In this document: positions 1 through 64,000 of the stretch, piece after piece | How positions within the stretch are numbered: the first letter of the stretch is position 1 | How the letters are laid out: each line of letters opens with the position of its first letter | Source: an uncultured Phycisphaerales bacterium | GTDB lineage: Bacteria; Planctomycetota; Phycisphaerae; Sedimentisphaerales; Anaerohalosphaeraceae | Assembly (NCBI GenBank): GCA_937868095.1 | Contig: CALMLO010000014.1 | Coordinates: 62,001-126,000 of the forward strand | Direction: 5' to 3' | DNA: 64,000 bases | Program-made: the position numbers and the translations under genes | Notes under the pieces: model-generated | What the model was told of the DNA's origin: nothing | The model's input: only the letters and a program-made list of their open reading frames with translations | The model's database searches: none

Positions 1-1
1 C

Positions 2-1216
2 CGTTCGGCAGAATATATTCCAGCCAGGATAAAGGCGATCGATTATGACCTTAATCTTTGCCTTCTTCAAATCGATAGGCAGCAGCTTGCGGCCCCCCTG
101 CTTGCTGTTCCTTTTTCAAAGGACTTCGGGAAGGGACTGGAGCTGAACGGCCGCTGGCTGTCTTCGGATGCTTTGGTCAAAACGTCGCGAGGTTTCTTGG
201 ACAGGGCGGTTGTACGCAGGTGCCCTACTTCTTATCAGAAAATCTTAACTTTTGTATTGACAAGCACTTCCAGACAAACCTCCCGAGGAGAACTTTACAC
301 GGATTCCAAAGGGAGTGCTCTCGGTATTGCTTTTGACGGCTCCGAGACAGAGGCGGTTTTGCTGCCGGGTGAGACAATTAACCTGTTTTTGACCGAAGCA
401 CGGCAAGATACAGAATATAAAGGATATGGTACACCTGGATACGAGACCTATGAGATGGTTGATCCTGCTGTTCGCAAGTTCCTTAAAATGCCTGAAGATA
501 GAAAAGACGGTTGCTTTGTCTCCGTGGTTTACACGAAGGGGACTGGAAGCGAAGTTTTGAAGCCCCAGGATGTGATTTTTGAAATCGACGGCAATCCGAT
601 TGATGCCTTCGGCCGCTGCAAGCACCCTGTCTATGAAGATATTTCTTATGAATATCTTATCCAGAGACATCGAGTGGGAGAGCCGATCACATTTACGGTT
701 TTCAGGGAGGGCAAAGAACTCACACTTCAATCGACGGCATCCCGATTCGATTCGGCGGATATGCTGGTGCCCTATCAGGAATACGGCAAACAGCCGAAAT
801 ATTTCATAACCGGCGGTTATATTTTTCAGAAACTTACGCTTGATTACCTGCGTCTTTGGGGCGAGAACTGGCAGGGAAAGGTGCCCCCTCATCTTTTGAA
901 TTACTATCGAAATCTGTCAATGAATCCGCCGGAAGGGCGAAAAGAGGTTGTTATCTTGAGTTTTGTTTTGCCGGCTGAAATCAATCTTGGCTATCAAAAC
1001 ATGGGCAGGATCGTTGTAAAGACGTTTAACGGCGTTGAAATCAAGCAGATGTCCGATATCCTTACTGCCCTGAATGCCGCTCCTGAATCCCCCTTCCATG
1101 TTGTCGAGTTTGAGATGAATTACCCGACCGTGGTTATCCCAAAGGAAAATCTTGAACAGACAGACCAGATGATTTTTCAGCTTTACGGCATTCCAAAATC
1201 CTCCAATATCAATTAG
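2..1216 (+). CDS. Deg/HtrA-type PDZ protein, 5' truncated by window edge
   Basis: The reading frame is open from base 2, so the gene starts upstream; the TTG at 173 is only an internal codon. About 404 codons are visible. They contain a PDZ-like segment (residues around VLKPQDVIFEIDGNPI, near 555-605) and a C-terminal region like the extra PDZ_3 domain of plant-type Deg proteases (VVKTFNGVEIKQMSDI, near 1015-1065). The serine-protease domain and its triad would lie outside the window, so catalytic status cannot be judged. If complete it would be an envelope quality-control protease. It ends 27 bases before the first parS site. Family assignment is by general resemblance and is moderately sure. 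Confidence 0.65.
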   Translation, partial: RSAEYIPARIKAIDYDLNLCLLQIDRQQLAAPLLAVPFSKDFGKGLELNGRWLSSDALVKTSRGFLDRAVVRRCPTSYQKILTFVLTSTSRQTSRGELYTDSKGSALGIAFDGSETEAVLLPGETINLFLTEARQDTEYKGYGTPGYETYEMVDPAVRKFLKMPEDRKDGCFVSVVYTKGTGSEVLKPQDVIFEIDGNPIDAFGRCKHPVYEDISYEYLIQRHRVGEPITFTVFREGKELTLQSTASRFDSADMLVPYQEYGKQPKYFITGGYIFQKLTLDYLRLWGENWQGKVPPHLLNYYRNLSMNPPEGRKEVVILSFVLPAEINLGYQNMGRIVVKTFNGVEIKQMSDILTALNAAPESPFHVVEFEMNYPTVVIPKENLEQTDQMIFQLYGIPKSSNIN

Positions 1217-1243
1217 CAATTAGCAGCAGGGTTTTCTGCAGAA

Positions 1244-1259
1244 TGTTTCACGTGAAACA
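1244..1259. promoter_or_regulatory. parS: parS centromere site 1
   Basis: TGTTTCACGTGAAACA is a perfect 16-bp palindrome identical to the consensus ParB-binding site of bacterial chromosomes. It lies 128 bases upstream of the parB start. Confidence 0.95.
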
Positions 1260-1282
1260 GGAGTGAGGTGGTTTGTAAGTTT

Positions 1283-1298
1283 TGTTTCACGTGAAACA
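1283..1298. promoter_or_regulatory. parS: parS centromere site 2
   Basis: A second perfect copy of the 16-bp parS palindrome, 39 bases from the first measured start to start. Both sites sit in the leader of parB, so ParB loading here could also affect its own transcription. Confidence 0.95.
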
Positions 1299-1386
1299 TT
1301 TTTTTCTGGATTTTTTATCGATTTCTTTTTAGAACTGCCGACACCATTTGTATGGGTTAAGATACTATTTTTATGGAGGAATATTT

Positions 1387-2334
1387 ATGAGTAGCGGGAA
1401 AGCAAAAAAACCGCATTTGGGTAGGGGGCTGGAAGCACTTTTGGGTCCGATAACAGTAGGCCCCAGTGAACAAGAGCAGGTACCAGTCGTCCGAGATGAA
1501 CATAAGTATCCTCGGGACAAGGAGTTAGAGAAATCGAAATCAGAATTGCCCCTGTCTTCGATTCGTCCGAATCCGTATCAGCCCCGTCAATTTTGGGATG
1601 AAAATGAGCTGAAAGAACTGGCGGAGTCGATCCGGCAGAATGGAGTGATTCAGCCGATTCTGGTGCGTCCGGCGGGAGACGGACAATATGAAATCATTGC
1701 CGGGGAAAGACGTTTCAGGGCGGCCCAGATAGCTGGGCTGTCGGCAATACCGGTTCTGATACGTCAGGCAACGGAGGAGCAGATGCTGGAGTTGGCGCTG
1801 GTGGAAAATATTCACCGGGCCGATTTGAATCCGATTGAACGGGCTCAGGCCTACCAGAAGTACATCCAGAGTTTTTCGCTTACCCAGACAGAGGCCGCGC
1901 AGCGTCTGGGCGAAGACCGCTCGGTCATTTCCAATTACCTTCGTTTGCTGGATTTGCCGGCGGATGTGCAGGAGATGCTGAAGGCCGGCCAGCTGAGTAT
2001 GGGCCATGCCCGGGCTATTCTGGCTTTGCAGGAGGAAGAAGTCCGACGAAAGTTGGCCAACCGGGCGATGGCAGGGCGGCTGAGTGTGCGGGAGGTCGAG
2101 CAGATCGTGCGCCGGCTTCTGCAGCGAGACCAGCAAACCAGCCGACAGAAAAAAGAAAAGGCCGCTTACATTCTTGATCTGGAAAAGCGCCTGGAAACAA
2201 TTTTAGGTACGAAAGTGCGAATTGAACCCGGCCGAAGAGGCAGCCGGGGACGGATTATCATAGAATACTATTCGCTGGATGAGTTCGAGCGGCTGGCTCA
2301 GAGTATGGGGATGTCCAGCACAGATGTTCTGTAG
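1387..2334 (+). CDS. parB: ParB chromosome-partitioning CTPase
   Basis: A 315-residue ParB/Spo0J protein that loads onto parS, binds CTP and spreads as a DNA clamp. Visible features are the basic N-terminal segment with LGRGLEALLG (normally the ParA-contacting tail), the CTP-pocket motif GERRFRA, the ENIHR box, a helix-turn-helix (LTQTEAAQRLGEDRSVISNY) and a C-terminal dimerisation region. I chose the ATG at 1387 because GGAGGA lies just upstream and this gives the canonical N-terminus; an in-frame ATG at 1348 has no such signal. Two parS sites lie directly upstream. No parA is adjacent on either side in the window; it could lie upstream of the Deg gene. Confidence 0.95.
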   Translation: MSSGKAKKPHLGRGLEALLGPITVGPSEQEQVPVVRDEHKYPRDKELEKSKSELPLSSIRPNPYQPRQFWDENELKELAESIRQNGVIQPILVRPAGDGQYEIIAGERRFRAAQIAGLSAIPVLIRQATEEQMLELALVENIHRADLNPIERAQAYQKYIQSFSLTQTEAAQRLGEDRSVISNYLRLLDLPADVQEMLKAGQLSMGHARAILALQEEEVRRKLANRAMAGRLSVREVEQIVRRLLQRDQQTSRQKKEKAAYILDLEKRLETILGTKVRIEPGRRGSRGRIIIEYYSLDEFERLAQSMGMSSTDVL

Positions 2335-2446
2335 ATGCAGTTTTAATTGAAGATTGTATTCACAATCACAAATAGAAAATCTTTTTCCCTCCGTGCTGAA
2401 GCGGGGAAGCAAGCGCAAACAAATTGCTTTGTATTAACTCTGGTTG

Positions 2447-3439
2447 TCAGGTGCTGTGCAGTGCCTCGGTGAGGGGCTGGTGCCACCACTGGGGGGCACG
2501 CAGGTAGTGCTTCATCCAGATAGCGGCATTGACGCCGTCGGCAACAGCCGTGACCAGCTGCATGGCCGCACCAATTCGGCAGTCGCCGGCCGCAAACACC
2601 CCCGGCACAGCGGTTCGCAAATAGGCCGGCTCGCAGCGGATAAAGCCCGCCTCGGTTAAATCTGCAAAACCTTTCAGAAAGGCCGTATTGGGAACCATTC
2701 CGACGAAGATAAACACACCGTCGCAAGGCAATTCTTCTATCTGTCCGGTTTGGACGTTTTTGAGGAGAACTTTTTCTACTTTGCTGCTGCCTTTGATTTC
2801 AGTGAGGATGGTGTTGAGTTTGAGACGGATGTTTGAATCTTTCTGCGCGGCTTTCTGCATCAATTCTTCGACAAGAATTTTGGAGGCCCGAAACTCGCTG
2901 CGGCGGTGTACCAGATAAACGGTGCGGACATATTTGGACAGATGGAGGGTCTCTTCGACGGCGGTATTTCCGCCGCCGACGGCAACGACAACTTTGTCCT
3001 TAAAGAAGGGGGCGTCACATGTGCCGCAATAACTTACGCCGGAGCCGGCCTGACGAAATTCTTCTTCGCCGGGGACGCCGAGTTTGCGATAGGAGCTGCC
3101 GGGGGCCAGGATAACCACCCTGGACAGGTATGTGTCCCTGTCGGTGCGGACTTCGATGAGGCCGTCCGGGCGGCGCTGGAGATGGAGGGCTTCCTGGCTG
3201 CTTTTGATTTCGGCGCCGAAGGACTGGATCTGCTCTACCATCTTCAGAACCAGGTCCGGCCCGGAGATGTTAACATAGCCCGGGTAGTTTTCGATCCGGT
3301 CGGTAGTGAGGATTTGTCCGCCCGGGTAAAACTTTTCGAGGATGATGGTCTTGAAGCGGTCACGAGCGGCATAGAGTGCAGCGCCCAATCCGGCCGGACC
3401 GGCTCCGATGATGAGGCAGTCTGCTGAATAGTCCGTCAT
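2447..3439 (-). CDS. trxB: Thioredoxin reductase (NADPH, FAD)
   Basis: A 330-residue, two-domain low-Mr thioredoxin reductase that reduces thioredoxin with NADPH in the cytoplasm. It has the FAD-binding GAGPAG (residues 12-17), the redox-active Cys138-Gly-Thr-Cys141 followed by Asp, the NADPH site GGGNTAVEE and the C-terminal FAD motif FAAGDCR. The length is usual for the family. It starts 6 bases after the stop of the unknown membrane-anchored gene upstream, so the two are probably co-transcribed. It converges with parB. Confidence 0.95.
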   Translation of the reverse strand: MTDYSADCLIIGAGPAGLGAALYAARDRFKTIILEKFYPGGQILTTDRIENYPGYVNISGPDLVLKMVEQIQSFGAEIKSSQEALHLQRRPDGLIEVRTDRDTYLSRVVILAPGSSYRKLGVPGEEEFRQAGSGVSYCGTCDAPFFKDKVVVAVGGGNTAVEETLHLSKYVRTVYLVHRRSEFRASKILVEELMQKAAQKDSNIRLKLNTILTEIKGSSKVEKVLLKNVQTGQIEELPCDGVFIFVGMVPNTAFLKGFADLTEAGFIRCEPAYLRTAVPGVFAAGDCRIGAAMQLVTAVADGVNAAIWMKHYLRAPQWWHQPLTEALHST

Positions 3440-3445
3440 ATTCGT

Positions 3446-4807
3446 TTATCCTTTGGAGTCTGATTCTGTTTTTTGTCCGGCGGCAGGGAACATCGGGGTG
3501 GCCGGACTTTGGACAATCTGGTCTGGTTTTGAGAAGGGGGGATTTAGAAAGCGGTTGAGGTCGACTTTGTCGGCGGTTTTCCAAAGTCGGCGGCTTTGTC
3601 CGGGAAGCATTTCTAAGCGGCCCACCAGAACCTGTCGGGCATCGAAATAATATTCTTCGTAATTATCTGGGTGGTGGAGAAAATCGACTTTGACGACATA
3701 TTGAGTCTGGTCGATGGGTTCAGCGGCCTGTTCCGCCGTCTTTTTGGAAATCAGGGTGGGGACAACCTGGCCGGCAGGGGCGATGATGTCAATGACGGCT
3801 TCGGACTGCGGACAGTCGAGCATCGCACGAGCCAGCAGAGGCATTAAAATCTCCGGCACGGTTTCTTTGAGAGGCCAGCAAATATCCCTTCGCTGATAGG
3901 AATCCTCGACTTGGACTGAGCCGTCAGGCAGACGTTTCAGAAGGGTCTGAGTGGGACGGCGGCGAACCTGCCGGATGGTCGTCCAGACAAACTCCGTCAG
4001 AGCAGCAGATGCTTCGAAACGGCTTTTGATTCTGGGCAATTCGATTTGCCGGTAGATTTGCTCTTGTTCAATGGCTGTGTCCAGTGTGCCGGCAGAATTG
4101 GAGATTGCGGTTCTGGAATATCCTAAGGGGGTTCCTGCGGTGGAGTGGAGCAGGAAAATATCGGGCTGGCCTTGCAGTTTTTGGAGCCATTGGGGATAAA
4201 GCCGTTCGGATATGTCTCCAAAGAGTCGGTCAGAGACTTCTCGGCGAGGGTCAGGGTGAAACTCCACACGGGCGGCGAGTCGTTCAAAAAGCTCGGACAG
4301 ATAAAGCGGATCCGAATAACCCTTTATCTGGAACAGCAGGGCACGGCCTTGCCGGGGGACAGCCGCCGCCAGAAGCATTTGTTCTTCGTCGGCATGAGGA
4401 AATAAAAAAAGCCAATAGAAAGAAAGCTGGCCTTCAAATTTTTCTATACTACTGACCGTGCCGCTGAAGCGGACGGCATATTGTTTGAGCAGTTCTTCGG
4501 CGGAAAGGGGTTTTTCGGCCAGCCGATATTGCCAGCGGACCTCGGCAAGCGGTGCTCTCTCGGGTGAAAAGATGGCGATGAGGGCAAAACTGTTGTCCTG
4601 TTCGTAGGTCCATTCTGTGAGAGTTTTCCAGCCCGGACCAAACGGAAGAACCACTGAGAGACCTTCGCCGGCCAGCGGAATAGGAGCAGACAGATGAACG
4701 GCCGAGCGGACTTTGACCAGCAGCATTGCCAGGCCCAGTCCGCAGGCAAACAGAAGCAGCAGAAATGCTGCTGCCAGCGATGTCCTTTCGAAGGTTTTTG
4801 GTTTCAT
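3446..4807 (-). CDS. Unknown membrane-anchored protein
   Basis: A 453-residue protein that I do not recognise. It begins with a short basic stretch and one transmembrane helix (about residues 10-34), followed by a large soluble domain that should face the periplasm. There is no lipobox. The body has many beta-prone segments and few cysteines, and the C-terminus is Pro/Ser-rich and likely disordered. It is the first gene of a two-gene unit with trxB, which may mean a thiol-redox link or merely shared transcription. It diverges from the PilZ-type gene. Confidence 0.75.
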   Translation of the reverse strand: MKPKTFERTSLAAAFLLLLFACGLGLAMLLVKVRSAVHLSAPIPLAGEGLSVVLPFGPGWKTLTEWTYEQDNSFALIAIFSPERAPLAEVRWQYRLAEKPLSAEELLKQYAVRFSGTVSSIEKFEGQLSFYWLFLFPHADEEQMLLAAAVPRQGRALLFQIKGYSDPLYLSELFERLAARVEFHPDPRREVSDRLFGDISERLYPQWLQKLQGQPDIFLLHSTAGTPLGYSRTAISNSAGTLDTAIEQEQIYRQIELPRIKSRFEASAALTEFVWTTIRQVRRRPTQTLLKRLPDGSVQVEDSYQRRDICWPLKETVPEILMPLLARAMLDCPQSEAVIDIIAPAGQVVPTLISKKTAEQAAEPIDQTQYVVKVDFLHHPDNYEEYYFDARQVLVGRLEMLPGQSRRLWKTADKVDLNRFLNPPFSKPDQIVQSPATPMFPAAGQKTESDSKG

Positions 4808-4982
4808 AGGAGGGTATCTTATCGGGATAAGAAAGGGTTTGCAAATGCCGAATTGAGAAGGCGTTTGAAAACTTTTTCGAGGGCAGTTCAGACAGATTAT
4901 CAGACGTCAAAATCAACAAATTGCCTTTTCGAAACGATTTTTGTGTTATTTGACGAATTTGGATTTTAAGGAGGCATCTTTT

Positions 4983-5864
4983 TTGACCGAAAATAGTGAT
5001 ATGATATTGAGCAAGATTCGAAAGCGAGTTTCCAGCCAGGACAGGGGGATTGATATGTTCACTGACACGATGGCGTATCAAGTGGAATATCTGGAGGGAG
5101 ATGGTCTTGTTAACTTGATTTCTTTGGCGGCCTTTCAGCGGAAAACAGGGGTGATGACTTTCCTGGCCTCGGGCAGATGGCAAGCTGTTCGGGTGGTCCT
5201 TCTGAAATGCAATGAACAGACAATTGTTCTTGAAGCTCTTTCGAATGGTCAAACTGCATCGCAAAACATTAGAATAAACCAACCGGTTGGTCTGACTTTT
5301 CGGATGGATTTTTCAAAGTACATTTGTGAAAGCACGGTGTCAGGGATTGATTCGTCGATTCTGGGGGGACAAAATGGAAAAGTTTTAATTGAACTTCCGA
5401 AAAGGATTCAGAAAGTACCTCGGCGGGCTTATCAAAGACAGCCGGTTCCGAAGGATATGAATGTAAGGGTGCTGTTCTGGCATCGGGGATTTCTGGAGAA
5501 GGCTGGTTCGATGCCGGTGGATTGCTACTGGCAGGGTCAGCTTCAAAATATTTCAGCAGGGGGGATGCGGGTGGCTGTAGGGTTGGAAAAGAGGGATTGT
5601 TTTTTCATTGGGCAACTTTTCGGGATTCAGTTTACACCGATTTGTTATGAGAAACCGATTTTAGTGGAAGGTCAGCTTCGCCATATCCGGCAAGACCGAG
5701 AAAATTATACCCTTTCTTTAGGTATTGAATTTCTTGGTTTGGAAATCAGTTTAGAAGGTCGGGCGATTCTGGAGCGGCTTTTGGAGACGGTGGAGGAATA
5801 CCGTCGTCTGGGGTCAGACGGGGATACAATCGATTCACCGGCGGATATGAGCGGATCCTTTTGA
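4983..5864 (+). CDS. PilZ-domain protein, YcgR-like, TTG start
   Basis: Probably a cyclic-di-GMP receptor of 293 residues. The N-terminal half resembles a PilZN/YcgR-type beta domain. The C-terminal half carries both halves of the PilZ c-di-GMP signature: the RRxxxR box (RRAYQR, residues 147-152) and NISAGG (189-194), which matches (D/N)xSxxG. The TTG at 4983 is preferred because a perfect AAGGAGG ends 8 bases upstream; ATGs at 4941, 5001 and 5055 are in frame but have weaker signals (5055 has AGGGGG). Such proteins couple c-di-GMP to motility, polysaccharide or surface behaviour. No partner gene is adjacent. It converges with the M42 peptidase gene. Confidence 0.8.
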   Translation: MTENSDMILSKIRKRVSSQDRGIDMFTDTMAYQVEYLEGDGLVNLISLAAFQRKTGVMTFLASGRWQAVRVVLLKCNEQTIVLEALSNGQTASQNIRINQPVGLTFRMDFSKYICESTVSGIDSSILGGQNGKVLIELPKRIQKVPRRAYQRQPVPKDMNVRVLFWHRGFLEKAGSMPVDCYWQGQLQNISAGGMRVAVGLEKRDCFFIGQLFGIQFTPICYEKPILVEGQLRHIRQDRENYTLSLGIEFLGLEISLEGRAILERLLETVEEYRRLGSDGDTIDSPADMSGSF

Positions 5865-5884
5865 CCTTTTTTGGGGGCAGTTTC

Positions 5885-6943
5885 TTAAGGCCTGTAATCT
5901 CGCTGGGCGGGGTGCTCGGCCAAAAACTCCGTCAGCAGTTTGATGCAGGCATCCAAATCTTTCAGGGAAATCACTTCTACCGGCGTATGCATGTAGCGAT
6001 TGGGGATGCTGATTAAAGCAGCTGCCACACCGCCGCGGCAAAGTTGGATGGCGTTGGCGTCGGTACCTGTTCCGCGCGGCTCGGCGGTTATCTGCGTGGG
6101 GATTTTGTGGGTTTTGGCGGTTTTGAAGAGGTCTTTTTCGAGAACCGGATTGATATTGGGGCCTCGATGGAGGATGGGGCCTTTGCCGAGGGCGACCTGG
6201 CCGGTTTTTTTGGGGTCTGTGTCGGGATGGTCGCTGGCAAAGCCGACATCTACAGCGATGCCGGCGTGGGGATGGACCTTGTAGGCGGAGGTGATGGCTC
6301 CCCGCAGGCCGATTTCCTCCTGAACGGTGGCAACGCCGATGACGGAGATTTTCAGTTTCCGGCGGGAGATGGCCCGGAGCACTTCTGCCACGACAAACGC
6401 ACCGGCCTTATCGTCTGTGGCTCGGGAGACGATTTTGTCGCCATTGAGTCGGCGGTAGGGTACATCGATGACCATCGGGTCGCCGATGGCCACGCGTTTG
6501 AGGGCTTCTTTTTTGCTGCCGGCACCGATATCTACCCAGATGTTTTCCATTTCGACGGCCTTTTTGCGTTCGTCGGGGGTCATCTGGTGGATGGCTTTGC
6601 GTCCGATCACGCCGAGGATAGGGCCGTTGGCGGTGCGGATTTGTACTCGCTGGCCAATCAGCAAAGCAGGGTCCATTCCGCCAATTTGGGCAGTATAAAG
6701 ATATCCTTTGTCGTCGATATGGGTGACAATCAGGCCGATTTCGTCGATATGGCCGGTGAGCATGAACTTGAATTCCGCATCGGGGTTCAGAACGGCGATG
6801 CTGTTGCCGTGGACATCGGGGAGCAGCTGCTCGACATAGGGTTTAACATATTCGCGCCACACCTGGGCGGCGGGCTGTTCATACCCCGAAGGACTGGGGG
6901 TTTCGAGCAATTCCTGTAAAAAGCGTTCGGAAGTTTTATTCAT
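5885..6943 (-). CDS. M42 family metallo-aminopeptidase (FrvX / glutamyl aminopeptidase type)
   Basis: A 352-residue cytoplasmic di-metal aminopeptidase of peptidase family M42. Metal and catalytic positions are visible in order: His in LTGHIDEIG, Asp in ATDDKAGAF, the Glu-Glu of VQEEIGLRGA, Asp in AVDVGFASD, and a late His in YMHTPVEV. The ATG at 6943 is preceded by AAAGGA; the frame stays open for 169 codons further upstream but only as a shadow of the SDR gene. Members form dodecameric tetrahedral shells and trim peptides left by the proteasome or other proteases. Substrate preference cannot be read from sequence. It is transcribed divergently from the SDR gene. Confidence 0.93.
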   Translation of the reverse strand: MNKTSERFLQELLETPSPSGYEQPAAQVWREYVKPYVEQLLPDVHGNSIAVLNPDAEFKFMLTGHIDEIGLIVTHIDDKGYLYTAQIGGMDPALLIGQRVQIRTANGPILGVIGRKAIHQMTPDERKKAVEMENIWVDIGAGSKKEALKRVAIGDPMVIDVPYRRLNGDKIVSRATDDKAGAFVVAEVLRAISRRKLKISVIGVATVQEEIGLRGAITSAYKVHPHAGIAVDVGFASDHPDTDPKKTGQVALGKGPILHRGPNINPVLEKDLFKTAKTHKIPTQITAEPRGTGTDANAIQLCRGGVAAALISIPNRYMHTPVEVISLKDLDACIKLLTEFLAEHPAQRDYRP

Positions 6944-7032
6944 GCTGTTCCTTTCTGTCTGCTGCCTGGGGCAGAAGTTCTGATTGTCTATCCACAATTG
7001 GTTAAGATTGTACCGCAACGAATTGATTGAAT

Positions 7033-7046
7033 CCAGAATCTTCTGG
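7033..7046. repeat. Short inverted repeat in divergent promoter region
   Basis: CCAGAA-TC-TTCTGG is a perfect 6-bp-arm palindrome between the divergent M42 and SDR genes, 33 bases before the SDR start. It could be an operator. It is short enough to be chance. Confidence 0.4.
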
Positions 7047-7078
7047 AGTCGTTTTGTGTCGGCGGGTATAAAAAGGGT

Positions 7079-7843
7079 ATGAATAAAGAAAGATTTCAAA
7101 ATAAAACGGCCATCATCACCGGCGGAGGACGAGGAATCGGCCTTTGCATCGCCAAGACTTTTCTGGAGGCGGGTGCTCGGGTGGTGCTGGCAGAGGCGGA
7201 TCCGGGGCTGAAGTCGAAAGCGCTTGGGTTTCTGAACTCCTCGGCGGCGGTTTTTTTCCAAACGGATGTCTCCGACGAGTCGTCGGTTCAGACGATGGTG
7301 CGGCAGACAGCGGAGCAGTTTGGACGGATCGACTTTTTGGTGTGCAATGCCGGGATTGCCAAAAACGTGCCGGTGTCGGAACTGAAGTACGAGGATTGGC
7401 GGCGGGTGCTTGATGTGAATTTGTCTGGGGCGTTTCTGTGTGCCAAGCATTGTGCGCCGCTGCTGGGGCAGTCGCGCGGAGCCATTGTGAATATTGCTTC
7501 CACGCGGGCGATGATGAGTGAGCCGAATACGGAGGCGTATTCAGCAACCAAAGGGGGCTTGACGGCCCTGACGCATGCACTGGCAATCAGTCTGGGGCCG
7601 GCCGTGCGGGTCAACTGCATCAGTCCCGGCTGGATTGATACAACGGCTTATCTGCACGGGGCCCCTGCGCCGTGGACGATTCGTCCTCAAGACCATGCGC
7701 AGCATCCGGCCGGTCGGGTTGGCAGGCCGGAGGATGTGGCGGAGATGGTTTTGTATTTGTGCAGCCCTGCAGCGGAGTTTATTACCGGCCAAAACATTGT
7801 GATCGACGGCGGGATGACCCGAAAAATGATTTATCTTGAATGA
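7079..7843 (+). CDS. Short-chain dehydrogenase/reductase (FabG-like)
   Basis: A classical SDR of 254 residues: NAD(P) motif TGGGRGIG near the N-terminus, NAG (VCNAGIA), a catalytic Ser in NIASTRA, Tyr-x3-Lys in AYSATKGG, and the C-terminal FITGQNIVIDGGM. Length and motif order are normal. It does not sit in a fatty-acid cluster, so it is more likely a dedicated sugar, alcohol or metabolite dehydrogenase than FabG itself; the substrate is unknown. It heads a plus-strand series with the M50 protease, the aldo/keto reductase, purB and pyrE. Confidence 0.92.
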   Translation: MNKERFQNKTAIITGGGRGIGLCIAKTFLEAGARVVLAEADPGLKSKALGFLNSSAAVFFQTDVSDESSVQTMVRQTAEQFGRIDFLVCNAGIAKNVPVSELKYEDWRRVLDVNLSGAFLCAKHCAPLLGQSRGAIVNIASTRAMMSEPNTEAYSATKGGLTALTHALAISLGPAVRVNCISPGWIDTTAYLHGAPAPWTIRPQDHAQHPAGRVGRPEDVAEMVLYLCSPAAEFITGQNIVIDGGMTRKMIYLE

Positions 7844-7879
7844 AATGCAATCCGCCGCGGAGACCAGGAAACAGTCCGG

Positions 7880-8590
7880 ATGTTTGAGGATGATTTGATA
7901 CAGGGTGTGGTATGGTATGCAGTTTTGCTGGTTTCGCTGGTTTTCCACGAAGCGGCGCATGCATTTACGGCCTGGCGGCTGGGCGATCGGACAGCTTTGG
8001 AGGGAGGGCAGGTGTCTTTGAATCCTTTGCCGCATATTCTGCGTGAGCCGCTGGGGATGATTGTTTTGCCGTGGCTGTCGTATTCGGCGTGGGGCTGGAT
8101 GATCGGCTGGGCGAGTACGCCGTATGATGTTCGCTGGGCGAGGACGTATCCGAAGCGTGCTGCATTGATGTTTCTTTCCGGGCCGGCGGCCAATCTGCTG
8201 CTGGCTCTGGCGGCTGCCGGTTGTATTCGACTGGGGACAGCAGCGGAGTTGTTTTATCCGCCGGAAGTGGTTAACTATGCTCAGGTGACCAGCGGCTGTT
8301 CGGATGGGCTGCCGTATGGGCTGTCGGTTTTGGTGAGCATTTTGTTCAGTTTGAATCTGGCAATGTTTTTGTTCAATATGATGCCGGTGCCGCCGCTGGA
8401 CGGGCGGGCGTGGCTGGAACTGCTGCTGCCGGCGACGTGGCGAAGGTATTACCAGGTGCTGATGAGTTTTTTGCCTGTTCGCCTGACGGCTTTTTTGCTG
8501 GCGTGGTTTTTGCTGGGCTGGATTTTGAGGCCGGCTTTTGTTGGTTTGCTGAACTTGATTTATTGGGGATATCCTGCGTTTTATGGATGA
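7880..8590 (+). CDS. Site-2 protease family (M50) integral membrane metalloprotease
   Basis: A 236-residue multi-spanning membrane protein with the zinc-binding HEAAH (residues 23-27) in the first helix and the second conserved motif NMMPVPPLDG near residue 168, typical of the short M50 group that lacks PDZ domains. Such proteases cut inside or next to transmembrane helices. No substrate is evident from the neighbours. It starts 36 bases after the SDR stop. Confidence 0.92.
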   Translation: MFEDDLIQGVVWYAVLLVSLVFHEAAHAFTAWRLGDRTALEGGQVSLNPLPHILREPLGMIVLPWLSYSAWGWMIGWASTPYDVRWARTYPKRAALMFLSGPAANLLLALAAAGCIRLGTAAELFYPPEVVNYAQVTSGCSDGLPYGLSVLVSILFSLNLAMFLFNMMPVPPLDGRAWLELLLPATWRRYYQVLMSFLPVRLTAFLLAWFLLGWILRPAFVGLLNLIYWGYPAFYG

Positions 8591-8601
8591 AGGAGAAACT
8601 G

Positions 8602-9552
8602 ATGAAAACACGAAGATTAGGACAGACGGATTTGGATCTGACAGTTATTGGGCTGGGGACATGGGCCATCGGCGGACCGTGGCAGTACGGGTGGGGGCCG
8701 CAGGAAGATCGAGATTCTCTGGAGGCGATTGGCGAGGCCCTTGAGTGTGGGATTAACTGGATTGACACGGCCCCGATTTACGGCTGCGGTCATTCAGAAG
8801 AAGTGGTGGGCCGTGCGCTGCGGCAGTTTCGGCCTCGGCCTCTGGTGGCAACCAAGTGCGGTCTGCTGTGGAATTCACAGCGGGAGAAAATCAGCTGTCT
8901 GGATGCCCGCAGCATCACAGCGGAGTGCGAGGCCAGTCTGAAGCGGCTGGGGGTAGAGGTAATCGACCTTTACCAGATGCATTGGCCCCAGCCGGAGGAG
9001 CAGATTGAGGAGGGTTGGGAGGCGATGGTTCGCCTGATTGAGCAGGGCAAGGTGCGGTATGCAGGGGTGTGCAATTTTACGGTGCCGCAGCTGGAGCGGA
9101 TTGAGAGAATTGCTCCGCCGGCATCGCTGCAGCCGCCTTACAGTATGCTGCAGCGGGATATTGAAGCAGAGCTGCTGCCGTACTGCGGCCGGAAGAAAAT
9201 CGGAGTAGTGGTTTACAGTCCTCTTCAGAAAGGACTGCTGACAGGCAAGTTTACAGAAAAATACCTGAAAACCTTGCCGCCGGATGACCATCGGGTTCAG
9301 ACCGACCCCAATTTCCGCCAGCCGCTGTTTGGCCGCAATCTGCGAATCATCGAGCGGCTGAGAGCCGTTGCAGCCCAGGCGAGGATAACAGTCGGCCAGT
9401 TGGCGGTTGCCTGGGTGCTGCGGAAGCCGGAGGTTACCTCGGCGATTGTGGGGGCGCGCCGCAAGGGGCAAATCCGCGAGATTGTGCCGGCTGCTGAAGC
9501 AGAATTGTCCGAATCACTTTGGGAAGAAGTGGAGAAAATCCTGAATTCCTGA
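8602..9552 (+). CDS. Aldo/keto reductase
   Basis: A 316-residue NADP(H)-dependent (alpha/beta)8-barrel oxidoreductase. The AKR tetrad is recognisable: Asp and Tyr in NWIDTAPIYGCG, Lys in LVATKCG and His in LYQMHWPQ. The late cofactor segment IVGARRKGQI is present. The ATG at 8602 is chosen because AAGGAG lies 7 bases upstream, just past the M50 stop; the open frame from 8410 overlaps the M50 gene and is a shadow there. The natural substrate cannot be inferred. Confidence 0.93.
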   Translation: MKTRRLGQTDLDLTVIGLGTWAIGGPWQYGWGPQEDRDSLEAIGEALECGINWIDTAPIYGCGHSEEVVGRALRQFRPRPLVATKCGLLWNSQREKISCLDARSITAECEASLKRLGVEVIDLYQMHWPQPEEQIEEGWEAMVRLIEQGKVRYAGVCNFTVPQLERIERIAPPASLQPPYSMLQRDIEAELLPYCGRKKIGVVVYSPLQKGLLTGKFTEKYLKTLPPDDHRVQTDPNFRQPLFGRNLRIIERLRAVAAQARITVGQLAVAWVLRKPEVTSAIVGARRKGQIREIVPAAEAELSESLWEEVEKILNS

Positions 9553-9602
9553 AGGACAGCGGTTTGCCGGTGATGGAGAGATTTTAGAGAAAGGTATTCA
9601 AA

Positions 9603-11036
9603 ATGCCGAAAGAAACATCAATCTATACAAGTCCGTTAGTGGAGCGGAATGCTTCGCGAGAGATGGCGGAGTTATTCGGGGCGGATACGAAGTTTCGGAC
9701 ATGGCGGCGGCTGTGGCTGGAGCTGGGCCGGGCGCAGAAGAAGTTGGGACTGAAGATTACCGATGCTCAGCTTCGGCAGATGGCTCAGCATCTGGATGAC
9801 ATTGATTACGAACAGGCCTCTGCGTTTGAGCAGAAGTTTCGCCACGATGTAATGGCGCATATCCACACCTTCGGTCAGGCCGCTCCGAAGGCCGCCGGCA
9901 TCATTCATCTGGGGGCGACCAGCTGCGATATTACGGATAATGCAGACCTGATTATTTTCCGCAAGGGGATGGAGATTACGTCGGGCAAACTGGCCTGTCT
10001 GATTGATCGGCTGGGGCGCTTTGCCCGACGGTATCGGGCCCTGCCGACGCTGGGTTTTACCCATTTTCAGCCGGCACAGCTGACCACGGTCGGCAAGCGG
10101 GCGACGCTGTGGGCGTATGATTTTGCAATGGATTTGGCAGAACTGGAGCGGCGGATTGAGACGCTTCCGTTTCGCGGCATCAAGGGTACGACGGGCACGC
10201 AGGCCTCGTTTCTGTCGCTGTTTGACGGAAACCGCTCCAAAGTCCAGCGGCTGGAAAAAATGGTTGCACAGGCATTTGGTTTTTCGCAGGTGTGTCGGGT
10301 GACCGGCCAGACCTATCCAAGAAAACTCGACAAGATGATTGTGGATGTGCTGGCGTCGATTGCACAATCGGCGCATAAGATGTGCAATGATATTCGGCTG
10401 CTGGCCAATCTGAAGGAGATTGAGGAGCCGTTTGAGACCTCACAGGTCGGCTCTTCGGCTATGGCCTACAAGCGTAACCCGATGCGGTGCGAGCGGGCGA
10501 CAGGGCTGGCGCGGCTGGTGCTTTCGCTGGCGACCAGTCCGGCGATGACCGCATCGGTCCAATGGCTGGAGCGGACGCTGGATGATTCATCCAATCGGCG
10601 GGCGGTGATGCCGGAGGCATTCCTGGCGACTGACGGCATTCTTGAGATTCTGATTAATACGGCTTCGGGACTGGTGGTATATCCGAAGGTGATAGCTGCC
10701 CATGTGGCCGCGGAACTGCCGTTTATGGCGACAGAGAACATCCTGATGGCCGGCGTAAAAGCAGGCGGAAGCCGGCAGGAACTGCACGAGCGGATTCGGG
10801 TGCATTCGCAGGCCGCTGCCGCACAGGTCAAAGAGCACGGGCGGAAAAACGACCTGCTCGAGCGGCTGCAGGCAGACCCGGCCTTTGCCAAGGTTGATTT
10901 CCGCAAGGTTCTCAATCCGAAGGACTATATCGGCTGTGCGCCGCAGCAGGTTGATGAGTTTCTCGCCGAGGTCGTTGCTCCCATCCGCCGCAAGTATCGA
11001 CGATATCTCACTCATCAGGCAAATCTGAAAGTATAA
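9603..11036 (+). CDS. purB: Adenylosuccinate lyase
   Basis: A 477-residue member of the fumarase/aspartase superfamily that cleaves SAICAR and adenylosuccinate in purine synthesis. It has HLGATSCDITDNAD near residue 100 and the family signature GSSAMAYKRNPMRCER, which holds the catalytic serine loop. The signature is closer to the eukaryotic-like ADSL form (GSSAMxYKRNPMR) than to the E. coli form. It lies 25 bases upstream of pyrE, linking purine and pyrimidine synthesis. Confidence 0.96.
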   Translation: MPKETSIYTSPLVERNASREMAELFGADTKFRTWRRLWLELGRAQKKLGLKITDAQLRQMAQHLDDIDYEQASAFEQKFRHDVMAHIHTFGQAAPKAAGIIHLGATSCDITDNADLIIFRKGMEITSGKLACLIDRLGRFARRYRALPTLGFTHFQPAQLTTVGKRATLWAYDFAMDLAELERRIETLPFRGIKGTTGTQASFLSLFDGNRSKVQRLEKMVAQAFGFSQVCRVTGQTYPRKLDKMIVDVLASIAQSAHKMCNDIRLLANLKEIEEPFETSQVGSSAMAYKRNPMRCERATGLARLVLSLATSPAMTASVQWLERTLDDSSNRRAVMPEAFLATDGILEILINTASGLVVYPKVIAAHVAAELPFMATENILMAGVKAGGSRQELHERIRVHSQAAAAQVKEHGRKNDLLERLQADPAFAKVDFRKVLNPKDYIGCAPQQVDEFLAEVVAPIRRKYRRYLTHQANLKV

Positions 11037-11061
11037 ATCTGAAACGATAGAGGAGCCATCT

Positions 11062-11586
11062 ATGGACAAACTGCAGCTGGCCAAACGAATTAAAGAATCG
11101 GCCTATCTGGAAGGAGATTTTCTGCTGCGCAGCGGCAAACGGAGCAGCTATTATCTGGATAAATATCTGTTCGAAACGCAGCCGGATATTCTTAAGGCGC
11201 TGGGCAAGGAGTTCTGCAAGCACCTATCCCCGGCGGTGTCGAGGATTGCCGGTGCGGAGCTGGGCGGAGTGGCACTGGCGGCGGCAGCATCGCTGGAGTC
11301 CGGCAAGCCCTGGCTCATCGTCCGCAACAGCAAAAAGGGCTACGGCACCGGCAAGATGATTGAAGGTATCCTGAAAGCGGGTGATATGGTCCTGCTGGTG
11401 GAAGATATTGCCACCACCGGCGGGCAGGTGCTTGAGGCGGCCAAGATTCTCACCGAAGCCGGGGCGAAAGTGGACCGGATAGTCTGTGTCATTGACCGCA
11501 AGCAAGGCGCCCGCGAGAATATTGAGGCCGCCGGCTATTTATTTGAAAGCATTCTAACCAAGGAAGACCTGGGTATTACAGAGTAA
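11062..11586 (+). CDS. pyrE: Orotate phosphoribosyltransferase
   Basis: A 174-residue type I PRTase that makes OMP from orotate and PRPP. The PRPP loop appears as VLLVEDIATTGGQV, and the N-terminal FLLRSGKRSSYYLDKY contributes orotate/PRPP contacts. It has no fused OMP decarboxylase. GGAG is positioned before the ATG. It is the last enzyme of this series before the small zinc-ribbon gene. Confidence 0.95.
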   Translation: MDKLQLAKRIKESAYLEGDFLLRSGKRSSYYLDKYLFETQPDILKALGKEFCKHLSPAVSRIAGAELGGVALAAAASLESGKPWLIVRNSKKGYGTGKMIEGILKAGDMVLLVEDIATTGGQVLEAAKILTEAGAKVDRIVCVIDRKQGARENIEAAGYLFESILTKEDLGITE

Positions 11587-11615
11587 GGCCATTTGGCTGC
11601 AAGCAGGGAATCCAG

Positions 11616-11807
11616 ATGAAAGGATATGCACCCAATTGGCAGGTGCGCTGCCGAAAGTGCGGCTGGATGGTCGATGCCGCCGAAGCAGGGCTCATTCGTA
11701 TCGGGGGTGCCGGCAGGTGTTATCGGCTTCGCTGGTGTCCGCAATGCCGCCGGCTCCGGTGGGTCGTTCTGGAGAAAAAACCGGACGATACTTTCTGTAA
11801 AGTTTAA
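11616..11807 (+). CDS. Small zinc-ribbon protein
   Basis: A 63-residue protein with Cys12-x2-Cys15 and Cys41-x2-Cys44, plus single Cys35 and Cys61. This is a compact zinc-ribbon arrangement with aromatic and basic residues around it (CGWM, CRRLRW). The ATG follows pyrE by 29 bases and has only a weak purine-rich leader. I do not know its function; nucleic-acid binding is a guess. Cysteine spacing makes a real gene likelier than chance. Confidence 0.6.
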   Translation: MKGYAPNWQVRCRKCGWMVDAAEAGLIRIGGAGRCYRLRWCPQCRRLRWVVLEKKPDDTFCKV

Positions 11808-11840
11808 TCCGGGCTACTCCGGCAGCGGGGGTTTTGAAGG

Positions 11841-12488
11841 TTAGCAAGATTGTCTGAGGCGATCGATGGTTTTGATGATATGAGCGGCCAGGCGGCTTTT
11901 GGGAGTATTAGAAAAGGTTTGCCAGGGGCCTTCTTTGGCTTTCAAATGAATAGTTGAACGCTCGGCAGCGATGGCCGCCGGCGTATTAGCGATAATCAGT
12001 TCCAGATTCTTATCTTTGAGTTTTCGCTCGGCGTTTGTGCGGAGGTTTTTGTCTTCGAGGGCAAAGCCGACCAGCATCTGGCCTTTCTTTTTGTGCCGGC
12101 CTGCCCAGGCGAGGATATCTGCGGTTGGCTTCAGAGAAAGGGTAAGAAGGTCCTCTCCCTTTTTTAATTTTTTCCTGGCTTTTTTGAGGGGAGTATAGTC
12201 GGCTACAGCTGCTGCCATAATCAGACAGTCGCAACGGGCGAACTCTGTTTTGACTGCCCGAAACATATCATTGCTGGAGATAACAGGAATCATCCTGGCC
12301 TGGGCGGGGGGTTTTAGAGCGGTCGGAGCTGTAATCAGGGTGACCCGATGTCCGGCACGGAGGGCAGCGCTGGCCAGGGCGAAGCCCATTCGTCCGCTGC
12401 TGGCGTTGGAAAGAAACCGCACCGGATCGATGTACTCCCGTGTACCGCCGGCAGTAATCAGAACATTCATTTTTTTCTTTGGAGCCAT
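11841..12488 (-). CDS. coaB: Phosphopantothenate-cysteine ligase domain, stand-alone CoaB
   Basis: A 215-residue protein matching only the C-terminal (DFP) half of the usual bifunctional CoaBC. It has the nucleotide and substrate signature ITAGGTREYIDPVRFLSNAS, SSGRMG, AAAVADYTPL and VGFALE. It should join cysteine to 4'-phosphopantothenate in CoA synthesis. The flavin decarboxylase half (CoaC) is absent here and must be encoded elsewhere. The start at 12488 lies 6 bases past the pfkA stop; the ATG at 12470 is an alternative. Confidence 0.88.
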   Translation of the reverse strand: MAPKKKMNVLITAGGTREYIDPVRFLSNASSGRMGFALASAALRAGHRVTLITAPTALKPPAQARMIPVISSNDMFRAVKTEFARCDCLIMAAAVADYTPLKKARKKLKKGEDLLTLSLKPTADILAWAGRHKKKGQMLVGFALEDKNLRTNAERKLKDKNLELIIANTPAAIAAERSTIHLKAKEGPWQTFSNTPKSRLAAHIIKTIDRLRQSC

Positions 12489-12494
12489 CAGGAC

Positions 12495-13589
12495 TTAGAC
12501 CCCGAAACTGGTTTTGACGGCCTTGGCGGCGGCAATGAGCGGGTCGTTGCGGGGAACGGTTTTGATTTTTCCGGCGACACGACTGAGGGGAATCGAGCCG
12601 AGCTTGCCGTCCTTCCAAACGGCAAGATGATTTTTCACCCCTTTCATCAGCAGTTCGAGAGCATAATAACCGAACAGGGTTCCCATATTCCGATCGAAAG
12701 GCGTGGGTGTGCCGCCGCGCTGGAGATGGCCGAGATTGACGCCCCGGCAGGACAGTCCGGTTAGTTTTGACAACTGTTCGGCCAGCACATAGGAGATGCC
12801 GCCCAGCCGAATCGGATCGGGGCTGTCCGTTTCTTTTTTTAAGACAACCATTTTGCCGCTCTTGGCTTTGGCACCTTCGGCAACGCAGATAATGCTGAAT
12901 CGCCTGCCTTTGCGGGAGCGGGCCAGCACCACCTCGGTCACACAGTCCAGATCATAGGGAATCTCAGGAATCAGAATGATATCTGCCCCTCCGGCGGTGC
13001 CGGCGTGCAGGGCAATCCAGCCCGCATACCGCCCCATCACTTCGACAATCATTACACGATGGTGTGAACTGGCGGTGGTGTGGATTTTGTCGATGGCTTC
13101 CGTGGCGGTTGTAACGGCTGTATTAAAACCAAAGGTAAGGTCTGTGCCGTACACGTCATTGTCTATGGTTTTGGGGACTCCCATTACGGTCAGGCCTTTT
13201 TTGGCAAAAGCAGCGGCCGAAGACATGGTTCCGTCTCCTCCGATGCAAATCATTGCTTCGATACCATGCTTTTCGAGATTGGCTATGCATAAGTCCGAGA
13301 CATCCCGTTTGCGGACAGTCTTGCCGAGAGGCATTGGAAAGGCAAAGGGATTGGTGTTATTGGAAGAGCCGAGGATTGTGCCGCCTAAGGTGAGAATATT
13401 GCTCACATCATCAAAGCTGAGGGGGCGAATGCGGTTCTCAATCAGCCCGAGATAAGCGTCTTCGACGCCGTAAACCTCCAGGCCGTATTTGTTAATGGCG
13501 GTTTTGGTGACCGCGCGAATAACAGCGTTCAATCCCGGGCAGTCTCCGCCGCCGGTAAGCACAGCAATCCGTTTGATTTTCTTTGCCAT
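12495..13589 (-). CDS. pfkA: 6-phosphofructokinase (PfkA family)
   Basis: A 364-residue phosphofructokinase phosphorylating fructose 6-phosphate. The phosphoryl-donor site is GGDGT (residues 117-121) and the catalytic loop is PKTIDND (139-145). A Gly at the position that is Asp in PPi-dependent enzymes points to ATP, while the Lys in PKTIDND is the form shared with PPi enzymes; this G+K combination is known from ATP-using members of the mixed clades. AAAGGA precedes the ATG. It is co-transcribed with coaB. Confidence 0.93.
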   Translation of the reverse strand: MAKKIKRIAVLTGGGDCPGLNAVIRAVTKTAINKYGLEVYGVEDAYLGLIENRIRPLSFDDVSNILTLGGTILGSSNNTNPFAFPMPLGKTVRKRDVSDLCIANLEKHGIEAMICIGGDGTMSSAAAFAKKGLTVMGVPKTIDNDVYGTDLTFGFNTAVTTATEAIDKIHTTASSHHRVMIVEVMGRYAGWIALHAGTAGGADIILIPEIPYDLDCVTEVVLARSRKGRRFSIICVAEGAKAKSGKMVVLKKETDSPDPIRLGGISYVLAEQLSKLTGLSCRGVNLGHLQRGGTPTPFDRNMGTLFGYYALELLMKGVKNHLAVWKDGKLGSIPLSRVAGKIKTVPRNDPLIAAAKAVKTSFGV

Positions 13590-13681
13590 TGTCGGGTCCT
13601 TTCCTGATTGGATATGTGTAGAGTGTATCGAAAATCAGTGTAATTACAAGATGGGTTTAAAAAGGGTTTTTGGAAAAAGTA

Positions 13682-13710
13682 TTGAAAAAATCTTGGATTT
13701 TTGATAGACT
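13682..13710 (+). promoter_or_regulatory. Promoter for the GH43 protein gene
   Basis: TTGAAA, 17-base spacer, TAGACT. The expected start near 13717 leaves a leader of about 90 bases before the ATG at 13808. Confidence 0.55.
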
Positions 13711-13807
13711 TTCGAGAGTGGGGGTTAGTGGATATCACAGGATTGGAAGGCCGCTGCTCCGAGAAAAAGGTGTTTTTGCTGTTCAAACGAAGGAACAAAA
13801 AAGGGTG

Positions 13808-16546
13808 ATGGGGATGTTGCGAACGTTTTGTGCTGCGGCTGTGGGGGTATTCTTGTGTGTTCTTGTCAATTCATCGGAAGCCATTGAAATCACAGGGGCT
13901 ATTACCTCTTGCCATGACCCGTCCACGATTCTCTATCAAGGCGGCCGGTATTGGTGCTTCTCGACAAACAACAACTTAAATCTTCGCTATTCTGCGGATT
14001 TAGCAAGTTGGTCGTGGGGAACTCAGCCGTTCAGCTATGCAGCGGGTGTACCGCCGTATATGGCGGAATATCTGTCCACGTGCGAGGGCAGCGGGCCATG
14101 GAACCTGTGGGCGCCGGAGATTATCAAGGTAGGGGATTTGTATTATCTCTATTACTCCCGCAATATGTGTTTGGATAGTGATTGCACGGAGCAGTCTGTC
14201 TGCGGTCTGGCGATTGGTTCGAGTATTTTTAATCGGGATTGGGTTGACCAGGGGGCTGTTTTGCGGACTGCTTTATGTACCGATTACCGGCGCAGCATTG
14301 ATCCGTCGCTGCTGTTTGACGAGGTGGGCAACTTGTGGCTGGCGGCCGGCTCGTTCGGACATCCGAGCGGTTACGGCTGGAATTACGGCGGTATCTGGCT
14401 TTACCAACTTGACCCCGAAACCGGCAAGGTCAAAAGCGGAAGCAGCCCGATTCAGATTGCACGGGCCTGGATTGAGGCACCTTATCTTTACTATAAGAAC
14501 GGCTATTATTATCTGTTTTTCAATCAGGAGCGATGCTGTGTCGGTGCGGACAGCACGTATTTTATCCGGTATGCGCGAGCGGTGGATATCACGGGGCCGT
14601 ACTTTGACCAAGAAGGGATCAATGTCCTTGTGCAGAATAACGGCTCGCTGTTTCTGGGCCGCGATTTTGATGCTAATTATTATTCCTATGGCAATCCGAA
14701 GCCGGAATGCGGCTCGGTAGGACGGGAGATTGGGCCCGGACATATTGGGATTTTTACAGCGCAGGACGGCCTGGAGATGTTTTCATTTCATTTCTACGAT
14801 GCCGGCAATCGCGGCAATGCCACCCTCGGCATTCGGACACTGATTTGGGGGGATGACGGCTGGCCGCGAGCGGGCTGGAATCTGCCGGATGGAAACTATG
14901 CGATTGTCTGCGGGATGAACCGCGATGCCGACGCGCCGGCGGGAGGATTGTACCTGGAGGCGGCGGACGGCTATTCCGGCAGGATTCAGATGAACCGATG
15001 GAAGGGAGGAACCGACCAAATCTGGAACTTTACGCGAGTGGGACGCAACCAGTACAAAATCTCCTGCCTTGCCAACGGCAAGGTGCTGGCGGCAGTCAGC
15101 CCCGACAGCAATCCGAACAATATTTACGGAGCGGGCAAGCCGGTGCAGCTGGTGACCTATAACAGCGGAAATACCGCACACCGATGGTATGTCGTGCAGA
15201 CAAACAATCGGGGGTTTCGGATGATTAATTCGGCGACGTCGATGGCGCTGGAGGCGGCCGGAGCGGAGAATGCTGTTGGGGTGTCTGTCGATGTAGGCAG
15301 CTGGGATTCTTCCCAGCCGGGTCATCAGTGTTTCTGGCTGACGCCGGCGGGGATTTATTCGATGGAGATGCAGTTTGGCGGCCTGCCGGCAACGGTGGCC
15401 AATACCAGTTCGGGTACACGGCTGACCGTCGCCGACCGGACCGGCTCGAATCTTCAGAAATGGCGTTTTGTTCCGACGTTTGACGGTTATACGAAGATTG
15501 TGAATGTCGCCAGCGGCCTGCCGGTTGACTTGCGGAACGGCTCATTCTCGGATGGGGAGTATATTCGGCAATATACCGACCTCAACAACGATGCGCAGAA
15601 GTGGGCCGTTGAGCCGCTTACCGACGGTTCCTTCCGCATCCTGAACAAAATTACAGCCAAGGTGATTGCTGCGGCCGATTCTGCAAGCGGTTCTTATACG
15701 CGGCAGCAGCGCTGGCTTCATACCCGGGCTCAGCAGTGGACGTTTCCGCAGCAGGCACTTTCGCCCAATGTGCGTACCTGGACAGGCGGCGGCAACACGG
15801 GCAATTGGTCAGAGGCGGCCAACTGGGACATGCCGTCGTACGGAGCGGACAATCTGCTGTTTGACGGGGCGCTTCAGACGGCGGTGAATAATAATCTGGC
15901 GGCTGACAGACAAGTGAACGGGATTCGTTTTCTGAGTACGGCGGGCGGGTTTACCCTTGCCGGCAATCGCATTGTTCTGCTGGGTGATATCGTCAATGAA
16001 TCGCCTTATGAACAGACGATTTTGCTGCCGCTTCAGTTGTCGGATGGGAGGAGATATCTGTTTTCCGCTCAATCGGGTGATTTGGTTCTGGCCGGTGCAA
16101 TCAGCGGCGAAGGCCACTTTGCCAAAGGCGGCGGCGGTACACTGACTTTGGCCGGCACCTGCACCTATAGCGGCCGGACGCGTATTTTGGCAGGAACGAT
16201 GAAGATAGGCACAGATTGGGCACTGCCGACCTCAACAGAACTGACGATTGAGGCGGGTGCGGTCTTAGACCTGAACGGATATAAAATTACGGTTGATACA
16301 CTTACCAATCTGGGAGCGATTATCAACAGCCGCTGTCAGGCAGGTGTGCTGAATGTCCTGACCCCGCCGCAGACTATCGTCCTGCCGGGCAATGGGATGG
16401 AGGGATTGACCGTGCTGGCCGAATTCTGGCTGGCTGAGGGCTGTGCCGAACCGGATTGGTGTCTGGGTGCCGACAGAGACCGGAGCGGCGCTGCCGATCT
16501 GGGTGATTTTAAAAACCTGGCTGCCGGCTGGCTTGACTGCCTCTAA
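13808..16546 (+). CDS. Secreted GH43-like arabinan-active protein with ricin, beta-helix and dockerin-like domains
   Basis: A 912-residue secreted protein. The signal peptide is residues 1-26. The GH43 five-blade propeller (about 27-357) shows CHDPS, WAPEI, SIDPSLLFDE, WIEAPYLYY and TLGIRTLIWGDDGWP, resembling endo-1,5-alpha-L-arabinanases. Next is a ricin-type beta-trefoil region (about 358-650, probably two copies, QxW-like DQIWNF, QKWRF, QKWAV, QQWTF). An autotransporter-type PATR beta-helix follows (about 655-860; TWTGGG, GGGGTLTLAGTCTYSG). The tail ends in ADRDRSGAADLGDF, an EF-hand/dockerin-like loop. The open frame extends upstream to 13670, but the ATG at 13808 gives a clean signal peptide. 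Substrate is inferred only. Confidence 0.85.
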   Translation: MGMLRTFCAAAVGVFLCVLVNSSEAIEITGAITSCHDPSTILYQGGRYWCFSTNNNLNLRYSADLASWSWGTQPFSYAAGVPPYMAEYLSTCEGSGPWNLWAPEIIKVGDLYYLYYSRNMCLDSDCTEQSVCGLAIGSSIFNRDWVDQGAVLRTALCTDYRRSIDPSLLFDEVGNLWLAAGSFGHPSGYGWNYGGIWLYQLDPETGKVKSGSSPIQIARAWIEAPYLYYKNGYYYLFFNQERCCVGADSTYFIRYARAVDITGPYFDQEGINVLVQNNGSLFLGRDFDANYYSYGNPKPECGSVGREIGPGHIGIFTAQDGLEMFSFHFYDAGNRGNATLGIRTLIWGDDGWPRAGWNLPDGNYAIVCGMNRDADAPAGGLYLEAADGYSGRIQMNRWKGGTDQIWNFTRVGRNQYKISCLANGKVLAAVSPDSNPNNIYGAGKPVQLVTYNSGNTAHRWYVVQTNNRGFRMINSATSMALEAAGAENAVGVSVDVGSWDSSQPGHQCFWLTPAGIYSMEMQFGGLPATVANTSSGTRLTVADRTGSNLQKWRFVPTFDGYTKIVNVASGLPVDLRNGSFSDGEYIRQYTDLNNDAQKWAVEPLTDGSFRILNKITAKVIAAADSASGSYTRQQRWLHTRAQQWTFPQQALSPNVRTWTGGGNTGNWSEAANWDMPSYGADNLLFDGALQTAVNNNLAADRQVNGIRFLSTAGGFTLAGNRIVLLGDIVNESPYEQTILLPLQLSDGRRYLFSAQSGDLVLAGAISGEGHFAKGGGGTLTLAGTCTYSGRTRILAGTMKIGTDWALPTSTELTIEAGAVLDLNGYKITVDTLTNLGAIINSRCQAGVLNVLTPPQTIVLPGNGMEGLTVLAEFWLAEGCAEPDWCLGADRDRSGAADLGDFKNLAAGWLDCL

Positions 16547-16551
16547 CAAAA

Positions 16552-16577
16552 AAAGACCCCGAACAAGCGGGGTCTTT
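16552..16577. terminator. Bidirectional terminator hairpin
   Basis: AAAGACCCCG, 6-base loop, CGGGGTCTTT, flanked by an A-run on the left. It lies between the convergent GH43 and transketolase genes and can serve both strands. Confidence 0.9.
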
Positions 16578-16597
16578 GAAGTGTGCCTTGAAAAGGG

Positions 16598-18631
16598 TTA
16601 TTGCTTGCCGGCAGCGGCGATGGATTTTTTGGCGGCGGCGGCAGCGGCTTCGGGGGTAATACCGAAGTTTTTGTAGCAGACCTTATACGGTGCCGATACG
16701 CCGAAAGTGCTCATCCCGATAAACTCGCCCCAGGGGCCTATCCAGCGGTCCCAGCCCAGCCACACAGCGGCCTCAACGCCGACTCGGGCTTTGATGGAGG
16801 GGGGAATGACGCTCTCCCGATAGGAAGCCGGCTGCTGTTCAAACAGTTCCCAACAGGGCATCGACACAACCTGAGAGCGGATGCCTTCGGCGGCCAGAAT
16901 CTCCCGTGCCTGGAGGGCAATATGCACCTCGGAGCCGGCAGCGAGCAGCAGCACATCGGGATTATCGTCTTTGATGAGCACGTAGGCGCCTTTGACGAGA
17001 TTGGCGGCGCTGGCGTATTTGTTCTGGTCCAGCACCGGAATGCCCTGGCGGGTTAGAGCCAGTGCAATCGGCTGCTGTCGATGTTCAAGGATGTATTTCC
17101 ATGCCTGGGCTGTTTCGTTGGCGTCAGCCGGCCGGATGACCAGCAGATTCGGGATAGCCCGGAGAGCCGCCAAATGTTCGACGGGCTGGTGGGTTGGTCC
17201 ATCCTCGCCCAGACCGATAGAATCGTGCGTAAAGACAAAAATCGTCGGATACTTAGAAATGCAGGCCACCCGCAGTGCCCCGCGCATATAGTCTGAGAAG
17301 ACCATAAATGTTCCGCCATAGGGGCGAATGAGCCGGCTGACGGCCATCCCATTCATAATGGCGGCCATCGCATGTTCGCGGACACCATAGCGGATATAGC
17401 GGCCGGTGCGGTTGTTCTTTTGGAAATCGGTCACCCCTTTGAAGCGGGTGTTGTTGGAGGGTGTTAGGTCTGCGGAGCCGCCGATGACCAGCGGTAAATG
17501 CGGCATCAGGGCATCCAGTGTTTTGCCGGAGGCCTGACGGGTGGCAACCGACGTGCCGGCCTCAAACTTCGGCAGCAAGGGGTCAATGTCGATCGGCAGA
17601 CGGCCGGCAAGAGCATCGGTAATTTCTTTGGCCTCCTGCGGATAGGCCTTGGCGTATCTTTCAAAAAGTTCCTCGTATTCTTTTTGAAGGCGGGCACCTT
17701 TTTCCCTGGCTTTTCCCATGTGGGCGGCCACTTCTTGGGGTATGACAAAGGTTTTGTCGGGGTCCCAACCGGCATTTTTCTTGATAAGTTTGCATTCTTC
17801 GACGCCCAGCGGAGCGCCATGGGCGGTGCTTGTATCTTGGAAATTAGGGCTTCCATAGCCGATATGGGAGCGGAACTTAATGAGGGTAGGTCTGCCGTTG
17901 GGCTCTTTGGCGGCCTCGAGTGCCTTGTCAAGTTCGGCGATATTGTGGCCGTCACCTCCGATCGAAACGACGTTCCATCCGTAGGCCTGATAGCGGAGAG
18001 CAACATCTTCCGAGAAAGACAAACTGGTTTCGCCGTCGATGGTAATCCCATTGTCATCATAGATGACAATCAGGTTGTCCAACCCAAGGTGTCCGGCTAA
18101 ACTGGATGCCTCGCTGGTGACTCCTTCCTGCATACAGCCGTCACCGGCAATGACATAAATTCTATAGTCGAAGGCAGGAAATGCTTCTTTGTTATAGCGA
18201 GCGGCCAGATATTTTTGGGCGATGGCCATTCCGACTGCGTTGGAAACTCCCTGTCCAAGCGGTCCGGTAGTGACTTCTACCCCTGGGGTATGGCCGTATT
18301 CAGGGTGGCCGGGGGTTTTACTGCCCCATTGTCTGAATTGCTTAAGTTCCTCCAGCGGCAGGTCAAATCCGCAAAGGTGAAGCAGGGCGTACAGAAGCAT
18401 GCTGCCGTGACCGGCGGATAGGACAAAGCGGTCTCGATTGAGCCAGTTGGGGTCTGCCGGATTAAACCGGAGATGCCGCATCCAGAGTGCATATGCCGCG
18501 GCTGCCATCCCCATCGGCATCCCTGGGTGTCCGGAATTGGCTGCCTGCACCCCATCTAAGGCCAGAAAACGGATGGTTTCTACACATTTCATATCCAGGG
18601 CCGAGAGGCCTGTCGCTCCTGTGTTCGCCAT
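16598..18631 (-). CDS. tkt: Transketolase
   Basis: A 677-residue thiamine-diphosphate transketolase of the pentose-phosphate pathway. It has SGHPGMPMG near the N-terminus, the ThDP motif GDGCMQEG followed by the metal ligands IIVYDDN, and the pyrimidine-domain segment RYGVREHAM. The start at 18631 is chosen over 18643 because GAGG lies 7 bases upstream of it. It stands alone, with its own promoter and a shared terminator. Confidence 0.96.
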   Translation of the reverse strand: MANTGATGLSALDMKCVETIRFLALDGVQAANSGHPGMPMGMAAAAYALWMRHLRFNPADPNWLNRDRFVLSAGHGSMLLYALLHLCGFDLPLEELKQFRQWGSKTPGHPEYGHTPGVEVTTGPLGQGVSNAVGMAIAQKYLAARYNKEAFPAFDYRIYVIAGDGCMQEGVTSEASSLAGHLGLDNLIVIYDDNGITIDGETSLSFSEDVALRYQAYGWNVVSIGGDGHNIAELDKALEAAKEPNGRPTLIKFRSHIGYGSPNFQDTSTAHGAPLGVEECKLIKKNAGWDPDKTFVIPQEVAAHMGKAREKGARLQKEYEELFERYAKAYPQEAKEITDALAGRLPIDIDPLLPKFEAGTSVATRQASGKTLDALMPHLPLVIGGSADLTPSNNTRFKGVTDFQKNNRTGRYIRYGVREHAMAAIMNGMAVSRLIRPYGGTFMVFSDYMRGALRVACISKYPTIFVFTHDSIGLGEDGPTHQPVEHLAALRAIPNLLVIRPADANETAQAWKYILEHRQQPIALALTRQGIPVLDQNKYASAANLVKGAYVLIKDDNPDVLLLAAGSEVHIALQAREILAAEGIRSQVVSMPCWELFEQQPASYRESVIPPSIKARVGVEAAVWLGWDRWIGPWGEFIGMSTFGVSAPYKVCYKNFGITPEAAAAAAKKSIAAAGKQ

Positions 18632-18684
18632 AAAAAACCTCAAAAATTGTGAAGATTTTGTGAAACAAATTTGAAAAGAACCGT

Positions 18685-18713
18685 ATTTTATAGGGTTGGG
18701 AAGGTTGTTTCAA
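18685..18713 (-). promoter_or_regulatory. Promoter for tkt
   Basis: On the minus strand: TTGAAA (18713-18708), 17-base spacer, TAAAAT (18690-18685). The predicted leader before the tkt ATG is about 47 bases. Confidence 0.6.
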
Positions 18714-18910
18714 GGGTTTTTTGGTTCTTATTTTTCGGGCCTTGTGAGTTTTTCTATAAGATTTACTTATGGAATCATTAGGGGGATTTGTTGTTTTCTG
18801 TATAAAACTGTGGTTTCTTTACGCTTTCTAAATTATTTATATTCAATATCTTATGAAAAGACAAACGGAAAGAAACTCCTTCTTTTTTGGTGGTTTTTGG
18901 CATAAATTGA

Positions 18911-18939
18911 TTGACTTTTAATCTTTTTTAGGTTATTAT
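18911..18939 (+). promoter_or_regulatory. Promoter for folC, predicting a near-leaderless transcript
   Basis: TTGACT, 17-base spacer, TATTAT. The -10 box ends only 11 bases before the folC ATG, so the transcript should begin about 5 bases upstream of it. No Shine-Dalgarno sequence is present. Confidence 0.65.
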
Positions 18940-18950
18940 TCACAACAACT

Positions 18951-20390
18951 ATGACAACAGCTAAACGACTATCAAGGACGCAGTCTAAACCAAGCAAAAA
19001 TACCTCCTCCGTTGCTGTCGAGAAAATCAAACGTACCAGAGGTGCGTTTCGGACATACGAACAGGCGATAAAATACCTGTTTGATCGGACAGACTACGAG
19101 AAGCAGAACATGCTGCGCTATAATGTTACCACGTTTAGTCTGGACCGGATGAATAATCTCCTGAAAGCCCTTGGGGATCCGCATACCAAGATAAAATGTG
19201 TCCACATTGCGGGTACCAAAGGCAAAGGTTCCACGGCGACTATGTTGGCTAAGATGCTTGAGGCCAACCACTATAAAGTGGGGCTTTATACTTCCCCCCA
19301 TGTAATGACACTGCACGAGCGGATTGTGATCAACTCGGAGATGATTTCCAAAAAGGCGATGACTGATCTGATCAACCGAGTTCATCCGATCGTGGAGAAA
19401 ATGGCTGAGAAGGAAGAACCGCCGACATTCTTTGAGATTCTCACGGCGATGGCGTTTTTGTATTTTTTTGAGCAGAAGGTAGACATTGCTGTGATTGAAA
19501 CCGGCTTGGGCGGCCGTCTGGACAGCACAAATGTGATTACTCCGGAGGTGGTCGGCATTACAAGCATCAGTTTGGACCATATGAATTTGCTGGGCTCGAC
19601 TATTGACAGCATTGCCCGTGAAAAAGCCGGCGTAATTAAGGAAGGTATTCCGGTTATCACGGTGCCGCAGGAATTGGCAGCGATGCGGGTACTCAAAAAA
19701 CAGGCCGCTGCGATGAAAGCGCCTTTGTGTGTTACGGGAAAAGATATTGATTTTTCGTATCGCTTTGAGTCGTCGCGTGAATATGGGCTTCACAACCGCA
19801 TCTGTCTGACGACGCCGCACAGCCGTTACGAGCATCTGCGAGTGCCGCTGCCTGGAGAGCATCAGGCCATTAACTGCGGACTGGCTTTGGCCATGCTGGA
19901 CCAGCTCAAACAGCGCGGCTTTTCGGTGGATGACAGCAAAGCCGTTGAAGGACTCAACCATGTTTCGATGATTGGGCGGATGGAGATGATTTGCAATGAC
20001 CCGCGGATTCTGGTGGATGGCGCACACAATGCCGCCAGTATACGGGCCCTGATTCAAGCCATCGGCCAGCATATTCCGTATGATTCGATGATTATTATTT
20101 TCGGCTGCAACAAAGATAAAGATATTCGGGGGATGCTCATGCAGCTTCAGTACGGAGCGGATAAGGTTATTTTTACGCGCAGCGACAGTCCCAAAGCAGT
20201 TTATCCGCAGGAGCTGGCAGACCTTTACACAGAGTTGTGCGGTAAAATGTGCCAGACGGCTCCTTCGATTCGAGAGGCCGTGCGCATTGCCAACAGTGTT
20301 GTTACGCGAGAAGATTTGATTTGCATCACGGGCAGTTTTTATCTGGTCGGACAGGCCAAAGAACAGCTCGAAGCTCAAATGGTTGTTTAG
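18951..20390 (+). CDS. folC: Dihydrofolate/folylpolyglutamate synthase
   Basis: A 479-residue Mur-ligase-family enzyme that adds glutamate to dihydropteroate and to folates. It has the P-loop HIAGTKGKGSTATML, YTSPHV, the omega-region TGLGGRLDSTN, the carbamylated-Lys region REKAGVIKEG and the C-terminal DGAHNAAS. The N-terminus carries about 30 extra basic, Ser/Thr/Lys-rich residues compared with typical FolC, which raises the chance that translation really begins later. However, the promoter position fits the ATG at 18951 as a leaderless start. Confidence 0.93.
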   Translation: MTTAKRLSRTQSKPSKNTSSVAVEKIKRTRGAFRTYEQAIKYLFDRTDYEKQNMLRYNVTTFSLDRMNNLLKALGDPHTKIKCVHIAGTKGKGSTATMLAKMLEANHYKVGLYTSPHVMTLHERIVINSEMISKKAMTDLINRVHPIVEKMAEKEEPPTFFEILTAMAFLYFFEQKVDIAVIETGLGGRLDSTNVITPEVVGITSISLDHMNLLGSTIDSIAREKAGVIKEGIPVITVPQELAAMRVLKKQAAAMKAPLCVTGKDIDFSYRFESSREYGLHNRICLTTPHSRYEHLRVPLPGEHQAINCGLALAMLDQLKQRGFSVDDSKAVEGLNHVSMIGRMEMICNDPRILVDGAHNAASIRALIQAIGQHIPYDSMIIIFGCNKDKDIRGMLMQLQYGADKVIFTRSDSPKAVYPQELADLYTELCGKMCQTAPSIREAVRIANSVVTREDLICITGSFYLVGQAKEQLEAQMVV

Positions 20391-20465
20391 ACACATCGAA
20401 AGGCGAGAAGTATCTTGCCTATTTTAACAAAAGTTTGCGCGTGCTATTTTTTTATATTTTTGGGG

Positions 20466-20494
20466 TTGACAGGAGATGAGTGTTCGAGCAGAAT
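20466..20494 (+). promoter_or_regulatory. Promoter for the porin gene
   Basis: TTGACA, 17-base spacer, CAGAAT. Transcription should start near 20501, giving a leader of about 65 bases. GGAAAGGAAC precedes the ATG at 20568. Confidence 0.5.
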
Positions 20495-20567
20495 AGAGTC
20501 GAGTTTCAGATCTGGACATGAACAAGATAAGGAAATCGTATAGGGAGCAATGGAAAGGAACTGAACT

Positions 20568-21359
20568 ATGAAGAAGACGATGATTGTGTTAGTGCTGTGC
20601 GGATTAGCGACAGCCGCTTTTGCACAAGAGCAGAAGCAGGAAAAGGACTGGACGACAACGGTGGATTTAAGCTACACCTCCCGGTACATCTGGCGCGGCT
20701 ATGATGTTCTGGATAATGCCGGTGCCTTCCAGCCCAGCGTGGACTTCTTGCACTCAAGCGGCCTTGGCGCCACGCTGTGGATGTCGTATGCAGAACGCGG
20801 CGGCTCAACTGGGAGTATAGACAGCCGTGCCGATATGGCTGAGTACGATTACACGGTGTACTATAAGGGAAAGGCGTTTGCCGGTGACTGCTTCGAAACC
20901 AACTACAAAATCGGCTGGCGGTATTATGATTATATTAGGCGCGCCACAAAAGAGCTGGATAAGCAGGAAGTGTTTCTCGAATTTGAAATGCCGCAGCTGA
21001 CCGGTACGCCGTTAATTCCGCATGCGGGCATATATCAGATTTGGCCAAGCAAAGGCGATTCAGAGATTGATGATTGTTCCGGAACTATTTATCTGATGGG
21101 ATTTTCTTATCTGCTGCCGACCGAAGAGATGCTTCCCAATCTGCCGCTGACCTTCTCGTGGGACATTGCGTTCAACGATGGTACGATGTATTCCGATCAC
21201 GATTGGTCGCACATGGTCTGGGGTTTGGAGACAAAGTTGACCTGCCCGTTCACGGGTGCCAAGATTGTGCCGGCTTTCTACTTCCAGAACTCCTTTGAGG
21301 ATACAGTCAACAAAAACGATGAGTACTGGGGCACAATTTCCTACAGCTTTGCATTCTAA
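20568..21359 (+). CDS. TorF-like putative outer-membrane porin
   Basis: A 263-residue protein with a clear signal peptide (cleavage after AAFA, about residue 19) and an all-beta body of alternating hydrophobic and polar segments that ends in SYSFAF. A terminal Phe is typical of outer-membrane beta-barrels. The early LSYTSRYIWRGYDVLDN resembles the TSDYxxRG start of TorF/Gcw_chp putative porins. It has its own promoter and terminator, suggesting substantial independent expression. Substrate is unknown. Confidence 0.75.
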   Translation: MKKTMIVLVLCGLATAAFAQEQKQEKDWTTTVDLSYTSRYIWRGYDVLDNAGAFQPSVDFLHSSGLGATLWMSYAERGGSTGSIDSRADMAEYDYTVYYKGKAFAGDCFETNYKIGWRYYDYIRRATKELDKQEVFLEFEMPQLTGTPLIPHAGIYQIWPSKGDSEIDDCSGTIYLMGFSYLLPTEEMLPNLPLTFSWDIAFNDGTMYSDHDWSHMVWGLETKLTCPFTGAKIVPAFYFQNSFEDTVNKNDEYWGTISYSFAF

Positions 21360-21384
21360 AAGTTGATGATTTATTCGAATATCC

Positions 21385-21413
21385 AAAGGCCGGGGTTTTG
21401 CCCGGCCTTTTTT
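21385..21413. terminator. Intrinsic terminator after the porin gene
   Basis: AAAGGCCGGG, GTTTTG loop, CCCGGCCTTT followed by further T residues. It is strong on the plus strand. It lies against the end of the convergent polyprenyl synthase gene, which it may also serve. Confidence 0.92.
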
Positions 21414-22437
21414 ATTGGGGCAGACGGGACAGATTAACGCTGGCGGTGATGGATTCGACCAGTCGGCAGAGCGACGTTTTGGCAGTGGAGGGCGCAAGCG
21501 GAGCAAGGGCCTCTTGGGCCTGTTTCTGCAGGGCCAGGAGTTTTTGCTGAATCTGTCTGATGACTTCTGATTGTCTGATTTTTTTTGCTATGGAAGAGCG
21601 GTGTTTTTTTGAATCGGCCAGAAGAGAAAGGGCCTTTTTTCTGTCCGATTCAGAAAGATTTTTCAGCCAAAGAATGACCGGCAGGGTCGGTTTTCCTTCT
21701 GCCAGGTCGGCCCCGATTGTTTTACCGGTTTTTTCTTCGTTGCCGAACAGATCCATCCAGTCGTCACAGATTTGAAAAGCAAGGCCGAATTTTTGTCCGT
21801 ATTGATTCAGTGCCTGCACAGAAAAATTATCTGCCTCTGCCAATTGTGCCCCGAGGGAACAGCTGGCGGCAAATAGGGCTGCTGTTTTGGCCTCGATAAT
21901 GTGTTCATACAATTCCTCGTTCATTTCCCAGTTGCCTTGGTGGAGATTTTGGAGAAGTTCCCCTTCGCAAATCTGCTGGGCAGTCTGGACGACTTGTTCA
22001 GTTAAATCCGGCCGATAGAGCTGATTGCCGATCGCAAAGGCACGGCTGAGAAGAAAATCACCGAGCAGAACCGCAGCGGTATTGCCCCAGAGAAAATTGG
22101 CGGAGGGGCGGCCTCGGCGCAGAACGGCTTGATCGACAACATCATCGTGCAGCAAAGTGGCCATGTGAATCAATTCGACGGCGGCCGCCAAGTCGATATG
22201 GGTTGGCTTGACTTGTCCGCAGGTCTGAACACTGAGCAGAAATACCAGTGGACGCAGCATCTTGCCTGGTGTTTCCGCAAGCGTAAGGAGCCGCTGATGA
22301 AGCAACGGGTGGTCGGCGGCAAGTACCTGTCGAATGCGTTTACGCACCTGCTGAAGTTCCGCCTCGACCGGAAATGCAATGGAAGTCCAGTTTTGATTTT
22401 CCGAAGCCGCTGCGGATTGTAAGTCAGGCACGAGCAT
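21412..22437 (-). CDS. Polyprenyl diphosphate synthase (IspB type)
   Basis: A trans-isoprenyl diphosphate synthase of about 341 residues. The first Asp-rich motif is LLHDDVVDQAVLRRGRPS and the second is FQICDDWMDLFG. The residues before the first motif (VELIHMATLLHDD) are small, favouring long chains such as the menaquinone side chain; this is inference. Starts at 22437 (overlapping the ilvE end by 14 bases) and 22488 are both possible and neither has a strong Shine-Dalgarno. It ends a long minus-strand gene series. Confidence 0.9.
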   Translation of the reverse strand: MLVPDLQSAAASENQNWTSIAFPVEAELQQVRKRIRQVLAADHPLLHQRLLTLAETPGKMLRPLVFLLSVQTCGQVKPTHIDLAAAVELIHMATLLHDDVVDQAVLRRGRPSANFLWGNTAAVLLGDFLLSRAFAIGNQLYRPDLTEQVVQTAQQICEGELLQNLHQGNWEMNEELYEHIIEAKTAALFAASCSLGAQLAEADNFSVQALNQYGQKFGLAFQICDDWMDLFGNEEKTGKTIGADLAEGKPTLPVILWLKNLSESDRKKALSLLADSKKHRSSIAKKIRQSEVIRQIQQKLLALQKQAQEALAPLAPSTAKTSLCRLVESITASVNLSRLPQ

Positions 22438-23281
22438 ACGTGTAGAATTTTTCACGCAGTTTTTGCGTGATGGGTCCCGGACGTCCATCGCCGATGATGC
22501 GTCCGTCCATTTCCACTACGCCGATGACTTCTGCAGCGGTGCCGGTCAGAAAGAGTTCGTCGGCGGTGTACAAATCAAACCGCGTCAGGTTCTTTTCAGC
22601 AAATGGAATCCCTTCCTGCCGAGCCAATTTGATTACTACCTGTCGGGTAATGCCGTCCAGAGAGCCGGCCTGAACAGGCGGTGAATAAAGTGTGCCGTCG
22701 GAGACGATGAAGATGTTATCGCCGGAGGCCTCGGCTACATAGCCCTGGTGGTTGTAAAGGATGGCCTCATCGGCACCAGCGTCGACCGCTTCAATTTTGG
22801 CAAAAATATTGTTCAGATAGTTCATGCTTTTAACCTGAGGCGGCAGACTCATTGGATGATTGCGTATCGTTGAAACACTGATGACCTTCAGACCTTTTTC
22901 ATAGAGTTCATGCGGATAAAGGTGTATTTTGTCAACAATAATAATTACACAAGCATGCTTGCAGAGAAAGGGGTTCATTCCCAAATCTCCTGGGCCGCGT
23001 GTGATGACCAGCCGGATATAGCCGTCGGAAATGCGGTTAGCTTTGACGGTTTCTTCTACGGCCTTTTTCAAGGTCGGCAAATCCATTGGAATTGTCAGGC
23101 GGATTACTTTGGCGGATTTATACAGACGAATGAGATGGGCCTCATGTTCAAAAACCTTGCCATTGTAGACCCGAATCCCCTCAAAAACCCCGTCTCCATA
23201 CAATAAACCGTGGTCGAATACAGAAACTTTTGCTTCCTCCTGCTCGACCAATTTGTCATTCAGCCAGATTTTTAAACCCAT
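22424..23281 (-). CDS. ilvE: Branched-chain amino-acid aminotransferase (class IV PLP)
   Basis: A 285-residue fold-type IV aminotransferase. It has FDHGLLYGDGVFEGIRVYNG, LVITRGPGDLG, the PLP lysine region VKSMNYLNNI and the phosphate-binding EASGDNIFIV. It catalyses the last step of Leu/Ile/Val synthesis; a D-amino-acid transaminase or ADC lyase role is less likely given the close IlvE match. GGAG precedes the ATG. Confidence 0.92.
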   Translation of the reverse strand: MGLKIWLNDKLVEQEEAKVSVFDHGLLYGDGVFEGIRVYNGKVFEHEAHLIRLYKSAKVIRLTIPMDLPTLKKAVEETVKANRISDGYIRLVITRGPGDLGMNPFLCKHACVIIIVDKIHLYPHELYEKGLKVISVSTIRNHPMSLPPQVKSMNYLNNIFAKIEAVDAGADEAILYNHQGYVAEASGDNIFIVSDGTLYSPPVQAGSLDGITRQVVIKLARQEGIPFAEKNLTRFDLYTADELFLTGTAAEVIGVVEMDGRIIGDGRPGPITQKLREKFYTYARA

Positions 23282-23320
23282 AGGTGCTCCAAAATTTCTT
23301 TTTTATCTCTATTTTATCTG

Positions 23321-24010
23321 CTATTGGACAATTTTTCCATCTTCAAGGCGAACTATCTCTCCGGCCTCTTGGGCAATCCGAACATCATGGGTAACCAGGA
23401 TAATAGTTTGTCCGGCCCGGTTCAATTCTTTTAAAATCTCTAATATACCAGAACCTGTTTTAGAGTCAAGGTTTCCTGTGGGTTCGTCTGCAAGCAGAAG
23501 CGCCGGCTTATTCATCAAGGCCCGTGCGATGGCCACCCTCTGCCGCTCGCCTCCGGAAAGCTCAAAGGGACGATGACGGAGCCGACCGCTAAGCCCCAAG
23601 CGTTCTAAAAGCGCTGCTGCCGAGTCCTGCAATTCTTTTTTTCGTCGTAAATAACCGGCAGAACCGTTGGAAATCATGGTCGGCAGCAAGGTATTTTCGA
23701 GGACATTCAGCTCATTGAGGAGATGATAGAACTGGAATATGAAGCCGACCGACCGATTCCGATATTTATTGAGTCGTCCCGCCGAAAGTCGGCTAAGGTC
23801 TTTTCCTTCAAATTCTACACTTCCCTGGTCTGGTTTGTCCAGCGTCCCAAGAATATGAAGCAGGGTGCTTTTTCCGCTTCCGGATGCACCGACAATGGCA
23901 ATAAAAGAGCCGGCTTGTGCTTGCAGGGATACTCCCTTGAGCACGTGGAGCGTTTGCTTGCCCATGGGGTAGGACTTATGAATGTTGCGGGCGGCTATCA
24001 GTGCGTTCAT
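23321..24010 (-). CDS. LolD-like ABC transporter ATPase
   Basis: A 229-residue ATPase of the MacB/LolD group: Walker A GASGSGKST, Q-loop FIFQFYHLLNELNVLEN, signature LSGGERQRVAIARAL, Walker B LLLADEPTGNLDS and the His-loop VTHD. It follows two FtsX-type permease genes (24040-26739) on the same strand. Together they look like LolCDE, which releases lipoproteins from the inner membrane for transport to the outer membrane. This fits the LPS-type envelope suggested by lptD. Confidence 0.88.
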   Translation of the reverse strand: MNALIAARNIHKSYPMGKQTLHVLKGVSLQAQAGSFIAIVGASGSGKSTLLHILGTLDKPDQGSVEFEGKDLSRLSAGRLNKYRNRSVGFIFQFYHLLNELNVLENTLLPTMISNGSAGYLRRKKELQDSAAALLERLGLSGRLRHRPFELSGGERQRVAIARALMNKPALLLADEPTGNLDSKTGSGILEILKELNRAGQTIILVTHDVRIAQEAGEIVRLEDGKIVQ

Positions 24011-24039
24011 ATTTTATCCTGTTTGTTCTTTCCGCTGGA

Positions 24040-25392
24040 TTATACCTGGCTGACACGGAGTACCTCTACTGCCTGCTTGCGGGCGGCTTGGACGGCGGGG
24101 GCCAACGCCCCCAACAGACAAGCCGCTACCGCTGAAATACCGACTGCCAGCAGGAAATCAGCTTCAATTTGATTGGGAATCTCCCCAATCGCATAAATGC
24201 TTCGATCCCACAATTGAAAATTCCAATGTTCAAAAAGCCAGTTTTCGATTGAGTTGATATAAATCAGGAATAAACAGCCGACTGCACTGCCGAGCAGTGC
24301 GCCGAAAATGCCGATAATAGCGGCAAAATTGAGGAATACCTGGGCAATTTTCAATTTGGGGGTTCCAATGCTTTTGAGAATACCGATATCTTTGCTTTTG
24401 TGGCCGACGAGCATATAAAAAATGACAAAAACGATGAAGACAGTAATGATTCCGAGCATTAAAAACAGAAGAATCAGCATGGTTTGTTCTTTTTCTATGG
24501 CGACGATTCGGCTGCGGCGGTTCTCCAGCCAACTCTGCACACGCACAGACTCGAAGAGGTTAAAATAGGGATGATTTTTTTGTTTCTTTAGGTACGCTGT
24601 CCATAATTGGCGAACCTGTTCGACACCCTGCTGAAGGGGAATGGAGGATTTGAATCGGATATGAATGGAGCTGATTCGGGGGAAAGGGCTGTCCATTCCG
24701 GTGAGCAGGCGGGCCTCTTTGAGCGGAAGATAAATCATATTTCCGTCAATCTGGGGAATCCCTGTATGGCTGGTATCGGCAAGATAATAAGTTTTGCTGC
24801 TTACCAGGTCTGTTCCGCCCCGCGCCAGCGCCCCGCGGGCTGTGAGTGGAAAACTGCTTAGGATAATGCGGATGGGAATGGGACGAGAGGAATGAATGTA
24901 CTGTCCCTGCGAGGTGCGGCTGATTCCGGCTAAGTCAATACCGATGACACAGCCGGCTTCATGGGGGGCATATTCGGGAACAAAGGCAAGATGGGGCTGA
25001 TTTTTTCGGTAATACAGGGATTGGCCGAAGCCGGTGACAGCGCTGTGACGGACGGGGTCTATGCCCAGAAACTGGACGGCAATGTTCCAGTCGGCTCCGG
25101 CTTGGGTGATCAATCCTACCCCAAAAATGGATGGAGAGACGGCCTCAATAAAGGGCTGAGACTGGAGCAGGGCTATCCAGTTTGGGTCCTCAGGGAAACC
25201 AACCAGCGAATTGGTTGTGAGAATACAGTCGCCGACGTAAAGATGGTTTTTCTGTTTAAAATCGGCTGCCAGGCCGTTCATTACGGTGAGCACAACGACG
25301 ACAATAAAACTGCACAGCGCTACAGCGAGCACAGCCAGCCAGGAGCTGGGCCGATGCAGAAAATAACGGATGGCCAGTTTCCATGAGAGCAT
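24040..25392 (-). CDS. LolC/LolE-like FtsX permease (second of pair)
   Basis: A 450-residue permease with the FtsX/MacB layout: N-terminal helix (about 20-42), a periplasmic domain of about 260 residues, then three C-terminal helices (about 310-335, 360-390, 410-435). It begins 3 bases after the stop of the upstream permease. The periplasmic domain has no lipobox or obvious ligand motif. Assignment to lipoprotein release rests on the two-permease-plus-LolD arrangement. Confidence 0.82.
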   Translation of the reverse strand: MLSWKLAIRYFLHRPSSWLAVLAVALCSFIVVVVLTVMNGLAADFKQKNHLYVGDCILTTNSLVGFPEDPNWIALLQSQPFIEAVSPSIFGVGLITQAGADWNIAVQFLGIDPVRHSAVTGFGQSLYYRKNQPHLAFVPEYAPHEAGCVIGIDLAGISRTSQGQYIHSSRPIPIRIILSSFPLTARGALARGGTDLVSSKTYYLADTSHTGIPQIDGNMIYLPLKEARLLTGMDSPFPRISSIHIRFKSSIPLQQGVEQVRQLWTAYLKKQKNHPYFNLFESVRVQSWLENRRSRIVAIEKEQTMLILLFLMLGIITVFIVFVIFYMLVGHKSKDIGILKSIGTPKLKIAQVFLNFAAIIGIFGALLGSAVGCLFLIYINSIENWLFEHWNFQLWDRSIYAIGEIPNQIEADFLLAVGISAVAACLLGALAPAVQAARKQAVEVLRVSQV

Positions 25393-25395
25393 TGG

Positions 25396-26739
25396 TTATT
25401 CATACCTCAAAAGTCGCACCGGCTGAATGCAGGCCGCCCGCATAGCCGGCAGAAGCGCGCCTGCTACGGAAGCCAGTACAGCAGCCAATAGAATCCATCC
25501 AGCCGAAGGCCAATCAACCGTGTTGGGAATCTGCGTGAACATATAAACGCCTGCTTTCCAGATTTTCAGCCCGAACAGACGGCTGATTTGGTGTTCAATC
25601 GGATTGATGTTGACGGTGATGAACCAGCCCATCAGAATCCCAAGGCCAGCTCCCGCCAGACCGTTGAGGAAGCCGAATATCAGAAACAGGCCTGCCACGT
25701 CGCCGGCGCCGGCGCCGCAGCTTTTCAAGATGGCAATATCCTTCTGTTTGGTTATCACCAGCAGTGAAAAGATGCAGAAGACCAGGAGAACGACAGACAG
25801 ACTGACCAGTCCGAACACAAGCAGCAGCACACCCATTTGCTTGCGGTATTCGGCGATCAGACGGGCCTGAAGGTGTCGGGAGGTTTCGATAGAGGCCAGA
25901 TGGGCCCAGAGAAATCGGGGGCCGGCGAAGTTTTCCCAGATGCCTTGAACAATGGCCAGACCTACCTCGTCTGGGACACCGTCTTCCAGCCGAATCTGGA
26001 TAATATCTGCGACCGGCTCCGGCAGGTTGGGATAAAGCAGTGCCGAAAGTGCCTCCAAGGGCACGAAGACGTTTTGTTCATCCAAATCCCATACGCCGGT
26101 CTGCATGATGTCGGTGCAGGTAAAATGAAGGACCCGCCGCTGAAACCGGATGTTTTGCGAGCCGGCCGCTTCATCGGAGGGCTGAATGGAGCCGGTGGTC
26201 AGGGTCATACGCTGGCCTACATAGCGGCTTACTTCTGGGATGTTGTATTCATCGGTTTTTTCATCAGGTTCCGTCAGGACGCCGATGCCGACAAAACCGC
26301 CGAGCCCGCCGAGATTTTGCGGGTCAAAGGAGACGGTATTTTTCCCTTTCTGTATGAGCAAACTGTCCTGAAGAGGGCTGACGGCCAGCCGTTGAGGCAG
26401 CTGGATTCCCCAGACGCGGACCGGACGCACCTGGCCGGGAGCGGCCAGCAGCAGCCCCTGATTTTTGAGGACGGCAGCGGCAGATTTGACAGCAGCGGCG
26501 GATTCAAGACTTTCAATCAGGGCGGGAAATTCAGTGATCAGCTGGCCGGAAGGGGCCTCCAGGACAATATCGCCCAGATGGCGGGTTGTGCTGGTTTCCA
26601 CTGCTGTAATAAAGCCGGTGAACAGACTGGCGGTAATCAGCAGCAGGGCGCAGCTGAGGGCGACGGCCGTGATGCTCAAGAGCATCATTCGCCGCCGACG
26701 CAGATAGCGCCCGCACAAAAAAACGGATACATGCTTCAC
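25396..26739 (-). CDS. LolC/LolE-like FtsX permease (first of pair)
   Basis: A 447-residue permease with the same layout as its downstream neighbour but clearly divergent from it, so the pair probably forms a heterodimer as LolC and LolE do. The N-terminal arginine-rich segment (RYLRRRRMMLL) precedes the first helix. It starts 28 bases after the lysS stop. Which of the two corresponds to LolC cannot be decided from the sequence alone. Confidence 0.82.
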   Translation of the reverse strand: MKHVSVFLCGRYLRRRRMMLLSITAVALSCALLLITASLFTGFITAVETSTTRHLGDIVLEAPSGQLITEFPALIESLESAAAVKSAAAVLKNQGLLLAAPGQVRPVRVWGIQLPQRLAVSPLQDSLLIQKGKNTVSFDPQNLGGLGGFVGIGVLTEPDEKTDEYNIPEVSRYVGQRMTLTTGSIQPSDEAAGSQNIRFQRRVLHFTCTDIMQTGVWDLDEQNVFVPLEALSALLYPNLPEPVADIIQIRLEDGVPDEVGLAIVQGIWENFAGPRFLWAHLASIETSRHLQARLIAEYRKQMGVLLLVFGLVSLSVVLLVFCIFSLLVITKQKDIAILKSCGAGAGDVAGLFLIFGFLNGLAGAGLGILMGWFITVNINPIEHQISRLFGLKIWKAGVYMFTQIPNTVDWPSAGWILLAAVLASVAGALLPAMRAACIQPVRLLRYE

Positions 26740-26767
26740 ACTGCCTGCTCCCGGTAGTTCTGTTTTG

Positions 26768-28252
26768 TCAAGATGAGGCGGATTCTTCGTTCTCCGTTTC
26801 TTCCGCCGGTCGGCCGGCCGGGGCTGGTTTGAGCAGCGGGAACAGAATCACATCGCGAATGCTTACGGCGTTTGTCAGGAGCATTATCAATCGGTCGATG
26901 CCGATGCCCAGCCCGCCAGCCGGCGGCATTCCGTATTTCAGAGCCATGATAAAGTCTTCATCCATTCGAGCCATGCTTTCCTCCGCATTTTGACCTTTGA
27001 GCTGGCGTCGGAAATTGGCTTCCTGAATATCCGGGTCATTCAGTTCTGTATAGGCGTTGGCCAATTCCATCGTGCCGACATAGAGTTCGAATCGTTCGGC
27101 GTAGCGGGGGTCGGCCTTGCTTGGTCGGGTCAGCGGACACAGTGCCGCCGGATAATCCAGTACAAAGGTCGGATTGACCAAATGGGATTCCACAGTAGCT
27201 TCGAAGACCTCGTTGATGACAACGGCGTCGTCCATCTGCGTTTCGTCGATGCCCAGCTGGCGTGCTTTGGCTCGGATGGCATTTGGGTCTTCAATGTCGC
27301 ATCCGGCATATTCTTTCAGCAGGTCGGCATAGCGCCGCCGCTGCCACGGCCGGCTCCAGTCAATCTCCATCTGACCGAACGGGAGCTGTCGGCTGCTGCA
27401 ATGCTTTTGAATCAGAAAATCCACCAGCGATTCGGTCAGGTCCATCATATCGTGATAATCCGCATAGGCCTGATAGAGCTCCATCATGGTAAATTCCGGA
27501 TTGTGCCGGGTGCTGAGGCCTTCGTTGCGGAAGCTGCGGTTGATTTCAAAGATTTTTTCCATTCCGCCAACCAGCAGCCGCTTGAGAAACAATTCCGGGG
27601 CGATTCTCAAATATAGGTCGATATCGAGGGTATTGTGATGAGTGATAAACGGTCTGGCCGCCGCTCCCCCTACGGTGGTCTGCATCATCGGGGTCTCCAC
27701 TTCGATGAATCCGCGTTCCTCAAGGAAGGAACGAATGGAGGAGAGCATGGCACTGCGTGTAAGGAACCGCTGCATGACTTCGGGGTTGGCCCAAAGGTCC
27801 ACATAGCGGCGGCGATAGCGTAAATCCACATCGGCCAGCCCGTGAAATTTTTCCGGCGGCGGCAGCAGGGCCTTGCCCAGCAGCGTCAGCCGCTCAACCC
27901 AGATGGTAATCTCGCCGGTTTTGGTTTTGCCGAGCATTCCTTCGGCACCGACGAGGTCGCCCAACTCAAGCCGCTTCACCAGTTCCCACTGGTCGGCCAG
28001 CAGTTTGTTGCTCAGCCCCAGCTGAATGGTTCCGCTGGAATCGCGCAGCGTGATGAAAATAAGTTTGCCGATATCGCGAAGCAGCACGATTCGTCCGGCA
28101 CAGCGTGCACGCTGGCCTTCCTGCTGGTCCTGGTAGCGGTTTTTGACGGCTTGCGCCGGTTCTGTATCGGGAAACCGCCCGCCGTAAGGGTCGATTCCAA
28201 GTTGTTGAATCTGCTGTAATTTTTCTCTTCGTTTGAGTTCGAGTTTATTCAT
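26768..28252 (-). CDS. lysS: Lysyl-tRNA synthetase, class II
   Basis: A 494-residue class II LysRS. The N-terminal OB-fold anticodon-binding domain is followed by motif 1 (RYVDLWANPEVMQRF), motif 2 (FEINRSFRNEG with TRHNPEFTMMELYQAYADY) and motif 3 (GLGIGIDRLIMLLTN). Length and order are standard, with a short acidic C-terminal tail. It lies between the S41 protease and the Lol-like permeases in one minus-strand series. Confidence 0.96.
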   Translation of the reverse strand: MNKLELKRREKLQQIQQLGIDPYGGRFPDTEPAQAVKNRYQDQQEGQRARCAGRIVLLRDIGKLIFITLRDSSGTIQLGLSNKLLADQWELVKRLELGDLVGAEGMLGKTKTGEITIWVERLTLLGKALLPPPEKFHGLADVDLRYRRRYVDLWANPEVMQRFLTRSAMLSSIRSFLEERGFIEVETPMMQTTVGGAAARPFITHHNTLDIDLYLRIAPELFLKRLLVGGMEKIFEINRSFRNEGLSTRHNPEFTMMELYQAYADYHDMMDLTESLVDFLIQKHCSSRQLPFGQMEIDWSRPWQRRRYADLLKEYAGCDIEDPNAIRAKARQLGIDETQMDDAVVINEVFEATVESHLVNPTFVLDYPAALCPLTRPSKADPRYAERFELYVGTMELANAYTELNDPDIQEANFRRQLKGQNAEESMARMDEDFIMALKYGMPPAGGLGIGIDRLIMLLTNAVSIRDVILFPLLKPAPAGRPAEETENEESASS

Positions 28253-28269
28253 TTTAATTTCTGAATCCT

Positions 28270-30597
28270 TTAGAAGACTTCATTGGGGTCGATCGGCTGC
28301 TGCCAAATCTGCGGGGCCGGCGGCTGGATGGGGCAGCCCTCCCGGAGCAGTTTGGCCTGAGCCACCATCAGGGCGGCGGACAGCTGGGGATCAGACAACA
28401 GGGTTTCCTGCAGCGTGTAGCGCCGCTCCTGACTGCTGTTGGTGTGGAAGGCCTGCACAAGAATATCATTTTTACGCTGGACTTCGAGCATCCGGCGGAT
28501 TTCGTGATTGTACAGTTCTACCTCGACATCGGGGGCGATGCCCCAATCTTTGCGTCCGATTTTTTCTATCTCATAGCGGTTTTTGACCTGCTGGTCGCTG
28601 GGCAGATGGTAATAGGCGACGGTGTACTTCAGCTGAGAGCCGCCGCCGGTGTAGGGGGTGACCACCTGAACAGACCCTTTGCCGAAACTGCGGGTGCCTA
28701 CGAGAGTGGCCCGCCGGTATTTGGGATCCTGCAGGGCGCCGGCTACGATTTCCGAGGCGCTGGCACTGCCGCCGTTGATCAGAATGACCAGCGGATAATT
28801 TGGATGTGTTCCTTTTTCATGGGCCATTTCATACGTGGCAAAGCCGTGCCGCGGGTTGCTTTTGACGATGACGCCCTTGCTCAGGAACAGGTCGGCAACC
28901 TCGGCTGCACTATTGAGGTAGCCGCCGCTGTTGTATCGCAGGTCAAGAATCAGGCCCCGCATTCCCTGTTTTTCAAGCTGAGTGAGAACCTGGTCCAGCT
29001 CATCGCGAGAGGTTTCTGAGAAGGAAGTCAGCCGCACATAGCCGATTCGATTGACCGGGTCCGCCCAGTAATCCCATTGTCCGTTTTCGGTTCTTTGCCA
29101 GCCGCGAATGGGCTGGACGACAATGCGGTCGCGGATAATCGTGTAGTCTTTTACCTCACCGGTCGAGGGCCGGCGAATGGTAAGTGTGACCTTGGTGCCT
29201 TTGGGGCCGGTGATCTTGCTGACGGCGCAGAAAATGGTCATCTTTTCGGTCGGTTCGCCGTTGACGGCCAGGATTTCATCGTAAGCATCCAAACCTGCTC
29301 GATAAGCCGGCGTATCCGGCAGCAGACTGATGATGGTCAATACGCCGGTGGCCTTGGAAATCTCCACGCCGATGCCGCTGAACTGCTGAGTGAGACTTTT
29401 TTCGAAATCCTTGACATACCAAGGCCAAACCAATTCGGTAAAAGGATCCAAAGTTGAGAGGGCGGCCTGAGAAAAGTGAGCGATTACCACTTCCTCCGGC
29501 AGATGCAGCGTTCGGCGGTTCAGTTCGAGCAGCGACTGAAGCAGCTGGTTTAAGTCGGAGGCCTGCTTGACATCTTTGGCGTTCAATTCAGCTTCCAATG
29601 CATTGAGCTCTTCAAGAAATTGAGAGGCCGTTTGAGCATCCGTTTGGAAGGCGATATCAGAGGAGGATTTTTCAAGGACGCGAACGAGCAGACGGCATCG
29701 CTGAAATATCTTTTGAATCATTTCAGCATAGTCCAGCGGCCGGACATAATTGTTATCAAGCAAATACAAAGCCCGCTCAAACATTTCCGGTTTTATATCC
29801 TGGTAGCGCTGCTGGACAGTATCATCGCAGGCCCCGTCTTTAAGGGACAGTTCGATTTCGAGCAGTTCCGAAAGTTCTTCGGCTTTCTTACGATATTCAG
29901 GATTGTCCTCGTCGAGAGCAGTCAGCCAGTAATAGACGCGGATATAGGCATCGGTCCAGCGTCCCTGCTCTTCGTAGAGGCGAGCTCTCTGGAGAGCGGT
30001 TTCAACGGCCTTCTGAATGAAGGGGTGCTCGAGCAGGGCTTGTTTTTCCTCTTCAGTTGCCAGGTCGCGCAGGCGAATGGCGGCAGCCAGCACGCCCTCC
30101 AGACCATTAGCATCTGCCGGCGGATAGTTGTCTGCCAATTTTTCCTCTGAGGGGGCCTCTGAGTCTTCCGGCGGCAGCTGGACGGAAGCATTTTCTGCAT
30201 TCAGAAGGTCAGACAGCTTATTTTGAAGCTCAGCCAGCCGCTCCTGCTGCTGCTGCCAGACTTTGTCCCGAAGCATCTGCCTGCGCTGCTGCATTTGTTC
30301 CCAACTGTGGAGAATTTGCCGAAGGGACTCTAAAACACCGTTTTCGCCGGCAGCATTGTCCAGAGTTTCCTGAACAGCTGCCACATTGCCGGTACAGAAA
30401 AACTCGATGGCGGAAGCGGCTTTCAGGGAAACAGGCAGCGAACACTCGGACGAGGACGATGTGCCTTCCTGTCCGGTTTGATTCTCTGATGGAAGAGGGG
30501 GTGTTTGCGGTTCACAGGCAAACATCAGCCCCAAAACAAGCACCGCTGCCGGCAGCCAGACAACCGACTTGCAAACCTTCTGAATTCGCAGATTCAT
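28270..30597 (-). CDS. S41 C-terminal processing protease, lipoprotein
   Basis: A 775-residue protease with a lipoprotein signal (lipobox LMFAC, Cys28). A Gln/Glu-rich coiled-coil region (about 75-130) and a long helical region follow. Then come a PDZ domain (VLTIISLLPDTPAYRAGL) and the S41 catalytic domain with LDLRYNSGGYLNSA, the nucleophile Ser in GGSASASEIVAGAL and the general-base Lys in SFGKGSVQ. Family members (Prc/CtpA) degrade or trim envelope proteins from their C-termini. The N-terminal extension is longer than in CtpA. Confidence 0.92.
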   Translation of the reverse strand: MNLRIQKVCKSVVWLPAAVLVLGLMFACEPQTPPLPSENQTGQEGTSSSSECSLPVSLKAASAIEFFCTGNVAAVQETLDNAAGENGVLESLRQILHSWEQMQQRRQMLRDKVWQQQQERLAELQNKLSDLLNAENASVQLPPEDSEAPSEEKLADNYPPADANGLEGVLAAAIRLRDLATEEEKQALLEHPFIQKAVETALQRARLYEEQGRWTDAYIRVYYWLTALDEDNPEYRKKAEELSELLEIELSLKDGACDDTVQQRYQDIKPEMFERALYLLDNNYVRPLDYAEMIQKIFQRCRLLVRVLEKSSSDIAFQTDAQTASQFLEELNALEAELNAKDVKQASDLNQLLQSLLELNRRTLHLPEEVVIAHFSQAALSTLDPFTELVWPWYVKDFEKSLTQQFSGIGVEISKATGVLTIISLLPDTPAYRAGLDAYDEILAVNGEPTEKMTIFCAVSKITGPKGTKVTLTIRRPSTGEVKDYTIIRDRIVVQPIRGWQRTENGQWDYWADPVNRIGYVRLTSFSETSRDELDQVLTQLEKQGMRGLILDLRYNSGGYLNSAAEVADLFLSKGVIVKSNPRHGFATYEMAHEKGTHPNYPLVILINGGSASASEIVAGALQDPKYRRATLVGTRSFGKGSVQVVTPYTGGGSQLKYTVAYYHLPSDQQVKNRYEIEKIGRKDWGIAPDVEVELYNHEIRRMLEVQRKNDILVQAFHTNSSQERRYTLQETLLSDPQLSAALMVAQAKLLREGCPIQPPAPQIWQQPIDPNEVF

Positions 30598-30628
30598 AAC
30601 AATCCTGAGATTGGGTTATTATACGTAA

Positions 30629-30652
30629 GCCGGACGGGCAAAACCGTCCGGC
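30629..30652. terminator. GC-rich hairpin between fba and the S41 gene
   Basis: GCCGGACGG, 6-base loop, CCGTCCGGC: a perfect 9-bp stem. No T-run follows on either strand, so it may be a weak terminator or a processing/stability element that separates fba from downstream genes. Confidence 0.6.
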
Positions 30653-30689
30653 CGATTTATTTTCTATCCGTCAAGCCCGAAAGTCTTGA

Positions 30690-31634
30690 TTACCTGCATT
30701 CGGCGGCCTTGCCGGCACAGCCCAGCACATGGAGTTTATGCCTGACCATTTCCTTGATAGCATCACGGGCAGGGCCCAGATACTTGCGCGGGTCAAACTC
30801 ACTGGGTTTTTCTGCGAAGACTTGACGAATCTTGGCCGTCATTGCCATCCGCAGGTCGGTATCGATGTTGACCTTGCAGACAGCCATTTTAGCCGCCCGG
30901 CTGATGGCTTCTTCCGGTACTCCCATCGCATCGGGCATTTTGCCGCCGTACTTGTTGATAAGGTCTTTAAATTCCTTCAGAACGCTGCTGGCTCCGTGCA
31001 TGACCAGCGGGAAACCGGGCAGCCGCTTCTGAATTTCTTCGATGACATGGAAGGCGATTTTGGGTTCGCTTTTGAATTTATAAGCGCCGTGACTGGTGCC
31101 GATGGCCACAGCCAGCGAGTCGCAGCCGGTTCTTTTTACGAATTCTTCGGCCTGGGCCGGATCGGTCAGATGGGCGGAGACATCATCGACGCCGACCACA
31201 TTTTCTTCGATGCCGCCCAGCCGCCCCAGTTCGGCTTCTACGACAACGCCGTGAGCGTGAGCATATTGAACTACTTTTTTGGTAATCTTGACGTTTTCTT
31301 CAAAGGGAAGATGGGACGCATCAATCATCACCGACGTAAATCCGTCGTCTACGCACTGTTTGCACAGTTCGAAAGTGTCTCCGTGGTCCAGGTGCATGCA
31401 AATCGGGATATCTGGATTTTCCGCGACAGCAACATCGATAATGGCTTTTAGATAGCTCATTTTTGCGTATTCACGAGCGCCGCGGGAAATCTGCAGAATC
31501 AACGGGGCCTTTTCTTCTGCGATAGCGGCCACAATACCCTGGGTGATTTCCATATTGTTAACATTGAACGCCCCAATAGCGTAGCCGTTTTTGTAGGCCA
31601 TCTCAAACATCTTTTTTGTCGTTACCAAAGCCAT
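30690..31634 (-). CDS. fba: Fructose-bisphosphate aldolase, class II
   Basis: A 314-residue zinc-dependent aldolase: N-terminal GAFNVNNME, metal-site CMHLDHGDTFELC, SVMIDASHLPFEENV, VEAELGRLGG, AIGTSHGAYKF and VMHGASSV. The ATG at 31634 has AAAGGA eight bases upstream and is preferred over 31652. It serves glycolysis and gluconeogenesis alongside PFK elsewhere in the window. Confidence 0.95.
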   Translation of the reverse strand: MALVTTKKMFEMAYKNGYAIGAFNVNNMEITQGIVAAIAEEKAPLILQISRGAREYAKMSYLKAIIDVAVAENPDIPICMHLDHGDTFELCKQCVDDGFTSVMIDASHLPFEENVKITKKVVQYAHAHGVVVEAELGRLGGIEENVVGVDDVSAHLTDPAQAEEFVKRTGCDSLAVAIGTSHGAYKFKSEPKIAFHVIEEIQKRLPGFPLVMHGASSVLKEFKDLINKYGGKMPDAMGVPEEAISRAAKMAVCKVNIDTDLRMAMTAKIRQVFAEKPSEFDPRKYLGPARDAIKEMVRHKLHVLGCAGKAAECR

Positions 31635-31708
31635 AGCAGTTCCTTTCTTCAATACTTATTTTCTTTTATGCGACTGTATGCAGCGGGCATTCGAGCGGTC
31701 GATAGGAT

Positions 31709-34700
31709 TTATTCCTCGAGCACGGGCTCGGTCATGCCCATATATCTGCGTCCGATAGCTAATTCTTTAACACCTTGAGGCCAAATGCTCAGCGAGATGG
31801 ATTGGCGATCCAGCGACTCGTCCAGCGAGAAGTTCAGACCGTAAAACAGACGGTGATAGCGGCGAATCAAGGTCAGTTCGCTGCGCACGGTCTTGCCGTA
31901 TTCGAAATTGTATTCCTGCGCCAGGACAGCTGTGTAGCGGGAGCCCAGCGAATAGGTGAGAGCGGCTACTACGGAATGAGAACCCTCTTCGTGAATCCCT
32001 TCGGAGGGGATATCTACCTGCACCGGCCGCAGATAGCGGCTGCCGATATAATAACTCAGTTCCGGATACACATAACGGCTGATGCCAAGGTCCAACTGCT
32101 GAAGGCGGCCGCTGTCCAGGTCGTAATCCTGATCGCTGAGGAAAGCCGTGGTGTCGCTGACTTTCCATTCTATATCACTGTTGATTGAGTTGCGGACCAG
32201 GCCGAAGAAACTGTTGTTCCGTCGGGTCCGCAGCGGGATAGCGGAGTCATTGAAAAGAAAATCTGCCGGTCCGTAGCGTCCGAAGGGGTCGATGTCTTCA
32301 TCGGCCGGGTCTTTGACCCAGGTGGCATCCAGATCCCAGCGGAGCCAATCCACAATTTGCCGTTGATTTTCCGGACCTCGGTAGGTTTGCCATCGCTGGG
32401 AAAGGCCGAGATTGTACATATTCCGCATTTCAACCGCAGCACTGTTATCTTCATAGAAGGTGGCTTCAAAATGCGGTTTGACCAAATGCCGGATGCCGTT
32501 TAAATCCCACAGCCGGCTTTGGACGGATGGGTCCACCTTCCAAAACATGGTAGAGGTTCGGATGCCGTATTCGCCGAGGAATGGCTGCTCTTCCGGGGAA
32601 ACGGGGGTGCCGTCCAGAGCCAGATTAAACTCGTCGTGATCTTCATAGGCAAAGGTAGCCGCCGCGAAGGGAACTGCCTTGAGCGTACCGAACATCAGGG
32701 GCCAATCGACTTCGTTGCGGGTATAGGCCAGCGTGTAAAAATCTTCGTCTGTCGGCGGTAAAGCCAGGTCCTCATCGAAGCGGTTTCGCAAGCGTCCGAC
32801 CTGGGTATCGCTGTAGAAAGTGAGTTGATGATTCCAGAAGGAGGCCCCTTTGAGGTGATATTCGACAGTCGGCAATTCTTCGATGGTGTTTTCAAAATCA
32901 TTAATGCGGACCTTGCCGAGGATGGAGAAGGCCCAGTTGTCTTTCAGCCGTTTGAGGTGAACGAGTGTTTCCTGAGGTTTGTCGGTATAAAATTCGCCGC
33001 GGTACATCCACTCCTGGAAATAGCGGTCGGACAGATAGCCGACTTCAACTGTCAGCTGCCAGTCTTCGGGCAGATAAGTGCGGTGTCTCCAGCTGAATCG
33101 TCCGCGAACGTCCTGCTCAGGGTCGAGGTTTCGCCGGTCGCTTCCAACCCGTCCGAGGTCATCATTTCCCCGATAACTCATAACATAACCGAGCAGTTCG
33201 CCGAAGGAATCGGGACGTTTGTACTCCGACTCGATTCCTCCGCCGACGCCGCGGTCGCTGTAGTAGTCAACAAGCAAATCAGTATTCATCCCTTCCGGCT
33301 CAGGTTGTCCGAGCAGACGGGCCAGGTTCCATCGGCTCTCCAGAGTGGTGCCGAATTCATTGTCATTGCCGAGGCGTACTCGGTTGAGGGGAAATTCAGG
33401 TCGACGGAAATCGGTCTGGACGCGGGGCCATTTCCATAGAGTCCGGCTGCCGTACCGGAATGATACATCTTCCAGCCAGGCCTGGGGCTGAGTGTCGGTC
33501 GGCTGCTGCTCCTGCTGTCTTTCTTCGATTTGTTGGGGTGTGAGCAGCACCATCCGGGCGGCGTGGACAGAAATTTGGGGCAGATAAAACTCGCTGTCAG
33601 TTACCTGAACATTTTCCCCTTCGAAAGTAGTTTCGTTGATTCGGCGAAGGGTTTCTGCACGAATGTACACCGGCAGGGAACGGGAAGGACTGAATGTTCG
33701 CAGTTCGGCCTGCACGACAAGGGCCTGATGACGGAGAAAATCGTAATAAATTTCATCAGCCCGGATGGTCATATTCCCCTCAGTCATCACGATATTGCCG
33801 GCCAGGTAAACCGCTTCAATAGTGCCGGAGGCGATTTCATTGCCGCCGGGACCGGGGCGGGTTTGGGTCAGCGAATCGCCGCTGTAATAAACAACGGCAC
33901 TGTCAGCCAGGAATTCCAGGAGGAGTCCTTCGTCTCCCCGCTTCTGCCAGAGATAAAATCGGCCCGAAATTGTAGCGGCCTGTCGTCCATCCGGCAGGGT
34001 TCGCTTTTCAATCTCAGGTGCCGGTTCCCAAAGGGCATTGATATGGATAGGATAGGAAGATGGGGGTTTTTCGGCGGCCTTGGGGGCAGCGGCGACTTCG
34101 GGCTGCCGGCGTTCAGCCGCAGCCGCAGCCGCGGCCCCTTTTTTGACGGTTAGACTGTGCGGCGGCAGAAAACGGTCTTCTATCCGCGGTACATAGGCCG
34201 TTGGCGGAGGAACGGGACCGCCTTGCATCTGGCGGAATATCGCAACAGCCTGCGTGTAGAGCGGCTCGCTGTCAAACAGTTTGCTGGTAAGGGTTTCCTG
34301 CTGGCGGGTGCTGACGAAAACCTGACCGGTGACAAAAAAACGAACTGCCAGACAATGAGCATTTTCTGCAACCGGCTCTGAGATAATCGCCATCTTAGAA
34401 CGGCTTCCCCGTTTGAGTGTCACATTGCCTTCGAGATACAAAAGGGCCTCATAATACTGGCCTTCAGAAAGGCCGGACGGCTCGCCGCAAAGTTTAAGCA
34501 GGACAACAGCCCTATCGGCTGAGAATTGATTATCGCCGATGGTGCCTTCCACATTTGTTTCGAGGATAATCCGGCTCTCTATTTGTCCATCTGACTGAGC
34601 CCGCCGCATCTGGAGAGCGGACAGATGCAAATCCTGACCTGCCGGAAACAGACCGCTGGTTTGTGCAAACAGCATCCCTGCTGTTCCAAACAGCCAGAAA

Positions 34701-34726
34701 AACCAACCGATCCTTCGAATTTGCAT
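31709..34726 (-). CDS. lptD: LptD-like LPS-assembly outer-membrane protein
   Basis: A 1005-residue protein with a signal peptide (cleavage after LFAQ, about residue 22). An extended N-terminal OstA/LptA-type beta-jellyroll region includes ASGTIEAVYLAGNIVMTEG and IRADEIYYDF. It is followed by a long C-terminal beta-barrel with many RxxxY and WxLxxxxGYxSD-type strands. It would insert LPS into the outer leaflet. An Ala-rich linker with an unbroken Ala run (about residue 197; 34122-34141) interrupts the N-terminal part. The overall assignment is good; exact orthology should be tested by profile search. Confidence 0.85.
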   Translation of the reverse strand: MQIRRIGWFFWLFGTAGMLFAQTSGLFPAGQDLHLSALQMRRAQSDGQIESRIILETNVEGTIGDNQFSADRAVVLLKLCGEPSGLSEGQYYEALLYLEGNVTLKRGSRSKMAIISEPVAENAHCLAVRFFVTGQVFVSTRQQETLTSKLFDSEPLYTQAVAIFRQMQGGPVPPPTAYVPRIEDRFLPPHSLTVKKGAAAAAAAERRQPEVAAAPKAAEKPPSSYPIHINALWEPAPEIEKRTLPDGRQAATISGRFYLWQKRGDEGLLLEFLADSAVVYYSGDSLTQTRPGPGGNEIASGTIEAVYLAGNIVMTEGNMTIRADEIYYDFLRHQALVVQAELRTFSPSRSLPVYIRAETLRRINETTFEGENVQVTDSEFYLPQISVHAARMVLLTPQQIEERQQEQQPTDTQPQAWLEDVSFRYGSRTLWKWPRVQTDFRRPEFPLNRVRLGNDNEFGTTLESRWNLARLLGQPEPEGMNTDLLVDYYSDRGVGGGIESEYKRPDSFGELLGYVMSYRGNDDLGRVGSDRRNLDPEQDVRGRFSWRHRTYLPEDWQLTVEVGYLSDRYFQEWMYRGEFYTDKPQETLVHLKRLKDNWAFSILGKVRINDFENTIEELPTVEYHLKGASFWNHQLTFYSDTQVGRLRNRFDEDLALPPTDEDFYTLAYTRNEVDWPLMFGTLKAVPFAAATFAYEDHDEFNLALDGTPVSPEEQPFLGEYGIRTSTMFWKVDPSVQSRLWDLNGIRHLVKPHFEATFYEDNSAAVEMRNMYNLGLSQRWQTYRGPENQRQIVDWLRWDLDATWVKDPADEDIDPFGRYGPADFLFNDSAIPLRTRRNNSFFGLVRNSINSDIEWKVSDTTAFLSDQDYDLDSGRLQQLDLGISRYVYPELSYYIGSRYLRPVQVDIPSEGIHEEGSHSVVAALTYSLGSRYTAVLAQEYNFEYGKTVRSELTLIRRYHRLFYGLNFSLDESLDRQSISLSIWPQGVKELAIGRRYMGMTEPVLEE

Positions 34727-34884
34727 GAGCCAAACCTTTCCGGAAGCGAACCCGACTTTACTGCCATTTTTTCAATGGAGAACATCGCCTCTTCAAGATT
34801 GGCAATTATATCGATTCAGAAGGTCGATTCCAGACAAAAAAGCGAATATTTGGAGTTCTTCGGAGAGGAGGGTCAGCGGGGGCT

Positions 34885-35652
34885 TTACAGCTGCCTGTAC
34901 TGAATGACGGCCTTGTAAAGGCCGCTTATCCGAGAGGGTTTTACGAACTGAGGAGGATATTTTTCATTGCGGGGCTGAAGCCGAATCTGGTTTTTTGCAT
35001 CGAAAAAGACTCTTTTGAACGTTGCCTCATAGGGGTTTTGAAAACGAACGAAGCAATCGCAGCCGCTCTGAACAGATGCGGCGGGGGAAAAAATGACGAT
35101 ATCTCCCTGGCGAAACTCAGGTTCCATTGAATCACCCACAACCCGGACAGCAAAAGCATTGGGGTCATTCAAGTCCGGGGCCAGGACATAATCATCTGCA
35201 AAACCGACGGGATACCCCAAATCGTCGAAATCTCGCGGATAGCCGGCGGCTACTTTGTTGATGATTGGTATCCAGTTCCCCGGCGGCCGCTTTTTGGTAT
35301 CCTGAAAATCATGGTCACTGATGATGCGGCCTATGTCAGACACTTTTTGTTTTCGTTTGAGTATGTTTCGGAGAAGGGAACGATATTTGCGATTTTCAGC
35401 ATGAAGGGCTTCGAGTTCCCGTCGGATATCTGATGGAAGTTTTTCTTTGTGAGCCAAATAGAGGAGATAGCCGCTCTTGAACTTTAGGATTTTCTCGAGT
35501 TTTGCAATTAATTCATCGGAAGGGGGATTGTTGACGCTTTCTGTTTCGATGGTGGACAAATAGGGCTTGGAAAAACCCGTCTTCTCTGCTACCTCGTCGA
35601 GGGTCAGTTTGAGTTCTTTTCGCTTTTGGCGAATGATTTTTCCCAGTGCCAT
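34885..35652 (-). CDS. XRE-S24 self-cleaving transcriptional repressor
   Basis: A 255-residue regulator. An N-terminal helix-turn-helix (residues 4-60; LTLDEVAEKTGFSKPYLSTIE) is joined by a basic helical linker to a LexA/CI-type S24 domain. The cleavage site candidate is Ala136-Gly137, the nucleophile Ser175 (VVGDSMEPEF) and the general base Lys213 (ATFKRV). Spacings of 39 and 38 are close to those of LexA. It is not LexA, because the DNA-binding domain is XRE-type. The ATG at 35652 starts the conserved region; the open frame upstream to 35778 runs into rnpB. No phage genes are near. Confidence 0.88.
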   Translation of the reverse strand: MALGKIIRQKRKELKLTLDEVAEKTGFSKPYLSTIETESVNNPPSDELIAKLEKILKFKSGYLLYLAHKEKLPSDIRRELEALHAENRKYRSLLRNILKRKQKVSDIGRIISDHDFQDTKKRPPGNWIPIINKVAAGYPRDFDDLGYPVGFADDYVLAPDLNDPNAFAVRVVGDSMEPEFRQGDIVIFSPAASVQSGCDCFVRFQNPYEATFKRVFFDAKNQIRLQPRNEKYPPQFVKPSRISGLYKAVIQYRQL

Positions 35653-35659
35653 AAGATTC

Positions 35660-35687
35660 AGAATAGATGTTTTTGGGAATAAATCAA
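35660..35687 (-). promoter_or_regulatory. Candidate promoter for the XRE-S24 gene
   Basis: On the minus strand: TTGATT (35687-35682), 16-base spacer, TATTCT (35665-35660). The -10 box ends 7 bases before the ATG, predicting a leaderless message. The surrounding AT-rich sequence could hold an autoregulatory operator, but I could not define one. Confidence 0.4.
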
Positions 35688-35740
35688 CTAATTTTTTTGA
35701 TAAATAATTAACAAACAGACAGCATAAAAAAGAGGAAAAA

Positions 35741-36240
35741 GAGTGGATCTGTAAGCCGAGTTCTGTCTGCCGTATCAAGGTACGGGAGGCGGTTATTACA
35801 CTGGACCGATTGTTGCCAATCGGCTCTGTCTGTCGGTTTCCCTGCAGACAAGCAACCTACCCGCCGGAATTGCCCGGGCCAGGCTCCGGCCTATTTGGTC
35901 TTGCAGGCGGCGGGGTTTGCCGTGCCGCCGCTGTTGCCAGCGGCGCGGTGCGCTCTTACCGCACCTTTTCACCTTTGCCTGTACCCCGCATTTGTTTTCA
36001 GAGGGTGAGAATGCTGCCTTTCTTCGCATAGCAGCTTTGCCCTCAAAACAGGTGCGGGGCCATCGGCTGTTTGTTTTCTGCGGCACTTTCCCTCGGGTTG
36101 CCCCGGGCGGCTGTTAGCCGTCGCCGTGCCCTGTCCTGCTCGGACTTTCCTCCCTGCACTTGATGATAGAAATCAGGTATGCTTTTGAATCAGCATCTGT
36201 TTCTATTTCTATTCGTGCAGGGCAACCGCCCGATCCACTC
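35741..36240 (-). ncRNA. rnpB: RNase P RNA, bacterial type A
   Basis: The catalytic RNA that matures tRNA 5' ends. The conserved 5' core GGAGGAAAGTCCGAGC lies on the minus strand near 36138-36160, and the conserved 3' core (ACAGAACTCGGCTTACAG) near 35750-35768. Helix P1 is formed exactly by GAGTGGATC at 36240-36232 and GATCCACTC at 35749-35741, fixing both ends and giving 500 nt, longer than the usual 350-400. U-rich sequence follows on the minus strand as a terminator. Confidence 0.96.
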
Positions 36241-36246
36241 TTGAAT

Positions 36247-36275
36247 ATTATACGAAAAATTGGGGCTTTGGTAAA
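36247..36275 (-). promoter_or_regulatory. rnpB promoter
   Basis: On the minus strand: TTTACC (36275-36270), 17-base spacer, TATAAT (36252-36247). The start expected 7 bases downstream is 36240, which is exactly the first base of helix P1. Confidence 0.85.
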
Positions 36276-36434
36276 AAATTTTTTTGAAAAGGTTGGTCAA
36301 AAGTATCCGGTCGGAGATTTTATTAGTTCTTGTAAAATAATGTCTTATGAAACAACAGGACAAAACAGGTCAAATTTGCCTTGTGTATTTTCCCTATTTG
36401 CACTTTTTTGTTTTGTTTTTTTTCACCTTTTGGA

Positions 36435-36494
36435 TATAATTTTTGTGAAGTTGGGAGAAGGAGGGTAATCCCTTCGGGATTATCCTCTTTTTTT
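36435..36494 (+). ncRNA. Possible tiny RNA: promoter directly followed by terminator
   Basis: TATAAT at 36435-36440 (with TTGTTT 16 bases upstream at 36413-36418) is followed within about 20 bases by a 13-bp hairpin (36461-36487, loop TTC) and seven T residues. A transcript from about 36447 would be roughly 48 nt and would carry a purine-rich GGGAGAAGGAGGG segment. It might instead be only a promoter-like sequence in front of an orphan terminator. Confidence 0.4.
36461..36494 (+). terminator. Strong intrinsic terminator
   Basis: GAGGGTAATCCC / GGGATTATCCTC with a TTC(G) loop: a 13-bp stem including one G-T pair, followed by T7. No recognised plus-strand gene lies upstream of it, since rnpB is on the other strand. 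Confidence 0.9.
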
Positions 36495-36724
36495 ATGCAT
36501 TTCAGCTGCTGCATCTGGCCTAAAAATTTGTCCCCTTCGTTTCATTTCGTAAAGTTCCTTGTGTGAATGCCGGCAGAAAAAAATCCAGAAATAAATTTTT
36601 GCAAAAAATTTTCACCCAAATATTTTCTTAATAATACTTCTTTTGAGTCAAAAAACCCGATTTATCTTAAACATTTATGTGTTTTTAGCTGTCGAATCAG
36701 TCGAGTGGGGGGAAATTTTTCTTG

Positions 36725-36753
36725 TTGACTTAATTCAAATGCCTGTTTAATAT
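36725..36753 (+). promoter_or_regulatory. Promoter of the tetR-RND efflux operon
   Basis: TTGACT, 17-base spacer, TAATAT. The predicted start is near 36760, leaving a leader of about 50 bases. Confidence 0.75.
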
Positions 36754-36776
36754 CCCCGCTTCAAACACTTGTTTGA
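36735..36776. promoter_or_regulatory. Two operator-like inverted repeats over the tetR promoter
   Basis: Site 1 is TCAAACACTTGTTTGA (36761-36776), a perfect palindrome with 7-base arms at the predicted start point. Site 2 is TCAAATGCCTGTTTAA (36735-36750), matching site 1 at 12 of 16 positions and lying between the -35 and -10 boxes. They are 26 bases apart. Their position suits autorepression by the TetR protein encoded next. Confidence 0.7.
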
Positions 36777-36810
36777 TTTCTCTTCCTGTCTGTACTGACT
36801 GACTGACTGT

Positions 36811-37455
36811 ATGCAAAATCCTGATAAAAATACGGATATCAGTTTCGATACACGTGAACGGCTTCTGGATGCCGCCGAGAAACTTTTCTGCCAGAAGGGT
36901 TTTGAGGGAACTTCCATACGGGATATTACGACTGAGGCCGGCTGTAATATTGCGGCAGTCAACTATCATTTCGGCGGAAAAGAAAAACTCTATGAAGAGA
37001 TGTTTCGCCGACGCCTTCTGGAGAACCTGGAGGCCCATTCAAAAGCAATTGACCGTGTTTGTTCCGGGGAAAATCCGACGCTGGAGACGCTTCTGCGGGA
37101 GCTGGTTCGACCTGTTCTTGAGTCCGCTCGACGGCAGGATCCCTGGTCTCGGATTATTCGGCTTCTGGTCCGGGAGGCGTTGCACCATCGGGTGGAGATT
37201 GACAAAATTGTAGATGATATTAAGGTTCAGTTTCTGGATCGCTTGGCGAAGGCCTTTGAGCAATTAATCCCCGGATTGGAACGGAGAGCCGCTCAATGGG
37301 CAGTGTTTTCGTTTGAGTCTCTGGTACTGCATCCTATATTGTTCTCGAAGCTTTCAGAATTGCTGCTGCCGGACTTTACGGTTGAAGAACTTACGGAGCA
37401 TATTGTTCGTTTCGGAGCGGCAGGTCTTCGCGGTTGTGTGGAAGGGAATGCCTAA
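36811..37455 (+). CDS. TetR/AcrR-family repressor of the efflux operon
   Basis: A 214-residue TetR-family regulator. The N-terminal HTH (residues about 14-60) has LLDAAEKLFCQKGFEGTSIRDITTEAGCNIAAVNYHFGGKEKLYEEMF. The C-terminal ligand domain resembles the CecR/DUF1956 type, of the kind found next to efflux genes. Its stop codon overlaps the next start (TAATG). It probably represses its own operon through the palindromes upstream and is released by a pump substrate; the ligand is unknown. Confidence 0.9.
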   Translation: MQNPDKNTDISFDTRERLLDAAEKLFCQKGFEGTSIRDITTEAGCNIAAVNYHFGGKEKLYEEMFRRRLLENLEAHSKAIDRVCSGENPTLETLLRELVRPVLESARRQDPWSRIIRLLVREALHHRVEIDKIVDDIKVQFLDRLAKAFEQLIPGLERRAAQWAVFSFESLVLHPILFSKLSELLLPDFTVEELTEHIVRFGAAGLRGCVEGNA

Positions 37456-38921
37456 TGGATTCATCAAAGACAAAACTTCTTGTGGTAGTGACAGGATTGT
37501 TGGGTATGGTCGGCTGCACAGTGGGACCGGATTACGAGCCGCCGACGCTGGAGATGCCGGCGGCCTGGACTCGATTGGAAGAAGGGCTGGTCCCCTCCGA
37601 GGATGTTCTGAAAAACTGGTGGACGCTGCTGGACGACCCGGTGCTCGAAGGGCTGATTGAGCAAGCTCTTGACAACAACCTGACCCTTCAGGAATCGTAT
37701 CTGCGTATTCAGGAATCGCGAGCGTTGCGGGATGCGGTGGCCGGCGATCGCTATCCTTCGGTTTGGGCTTCGGGTTCTTATACCCGCAGTCGGCAAAGCC
37801 GAAATCTCCCCTTTGCCACGGAAGGGAGTGACAGGGAGCATGGGGTGTATTCGTCAGGCATCGATGCTTTTTGGGAACTGGATTTGTTTGGCGGCATCCG
37901 GCGTTCGGTGGAATCGGCGCAGGCGTCGCTGGAAGCGACGATTGAGGCCGACCGAGCCGTGCAGGTGAGTTTGTGTGCGGAAGTGGCGGCGGCCTATGTG
38001 GAACTGCGGACGTCGCAGCTGCAGCTTCGATATGCTTTGCAAAATCTGCAGGCACAGGAGGGAATGCTTCAGCTGACTTACAGCCGGTTTGAAGCGGGGC
38101 TCGCTCCGGAGCTGGATGTGGCACAAGCCCGGCAAAATCTGGCCAATACAGAAGCGGAGATTCCTCTGCTTCAGCTGGCTGAGCAGCAGTCTAAACATCG
38201 GTTGGCAGTTTTGCTGGGGCGGTTTCCTCGGGATTTTGAAGTCGGGGCTGCTCGTCCAGATTTGATTCCAATTCCGGCGGAAGGGGGGCTGCCGCCCGTT
38301 GTTCCGGCGGATTTACTCCGGCGTCGGCCGGATATCCGCCAGGCGGAGCGTCTGCTGGCGGCCCAGAGCGCCCGAATCGGTGTAGCAGAGGCGCAGCTGT
38401 ACCCTTCGCTTTCTTTATCGGGTGTATTTGGATTATCCTCGGAATATTTTTCAGATTTAGGCCGATGGTCCAGCCGAACATTTTCGCTGGGTCCGTCGAT
38501 TGATTGGAATCTTTTTGCAGGGGGCCGTCTTCGCCGTCTGGTTGAAGCGGAAACCGCCCGTGCTGAGCAGTTTCGCAAGGCCTATGAGCAGACAGTTCTG
38601 ACGGCGGCCGAAGAGGTGGAAAATGCCATCGCGGCCTATCGACAGGAGCAAATTCGTCTGCTGGCGCTGAGGCGTTCGGTTCAGGCGGCGGAAGACACGG
38701 TACGGCTGGTGGAGACGTTGTATCGCAGCGGTCTGACGGATTTTCAGAATGTTCTGGATGCCCAGCGCACGCTTTACAGCCAGCAGGACTATTTGGCTGT
38801 CAGCGAGGGAACGGTTGTGCTGGATTTGATTCGAATTTATAAAGCGCTGGGCGGCGGCTGGGATGCAGCCCAAATAGAAGAACAGATTTCGCTGTCTATT
38901 TCGGAAGAAAAACAATCGTAA
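37455..38921 (+). CDS. RND efflux outer-membrane factor, NodT/OprM family lipoprotein
   Basis: A 488-residue TolC-like channel. It has a lipoprotein signal with lipobox MVGC (Cys at about residue 21) followed by TVGPDYEPP, the usual start of NodT proteins, and two OEP repeats with coiled-coil helices (LDVAQARQNLANTEAEIPLL; FQNVLDAQRTLYSQQDYL). Translation is coupled to tetR through TAATG. It forms the outer-membrane exit duct for the pump encoded two genes downstream. Confidence 0.95.
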   Translation: MDSSKTKLLVVVTGLLGMVGCTVGPDYEPPTLEMPAAWTRLEEGLVPSEDVLKNWWTLLDDPVLEGLIEQALDNNLTLQESYLRIQESRALRDAVAGDRYPSVWASGSYTRSRQSRNLPFATEGSDREHGVYSSGIDAFWELDLFGGIRRSVESAQASLEATIEADRAVQVSLCAEVAAAYVELRTSQLQLRYALQNLQAQEGMLQLTYSRFEAGLAPELDVAQARQNLANTEAEIPLLQLAEQQSKHRLAVLLGRFPRDFEVGAARPDLIPIPAEGGLPPVVPADLLRRRPDIRQAERLLAAQSARIGVAEAQLYPSLSLSGVFGLSSEYFSDLGRWSSRTFSLGPSIDWNLFAGGRLRRLVEAETARAEQFRKAYEQTVLTAAEEVENAIAAYRQEQIRLLALRRSVQAAEDTVRLVETLYRSGLTDFQNVLDAQRTLYSQQDYLAVSEGTVVLDLIRIYKALGGGWDAAQIEEQISLSISEEKQS

Positions 38922-38958
38922 ATCAATTCTCCACGGAGTTTTGAAAGGATTTCTTACT

Positions 38959-40164
38959 ATGAAAGGCAAGAATGGTATTTCATGGATAATTTTTCTGATA
39001 ATTGTATTGGCGGCTGCCGGAGGGATTTGGCATTGGGTGAAAAGTCGGGCCCCGAAGGAAGCAGCGCAGGCAGGTCCTATATCTTTGCCTGTGGTAAAAT
39101 GCACCATTCAGGATGTGACGGATTTTTATGATGCGACCGGCACTACCGAAGCGATCGATTCCGTGGAGATTCGGGCACGTGTAGAGGGATATCTGGAAGG
39201 GATTCATTTTACAGATGGGCAGATTGTAGAGGAAGGCCAGATGCTCTTTACAATTGAGCCGGAAGGTTATGCGGCCATTCGTGATGAGGCCCTTGCCCAG
39301 CTGAAAGCCGCCCAGGCGGAAAGAGAGCGGGCCCGGGTGGATTTGGAGCGGGTGGAAAAGGCCATCGAGAGCAATGCCGTCAGCCAGCAGGATTTGTCCA
39401 CGAAACGGGCAGCGTATGAATCTGCTTGTGCGGCTGTTATGGCTGCGCAGGCCGCCCTGGACAAAGCAGAACTGGATTTGAGTTATACGCAGATACGCAG
39501 CCCCTTCCGCGGGCGCATTGGGCGGCATCTGGCGGATGTGGGCAATCTGGTCGGACCGACTTCCCGGCCGATTCTGACAACGCTGGTGCGGTTAGAGCCC
39601 ATCTATGTTTTCTTCTATATGAGTGAGTCGCTGATGAAGGGGGATTTTATCGGTCGGCTTCGCGGTACAACGGACGAAGGACAGATGCCGTTTCTGATTG
39701 GATTTGCCGATGAAGCGGATTATCCTTTCCGAGGACAGATTTGTTATGTGGATAATACGGTGGAGCCTAAAACAGGTACTGTCTATATTCGGGGTCAGAT
39801 AGGGAACGAAAAAGAGCAGCTGCTGCCCGGGATGTTTGTTCGGGTGCGAGTGCCTATTCAGGAGCGTCCGAAAGCGGTTTTGATTCCGGAACGAGTGATT
39901 CAGACGGATTTGAGCGGCAAGTTTGTTCTGGTGGTTGGGCCTGACAATGTTTTGGAACGGCGGCAGCTTACGCTGGGAGCCACGCAGGGATTGATGCGAG
40001 TGATTCTGTCAGGGTTGGACGGCAGCGAAACAATTTTGTCCAGCGGATTCCATCTGGCTCGGCAGGGGATTCCAATTCAGCCCGTTTTGGAAGAACAGGG
40101 CGCATCGGAGAAAGCTGCTTCTTCCAAGGCCGCCAAACCGGATTCTTCATCAGCCAAGCTTTAA
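38959..40164 (+). CDS. RND efflux periplasmic adaptor (membrane fusion protein)
   Basis: A 401-residue HlyD/AcrA-family adaptor. It is anchored by an N-terminal transmembrane helix (residues 7-24) rather than a lipobox. A lipoyl/barrel-sandwich domain (ARVEGYLEGIHFTDGQIVEEGQMLF), an alpha-hairpin rich in Ala/Glu/Arg and a beta-barrel domain (YTQIRSPFRGRIGRH) follow. The start at 38959 is favoured by AAAGGA nine bases upstream over the earlier ATG at 38941. The C-terminus is Ser/Lys/Ala-rich and likely disordered. Confidence 0.94.
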   Translation: MKGKNGISWIIFLIIVLAAAGGIWHWVKSRAPKEAAQAGPISLPVVKCTIQDVTDFYDATGTTEAIDSVEIRARVEGYLEGIHFTDGQIVEEGQMLFTIEPEGYAAIRDEALAQLKAAQAERERARVDLERVEKAIESNAVSQQDLSTKRAAYESACAAVMAAQAALDKAELDLSYTQIRSPFRGRIGRHLADVGNLVGPTSRPILTTLVRLEPIYVFFYMSESLMKGDFIGRLRGTTDEGQMPFLIGFADEADYPFRGQICYVDNTVEPKTGTVYIRGQIGNEKEQLLPGMFVRVRVPIQERPKAVLIPERVIQTDLSGKFVLVVGPDNVLERRQLTLGATQGLMRVILSGLDGSETILSSGFHLARQGIPIQPVLEEQGASEKAASSKAAKPDSSSAKL

Positions 40165-40197
40165 TGATACGGATGTCTGTCTCGAGGAGAACAGTCC

Positions 40198-43100
40198 ATG
40201 TTTAGCAAATTTTTCATAGACAGGCCGGTTTTTGCCTGGGTTGTTTCGATTGTTATTGTGCTGGCAGGGCTTATTGTGCTTCCGCTGCTGCCGGTGGAAA
40301 AAACGCCGGATATTACCCCCCCGACCGTGATGGTTCGGGCATCGTATCCTGGAGCCAATGCGGAGGTGCTCTCAGAAACGGTGGCCACGCCGCTGGAAGA
40401 GTCCATCAATGGTGTCGAGGGAATGATTTATATGTCCTCGATGAGCAGCGATGATGGCGTTGTGGCGATCACTGTTACGTTTGAGATAGGCACGGATGTG
40501 GATATGGCAACGGTCTGGGTGCAAAATCGTGTGTCCCAGGCAGAGCCGCGGCTTCCGGAAGAGGTCAGACGCAACGGTATTATAACACAGAAACGTTCGT
40601 CTAATATCACAATGCTGCTGGGTTTTTCTTCCAGCGATCCGGCTCATGATGTGGTCTTCCTCAGCAATTATATTGAGTTGAATGTCAAAGATGTGCTGGC
40701 TCGTGTGCCAGGGGTTGGTGAAGTGGAGGTGATGGGGTCGAAAAAATTCGCGATGCGCGTCTGGCTGGACCCGGAGAAACTTCGGGCTCGTCAGCTGACC
40801 ACCGATGATGTGGTCACTGCGATTCGTCAGCAGAATGTTGAAGTGGCCGCCGGTCAGGTTGGGGGCCCCCCCAGTTCGTCGGAGCAGCAGTTTCAGTTTA
40901 CAGTCAAGACCCTGGGCCGCCTGAGCACGGAGGAACAGTTTGGCGACATCATCCTTCGGGTAGAGGAGGGCGGCCGGCTGCTGCGTTTGAAGGATGTAGC
41001 CCGAATGGAGTTAGGGGCGGAGAGCTATTACCAGGAATTTGAGCTCAGCGGCCAGCCCGGTGTAGCGGTGGCTGTCTATGCGATTCCCGGCGCCAATGCT
41101 CTGGAGGTAGCTCGCGGAGTGCGAGCCGCCCTGGCAGAACTGGCAAAGTTTTTCCCGGAAGGATTGCACTATACGGAACCGTACAATCCGACAGCATTCA
41201 TTATTCAATCCCTTTGGGAAGTGTTCTGGAGTCTGCTGGGCGTGGTAGCACTGGTGGTTCTGACAATTTATGTCTTTTTGATAGACTGGCGGGCCTCGCT
41301 GATTCCTACTCTTACAATTCCGATTTCTCTGATTGGCACTCTGGCGGTGATGATGGCTCTTGGGATATCGATTAATACCCTCTCGATGTTTGGGTTGGTG
41401 CTGGCGATCGGGATTGTGGTGGATGATGCCATTGTAGTTGTGGAAAACTGTTCTCGTCTGGTTATAGACGAAAAACTTTCACCGCGTGATGCAGCGATTA
41501 AAGGGATGCAGCAGGTAACCGGACCCGTGATAGCGACAACCCTGGTGCTGCTGGCTGTGTTTGTTCCTGTGGCACTGAGCGGTGGGATTATGGGGCGGCT
41601 TTATCGGCAGTTTACTATAACCTTGTCGGTGGCGGTGCTGTTTTCCACGTTGAATGCCTTGACCCTCAGTCCGGTTCTCTGCCGGTTTCTGCTGAAGACG
41701 GAGGAGCAGAAGCAAGGTCGTGTGTTTTTATGGTTTAACCAGTTTATCCGCGGTACCACGGCAAAATATACCAATGTGGTGAGGGTTCTCCTCAGTCGGA
41801 CCGCACTCATCCTGCTGCTGTTTATCGTTGTTACTATCCTGTCGGTGATAGGTTTCGGCGAGCTGCCGACCGGCTTTCTGCCCGATGAAGATGAAGGATC
41901 AATCCTGATTGGAGTACGCCTTCCGGAGGGATCATCTCTTGTGCGGACGAAAGAGGTAGTCGATCAAATCACTCGGATATTGGACCGCACAGAGGGAGTC
42001 CATGAATATGGAGCCATCAATGGATTTTCGTTTATGGATATGGCGGTTGCCTCGAATGGAGCCACGATTTTTGTCAATTTAAAGCCGTGGTCGGAGCGGA
42101 AGGACCCGCAGATGCACGTTTCAAAGATAGCGGAACGATTGCAGAAAGAACTGTCTTCCATTACTGACGCTCTTTGCCTGGCCCTGCTGCCGCCGCCGAT
42201 TCAGGGGCTGGGCCTGGCCGGCGGATTTGAGGTACGCGTTCAGGACCGCGGCGGAGCTGGTTACGAAGCCCTTGCCCGTGTCGGCAGCGACTTTATTTTT
42301 AACGCGAGGAATGACCCGGTTATTACGCGTCTGAACAATAGTTTCTTTGTGACTTCTCCGCAGATCTATGTGGATATCGATCGCGTCAAAGCCCAAACAC
42401 TCGATATACCTATGAATACGGTGTTCAATGCCCTGCAAACATATTTAGGCAGTACCTATGTAAATGATTTTAATATCTTCAGTCGGACATTCCGCGTGGA
42501 AGCTCAGGCCGAGCAGCAATTTCGAAATACGGCGGATGACATTGGACGGCTGGAAGTGCGAAACCGTACCGGGCAGATGATCCCTCTGCGGACGCTGGTG
42601 TCGGTACAGGAGATTTCCGGACCGAAGGCGGTTACGCGTTATAATATGTATCCGTCCACGACCATTACAGGAGTTCCGCAGAGTGGTTATAGTACAGGGC
42701 AGGCGATTCGTCGTGTGGAAGAGCTGCTCAAACAGTCGCTGCCTTCGTCAATGGGATATGAATGGTCTGGGATGAGTTATCAGGAAGTTAAGGCCGGCGG
42801 AAAGATGATGATTTTGTTCTTGCTGTCCTCGCTGTTTGCCTACTTGTTTCTGGCGGCTCAGTATGAGAGCTGGACCGTCCCGGTGGCCATTGTGCTGGCT
42901 GTCCCGCTGGGGCTGCTGGGCGCGGCTCTATTTACCTGGCTAAAAGGCCTTGATAATAATATCTATACACAAATGGGTATTATTTTACTGGTGGGCACGG
43001 TCTGCAAAACGTCGATTCTTTTGGTGGAGTTTGCCAAGCAGATGCACGAAGAAGGGATGTCGATTCGGGAGGCCGCGGTGGAGGCCGCTCGGGTTCGGTT

Positions 43101-43368
43101 TCGTCCGATTTTGATGACGGCCTTGACGACAGGGCTTGGCATGGTACCTCTGATGGTGGCCAGCGGAGCCGGTGCTGCTGCCCGTCAGGCCATCGGCACA
43201 ACCGTTTTCGGAGGTATGATTATGGCTACCCTTGTCGGCGTTTTTGTGATACCGGTCTTTTATGTGGTGGTAGAAAGTGTCAAAGAAAGAACCATCGCAA
43301 TGGAAAGGAAAGTGACTGAGGCGGTTCATCATCAGAAGGAGAAGCACCATCATCCCAAGGAAAAGTAA
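40198..43368 (+). CDS. RND multidrug efflux pump, HAE1/AcrB family
   Basis: A 1056-residue inner-membrane RND transporter with 12 predicted helices and two large periplasmic loops. It starts MFSKFFIDRPVFAWV, typical of AcrB. The proton-relay Asp pair is present in helix 4 (GIVVDDAIVVVEN), along with SPVLCRFLLK and TM11-TM12 FGGMIMATLVGVFVIPVFYVV. A His/Lys-rich cytoplasmic tail (HHQKEKHHHPKEK) ends the protein. With the adaptor and outer-membrane factor it forms a complete tripartite pump under TetR control. Confidence 0.96.
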   Translation: MFSKFFIDRPVFAWVVSIVIVLAGLIVLPLLPVEKTPDITPPTVMVRASYPGANAEVLSETVATPLEESINGVEGMIYMSSMSSDDGVVAITVTFEIGTDVDMATVWVQNRVSQAEPRLPEEVRRNGIITQKRSSNITMLLGFSSSDPAHDVVFLSNYIELNVKDVLARVPGVGEVEVMGSKKFAMRVWLDPEKLRARQLTTDDVVTAIRQQNVEVAAGQVGGPPSSSEQQFQFTVKTLGRLSTEEQFGDIILRVEEGGRLLRLKDVARMELGAESYYQEFELSGQPGVAVAVYAIPGANALEVARGVRAALAELAKFFPEGLHYTEPYNPTAFIIQSLWEVFWSLLGVVALVVLTIYVFLIDWRASLIPTLTIPISLIGTLAVMMALGISINTLSMFGLVLAIGIVVDDAIVVVENCSRLVIDEKLSPRDAAIKGMQQVTGPVIATTLVLLAVFVPVALSGGIMGRLYRQFTITLSVAVLFSTLNALTLSPVLCRFLLKTEEQKQGRVFLWFNQFIRGTTAKYTNVVRVLLSRTALILLLFIVVTILSVIGFGELPTGFLPDEDEGSILIGVRLPEGSSLVRTKEVVDQITRILDRTEGVHEYGAINGFSFMDMAVASNGATIFVNLKPWSERKDPQMHVSKIAERLQKELSSITDALCLALLPPPIQGLGLAGGFEVRVQDRGGAGYEALARVGSDFIFNARNDPVITRLNNSFFVTSPQIYVDIDRVKAQTLDIPMNTVFNALQTYLGSTYVNDFNIFSRTFRVEAQAEQQFRNTADDIGRLEVRNRTGQMIPLRTLVSVQEISGPKAVTRYNMYPSTTITGVPQSGYSTGQAIRRVEELLKQSLPSSMGYEWSGMSYQEVKAGGKMMILFLLSSLFAYLFLAAQYESWTVPVAIVLAVPLGLLGAALFTWLKGLDNNIYTQMGIILLVGTVCKTSILLVEFAKQMHEEGMSIREAAVEAARVRFRPILMTALTTGLGMVPLMVASGAGAAARQAIGTTVFGGMIMATLVGVFVIPVFYVVVESVKERTIAMERKVTEAVHHQKEKHHHPKEK

Positions 43369-43380
43369 AGAGTAAGTCAA

Positions 43381-44700
43381 ATGCGGCTTGTCCAGATTAC
43401 GCCGGGTTCCGGGGATCAGTTTTATTGTGAAAACTGCCTTCGGGATGCGGCTTTGGTTCGAGCCCTGCGGGCGGAAGGGGTTGATGTGGTGCTGGTGCCG
43501 ATGTACCTGCCGCTTTCGCTGGATGGTGATGAATTGCTGGAACGGACCGAGATTTTTTTCGGCGGCGTTTCAGTTTATCTGCAGCAGAAGTTCGGGTTAG
43601 CAGGGCGGTTTCCTGATTGGCTGCGGCGGTGGCTGGATTCGGAGTCGCTGCTTCGGCATGTGAGCAAACGTGCCGGGATGACCAGTGCCCGTCAGCTGGG
43701 CGAGATGACGCTGTCGATGCTGAACGGCCCCAGCGGGCGTCAGGCCGCCGAGTTGGAGCGTCTGGGGGAGTTTTTGTCCGCACTTCCCAATAAACCGGAT
43801 GCGATTGTTTTATCAAATCTCCTTTTAGCCGGCTTGGCCCCGCATCTGAAAGAGCGGCTCAAGTGCCAAGTGCTCTGCTGGCTGCAGGATGAAGACGGTT
43901 TTGTAGATGCTCTCGGTGCGCCGTGGACGGAACAAGTCTGGAATCGGCTGAAGCAGCTGGCTGAGGTTTTCGATTTTTTTCTTCCGGTCAGCCGTTATTA
44001 TGCAGAAGTGATGGAGCAGCGGCTGGAGATACCGCGGGAGAAAATGTTTGTCTGTCCGCCCGGGCTGGAGATGTCGGACTACAAGCCGGCTCCATCTCCG
44101 CCGGCGGTGCCGACGATAGGTTTTCTGGGGCGAATGAGTGCTGTCAATGGGCTGGATATCCTTGCAGAGGCCTTTCTTTCGCTGGCTTCTTCGAAAGGTC
44201 TTGAACAATGCCGACTGCTTGTATGCGGGGGGAAAAATGCGGCTGATGAGGCCGAGCTTCGCCGTCTGAGGGACAAATTGAAACGGGCGGGGCTGTCTGG
44301 ACGGGTAGAATTTTTGGAACGTTTTGAAAAGTCCCAGCGGCTTTTGTTTCTGCAGCGTCTGACAGTTTTATGTTCGCCGGTCCGCTTTCAGCCGGCGTAT
44401 GCTATGAATGTGCTGGAGGCGATGGCGTGCGGGGTGCCCTTTGCGGCTCCTCGATGCGGTGTGTATCCGGAGTGGGCTCAGTGCACTGGCGGCGGGCTGC
44501 TTTATGAGCCCAATGAACCGCGAGTGCTTTGTGAAGTTCTTGAGCCATTGCTGCGGGAACCTCAAAAGGCCGCCGCACTTGGGTCAGCGGGACGGCAGGC
44601 GGTGCTGGAGCAGTTTGATATCCGGCGAACGGCCCGGCGCCTGCTTGGGCGATTCGAGGGGAAAAGGGTCGAGCGGGAATCTCTGGGGGATATTGGATAA
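43381..44700 (+). CDS. GT4 glycosyltransferase with N-terminal Cys-x2-Cys
   Basis: A 439-residue GT-B-fold protein. The C-terminal half resembles GT4 enzymes (VPTIGFLGRMSAVNGLDILAEAF; LLVCGGKN; LEAMACGVPFAAP), but the first Glu of the E-x7-E motif is not at its usual place (QPAYAMNVLEA). The N-terminus, ITPGSGDQFYCENCLRD, has a Cys-x2-Cys not usual in GT4 enzymes; I associate a similar YCGxCL start with a group of planctomycete GT4 proteins. It begins 12 bases after the pump gene and 11 bases before an ABC transporter, suggesting glycan or glycolipid export. Acceptor and donor are unknown. Confidence 0.8.
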   Translation: MRLVQITPGSGDQFYCENCLRDAALVRALRAEGVDVVLVPMYLPLSLDGDELLERTEIFFGGVSVYLQQKFGLAGRFPDWLRRWLDSESLLRHVSKRAGMTSARQLGEMTLSMLNGPSGRQAAELERLGEFLSALPNKPDAIVLSNLLLAGLAPHLKERLKCQVLCWLQDEDGFVDALGAPWTEQVWNRLKQLAEVFDFFLPVSRYYAEVMEQRLEIPREKMFVCPPGLEMSDYKPAPSPPAVPTIGFLGRMSAVNGLDILAEAFLSLASSKGLEQCRLLVCGGKNAADEAELRRLRDKLKRAGLSGRVEFLERFEKSQRLLFLQRLTVLCSPVRFQPAYAMNVLEAMACGVPFAAPRCGVYPEWAQCTGGGLLYEPNEPRVLCEVLEPLLREPQKAAALGSAGRQAVLEQFDIRRTARRLLGRFEGKRVERESLGDIG

Positions 44701-44711
44701 GGAGCAGTCTT

Positions 44712-45398
44712 ATGCTCGAATTGACGGATGTAACAAAACGCTATCACACGTCCGCCGGGCCGATTGAAGTGCTTCGGGGAGTGGCGCTGCGGCTGAAGCA
44801 GGGCGAGTCGGCCTCAATTGTTGGACCTTCCGGCTGCGGTAAGAGTACTCTGCTGAATCTTATTGGGGGGCTGGACAAGCCCGATTCAGGCACCATTACG
44901 CTGGATGGTCAAGACCTGACACAGCTGGATGAACCGGCTTTGGCTGATTTTCGCAATCGCCGGGTCGGTTTTGTTTTTCAGCAGCATCATCTTCTCCCGG
45001 CATGTACAGTTCTCGAAAATGTTCTGCTGCCGACACTGGCCGGCGGGCGAATAAAGGACCGCACCGCTCTTCAGCAGCGGGCTATGCAGCTGCTTGAGCA
45101 GGTGGGGCTGGCGGAGCGGGCCGACGAGTTTCCCGGCCGTCTCAGCGGCGGTCAATGCCAGCGGGCAGCCGTGGCACGGGCCTTGATTCTGCGACCGATT
45201 CTTTTGCTGGCAGATGAACCAACCGGCTCGCTGGATGAACAGACTGCCGAATCCGTGATGAATCTGCTTGAGCAGGTAAACCATGAGTACGGTGTTACTC
45301 TCATTGTAGTGACTCATTCGCCGGTTTTGGCCGGACGGATGCAGCAGCGGTTTAAACTGACTTATGGTATTCTCCACCCCGTGGCGGCGGGGCGCTAA
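44712..45398 (+). CDS. MacB/LolD-type ABC transporter ATPase
   Basis: A 228-residue ATPase: Walker A GPSGCGKST, Q-loop FVFQQHHLLPACTVLEN, signature LSGGQCQRAAVARAL, Walker B LLLADEPTGSLDE, and a His-loop VTHS. One base separates its stop from the start of the giant permease, so the two are translationally coupled and surely form one transporter. It is a second, separate member of this family from the LolD-like protein at 23.3-24.0 kb. Confidence 0.93.
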   Translation: MLELTDVTKRYHTSAGPIEVLRGVALRLKQGESASIVGPSGCGKSTLLNLIGGLDKPDSGTITLDGQDLTQLDEPALADFRNRRVGFVFQQHHLLPACTVLENVLLPTLAGGRIKDRTALQQRAMQLLEQVGLAERADEFPGRLSGGQCQRAAVARALILRPILLLADEPTGSLDEQTAESVMNLLEQVNHEYGVTLIVVTHSPVLAGRMQQRFKLTYGILHPVAAGR

Positions 45399-45399
45399 A

Positions 45400-48300
45400 A
45401 TGAATCTTTGGAAGTGGCTGATTCGGACGCTGGTCTTTGACCGACGCATCGGACTGGGCATTATGCTGGGGGCGGCGGCAGCAGCTGCTGTCCTGACCGG
45501 TTCGCTGCTGGTGGGCGATTCGGTGCGTCTTTCGCTGGCTTATCAAAACCGGCTTCGTCTGGGCCGGGTGGGGCTGGTGCTCAGCGGCCGGCAAACTCTT
45601 TTTCGTGCCCAACTGGCAGCGGAACTATCGGACAAGTTAGATCAGCCGGCAGCGGCGGTGCTGCTTTTGAACGGCTGGGCAGAAAGAGCGGATGGGACTG
45701 CTCGTGCCAGACACGTCTCTGTTATTGGTGTTGATGAATCTTTTGGCCGGTTGGGGCCTTCTGAAGGGGTTTTCCGGCCTTCTTTCCTCGAAGAAGGTTT
45801 GGTTCTTAATCAGGCCCTTGCGGCTCGTCTGAACGTTTCTGCAGGAGATGAGGTGGTGCTCACGTTCGAAAAAGTCGGCGGGCTGTCTGCGGAGTCAGTT
45901 TTGTTTCCGGAAGAGGAGCTTTTGTCTTCTATTCGCCTGCCTGTGTCGGCGGTGGCCGAGCCCGAAGCATTCGGCAATTTCAGTTTGCTGGCGGACTCTG
46001 CCGGTACACTGAATGTTTTTGTCAGCCGACGCGAACTTTCCCGCTGGATTGGGCAGCCGGATTTGGTTAATGCCGTTCTTCTGTCGGAAGAATGTCGGCT
46101 GGAAACCGCCGAGCGGATGCTTCGGGAGACCTTTGCTCCTGCAGATGTCGGGCTGCTGCTCCAGCAGCCGGCAAACTCCAAAGGGATTCAGGTTCAGAGC
46201 CGCCGTGTGTTTATTCAAGAGTCGATAACCGACTGCCTGCTGGCAGCGGATGCCGATGCTGTCGGGATTCTCACCTACTTTGTGAACGAAATCACAAAGG
46301 ATGGGCGCAGCTGTCCTTATTCGCTGGTTTCCTCCGTCGGCTCAGCCAACCCATCTTCGCTGAATCCTTTTTCTCTTTTGGCCGATGATGAAGTCATCAT
46401 TAATTCATGGCTGGCTGACGATTTAAAGGCCGATGTCGGTGATAGACTTACCTTGCGTTATTTTGTTCCGAATGCCCGCGGACGGCTTCTGACGGAGGAG
46501 TCGGCATCTTTTCGTGTTTGTGCGGTGATTCCGATGGAGGGACTGGGGGCAGATAGTTCGCTGATGCCGGCTTTTCCGCAGTTGGCGGAGGTGGAGAACT
46601 GTCGGGAGTGGAAGCCGGGTATTCCAATTGACCTGGGTCGTATTCGGCCGAAGGATGAGGCCTATTGGGACCGATACCGCGGCGCCCCGAAGGCATTTAT
46701 TTCGCTGCCGGCTGCTCAGCGGATATGGGGCGGCCGTTTCGGCAATTTAACTGCCGTTCGGTATCCGCCGGCAATGACTCCTGAGCGTCTGGCCGAGAAT
46801 CTTCGGACCTGCCTGAACCCGGCAGCGGCCGGCTTGACCTTCGAGGCGGTGGGACAACGTGCCCGGCAGGCATCTGTCGGAACGACCGATTTCGGTTCAC
46901 TTTTTTTCGGAATGAGTTTGTTTTTGCTGGTTTCGTCGCTGCTTCTGACGGCCTTGCTTTTCCGCTTTGCCGTGGAACGCCGCAGCCGGCAGATAGGGCT
47001 GTTGAAGGCCCTGGGCTTTCGCCGAGGGCGGATTTGGTTTTTGTTTCTTCTTGAAGGATTTGTTTTGTCTGCGGCGGGTTCTTGTTTGGGAACAGTTCTG
47101 GCGATCGGTTATACCCAATTGCTGATTTGGGGATTGAGAGGAGTCTGGTCGTGGGCAGTGGCTGGGGCTCCGATTGATCTGAATTTCCATCTTTCAACAC
47201 TGGCTGGAGGGGCTGCAGCAGGGGTTGTGATTTCGCTGCTTTCCATGGCGGCAGCGCTGCGATGGTGGCTGAGTCGACCGCCGGTTTTTCTTCTAAGCGG
47301 GACGGCGGAGATAACAGTTCCGCATAAAAGATCTGGATGGCTGCCGGCATCTGCCGTGCTTCTGCTGGCCGGCTTGGGGCTGGTTGGCTGGGGGCTGCAG
47401 GCAGGGATTCATCGAGCAGCTGCGGTTTTCTTTGTTTCGGGAATTTTGCTGCTGGGGGCATTTCTTTTGTTTGTCCGTTATGTTTTGTCGGCGTCAGCAT
47501 GGTTTTTTTTGAGAGGTGCTGCCGACAGTCTATTTGATTTGGCCTGCCGCAATGCCTCGCGCCGACCCGGCCGTTCGATGGGGGTGGCGGCGATGACAGC
47601 GGCGGGGGTCTTCCTTGTGACGGCGGTGGGTCTCAATCAAAAATCACTGCCGACAAATATTTTGGACCGCCGCAATGCTGCCGGCGGATTTGTTTTGCTG
47701 GCTGAAAGCGGCTTGCCGATTCTCGAAAATCTCGAGAAAGCGGCTGTTCGATATAATCCTGATTGTTCGTGGTCGCTGCTCGGTCTGAAAGGATCGGTTG
47801 CTTTTCGTTTGCAGGAAGGCGAGCCGGCCGGCTGTCTGAATCTTAATCGGGCACGACAGCCCCGTCTGCTGGGTGTGGACCCTGCGGCCCTGGCCCAGCG
47901 GGGGGCTTTTTCCTTTCAGGAGGTCCTGCCGGGCACAGCAGAAACCCCCGAAGACGCCTGGCATTTGCTGGATGTCGATTGGGGACCGGATATTGTCCCG
48001 GCGGTGGGCGATGCGGCGACGGTCTATTGGGCTCTCGGGCTGAAGGTTGGCGATACGCTTTTGCAGCAGGATGAGCAAGGCAGGAGTTTTTCTTTGAAAA
48101 TTGTTGCGATGCTCAAGCCCTCTGTACTTCAGGGCAATTTGCTGATTTCTGAAAAGGCCTTTCTGGAGCGGTTTGGCTCGACGGCGGGGTACCGTGTCTT
48201 CCTGATTGATGCTGTTCCGGAGAAAGCGGAGCATCTTTCTGCGGCATTAAGTCGAACATTCCGCCGGTGGGGGTTGGAAGTAGTCTCTACGCGGGAACGT

Positions 48301-48708
48301 CTGGCCCTTTTTCAATCGGTTGAAAATACATATCTTTCCGTTTTTCTGGTGCTGGGCGGGCTGGGACTTTTGCTCGGCACCGTCGGGATGGGTTGGATTC
48401 TCTGGCTGAATATCCTCGACAGACGCGGGGAGCTGGCAATGATGCAGGCCGTTGGGTTTCGGCGGCAGCTGCTGGCGGCGATGCTTGTGCAGGAACATAC
48501 GCTGCTTTTGGCTGGCGGCGTGCTCGGCGGCATGCTGACGGCGATGCCGGCGGTTTTGCCTGCGCTGGCCGGCAGGATTGAGCCGGCACCGGCAGGGATG
48601 CTGCTGGCGGAGTTGGTTTTGATTGTTTTCAGCGGCTGGCTGTGGATTCGTTTGGCGGCTTCTGCAGCTCTGGCCGGACCTCTCTTGAAGGCCCTCCGGA
48701 ATGAATAA
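45400..48708 (+). CDS. Large FtsX-family ABC permease (1,102 residues)
   Basis: A double-length FtsX/MacB-type permease with an N-terminal helix (about 18-38), a large extracytoplasmic domain (about 40-500), a central cluster of helices (about 505-720), a second extracytoplasmic domain (about 740-980) and a final helix cluster (about 985-1095). It therefore carries two FtsX units in one chain, as in the DUF214-type permeases. The start at 45400 is chosen because it directly follows the ATPase stop. The substrate is unknown; the GT4 partner suggests a glycan-linked cargo. Confidence 0.88.
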   Translation: MNLWKWLIRTLVFDRRIGLGIMLGAAAAAAVLTGSLLVGDSVRLSLAYQNRLRLGRVGLVLSGRQTLFRAQLAAELSDKLDQPAAAVLLLNGWAERADGTARARHVSVIGVDESFGRLGPSEGVFRPSFLEEGLVLNQALAARLNVSAGDEVVLTFEKVGGLSAESVLFPEEELLSSIRLPVSAVAEPEAFGNFSLLADSAGTLNVFVSRRELSRWIGQPDLVNAVLLSEECRLETAERMLRETFAPADVGLLLQQPANSKGIQVQSRRVFIQESITDCLLAADADAVGILTYFVNEITKDGRSCPYSLVSSVGSANPSSLNPFSLLADDEVIINSWLADDLKADVGDRLTLRYFVPNARGRLLTEESASFRVCAVIPMEGLGADSSLMPAFPQLAEVENCREWKPGIPIDLGRIRPKDEAYWDRYRGAPKAFISLPAAQRIWGGRFGNLTAVRYPPAMTPERLAENLRTCLNPAAAGLTFEAVGQRARQASVGTTDFGSLFFGMSLFLLVSSLLLTALLFRFAVERRSRQIGLLKALGFRRGRIWFLFLLEGFVLSAAGSCLGTVLAIGYTQLLIWGLRGVWSWAVAGAPIDLNFHLSTLAGGAAAGVVISLLSMAAALRWWLSRPPVFLLSGTAEITVPHKRSGWLPASAVLLLAGLGLVGWGLQAGIHRAAAVFFVSGILLLGAFLLFVRYVLSASAWFFLRGAADSLFDLACRNASRRPGRSMGVAAMTAAGVFLVTAVGLNQKSLPTNILDRRNAAGGFVLLAESGLPILENLEKAAVRYNPDCSWSLLGLKGSVAFRLQEGEPAGCLNLNRARQPRLLGVDPAALAQRGAFSFQEVLPGTAETPEDAWHLLDVDWGPDIVPAVGDAATVYWALGLKVGDTLLQQDEQGRSFSLKIVAMLKPSVLQGNLLISEKAFLERFGSTAGYRVFLIDAVPEKAEHLSAALSRTFRRWGLEVVSTRERLALFQSVENTYLSVFLVLGGLGLLLGTVGMGWILWLNILDRRGELAMMQAVGFRRQLLAAMLVQEHTLLLAGGVLGGMLTAMPAVLPALAGRIEPAPAGMLLAELVLIVFSGWLWIRLAASAALAGPLLKALRNE

Positions 48709-48798
48709 AGACCTTGTTGTTCTCTTTATTCCCTTGTGGACTTGCTTTCTTCGGCAGAAAAGATAGACAACAGGCCTTTGGGTTGTTATCCTGCAGGA

Positions 48799-49860
48799 AT
48801 GATTCCTCGAAGAAAAACTCGGACCGTTCGGGTAGGTTCAGTACGGTTGGGGTCGGGATATCCGATCGTTATTCAGTCGATGACCAAGGTGTTTACGACA
48901 GATGCAGCGGCTTGTGTCCGGCAGATTCGCCGTCTCCAGGAAGCCGGCTGCGGGCTGGTGCGGCTGGCGGTGCCGACACGAAGTGATACCCTGGCCCTGG
49001 CCCATATTGTGCAGAAAGTCTCTATTCCGCTGATTGCGGATATTCATTTTTCTGCCGAACGGGCGGTGGAAGCCATCGAGGCCGGTGCTGCCAAAATTCG
49101 TCTTAATCCGGGAAATATAAAAAACCGCCAGGATATTTTCCGAATTATCGATTGCGCTAAGCAGCATCGGATTGCCATCCGTATCGGCGTCAATGAAGCG
49201 AGCATCCGCGATTTGAAAAGCAGGGATGTGCCCGTCAGCCGGCGTGTAGGGCTGATGCGCCGTCAGATGGCTCGTTATGTGCGTCTGTTTGAAAAAAAGG
49301 GTTTCGATAATCTTGTGCTTAGCGCTAAAAGCGCCGATACATTGCGGACGATTGAAATCACCCGGGCGCTGGCAGAGGATTTTGATTATCCAATTCATCT
49401 GGGACTTACACACGCGGGGCTGCCGGAGGATGCCGCGGTGCCGTCGGCGACAGCACTGGGGACCTTGCTGGCGGAGGGAATCGGCGATACCATTCGGGTC
49501 AGTGCTGCGGGTGACCCGGTTTGCGAAGTAGAAATTGCCAAACAAATTCTTCAGGCACTGGGTCTCCGGAAGCCGGAAGGGCCGCAGCTGATTGTCTGTC
49601 CAACCTGCGGCCGCTGCCGTATCAATATCACAGCATTGGCCCGCAAGATGAAAAAAGAACTGGAGCATGTGGACAAGCCCATTCGGGTGGCGGTGATGGG
49701 CTGCATTGTCAACGGCCCGGGTGAGGCGGCTGATGCGGATGTAGCCGTCTGCGCCGCCGAAGGCAAAGGGTTTGTCTATCGGCGGGGGGTTCGGACGGCG
49801 GTGGTGCCGCAGGAGCATCTGCTGGAGGCCCTGCGAAGTGAAATTGCCCGCTGGAAATAG
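48799..49860 (+). CDS. ispG: 4-hydroxy-3-methylbut-2-enyl diphosphate synthase (flavodoxin/ferredoxin)
   Basis: A 353-residue GcpE/IspG [4Fe-4S] enzyme, the penultimate step of the MEP isoprenoid pathway. It shows VGSVRLGSGYPIVIQSMT, the TIM-barrel IADIHFSAERA, and the cluster region with VCPTCGRC and MGCIVNGPGEA. The ATG at 48799 is preceded only by a close AGGA; the open frame extends to 48736. It needs a low-potential electron donor, which could be linked to the Rnf complex nearby (inference). Confidence 0.94.
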   Translation: MIPRRKTRTVRVGSVRLGSGYPIVIQSMTKVFTTDAAACVRQIRRLQEAGCGLVRLAVPTRSDTLALAHIVQKVSIPLIADIHFSAERAVEAIEAGAAKIRLNPGNIKNRQDIFRIIDCAKQHRIAIRIGVNEASIRDLKSRDVPVSRRVGLMRRQMARYVRLFEKKGFDNLVLSAKSADTLRTIEITRALAEDFDYPIHLGLTHAGLPEDAAVPSATALGTLLAEGIGDTIRVSAAGDPVCEVEIAKQILQALGLRKPEGPQLIVCPTCGRCRINITALARKMKKELEHVDKPIRVAVMGCIVNGPGEAADADVAVCAAEGKGFVYRRGVRTAVVPQEHLLEALRSEIARWK

Positions 49861-49905
49861 AAATATTTGTCAGAACAGCCGGCGGAACGACGCCGAATAT
49901 CTCCT

Positions 49906-50709
49906 ATGTTTGAACGACTTAAATCAGATTTATATGCTTGCGGTTTTGATGGTTTGCCAAAGGAAATCGCTGTAAACGGTGAGCAGCATCAGCTGCAGCG
50001 CACGTTCAAGCACGATTTTTTTGCAGCCACAGGACTCTATGAATCGATCCAGCCCGAGGCGTTAGAGGCGGACACGCTGAAGGTGCTTAAAGTAAGCCGA
50101 ACGCAGCCGTTTTTGGGGCTTCCGCTTTGTTGGCTGGGGCGCTGGCTGTGCCGGCGGGAAGTGGAGATTCTCCAGCGTCTGCAGGATTTGGACCAGGTGC
50201 CGCATCTGGTTGACCGCTGGGGCGAAAACGGATTTGTGTATGATTATATCCCAGGTCTTTCGCTGGATGAAAAGCCGACGATACCCGATGGTTTTTTTGA
50301 TGAGCTGGCCCGGCTGCTGGAGCGGGTTCATCAACATAATCTTTGTTATATAGATTTGAACAAGCGGGGTAATATTCTTGTTGGGCAGGATGGGCGGCCG
50401 TATCTGATTGATTTTCAGATTTCGTTAGTCTTTCGAAGTTCGGGCTGGCTGTGTCGGCTGTTTCAGCGTGAGGATCAGTACCATCTGCTCAAACATAAAC
50501 GGCGTCTGCGACCGGATTTAATGACACCGCAGGAGCGGGAGCAAAGCCGCTGCAAAAGCCCGTGGATTCGGATTCATCGATTGGTGACCAGCCCGTTTCG
50601 CCGGCTCCGTCGGGGGCTTATGCGCTGGCTGTATCAGCGCGGGTATCTGCACAGGCCGCCGCAGTCTGACCTCTCGCCCGAAAATGACCCTGCCCGCTTT
50701 GACCGTTAA
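49906..50709 (+). CDS. Small RIO/KdkA-like kinase, LPS-kinase type
   Basis: A 267-residue protein with a minimal protein-kinase-like fold: Lys62 (VLKVSR), Glu85 (RREVEILQ), catalytic Asp150 in YIDLNKRGN with Asn156, and Asp169 in LIDFQ replacing DFG. The Gly-rich loop is weak. This matches the WaaP/KdkA/RIO group that phosphorylates LPS core sugars or other small substrates. The C-terminal third is very Arg-rich and probably binds membrane or nucleic acid. The ATG at 49906 is preferred over a TTG at 49867. Role in LPS core modification is inference from family and LPS context. Confidence 0.75.
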   Translation: MFERLKSDLYACGFDGLPKEIAVNGEQHQLQRTFKHDFFAATGLYESIQPEALEADTLKVLKVSRTQPFLGLPLCWLGRWLCRREVEILQRLQDLDQVPHLVDRWGENGFVYDYIPGLSLDEKPTIPDGFFDELARLLERVHQHNLCYIDLNKRGNILVGQDGRPYLIDFQISLVFRSSGWLCRLFQREDQYHLLKHKRRLRPDLMTPQEREQSRCKSPWIRIHRLVTSPFRRLRRGLMRWLYQRGYLHRPPQSDLSPENDPARFDR

Positions 50710-50767
50710 AGACTCAACAGCAGCCGAAGCCGGTTGGCAGAAGACCGGTTGATATTTTGCCGGCAGT

Positions 50768-50911
50768 TCAGCTGAAGCTGCGTTTAATATTCACACTTCT
50801 TCCGGCGCGGCGCTTGCGCGAAAGAATCTGGCGGCCTTTTTGGGTCCGCATCCGGGCCCGAAATCCTTGTGTGCGAGCTCGTTTTCTTAAACTCTTTCGA
50901 TGAGTGTTCAT
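50768..50911 (-). CDS. rpmH: Ribosomal protein bL34
   Basis: A 47-residue, highly basic protein read directly from the minus strand. It keeps the L34 core GFRARMRTQKGRQILSRKRRAGR, while the N-terminus (MNTHRKSLRKRART) differs from the usual MKRTYQPS form. AGGAG lies 7 bases upstream of the ATG. It is isolated from rnpA, yidC and dnaA, the usual neighbours, and continues a few residues past the usual end. Confidence 0.93.
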   Translation of the reverse strand: MNTHRKSLRKRARTQGFRARMRTQKGRQILSRKRRAGRSVNIKRSFS

Positions 50912-51228
50912 CGCTGGCTCCTGCTGTTTTAAGTTTCCAGATTCCTTAGGTCAAAAAAAGGTGTTAGCAAGTATACAGTTTGTTTTTGTTTTGGCAAGCG
51001 GCGTTTTTTATTTTGTTTCCGATATATCTATGCCGGAATATTCCGAATATGGCTTGCTCGCGGGGATAGATCTGTCTTGAAAATCGCATCGATCCAAAAC
51101 TGAAACAGGAGCAGGAGAAAGCATCCGTGATAACAAAACGAAAAAGCATCATCGGATGTTTTTTCACAAGGGGATTTGTGCTGATACTGAACAACGGGAA
51201 AAGGGCTTCTGCTGCGGGCTTTCCGGCG
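50912..51228. other. 317-bp intergenic region between rpmH and yhaM
   Basis: No supported ORF. The rpmH leader occupies the left end. The middle holds a plus-strand hairpin with T-run (51122-51164). I see no clear tRNA or known riboswitch. Confidence 0.6.
51122..51164 (+). terminator. Terminator-like hairpin in the rpmH-yhaM gap
   Basis: CATCCGTGAT (51122-51131) pairs with ATCATCGGATG (51148-51158) with one bulged base, followed by six T residues. The loop is 16 bases. No plus-strand gene lies upstream. Confidence 0.45.
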
Positions 51229-52206
51229 TTAGGCCTTATCTGATTCGAGCACCCGATTGCGATAGAGTTTGGTTTCGAGGGACTTCTGGTAGGAGGTCCA
51301 GTTGCCCTCGCCCGGGTCGTTTTCGATGAGGGCTGTTGTTTGATTCATCTTGGCATCGAGATTATCGATGTAGTGTACCATAAAGGCCTCCGGCGTGGCG
51401 GGGACTTTCGCCGCACCGAACTCGGGCAGGCCGTGGTGGCTGATAACGATGTGGAGCAGGTTGTCGAGGATTTCCTGCGGTACAGGTTTGGCCTGTTTGG
51501 CGAGTTGATCAGCTTTTTGGGCAATCAGCTGGCATCCCTGGATGATATGTCCGAGCAGCTGGCCTTGGTCGGTATAACTGATGCCGACATTGTAAGACAA
51601 CTCCTGTGTCTTAGCAATATCGTGAAGAAAAACAGCGGCCAGAACAAGGTCTCTCTGGATTTTGGGATAAAGAGGAAAAAGAACTTGAGCCGCTTTGAGC
51701 ATATTGACGGTGTGCTCCAGCAGCCCGCCTAGATAGTTGTGATGCATCTGCATAGCCGCCGGCGCGGTGCAGAACTGCTTCATTAAGTCGGTGTCCTTGA
51801 CAAAGACCGAGACCAGGTTGCGCAGCGACTCATTTTCGATGGAGGCAAGGATTTCGAGCATGTCCCGATACATAGTGGCGATGTCTTTGTCAGTTCGCGG
51901 CATATAGTCCGCCGGATTGATTTTAGACGAGTCCACCACCTGCAAGTCGTTGATAACAATTTGCAGAGCCCCTTGATACAGTTCGCTTTTGCCGCGGATT
52001 TGAATATATCCTTCGGAGGGGATTTGCTGGTAGAGTTGTTCGGTGGCTTGCCACATCCGGCAGTTGATTTTGCCGGTCTTATCAGAGAGAAACATGGCGA
52101 TATAAAGGTCGCCGCGAGCGGTATTGCGGAGAATGGGCTGAGTTACCAAATAGATATCATTGATCTGCTGTCCGGGCTGGATGTCTTTGATGAACAGGTG
52201 CGGCAT
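51229..52206 (-). CDS. YhaM-like 3'-5' exoribonuclease (OB-fold plus HD domain)
   Basis: A 325-residue protein. The N-terminal OB-fold (about residues 10-90; DKTGKINCRMWQATEQLY) is followed by an HD phosphohydrolase domain with GGLLEHTVNML and AAVFLHDIAKTQEL, plus a later HH pair in VISHHGLPEFGA. This is the YhaM/CBF1 architecture of 3'-5' exoribonucleases known mainly from Firmicutes. The ATG at 52206 has AGGAG seven to eight bases upstream; longer forms to 52287 are unsupported. It lies downstream of rpsT on the same strand. Confidence 0.88.
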   Translation of the reverse strand: MPHLFIKDIQPGQQINDIYLVTQPILRNTARGDLYIAMFLSDKTGKINCRMWQATEQLYQQIPSEGYIQIRGKSELYQGALQIVINDLQVVDSSKINPADYMPRTDKDIATMYRDMLEILASIENESLRNLVSVFVKDTDLMKQFCTAPAAMQMHHNYLGGLLEHTVNMLKAAQVLFPLYPKIQRDLVLAAVFLHDIAKTQELSYNVGISYTDQGQLLGHIIQGCQLIAQKADQLAKQAKPVPQEILDNLLHIVISHHGLPEFGAAKVPATPEAFMVHYIDNLDAKMNQTTALIENDPGEGNWTSYQKSLETKLYRNRVLESDKA

Positions 52207-52251
52207 ATGTTTTCTCCTGAAAGAGCCGGCGGTACTGTTCTGTCTGAGGAT

Positions 52252-52280
52252 AAAAAACGGCCGTCTTTGGAGGGACGGCC
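52252..52280 (-). terminator. Intrinsic terminator after rpsT
   Basis: On the minus strand: GGCCGTC, 8-base loop, GACGGCC, then GTTTTTTA. It lies between rpsT and the yhaM-like gene. Confidence 0.88.
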
Positions 52281-52320
52281 TTGCCATTTCCGTCAGAGCA
52301 GACCTCTACCCGGCCTTTTT

Positions 52321-52596
52321 TCAGCTGGTCTTGGTTTGCAGCTGATTGAGCCGGCGTGCCATTCGGGATTTAATGCGGGCGGCTGTGTTTTTGTGCATGG
52401 TGCTGGTCGAGGAGAGTTTATCGAGTTTGCGCACAAGGATTTTAAATTCCTGCTGGGCGGCTTCCGGATTGCCGGCTGCTGCAGCGGTCAGAACTTTTTT
52501 CCTCTGGGTTTTGACCATGCTCTTGCGGGCACGATTAATGGTCCTGCGTTTTTCATTTTGCCGTACTCGTTTTTTGGCAGATAAAGAATGCGCCAC
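52321..52596 (-). CDS. rpsT: Ribosomal protein bS20, GTG start
   Basis: A 91-residue protein with the characteristic S20 helical, Lys/Arg-rich composition: SLSAKKRVRQNEKRRTINRA at the N-terminus, KSMVKTQRKK in the middle and MHKNTAARIKSRMARRLNQL at the end. The GTG at 52596 is the start because AGGAG lies upstream at the right spacing and it yields the typical MAHSxSAKKR N-terminus. The ATG at 52653 would add 19 non-homologous residues. It has its own terminator downstream. Confidence 0.93.
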   Translation of the reverse strand: MAHSLSAKKRVRQNEKRRTINRARKSMVKTQRKKVLTAAAAGNPEAAQQEFKILVRKLDKLSSTSTMHKNTAARIKSRMARRLNQLQTKTS

Positions 52597-52661
52597 GTTT
52601 TGTACTCCTGAAATCTGGTTTTTATTAGTCCGGTTTTTCTGAATGGCCGGCATATAAAGAA

Positions 52662-54074
52662 CTAACCATTATGCCTTTTGGAGCGAAGTTTGTCAATACG
52701 CTGGCTGACATCTTTGTAGTTAAAGTCAGTTTGGGCCAGTTTCCGATAGATTTCGAGGGCCTGTTCGGTGTGGCCAGCGGCTTCATAAGCCCTTGCCAAA
52801 TCGTATGTTATCTCTTTTGCAAGGGCGGTTTCCTGAGGAGCGCACTGTTTGAGAGCTTCTTTGAAAAGGTCAATTGCGTCCTCATACCAGCCCTTCAGGA
52901 GAAAGCACACTCCTGCTTTATCCAAGGCGGCTGCACGCAAACGCGGATTTTGCTGGGCTTCCTGAAATAAGGGGATGGCTTCATCATAGTGATGGTTTTT
53001 GAGAAGACATCGGCCATACTCGTATTTAACCTGGTAGTCCGTTGGATAATTTGCTGCACATTCCCGGTAATGTTCAAGTTCGGTTTTGTCCAGCAGGGAA
53101 GTGAGGGCCTGAAAGCGGCTCCGAAGGCCTTCGTCATCGGGTTTTTCCTGAATTTTTTGGTAGATTTGACGAATCTGTTCCTTCAGACGCCGGATTTGGA
53201 GTTCGCCGAGTTTCCGTTTAAATGAGAAATCACGGGTTTTTTCATAGTTAGTTTGGAGGAGCTGGGTCATTTCGGCCCAACTTTCTTCCGTGTCAAGGTC
53301 GGCTAAGGCCTGAGCAAGCTGGAGGATATTGGTGACAGTAGGGTCTTGTTTGACCAGTTTTCTGGCTTCGAGAACGGCTCTTTGTTTGTATTCAGCACTT
53401 TTGACGGCTTGCTCCTGGCTGTGAAGACGATCTTGAAACTCTTTATTTTTAATTGAGCTTCGAAAATCGGTTTTTTGTCCGTACTTCCCCTCTTCCAGTG
53501 TCATGCTGGCGCATAGATTTTTGAACTCGTCGCGAAGGGCATCATTGTTTGGATTGAGTTCGAGCGCGTGTTGACAGGCGGCAACGGCCTTGCTGTAGAG
53601 GCCCATTTTGGCATAGGAATCTTTCAGGAGAAGATAGGTCGCCAATGAGGGCTTGCTGCTGGCACGATTGGCGTCAAAAATCAGCTGAGCAATCCACTCG
53701 GCCGTGCGATGGTAGCCGCCCGCGACGGCAGCTTTGAGCATATCTTCTGCATAAGCAAGGCAATCAGGGTCTTTGGCCAGGAGATATTCGGCGTTGAGCA
53801 TTTGCTCGAGAGGGGTTTTTTTGTGAGCCAGCCGCTTGGCTTTTTCAAACAGGGAGGGCTTTTTTCCCCCTTTGGCCTGTCGTATGAGAGCCAGCCGCCG
53901 CAGGGGGGCATGGCCGTCCTCGAGGGCGTCTGGACACAGACGAAGTCCTTCAAGATAAAGGCCGATAGCATAATCGAAATTGTCTGCGCTGGCAACCTCT
54001 TCTGCCCTGTTGAAAAAAGCACGGGCCTTCTCAAGATTGCGTTCAAACTGGTCTTCCTGGGCGTCTATTTGCAT
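52662..54074 (-). CDS. TPR-repeat protein of unknown function
   Basis: A 470-residue cytoplasmic protein with no signal peptide. It has TPR-like helices at the N-terminus (NRAEEVASADNFDYAIGLYLEGLRLCPDA), centre (YSKAVAACQHALELNPNN) and C-terminus (HYDEAIPLFQEAQQNP; GWYEDAIDLFKEALKQ; AGHTEQALEIYRKLAQ), separated by a charged Lys/Glu/Gln-rich coiled-coil section. It probably acts as a scaffold; partners are unknown. The ATG at 54074 has AGGAG only a few bases upstream, closer than ideal; the open frame reaches 54140. Confidence 0.85.
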   Translation of the reverse strand: MQIDAQEDQFERNLEKARAFFNRAEEVASADNFDYAIGLYLEGLRLCPDALEDGHAPLRRLALIRQAKGGKKPSLFEKAKRLAHKKTPLEQMLNAEYLLAKDPDCLAYAEDMLKAAVAGGYHRTAEWIAQLIFDANRASSKPSLATYLLLKDSYAKMGLYSKAVAACQHALELNPNNDALRDEFKNLCASMTLEEGKYGQKTDFRSSIKNKEFQDRLHSQEQAVKSAEYKQRAVLEARKLVKQDPTVTNILQLAQALADLDTEESWAEMTQLLQTNYEKTRDFSFKRKLGELQIRRLKEQIRQIYQKIQEKPDDEGLRSRFQALTSLLDKTELEHYRECAANYPTDYQVKYEYGRCLLKNHHYDEAIPLFQEAQQNPRLRAAALDKAGVCFLLKGWYEDAIDLFKEALKQCAPQETALAKEITYDLARAYEAAGHTEQALEIYRKLAQTDFNYKDVSQRIDKLRSKRHNG

Positions 54075-54151
54075 TCTCCTGATTGAGTATATCGGTTTTT
54101 GTTTCTTGTACAGTATCGGATGAGAGGGGTGTTTTGTCAAGAAGTTCCGGC

Positions 54152-54180
54152 TTGTGAAAGTGTCATTGATATGGTATAAG
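54152..54180 (+). promoter_or_regulatory. glyA promoter
   Basis: TTGTGA, 17-base spacer, TATAAG. The predicted start is near 54187, leaving a leader of about 36 bases before the ATG at 54223. Confidence 0.65.
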
Positions 54181-54222
54181 ACCCTTTTTGCTGGAATCAG
54201 AAGTTTATTCGGGAGATTAACA

Positions 54223-55482
54223 ATGTGTTCAGCACTGGAACAAACAGACCCTCAGGTCTATGAATTAATCAAGGGTGAAGAAGCACGACAAGCCGGCTCG
54301 ATTCGGCTGATTCCTTCGGAAAACTATGTTTCCAAAGCGGTTATGGAAGCGACAGGCAGCTGCCTGACCAATAAATATGCAGAGGGGTATCCCACAAAGC
54401 GGTATTATGAAGGTCAGCAGTTTACCGATCAGATTGAACTGCTGGCGTGCCGGCGTGCAATGGAGCTGTTTGGGGCTGAGGGGGCCAATGTGCAGCCGCA
54501 CTCCGGCTCGGAGGCAAATCTGGCGGCTTACGGGGCACTGGCGGAACCCGGTGAAACGATTATGGGACTGGCCCTGCCGCACGGGGGGCATCTGACGCAT
54601 GGCTGGAAAGTGAGCTATACGGGCAAGTTTTTTAAGTCGGTGCAGTATGAACTGGACCCATCGACCGGACGTCTGGACTACGACCGGATTGAAAAGTTGG
54701 CCAGGGAACATCGTCCGAAGATTCTGATTTCCGGTTCGAGTGCCTATCCGCGGGAGATTGATTTTGCTCAGTTTGACCGGATTGCCAAGGCAGTGGGGGC
54801 GTATCATCTTTGTGATATGGCCCATATCGCAGGTTTGGTGGCGGCAGGGGTGCATATGAGCCCCATTCCTTATGCGGATGTCGTGACGACGACAACGCAT
54901 AAAACACTGCGTGGGCCTCGCGGGGGTGTGATCCTGTTCAAGCAGAAGTATACATCGGCGGTGAATAAATCGGTTTTTCCCGGGCTGCAGGGGGGGCCGC
55001 ATATGCACACGATTTCGGCGATAGCGGTGGCTCTGAAAGAAGCGTCGATGCCGTCGTTTAAGACCTATGCCCAGCAGATTGTCAAAAATGCCAAGCGGCT
55101 GGCGGAGCGATTGATGGAATACGGGTTTAATCTGGTCTCTGGTGGAACAGATAACCATTTGATTCTCATTGACTTGCGAAATAAGAAACTGGCAGGCAAG
55201 CCGCTGGCTAAGGCCCTGGACCGAGCTCACATTGAATGCAATTACAACTCTGTTCCGGGGGATACGGCACCGCCGTTTAATCCGAGCGGGCTGCGTTTAG
55301 GCACGCCGGCGACGACGACTCGCGGTATGAAGGAAGAGCAGATGGACCAGATTGCACTGTGGATTCAGACAGTGGCGGAAAATCTGGAAAATGAGTCTGT
55401 GATTGAGCAGGTAGGACGGCAAGTTCAGGATTTGTGCAGGCAGTTTCCAGTGCCTGAGATATTCGCAGAAAGGCCTGACTGA
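54223..55482 (+). CDS. glyA: Serine hydroxymethyltransferase
   Basis: A 419-residue PLP enzyme that interconverts serine and glycine and supplies one-carbon units. It has SENYVSKAV, YAEGYPTKRYYEG, QPHSGSEAN, the PLP lysine in TTTTHKTLRGPRGG and the C-terminal GLRLGTPATTTRGM. The ATG at 54223, with GGGAGA upstream, gives the normal N-terminus; the upstream in-frame ATG at 54154 overlaps the promoter. No riboswitch fits in the short leader. Confidence 0.97.
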   Translation: MCSALEQTDPQVYELIKGEEARQAGSIRLIPSENYVSKAVMEATGSCLTNKYAEGYPTKRYYEGQQFTDQIELLACRRAMELFGAEGANVQPHSGSEANLAAYGALAEPGETIMGLALPHGGHLTHGWKVSYTGKFFKSVQYELDPSTGRLDYDRIEKLAREHRPKILISGSSAYPREIDFAQFDRIAKAVGAYHLCDMAHIAGLVAAGVHMSPIPYADVVTTTTHKTLRGPRGGVILFKQKYTSAVNKSVFPGLQGGPHMHTISAIAVALKEASMPSFKTYAQQIVKNAKRLAERLMEYGFNLVSGGTDNHLILIDLRNKKLAGKPLAKALDRAHIECNYNSVPGDTAPPFNPSGLRLGTPATTTRGMKEEQMDQIALWIQTVAENLENESVIEQVGRQVQDLCRQFPVPEIFAERPD

Positions 55483-55531
55483 GGTGGAGTTTCGTCCGGC
55501 AGGGTAAGCCGCTGTGTCAGGAGAAGTGCCT

Positions 55532-56590
55532 ATGCAGGAGCGTCCGCTGAAAGTGGCTGCATTTGGATTGTGCGAGCAGATTAATTTGCTGCTCGAATGC
55601 GCCTATGGGATGCGGGAGGCCTTTGTGATAGCGGGTGTAGCGGATGCTGACCCCGAGCGGGCATCTGCCTCAGCGCGGCGGTATGAATGCACAGCGTATG
55701 ATGATGTCCGGCAAATGCTTGTCCAGACGGAGCCGCAGATTTTTCTGGCGGGAGGGCCGACGCATCTTTGCGGAGAATGGATTTCGCTGGCCATTGAGAA
55801 ACAGTGCCATGTTTTCAAAACCTGTCCAGCCGGGCTGGCCTTTGAGCAGGCAGCAGGGTGGATTCGGGGGTGTATGCGGCAGGGGCGGCGGTTTATTCTT
55901 ATTGAACCGCGTCGGTTTCATCGGCTGACGGAAGTGTTTTGGGAGATGGCGGATCAGGAAGATGTCAATTACTGGCATTTGATTTCACTGGTTTGCCATG
56001 TTCCCCAGCCGCCTGCGGAGGCGGAGGAGCGATGGCGCTATGACCCGTCGCTGGCGGGCGGGGGCGTCTTGATTCAGAAGGCCTATTGGCTGCTGGATGA
56101 AATGCTGCTGGGGTTTGGGCTGCCTCAGCAGGTATATATGCAGCGTGCCAATCAGGCACCGGACCGTCAGCAGCGCCTCAGTACAACGGAGGATACGGCC
56201 GCAGCCGTGATGCGTTTTTCGGATTCGCTGGTGGCTGTGGTGTCGGCCAGCCGGACCTTGGGGCCGCCGGCAGAGTATCTTCGGATTCACGGCAAGGAGC
56301 GATATGTGACGCTCGAAAAGGACTGTCTGACAGTTTGCAGTCATGATGGTCGTCTTTTGGAAAGACGAGAACTTCGCAACGGCGGGAATGGATGGGCACA
56401 GTACCTTTTGGAGATGTTTGTGCAGCATCTGGAGAAACCTGAGCAGTGTCCGCTTTATCCCCCGCCGGAGACGGATTTGCGGACGATGGCGGTGCTGGAG
56501 GCAGCGTACCTGTCAGCTAAAACAGGGATGCCGGAGCTTCCCTCGCGGATTTTAGAACTGGCCGGATTCAAGCCGGACGGTTTGTGGTAG
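55532..56590 (+). CDS. Degenerate Gfo/Idh/MocA-family protein
   Basis: A 352-residue protein with the overall two-domain layout of Gfo/Idh/MocA oxidoreductases (Rossmann half, then the beta-sheet C-terminal domain with GGGVLIQKAYWLLDEMLLGFG). Key residues are missing: the N-terminal nucleotide loop reads AAFGLCEQINLL without GxGxxG, and the usual EKP catalytic motif reads Thr97-Cys98-Pro99 (HVFKTCPAG). It may be a pseudoenzyme or a binding protein. AGGAG at 55519 supports the ATG at 55532. It sits between glyA and the Rnf operon, with no evident tie to either. Confidence 0.78.
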   Translation: MQERPLKVAAFGLCEQINLLLECAYGMREAFVIAGVADADPERASASARRYECTAYDDVRQMLVQTEPQIFLAGGPTHLCGEWISLAIEKQCHVFKTCPAGLAFEQAAGWIRGCMRQGRRFILIEPRRFHRLTEVFWEMADQEDVNYWHLISLVCHVPQPPAEAEERWRYDPSLAGGGVLIQKAYWLLDEMLLGFGLPQQVYMQRANQAPDRQQRLSTTEDTAAAVMRFSDSLVAVVSASRTLGPPAEYLRIHGKERYVTLEKDCLTVCSHDGRLLERRELRNGGNGWAQYLLEMFVQHLEKPEQCPLYPPPETDLRTMAVLEAAYLSAKTGMPELPSRILELAGFKPDGLW

Positions 56591-56615
56591 AGGGAAAAAA
56601 GAAAAAAGATTTTTC

Positions 56616-56644
56616 TTGCTGCGCAGCGGATGAGGGGTTATATA
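56616..56644 (+). promoter_or_regulatory. Candidate promoter of the Rnf operon
   Basis: TTGCTG, 17-base spacer, TATATA. It lies just after the Gfo/Idh-like gene and predicts a leader of about 100 bases before the first ORF. Confidence 0.5.
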
Positions 56645-56754
56645 AGTTTTCTTTATAGTATCAGTTTTTGGATTTCCCCAGCGGCTGGGAATTCAGACTT
56701 TTGAAGGGTCTGGTTTCTTTTGCTCTTGTAAGGTCAGTCCTTGCGGGAAAAACA

Positions 56755-57102
56755 ATGGAAAAAACAATAGATGAATCCTGTCACGGCTGCGGTCGGCGAG
56801 GTGATTGTCAATCCGTTTATGAGGCCCTTGGGAAGATCAAGGGGCCGTCTGTTTTCTGGAAGGCCATTTTTATTTTCCTGGTTCCGCTGATTGTTTTTGC
56901 ATGTGCGGCGGCCTGTTTGGATGAATGGCTGAAAAATCGAATACTCGAGCCGTCTATTTGCACAGTGGCGGTTTTTCTTTTGTCGGCTGCGATGGGCGGG
57001 CTGGCGTCAGCCGTGGTTTGGCTGGCTGTGCCGGCCTGGAGAAAAAGAGGATGCAGCAGTGGAAAAGTCCAGGATGGATGTCATGAGAAGAAAGGCCTTT
57101 AA
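56755..57102 (+). CDS. RseC/MucC-like small membrane protein, first gene of the Rnf operon
   Basis: A 115-residue protein with an N-terminal Cys-rich segment (SCHGCGRRGDC), two transmembrane helices (about 36-55 and 68-92) and further cysteines after the second helix. The layout resembles the C-terminal part of RseC/MucC, including the Cys cluster, and RseC-type proteins often accompany rnf/rsx genes. The ATG at 56755 follows a poor Shine-Dalgarno sequence. Its end overlaps the rnfC start by about 20 bases. Role in assembly or redox control of Rnf is inference. Confidence 0.65.
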   Translation: MEKTIDESCHGCGRRGDCQSVYEALGKIKGPSVFWKAIFIFLVPLIVFACAAACLDEWLKNRILEPSICTVAVFLLSAAMGGLASAVVWLAVPAWRKRGCSSGKVQDGCHEKKGL

Positions 57103-58444
57103 GGGTGGTGTGCATCCGCCCGAAAATAAACATTTTACGGAATTCTGTCCGATTGAGCCCGTTCCAGTGCCCCAGCAGATCGTTCTGCCTTTGGTTCAGC
57201 ATATTGGAGCACCCTGCCAGCCGATTGTACAGAAAAAGGAAAAGGTAGAATACGCCCAGTGCGTGGGAAAAGCGGACGCCTATGTGTCAGCGGCCATTCA
57301 TTCACCGGTTTATGGCACAGTGAAGGATATAGCGCTGGCTTCGCATCCGGTCATCGGTCGGACCATGGCGGTGTATCTGGAGCCATTGCCGGCGAACAAT
57401 CCGCCGCGGCAGCCGACGGCCGGACAGTTTAGCAGCGCCTTTGAGCCGGCGGATTACTCACCGGAGCAGATTTGCACGGCGATACAGGAGGCCGGGCTGG
57501 TCGGAATGGGAGGTGCGGGTTTTCCGACGCGGGTGAAGATTGAGCCGAATCCGGCGATGCCGAAGCATACGCTGATTATCAACGGCTGCGAGTGCGAACC
57601 GTATATCACCTGCGATTATCGGGTGATGCTCGAATGGACTTGGCAAGTGTTGGCAGGGGTCCGTCTGGCGGCACATGCATCGGGCTGCCGAACTATTCGA
57701 ATCGGGATTGAAGATAACAAGCCGACCGCTGTAGAGGCCTTTGAGGAGGCGATTTCACAAAGCTGTCCTGACGAAGATATTCAGGTGGTGGTGGTGAAAA
57801 CCAAGTACCCCCAGGGCGGGGAACGTCAGCTGATTAAGTCCGTGCTGGGCGAGCAGGTCCCTACCGGCGGGATTCCGCCGCAGATTGGGATTTGTGTTTT
57901 GAATGTAGCCACTTGTGCGGCGATTGCCGAAGCAGTTGTTTTCAAGCAGCCGCTGACCCATCGGGTGGTGACGGTAACCGGCCGGGCGATTGCCCGTCCG
58001 GGCAATTACTATGTGCCGATCGGGATGAGCGTGAAGGATTTGATTGACCATTGCGGCGGCCTGACAGAGCAGGCGGCCAAGGTTGTCCTGGGCGGGCCGA
58101 TGATGGGGTTTGCGATTGCGGATTTGAGTACACCGCTGACGAAAACAACCGGCGCACTGACGATTTTGACGCGAGAAGATGTAACAGAGCCGAAATATGC
58201 CCTGCAGCAGACGGCGTGCATCCGCTGCGGACGGTGTCTGATGTCGTGTCCGGAAGGGCTGAATCCGACCAGGATTGCTCATGCAGTCAAGCATTTTCGC
58301 ATGGAGCAGGCGGAACAGTATTATCTGAGCGCCTGTATCGAGTGCGGATGCTGCAGCTATGTTTGTCCGGCTCATATTGAATTGGCCGGCTATATCAAGA
58401 CGGGCAAACTTCTCAAAGCCCGTGAAAAGAAACGACTCGCATAA
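57083..58444 (+). CDS. rnfC: Rnf complex subunit C (NADH-binding, Fe-S)
   Basis: A 453-residue subunit: N-terminal KAFKGGVHPPENK, NuoF-like NADH/FMN region (GLVGMGGAGFPTRVK; NGCECEPYITCDYR) and two ferredoxin-type [4Fe-4S] motifs (CIRCGRCLMSCPEGLNP; CIECGCCSYVCPAHIEL). It oxidises NADH or takes part in reverse electron flow to ferredoxin. ATG 57083, 57074 and GTG 57059 are possible starts; all overlap the RseC-like gene. The C-terminus is short, without the long repeat tail of E. coli RsxC. Confidence 0.95.
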   Translation: MRRKAFKGGVHPPENKHFTEFCPIEPVPVPQQIVLPLVQHIGAPCQPIVQKKEKVEYAQCVGKADAYVSAAIHSPVYGTVKDIALASHPVIGRTMAVYLEPLPANNPPRQPTAGQFSSAFEPADYSPEQICTAIQEAGLVGMGGAGFPTRVKIEPNPAMPKHTLIINGCECEPYITCDYRVMLEWTWQVLAGVRLAAHASGCRTIRIGIEDNKPTAVEAFEEAISQSCPDEDIQVVVVKTKYPQGGERQLIKSVLGEQVPTGGIPPQIGICVLNVATCAAIAEAVVFKQPLTHRVVTVTGRAIARPGNYYVPIGMSVKDLIDHCGGLTEQAAKVVLGGPMMGFAIADLSTPLTKTTGALTILTREDVTEPKYALQQTACIRCGRCLMSCPEGLNPTRIAHAVKHFRMEQAEQYYLSACIECGCCSYVCPAHIELAGYIKTGKLLKAREKKRLA

Positions 58445-58463
58445 ATACAGGGTTTTGGAAGCG

Positions 58464-59471
58464 ATGTTAAGCAAAATAATTGTATCACCAGCCCCGCATA
58501 TCAGTGAGAACCTGACGACGCGCCGGCTGATGGCTGATGTGATTATCGGACTGGCGCCGGCGGTGATTGCAGCGGGGATTTTTTTCCGTTATCGGGCACT
58601 GGCAGTAATCGGCGTTTGTGTACTCAGCTGCCTGGTGAGCGAGTGGGTGTGCAATCGACTTCGGCACAAGCCCAATTCGCTGGGGGATTTGAGTGCGGTA
58701 GTAACGGGGCTGATTTTAGCGCTGTCGCTTCCGCCGGCTGTGCCGTATTCCATCGCGGTAATCGGCAGTGTGTTTGCAATTGTGATTGTAAAGATGCTCT
58801 TTGGAGGACTAGGGAGCAATGTTTTCAATCCGGCGATGGCGGCGCGTGTTTTTTTGACGGCTTCGTTTGGAGTGGCTATGACGACCTGGAAGGTGCCGGC
58901 GACGGTGGATCCGACAATGCCGGAAATCAAGCCGTCCAATGTAGAGGCCGTCACACAGGCAACCCCCCTGGCCTGGAGCAAAATGGCGCTGAAGGGACAG
59001 GCGAAGGCCGAAGAGGTGAACCGCCAGATTCGAGAGGCCTTTTGGGGGAATGTGGGCGGATGCATCGGCGAAACCTCGGCGGCAGCACTGCTGTTGGGAG
59101 GGCTCTATCTGCTTGTGCGGCGAACCATAACTTTTCATATTCCGCTGGCAGTGCTGCTGTCAACAGGGATTTTTGCTCTTGTCGGCTGGCTTCTGAAACC
59201 GCAGGTCTTTGCGCGGCCGGATTTTCATCTGGTCAGCGGGGGGCTGATGCTTGGGGCGTTTTTTATTGCGACCGATCCGGTTACGACGCCGCTGTCCGTG
59301 CGGGGCAAATGGCTCTTCGGTGCGGGGGTGGGACTGTTGGTTATGCTGATTCGGGTGGTGGGTGAATATCCGGAGGGAGTGATGTTTTCCGTACTGATTA
59401 TGAACTCCCTGACGCCGCTGATTGACCGGCTGTGTCATTCCGTGCCGGCAGGAGGAAAGCCCAATGTCTAA
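58464..59471 (+). CDS. rnfD: Rnf complex subunit D (membrane flavoprotein)
   Basis: A 335-residue membrane protein with about ten helices; it carries FMN and helps move ions. It begins LSKIIVSPAPHISENLTTRR, which is typical of RnfD. The covalent-flavin region reads VEAVTQATPLAW; the usual form is (S/T)GATPL, so the Gly is replaced by Gln, with the Thr kept. It ends 8 bases into rnfG. Confidence in identity is high; flavinylation needs proof. Confidence 0.94.
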   Translation: MLSKIIVSPAPHISENLTTRRLMADVIIGLAPAVIAAGIFFRYRALAVIGVCVLSCLVSEWVCNRLRHKPNSLGDLSAVVTGLILALSLPPAVPYSIAVIGSVFAIVIVKMLFGGLGSNVFNPAMAARVFLTASFGVAMTTWKVPATVDPTMPEIKPSNVEAVTQATPLAWSKMALKGQAKAEEVNRQIREAFWGNVGGCIGETSAAALLLGGLYLLVRRTITFHIPLAVLLSTGIFALVGWLLKPQVFARPDFHLVSGGLMLGAFFIATDPVTTPLSVRGKWLFGAGVGLLVMLIRVVGEYPEGVMFSVLIMNSLTPLIDRLCHSVPAGGKPNV

Positions 59472-60081
59472 ACTCCGTTTTTTTTGGGAACAGAGCTGGC
59501 TGCTGCTGGTTTCTTCACTGATTTTCGGAGTGCTTTTGGCGATGGCCGATGCAGCGTTGGCACCTCGGATTAAGCGCAACGAAACGGAGAAATTCACGCG
59601 GCTGGCCGGCGGAATGCTGCCGGAAGCAGTACGATTTGAACCCGTGGAGCCGAAGATTGCGGTGACCGCGTCGAATGGCAAGACAGTGGAAGTGGAAGTG
59701 TATCGCGGTCTGGACGAGCAGGGACGCACGGCGGGATGGGCTTTCGCCTGCGAGGGAGGGGGCTTTTCCGATAAAATTAAACTGGTAGTGGGGGTGGACG
59801 GCCGCTTTGAGAAGCTGGCTGGTTTTGGCGTGCTCAGCAGCAATGAAACGCCCGGCTTTGGGGATAAAATTACCATTCCGGGGGGATTTTTTCAGAAGCA
59901 GTTTGTGGGAGCGCCGGCGGATAAACTGACGCTGGTAAAAGCGGGCCGGCCGGAGCAGATTGATGCAGAGATTGTAGCCATCACCGGTGCGACGGTGACC
60001 AGCCAGGCCGTGGTGGATATTTTAAATACGTATGTATTGGCGATTCGGTCGGCTTTGAAGGAACAAGGTCTGCTGAACTGA
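59464..60081 (+). CDS. rnfG: Rnf complex subunit G (periplasmic flavoprotein)
   Basis: A 205-residue protein with one N-terminal helix and a periplasmic FMN-binding domain. The flavinylation motif is TGATVTSQAV near residues 173-182. Conserved DEQGRTAGWAFACEGGGFSDKIKL and ETPGFGDKI precede it. The ATG at 59464 has AGGAGG upstream and overlaps rnfD. An ApbE-type flavin transferase would be needed; none is seen in the window. Confidence 0.94.
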   Translation: MSKLRFFWEQSWLLLVSSLIFGVLLAMADAALAPRIKRNETEKFTRLAGGMLPEAVRFEPVEPKIAVTASNGKTVEVEVYRGLDEQGRTAGWAFACEGGGFSDKIKLVVGVDGRFEKLAGFGVLSSNETPGFGDKITIPGGFFQKQFVGAPADKLTLVKAGRPEQIDAEIVAITGATVTSQAVVDILNTYVLAIRSALKEQGLLN

Positions 60082-60100
60082 ATGACAGGACAAAAAGTCT

Positions 60101-60733
60101 ATGGCAGAAAATCAGACGAGCGTAGGAAAGAGTTTTTTAGCCGGATTGTGGGACGAAAATCCGGTATTGCGGCTGATTCTTGGGATGTGTCCGACCTTGG
60201 CGGTGACGACCAGTTTGCAGGCGGCGCTGACGATGGGAGCCAGCGTGATTTTTGTGCTGATCTGCTCCAATCTGGTGGTCAGTGCGATGCGGAATCTGCT
60301 TAAGCCGCATCTTCGGATTTTGATGTTTACCTTGACGATAGCTGCATTTGTGACAATTGCGGATTTGTTTTTGAAGGCCTACCAGCCGGAAATGAGTGCT
60401 AAACTGGGACCGTACATTCCGCTGATTATTGTCAATTGCATTATCATCTGCCGGGCCGAAGCGTGCGCAAGCAAGAACGGACTGCTGGTGAGTTTGGCGG
60501 ATGCGCTTGGAATGGGGCTGGGGTTTACCGGAGCTTTGACAGTCCTGGCGGTAATCCGGGAACTGCTGGCGACCGGGCAGATTGTGTTTACATTCAGCAG
60601 GTCCTTTACGCTGATTCGTCTGCCGGATGTGCCGCTGTTCCGGATGGCCGGGATGGCGATGCCGGTGGGGGCCTTTTTGACCCTGGGCCTGATGTTGGGT
60701 CTGGTGAAACTGCTGACAACCAAGCGAGCTTAA
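60101..60733 (+). CDS. rnfE: Rnf complex subunit E
   Basis: A 210-residue, six-helix membrane subunit: GLWDENPVLRLILGMCPTLAVTT, then IIVNCIIICRAEACASKNG with the conserved Cys that helps hold the intramembrane Fe-S cluster shared with RnfA. Length is typical. It belongs to the tightly spaced rnfCDGEAB operon. Confidence 0.95.
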   Translation: MAENQTSVGKSFLAGLWDENPVLRLILGMCPTLAVTTSLQAALTMGASVIFVLICSNLVVSAMRNLLKPHLRILMFTLTIAAFVTIADLFLKAYQPEMSAKLGPYIPLIIVNCIIICRAEACASKNGLLVSLADALGMGLGFTGALTVLAVIRELLATGQIVFTFSRSFTLIRLPDVPLFRMAGMAMPVGAFLTLGLMLGLVKLLTTKRA

Positions 60734-60749
60734 AGGAACGGAGCAAGCG

Positions 60750-61340
60750 ATGCAAACGCTGGAATCACTGCTGCTCGGATTTATAGGGATTATGATTGTC
60801 AACAATCTGGTGTTCACGAAGTTTCTGGGCACCTGTCCCTATCTGGGCGTGTCGGGCCGGATTGATACGGCTTTCGGGATGGGCTGTGCAGTGACCTTTG
60901 TGGTGACGCTGGCCGGTGCGCTTACGTGGACGCTTGATTATCTGGTACTGATTCCGTGTGGGCTGGATGTGATGCGGTATGTGTGTTATATTCTGGTGAT
61001 TGCCGCTATGGTGCAGCTGGTGGAAATGTACGTGCACAAATTCTTTCCGGTGCTGTATGAAAGTTTTGGGATTTTTCTGCCCCTGATTTCGACCAATTGT
61101 GCGATTTTGGGGATGTGTTTGTTCATTAATTTGTGGGGCATTGACAATCTGCCGGAGGCGGTGGTGCTCAGTGCAGGTGCGGGCTTGGGCTTTACGCTGG
61201 CGATTTGCATTATGGCGGGAATTCGGGAAAATCTGGAACTGGCGGATGTGCCGGCGGCACTTCGCGGGGCTCCGATTACGCTGATTACAGCAGGTCTGCT
61301 GACGCTGGCGTTTATGGGGTTTGCAGGGATGATTCGATAA
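60750..61340 (+). CDS. rnfA: Rnf complex subunit A
   Basis: A 196-residue, six-helix membrane subunit homologous to RnfE in the opposite topology. It has NNLVFTKFLGTCPYLGVSG, ISTNCAILGMCLF and the C-terminal LMGFAGM-like end. The conserved Cys of STNCAILG is a ligand of the RnfA/RnfE Fe-S centre. The start codon follows GGAACGGAG. Confidence 0.95.
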   Translation: MQTLESLLLGFIGIMIVNNLVFTKFLGTCPYLGVSGRIDTAFGMGCAVTFVVTLAGALTWTLDYLVLIPCGLDVMRYVCYILVIAAMVQLVEMYVHKFFPVLYESFGIFLPLISTNCAILGMCLFINLWGIDNLPEAVVLSAGAGLGFTLAICIMAGIRENLELADVPAALRGAPITLITAGLLTLAFMGFAGMIR

Positions 61341-61360
61341 GACCAAAAGGCAGGACGGTT

Positions 61361-62242
61361 ATGATGATAGGCGCAACAGGCATGCAAACGATTATTTTTT
61401 CAGCATTGCTGATGATAGTACTGGGGCTGCTGTTTTCGGTGATGCTGCTGGCGGCGAGCATTAAACTGAAGGTGGAGACGGACCCGAAGGTGGAGCAGAT
61501 TCACGCTGTTCTGCCGAATGTGGACTGCGGGGCGTGCGGTTTTGCCGGCTGTGCTTCGTATGCCAAAGCGGTGGCCCAAGACCCTTCTCTGATTGGTCGA
61601 TGTTCTCCCGGCGGTGCGGCGACAGCGGCAAAAATTGCGGCGGTGCTGAACCTGCAGATATCCGAGGGCGGGGCACCGAAACGCCCGATTATTCATTGCC
61701 GGGCGTGTCAGCAGGACAAGACATATTATGGGGAATATCGGGGGATTATCGGCTGTACGAGCGCCAATGCTCAGCCGATTGTGCAGGCGTGTGCGTTTGG
61801 GTGTTTGGGGTTCGGCGGGTGTGTTCGCCGGTGCCGCTTCAATGCTTTGCATATTATCGATGGGCTTGCGGTAGTCGATTATGACAAGTGCACGGGATGT
61901 GGGGCCTGCGTGGCGGGTTGTCCGCGTGGTCTGATTGAGATGGTGCCGTTTACCCAAGAGCCGATGATGGTGGTGGCCTGCAGCAGTAAGGAAAACGGCA
62001 GGATGACCCGAGCGATGTGTTCGGTGGGCTGCATTGGGTGCGGTCTTTGTGCCAAACAGACTGACGTCTTTACGGTCAAGGACAATTTGGCACGGGTGGA
62101 TTACGCTCGATATCAGCCGACTGAAGCGGCCGAAGCAGCCCGGCAGAAATGCCCAACCAAAGCGATTGTGTTTCGCGGGAAAGGGGCACCGGCGGACGAG
62201 AAGGTTTCGAAGACAGCCGCGGGAGCTCCGGCGGCATCCTGA
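61361..62242 (+). CDS. rnfB: Rnf complex subunit B (ferredoxin-like Fe-S)
   Basis: A 293-residue subunit: N-terminal helix (about 8-33), the Fe-S domain DCGACGFAGCASYAKAVAQ, further cysteines (HCRACQQ; FGCLGFGGCVRRC) and ferredoxin motifs CTGCGACVAGCPRG and CSVGCIGCGLCAKQ. It exchanges electrons with ferredoxin at the cytoplasmic face. The open frame runs back to 61205 within rnfA, but the ATG at 61361 is the usual start. It completes the order C-D-G-E-A-B, as in clostridia and many anaerobes. Confidence 0.95.
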   Translation: MMIGATGMQTIIFSALLMIVLGLLFSVMLLAASIKLKVETDPKVEQIHAVLPNVDCGACGFAGCASYAKAVAQDPSLIGRCSPGGAATAAKIAAVLNLQISEGGAPKRPIIHCRACQQDKTYYGEYRGIIGCTSANAQPIVQACAFGCLGFGGCVRRCRFNALHIIDGLAVVDYDKCTGCGACVAGCPRGLIEMVPFTQEPMMVVACSSKENGRMTRAMCSVGCIGCGLCAKQTDVFTVKDNLARVDYARYQPTEAAEAARQKCPTKAIVFRGKGAPADEKVSKTAAGAPAAS

Positions 62243-62256
62243 ACAGCAAACAGTGC

Positions 62257-63315
62257 TTAAAGAGTAGGAACGTCTGCCAGGGAAGAATACCGAGCCCGTG
62301 CTTGGCTGCGGATTGCCTCGATTAAGGGGGGGAAATGAAGAATCGGGCGGATGGGCTGGTCAGGGTCAAGGTTGAGGATACGATAGATTTTCCAGCGTTC
62401 GACTTCCACAGGGTAAATCAGCAGGTCGGCCTCAAATCCCTCCGGAGTAGGAGAAGGCAGCAAAGGAGCAGGCAGCGGTTTGGGAGTTGCGCCAGGGCAG
62501 ATATCCGGGACCAGCCAAGGGATGACCGGCTGAAAGCCCAGACCGGTTGAAACATTTCTTTTTTTCATTTCGACGAAGAAATAAAAGCCGCCGGTGTACC
62601 ATTTGCCTTCAATTTCTTTTGCAGCTTTTCGGGCGACCGCAGCCGGCTGAACTTCCAACTCAGCCAAGGCCTCATTGAGCCGCTGCGTCATTCCTTGATC
62701 GTAAGACTTGTCATACCGGAGGACTTGGCCGGCGAGAGTGATGCCGAGAAGGTCAGAGTAAGTATCTTCCCAGGAGAATGCCGAAATCTGTTCAGGAAAC
62801 AGCCCGCTGGAGGCAAAACCGAACCAGGTAAGGATTTCGTGCCAAACCAGACTCCAATGGGTAAAGGTCTGCGCCATTTGAATGGAGGTTTCAAAGGCAG
62901 CTTCCTTTTTTTGTTCCTCCGGCAAAGTATGCCAGCCAGGGGGATAGGAAATCAGCACATAGTAGCGGGATGGTTCTATAATGCGATAGGAAATTTCCGG
63001 TTTTCCTTCGAGGATGCTGTTGTAGAGGAGTTTCTGGAGATAGGCGGTTCGGTCCGCGGCTTCGCGGACGTGGCCGATATCAATGAAACCGCCCCGGCAG
63101 GTATAGACCATGCCTAATTTTTCGCGGCAGGGTTTCCGATAGCAGTGTTTGCCAAGATTATCGGGCTCTGGAAAATAAATGCCGCCCGGAGCGCCGAAGA
63201 AGGCGCCGAGCCGACGGCGCGGCATATCCGGCTGGCCGCAGCCGACGAGGGCCAACAAAAGAACCAAAGACCCTGCCCAAAAGAACCGAAGGAGTTTAGG
63301 TCTGGTGATTTTCAT
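62257..63315 (-). CDS. DUF4056-like lipoprotein
   Basis: A 352-residue protein with a lipoprotein signal (lipobox LVGC, Cys26). The conserved core includes RGGFIDIGHVREAADRTAYL and a C-terminal EVERWKIYRILNLDPDQP segment; my recollection of family DUF4056 matches this but I cannot verify it. It has several aromatic-rich segments and a HWSLVWHEILTWFG stretch. It is convergent with rnfB, whose stop lies 14 bases away. No function can be assigned. Confidence 0.72.
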   Translation of the reverse strand: MKITRPKLLRFFWAGSLVLLLALVGCGQPDMPRRRLGAFFGAPGGIYFPEPDNLGKHCYRKPCREKLGMVYTCRGGFIDIGHVREAADRTAYLQKLLYNSILEGKPEISYRIIEPSRYYVLISYPPGWHTLPEEQKKEAAFETSIQMAQTFTHWSLVWHEILTWFGFASSGLFPEQISAFSWEDTYSDLLGITLAGQVLRYDKSYDQGMTQRLNEALAELEVQPAAVARKAAKEIEGKWYTGGFYFFVEMKKRNVSTGLGFQPVIPWLVPDICPGATPKPLPAPLLPSPTPEGFEADLLIYPVEVERWKIYRILNLDPDQPIRPILHFPPLIEAIRSQARARYSSLADVPTL

Positions 63316-63473
63316 AAATTTATGTTCAGTTCAAAACGTTGTTATCATACTTTAATGGAAATCAAAAATCAAATCGGCTTTTTTCAATAGCCGATAAAGA
63401 GAAAGATTTTTGAAAAGCCGCCGGTCAGATAAAATGTTGGTTTAGATAGATGCTGGAAGGTATAATCGCTCCA

Positions 63474-64000
63474 ATGATGGAAGAACTAAGTTTGGATTTG
63501 TCGGTGGTGATTCCGGTATTTAACGAGGAATCAAGTCTGGAACCTCTTCATCAAGAACTGGAGACGGTGCTCTCCGGGCTTGGGCTAACCTATGAGATTA
63601 TCGCCGTTGATGACGGCAGTACCGATAAAAGTTTTGAAAAACTGAAGGAAATTCAGCAGCACCAGCCGCATCTTCGCATTATCCGCTTTCGCCGGAATTT
63701 CGGGCAGACCGCAGCCCTCAGCGCCGGCTTTCGCTATGCACGCGGCCGGGTGATTGTCCCGATGGATGCGGATGGACAGAATGACCCTGCGGATATTCCG
63801 CGCTTGCTTGAGAAACTGCAGGAGGGCTATGACATCGTCTCCGGCTGGCGAAAAGAGCGGAAAGACAATACGGTGACCCGTACGCTGCCCAGCCGAATTG
63901 CCAACTGGATGATTGGGCGGATTACGGGGGTTCGACTGCATGATTACGGCTGCACGCTGAAGGCGTATCGGGCCGAGTCGCTCAAGCCCATTCGTTTATA
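63474..64000 (+). CDS. GT2 glycosyltransferase, 3' truncated by window edge
   Basis: The open frame runs off the right end; about 176 residues are visible. It has the GT2 start LSVVIPVFNEESSLEPLHQEL, nucleotide-sugar region IIAVDDGSTDKS, RRNFGQTAALSAGF and the metal-binding PMDADGQNDP, matching the DPM1/ArnC group that transfers sugars to polyprenyl phosphate. The ATG at 63474 is favoured by GGAAGG upstream; 63450 and 63477 are alternatives. It may supply a lipid-linked sugar for envelope glycans. Confidence 0.88.
   Translation, partial: MMEELSLDLSVVIPVFNEESSLEPLHQELETVLSGLGLTYEIIAVDDGSTDKSFEKLKEIQQHQPHLRIIRFRRNFGQTAALSAGFRYARGRVIVPMDADGQNDPADIPRLLEKLQEGYDIVSGWRKERKDNTVTRTLPSRIANWMIGRITGVRLHDYGCTLKAYRAESLKPIRL

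Follow-up and report, generated by a model that had tools for sequence, protein, structure and literature searches.

A conserved planctomycete gene trio encoding a GT4-type glycosyltransferase and a YbbAP-like type VII ABC transporter

Three consecutive genes in the window (the whole 64,000-nucleotide stretch of DNA from an uncultured Phycisphaerales bacterium that was analyzed here) encode a GT4-type glycosyltransferase, an ABC ATPase, and an unusually large permease, and this arrangement is shared by about a quarter of the Planctomycetota genomes sampled. We favor, at slightly less than an even chance, the explanation that the cytoplasmic GT4-type enzyme would modify a hydrophobic or aromatic envelope compound, which the YbbAP-like type VII transporter would then extract from the inner membrane. 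Neither the trio nor the larger gene cluster described below was found in a literature search, from whose reach most subscription papers were excluded.

Gene order and conservation of the trio

All three frames of the trio are open and correctly placed (Table 1), with gaps of 11 bp between the GT4 and ATPase genes and 1 bp between the ATPase and permease genes; the mechanical ORF of the permease opens upstream of its ATG, at position 45364. Pfam analysis assigned Glycos_transf_1 to the first protein (E = 3.5e-18), ABC_tran to the second (E = 1.3e-36), and both FtsX (E = 1.8e-17), in two stretches, and MacB_PCD to the third. These results confirm the genes, the spacing, and the two FtsX units of the original prediction. 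None of the three proteins reached a curated NCBIfam equivalog cut-off. The genes on this strand run in the series TetR-OEP-HlyD-RND-GT4-ABC-permease, followed by ispG and a kinase-like gene. The ispG gene starts 27 bp 3' of the permease gene and its product is probably outside the trio system. The pair formed by ispG and the kinase-like gene (positions 48736-50709) directly 3' of the trio is kept at a related locus (L145) and was not recognized at another (L146).

Table 1. Coordinates of the trio and of neighboring features in the window
Feature	Position	Strand	Basis
Promoter-like site TTGACT-17-TAATAT ahead of tetR	36725..36753	+	Consensus scan
Palindrome TCAAACACTTGTTTGA, candidate TetR operator	36761..36776	.	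Genome-unique; near-identical copy in L146
TetR-family regulator	36811..37455	+	Pfam TetR_N, 1e-14
Outer-membrane efflux protein (NodT-type)	37434..38921	+	Pfam OEP; TIGR01845 above cut-off
HlyD-type membrane fusion protein	38941..40164	+	Pfam HlyD_D23
RND efflux permease	40198..43368	+	NF000282 and TIGR00915 above cut-off
GT4-type glycosyltransferase	43381..44700	+	439 aa; Pfam Glycos_transf_1; alignment of 66; AF2 model, GT-B fold
LolD/YbbA-like ABC ATPase	44712..45398	+	228 aa; Pfam ABC_tran; LolD and YbbA scores
YbbP-like 10-TM permease	45400..48708	+	1102 aa, start ATG 45400; FtsX x2, TM pattern, AF2 model, Foldseek/VIA, duplication
IspG (GcpE), adjacent housekeeping gene	48736..49860	+	PRK00366/TIGR00612 above cut-off

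Conservation was assessed in 294 Planctomycetota genomes, with thresholds of E ≤ 1e-20 for GT4 and E ≤ 1e-10 for the permease. The GT4 gene was present in 85 and the permease gene in 82 of these genomes; 75 genomes, or about a quarter of those sampled, contained both, and GT4 only, permease only, and neither gene were found in 10, 7, and 202 genomes, respectively. Among closer relatives, the permease was present in 20 of 31 genomes. The ordered trio was found not only in the window's own genus and other genera of its family but also in further families of the order and in distantly related planctomycetes; a contig search with one query sequence returned five loci, all of them planctomycete. 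The arrangement is far beyond chance, because it recurs across many genera and the odds ratio for the co-presence of GT4 and permease is 216, a value whose p value is overstated and serves only as a guide, since the genomes are related and the bins incomplete. One draft genome (G057) has GT4 and ATPase joined in one reading frame of 666 aa, whose GT4 and ATPase parts share 37 and 53% identity, respectively, with their counterparts in the window; a sequencing error that removed a stop codon could also account for this.

Based on these results, the original prediction of an uncharacterized, conserved envelope-type system in which a GT4 and an ABC transporter occur together is supported, also by the one GT4-ATPase fusion. 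It had also described the GT4 as locked to the exporter, with co-production certain to be selected; the association stands, but not in this absolute form, as GT4 occurs without the permease in G142 and the ABC-permease pair occurs without GT4 at the locus in G167, G284, and G311.

When the permease was searched against PHROGs, no match was obtained, and a search of plasmids with GT4 found no full-length relative. The PADLOC matches were generic ATPase ones only, which gave no grounds for a defense-system reading of the trio.

Properties of the three proteins

The AF2 model of GT4 has a confident GT-B fold (pLDDT 93), and the structures closest to it are the retaining glycosyltransferases GlgM, MshA, PglA, and sucrose-phosphate synthase. 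The window protein is like these enzymes in its fold, its Glycos_transf_1 domain, Arg251, and Glu346, the second Glu of the E-x7-E motif. It differs from them in belonging to a family with an N-terminal Cys-x2-Cys-x-[RHY]-Asp motif, of which Cys16 and Cys19 are invariant in the 66 aligned sequences and Asp22 is present in 65. A further difference lies in two positions of the alignment, 256 in the donor site (Lys in 47 of the 66 sequences) and 338, the first Glu of E-x7-E (Glu in 50), at which the window protein has Asn and Pro, respectively, its altered motif reading FQPAYAMNVLE. The two losses mostly coincide and mark a GT4 subgroup that includes the window's copy, which thus combines the GT-B fold and domain of the family with an incomplete E-x7-E and no donor-site Lys. 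In retaining GT4 enzymes, the equivalents of positions 256 and 338 touch the donor. As the window GT4 lacks both residues, it could have changed its use of the donor or could have lost catalysis. The Cys-x2-Cys and modified E-x7-E of the original prediction are therefore real, and the missing donor-site Lys adds to them.

The ATPase scored highest with the LolD family (247 bits, cut-off 308), followed by 205 bits with YbbA (cut-off 336); by these scores it is related to LolD and YbbA and is not an equivalog of either.

The permease has 10 TM segments in one chain, according to both hydropathy and the secondary structure of its AF2 model (pLDDT 84, pTM 0.76), and hydropathy places periplasmic stretches of ∼456 residues after TM1 and ∼228 residues after TM7. 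The top Foldseek match of the model was YbbP (9ge7, E = 2e-16). In VIA comparisons, YbbP (9ge6; Z 24.0, rmsd 6.8, 708 residues aligned) tied with BceB (Z 25.0), and the periplasmic domains looked like those of LolC, LolE, and MacB. Within the first periplasmic region, residues 127-258 and 325-485 form an internal repeat (hhalign score 46.9, E = 2.5e-6, compared with 22.5 for the best of 20 column shuffles and 15.5 for a reversed control), and this duplication explains much of the giant size of the protein. As modeled, the permease is a YbbP-like two-fold repeat in a single chain and not of the MacB type, so that the MacB-type exporter of the original prediction gives way to a YbbP-like one.

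Genomic neighborhoods and alternative explanations

Clustering of the ORFs around 65 GT4 loci and 12 upstream stretches defined a larger set of genes that in many genomes includes the GT4, ATPase, and permease of the trio. The other members encode an SSS symporter, LuxE-like and LuxC-like proteins, an Fe-alcohol dehydrogenase, a BamB-like beta-propeller, a HemN-like radical-SAM protein, a ∼190-aa UbiC-like protein, a halogenase-like FAD enzyme, a hotdog thioesterase, a small membrane protein, and a PaaK-like ligase. Examples of the cluster are found at L046 (positions 816-11659), L040, L042, L108/L062, and other loci, and in genomes whose GT4 is located away from the cluster, the ABC-permease pair still adjoins several of the larger-cluster genes. 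The ∼190-aa protein, which matched 2NWI weakly (E = 0.006), is tentatively taken by us to be UbiC-like from a resemblance of motifs. Strong matches to a LuxE/LuxC-type reductase pair were found in 59 genomes, and 57 of these carry both GT4 and the permease. These neighbors and this co-presence suggest an aromatic or acyl small molecule. A search with a joined multi-protein query found no LuxE, LuxC, UbiC-like protein, small membrane protein, or FAD enzyme in the window's own genome and genus, and the ligase and HemN matches there were generic only. As the own genus is without these biosynthetic partners and 18 genomes have GT4 and the permease without LuxE/LuxC, the trio is a separable module, whose cargo in the own genus must differ or come from elsewhere. 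The cluster, the beta-propeller neighbor, and the TetR/RND operon were all absent from the original prediction.

In the window's lineage, the trio module seems to follow an RND pump and to be controlled by TetR. This arrangement is the basis of the main rival explanation, efflux or self-protection, according to which GT4 would modify a toxic compound that the ABC transporter and the RND pump would then expel, under TetR control, in this lineage. Several observations favor it. The RND gene ends just 12 bp before GT4 on the same strand, and efflux genes lie directly ahead of the trio in two genera of the family, the window's own being one of them (TetR-OEP-HlyD-RND at L146 and L153, OEP-HlyD-RND at L145), with TetR directly ahead of GT4 at L147. 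Beside the promoter-like site, the candidate operator contains the one perfect copy of TCAAACANNTGTTTGA in the 3.04-Mb genome; a degenerate operator-like stretch, TTCAAATGCCTGTTTAA (36734-36750), overlaps the promoter-like site, and a near-identical palindrome, TCAAACAGTTGTTTGA, is kept just ahead of tetR at L146. However, the link to RND genes was observed in only one family, and elsewhere the trio is accompanied by the beta-propeller or by biosynthetic genes and not by efflux genes. We consider efflux or self-protection rather unlikely. The stretch upstream of this operon also contains a bacterial RNase P class A RNA (positions 35736-36241, minus strand; 261.6 bits).

In many genomes the ABC-permease pair has the BamB-like beta-propeller as a neighbor, also at some loci that lack GT4 (L115, L123, L126, and L148), and this is what would be expected if the pair regulated or loaded a periplasmic beta-propeller, as FtsEX does with EnvC, and moved no compound, GT4 being separate. 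Such pure mechanotransmission seems improbable, as the propeller is unlinked in the window's own genome, while the association of GT4 with the permease is tight and one fusion joins it to the ATPase. The sole homologue of the GT4-adjacent propeller in this genome follows biotin carboxyl carrier/carboxylase-like genes (L130, positions 8841-10025; G000:C62). Several relatives also carry a second beta-propeller (PQQ2) 3' of the permease; it was excluded as part of a PQQ2-NHL-FeS-NapH/NosR-like series. At L037 (positions 9958-16026), this series consists of a membrane-anchored PQQ propeller, an NHL-like propeller, a multi-4Fe-4S protein, a NapH/NosR-like polyferredoxin, and a third PQQ propeller; it lies 3' of the permease in G127 and away from the trio in the window's own genome (G000:C57:66000-82000, L163), where PQQ2 and NHL were checked.

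Lol-like trafficking of glycosylated lipoproteins is very improbable, for although LolD is the top-scoring ATPase family and the periplasmic domains resemble those of LolC, LolE, and MacB, the permease is a single 10-TM chain, the scores lie under the LolD and LolCE cut-offs, and the window holds a separate Lol-like system (positions 23321-26739, minus strand) with a LolD-like ATPase and two LolC/E-like permeases, from which the trio is distinct, as originally stated. The LolD-like ATPase of that system is 46% identical to the trio ATPase and its gene adjoins that for lysine--tRNA ligase.

Proposed function and comparison with known systems

For the activity, substrate, and direction of the trio, and for complex formation by its products, we infer the following. 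The acceptor would be a hydrophobic or aromatic compound bound to the membrane, to which GT4 would add a sugar or, its donor site being altered, a less usual group. The permease, a single pseudo-dimeric chain, would be bound by two ATPases, and mechanotransmission driven by ATP would then draw the product of GT4 out of the inner membrane to the periplasm. Onward hand-over might proceed via the membrane-anchored BamB-like beta-propeller and, in the window's genus, via the HlyD/RND/OEP pump encoded in the same operon under TetR control.

This modification-and-extraction reading is favored as the best explanation by the co-occurrence in 75 genomes, the G057 fusion, and the wide retention of the ordered trio; extraction in particular is favored because YbbP is the best Foldseek match, the TM layouts agree, and YbbAP-TesA is reported to extract hydrophobic compounds. 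Counting against it are the loss of two common donor-binding residues, by which the window GT4 could be inactive, the lack of the biosynthetic partners in the own genus, the origin of the fusion in one draft genome, the occurrence of the ABC-permease pair without GT4 and of GT4 alone, and the absence of an adjacent TesA-like gene. The observations fit a YbbAP-like extraction machine and a sugar-transfer enzyme that are tied, ancestrally or repeatedly, to a pathway making an aromatic or acyl compound; that a glycosylated lipid or protein is exported, as originally proposed, is a hypothesis.

A more specific version, which we regard as doubtful, is that the trio represents an undescribed planctomycete branch of type VII systems. 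In it, a GT4-like protein with a remodeled donor site and the invariant Cys-x2-Cys motif would serve, on the cytoplasmic side, as the partner dedicated to a YbbP-like permease that carries an extra periplasmic domain. The two would glycosylate and extract an aromatic or lipid compound of the envelope that is specific to the phylum and for which many species would have a conserved LuxE/LuxC/UbiC-like biosynthetic pathway. YbbAP relatives beyond E. coli are little explored, and a YbbP-like machine that is linked with a glycosyltransferase and, in many planctomycetes, with a biosynthetic pathway offers an entry point to an envelope or secreted compound of planctomycetes, for which the reduced trio of the window's genus and the full clusters elsewhere provide a natural comparison.

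Of the type VII systems of E. coli, YbbAP was the last to be explained (PMC12646458, 2025). YbbP has 10 TM segments with large periplasmic domains at TM1-2 and TM7-8, and YbbAP-TesA is reported to pull hydrophobic compounds out of the inner membrane (PMC12646458). The trio shares with YbbAP-TesA (PDB 9GE6/9GE7/9GE8) a separate LolD/YbbA-like ATPase and a permease whose 10 TM segments lie in one chain and whose large periplasmic domains lie at these two places. In contrast to YbbP, the window permease is ∼300 residues longer and carries the duplicated segment in its first periplasmic region, so that instead of one MacB/LolC-like periplasmic domain per half it has an internally duplicated N-terminal region of 456 aa. 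The partner gene is that for GT4 where YbbAP-TesA has the TesA hydrolase, and no gene for a TesA-type hydrolase adjoins the trio. BceAB likewise has a type VII permease with 10 TM segments (structural Z 25, tied with YbbP), whereas the window permease has a large periplasmic domain on both halves and a far longer chain, with no BceS-like kinase beside the trio. MacAB-TolC and LolCDE share the type VII fold and the LolC/MacB-like periplasmic domains. However, MacB has its ATPase fused to a 4-TM domain, and the separate ATPase gene and 10-TM permease of the trio rule out this identity; LolC and LolE are two chains, and the single chain of the permease, together with its lolCE score of 34 bits against a cut-off of 362, rules out LolCDE. 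From these comparisons, we conclude that the trio is neither MacB nor LolCDE but a YbbP-type variant among the type VII ABC systems.
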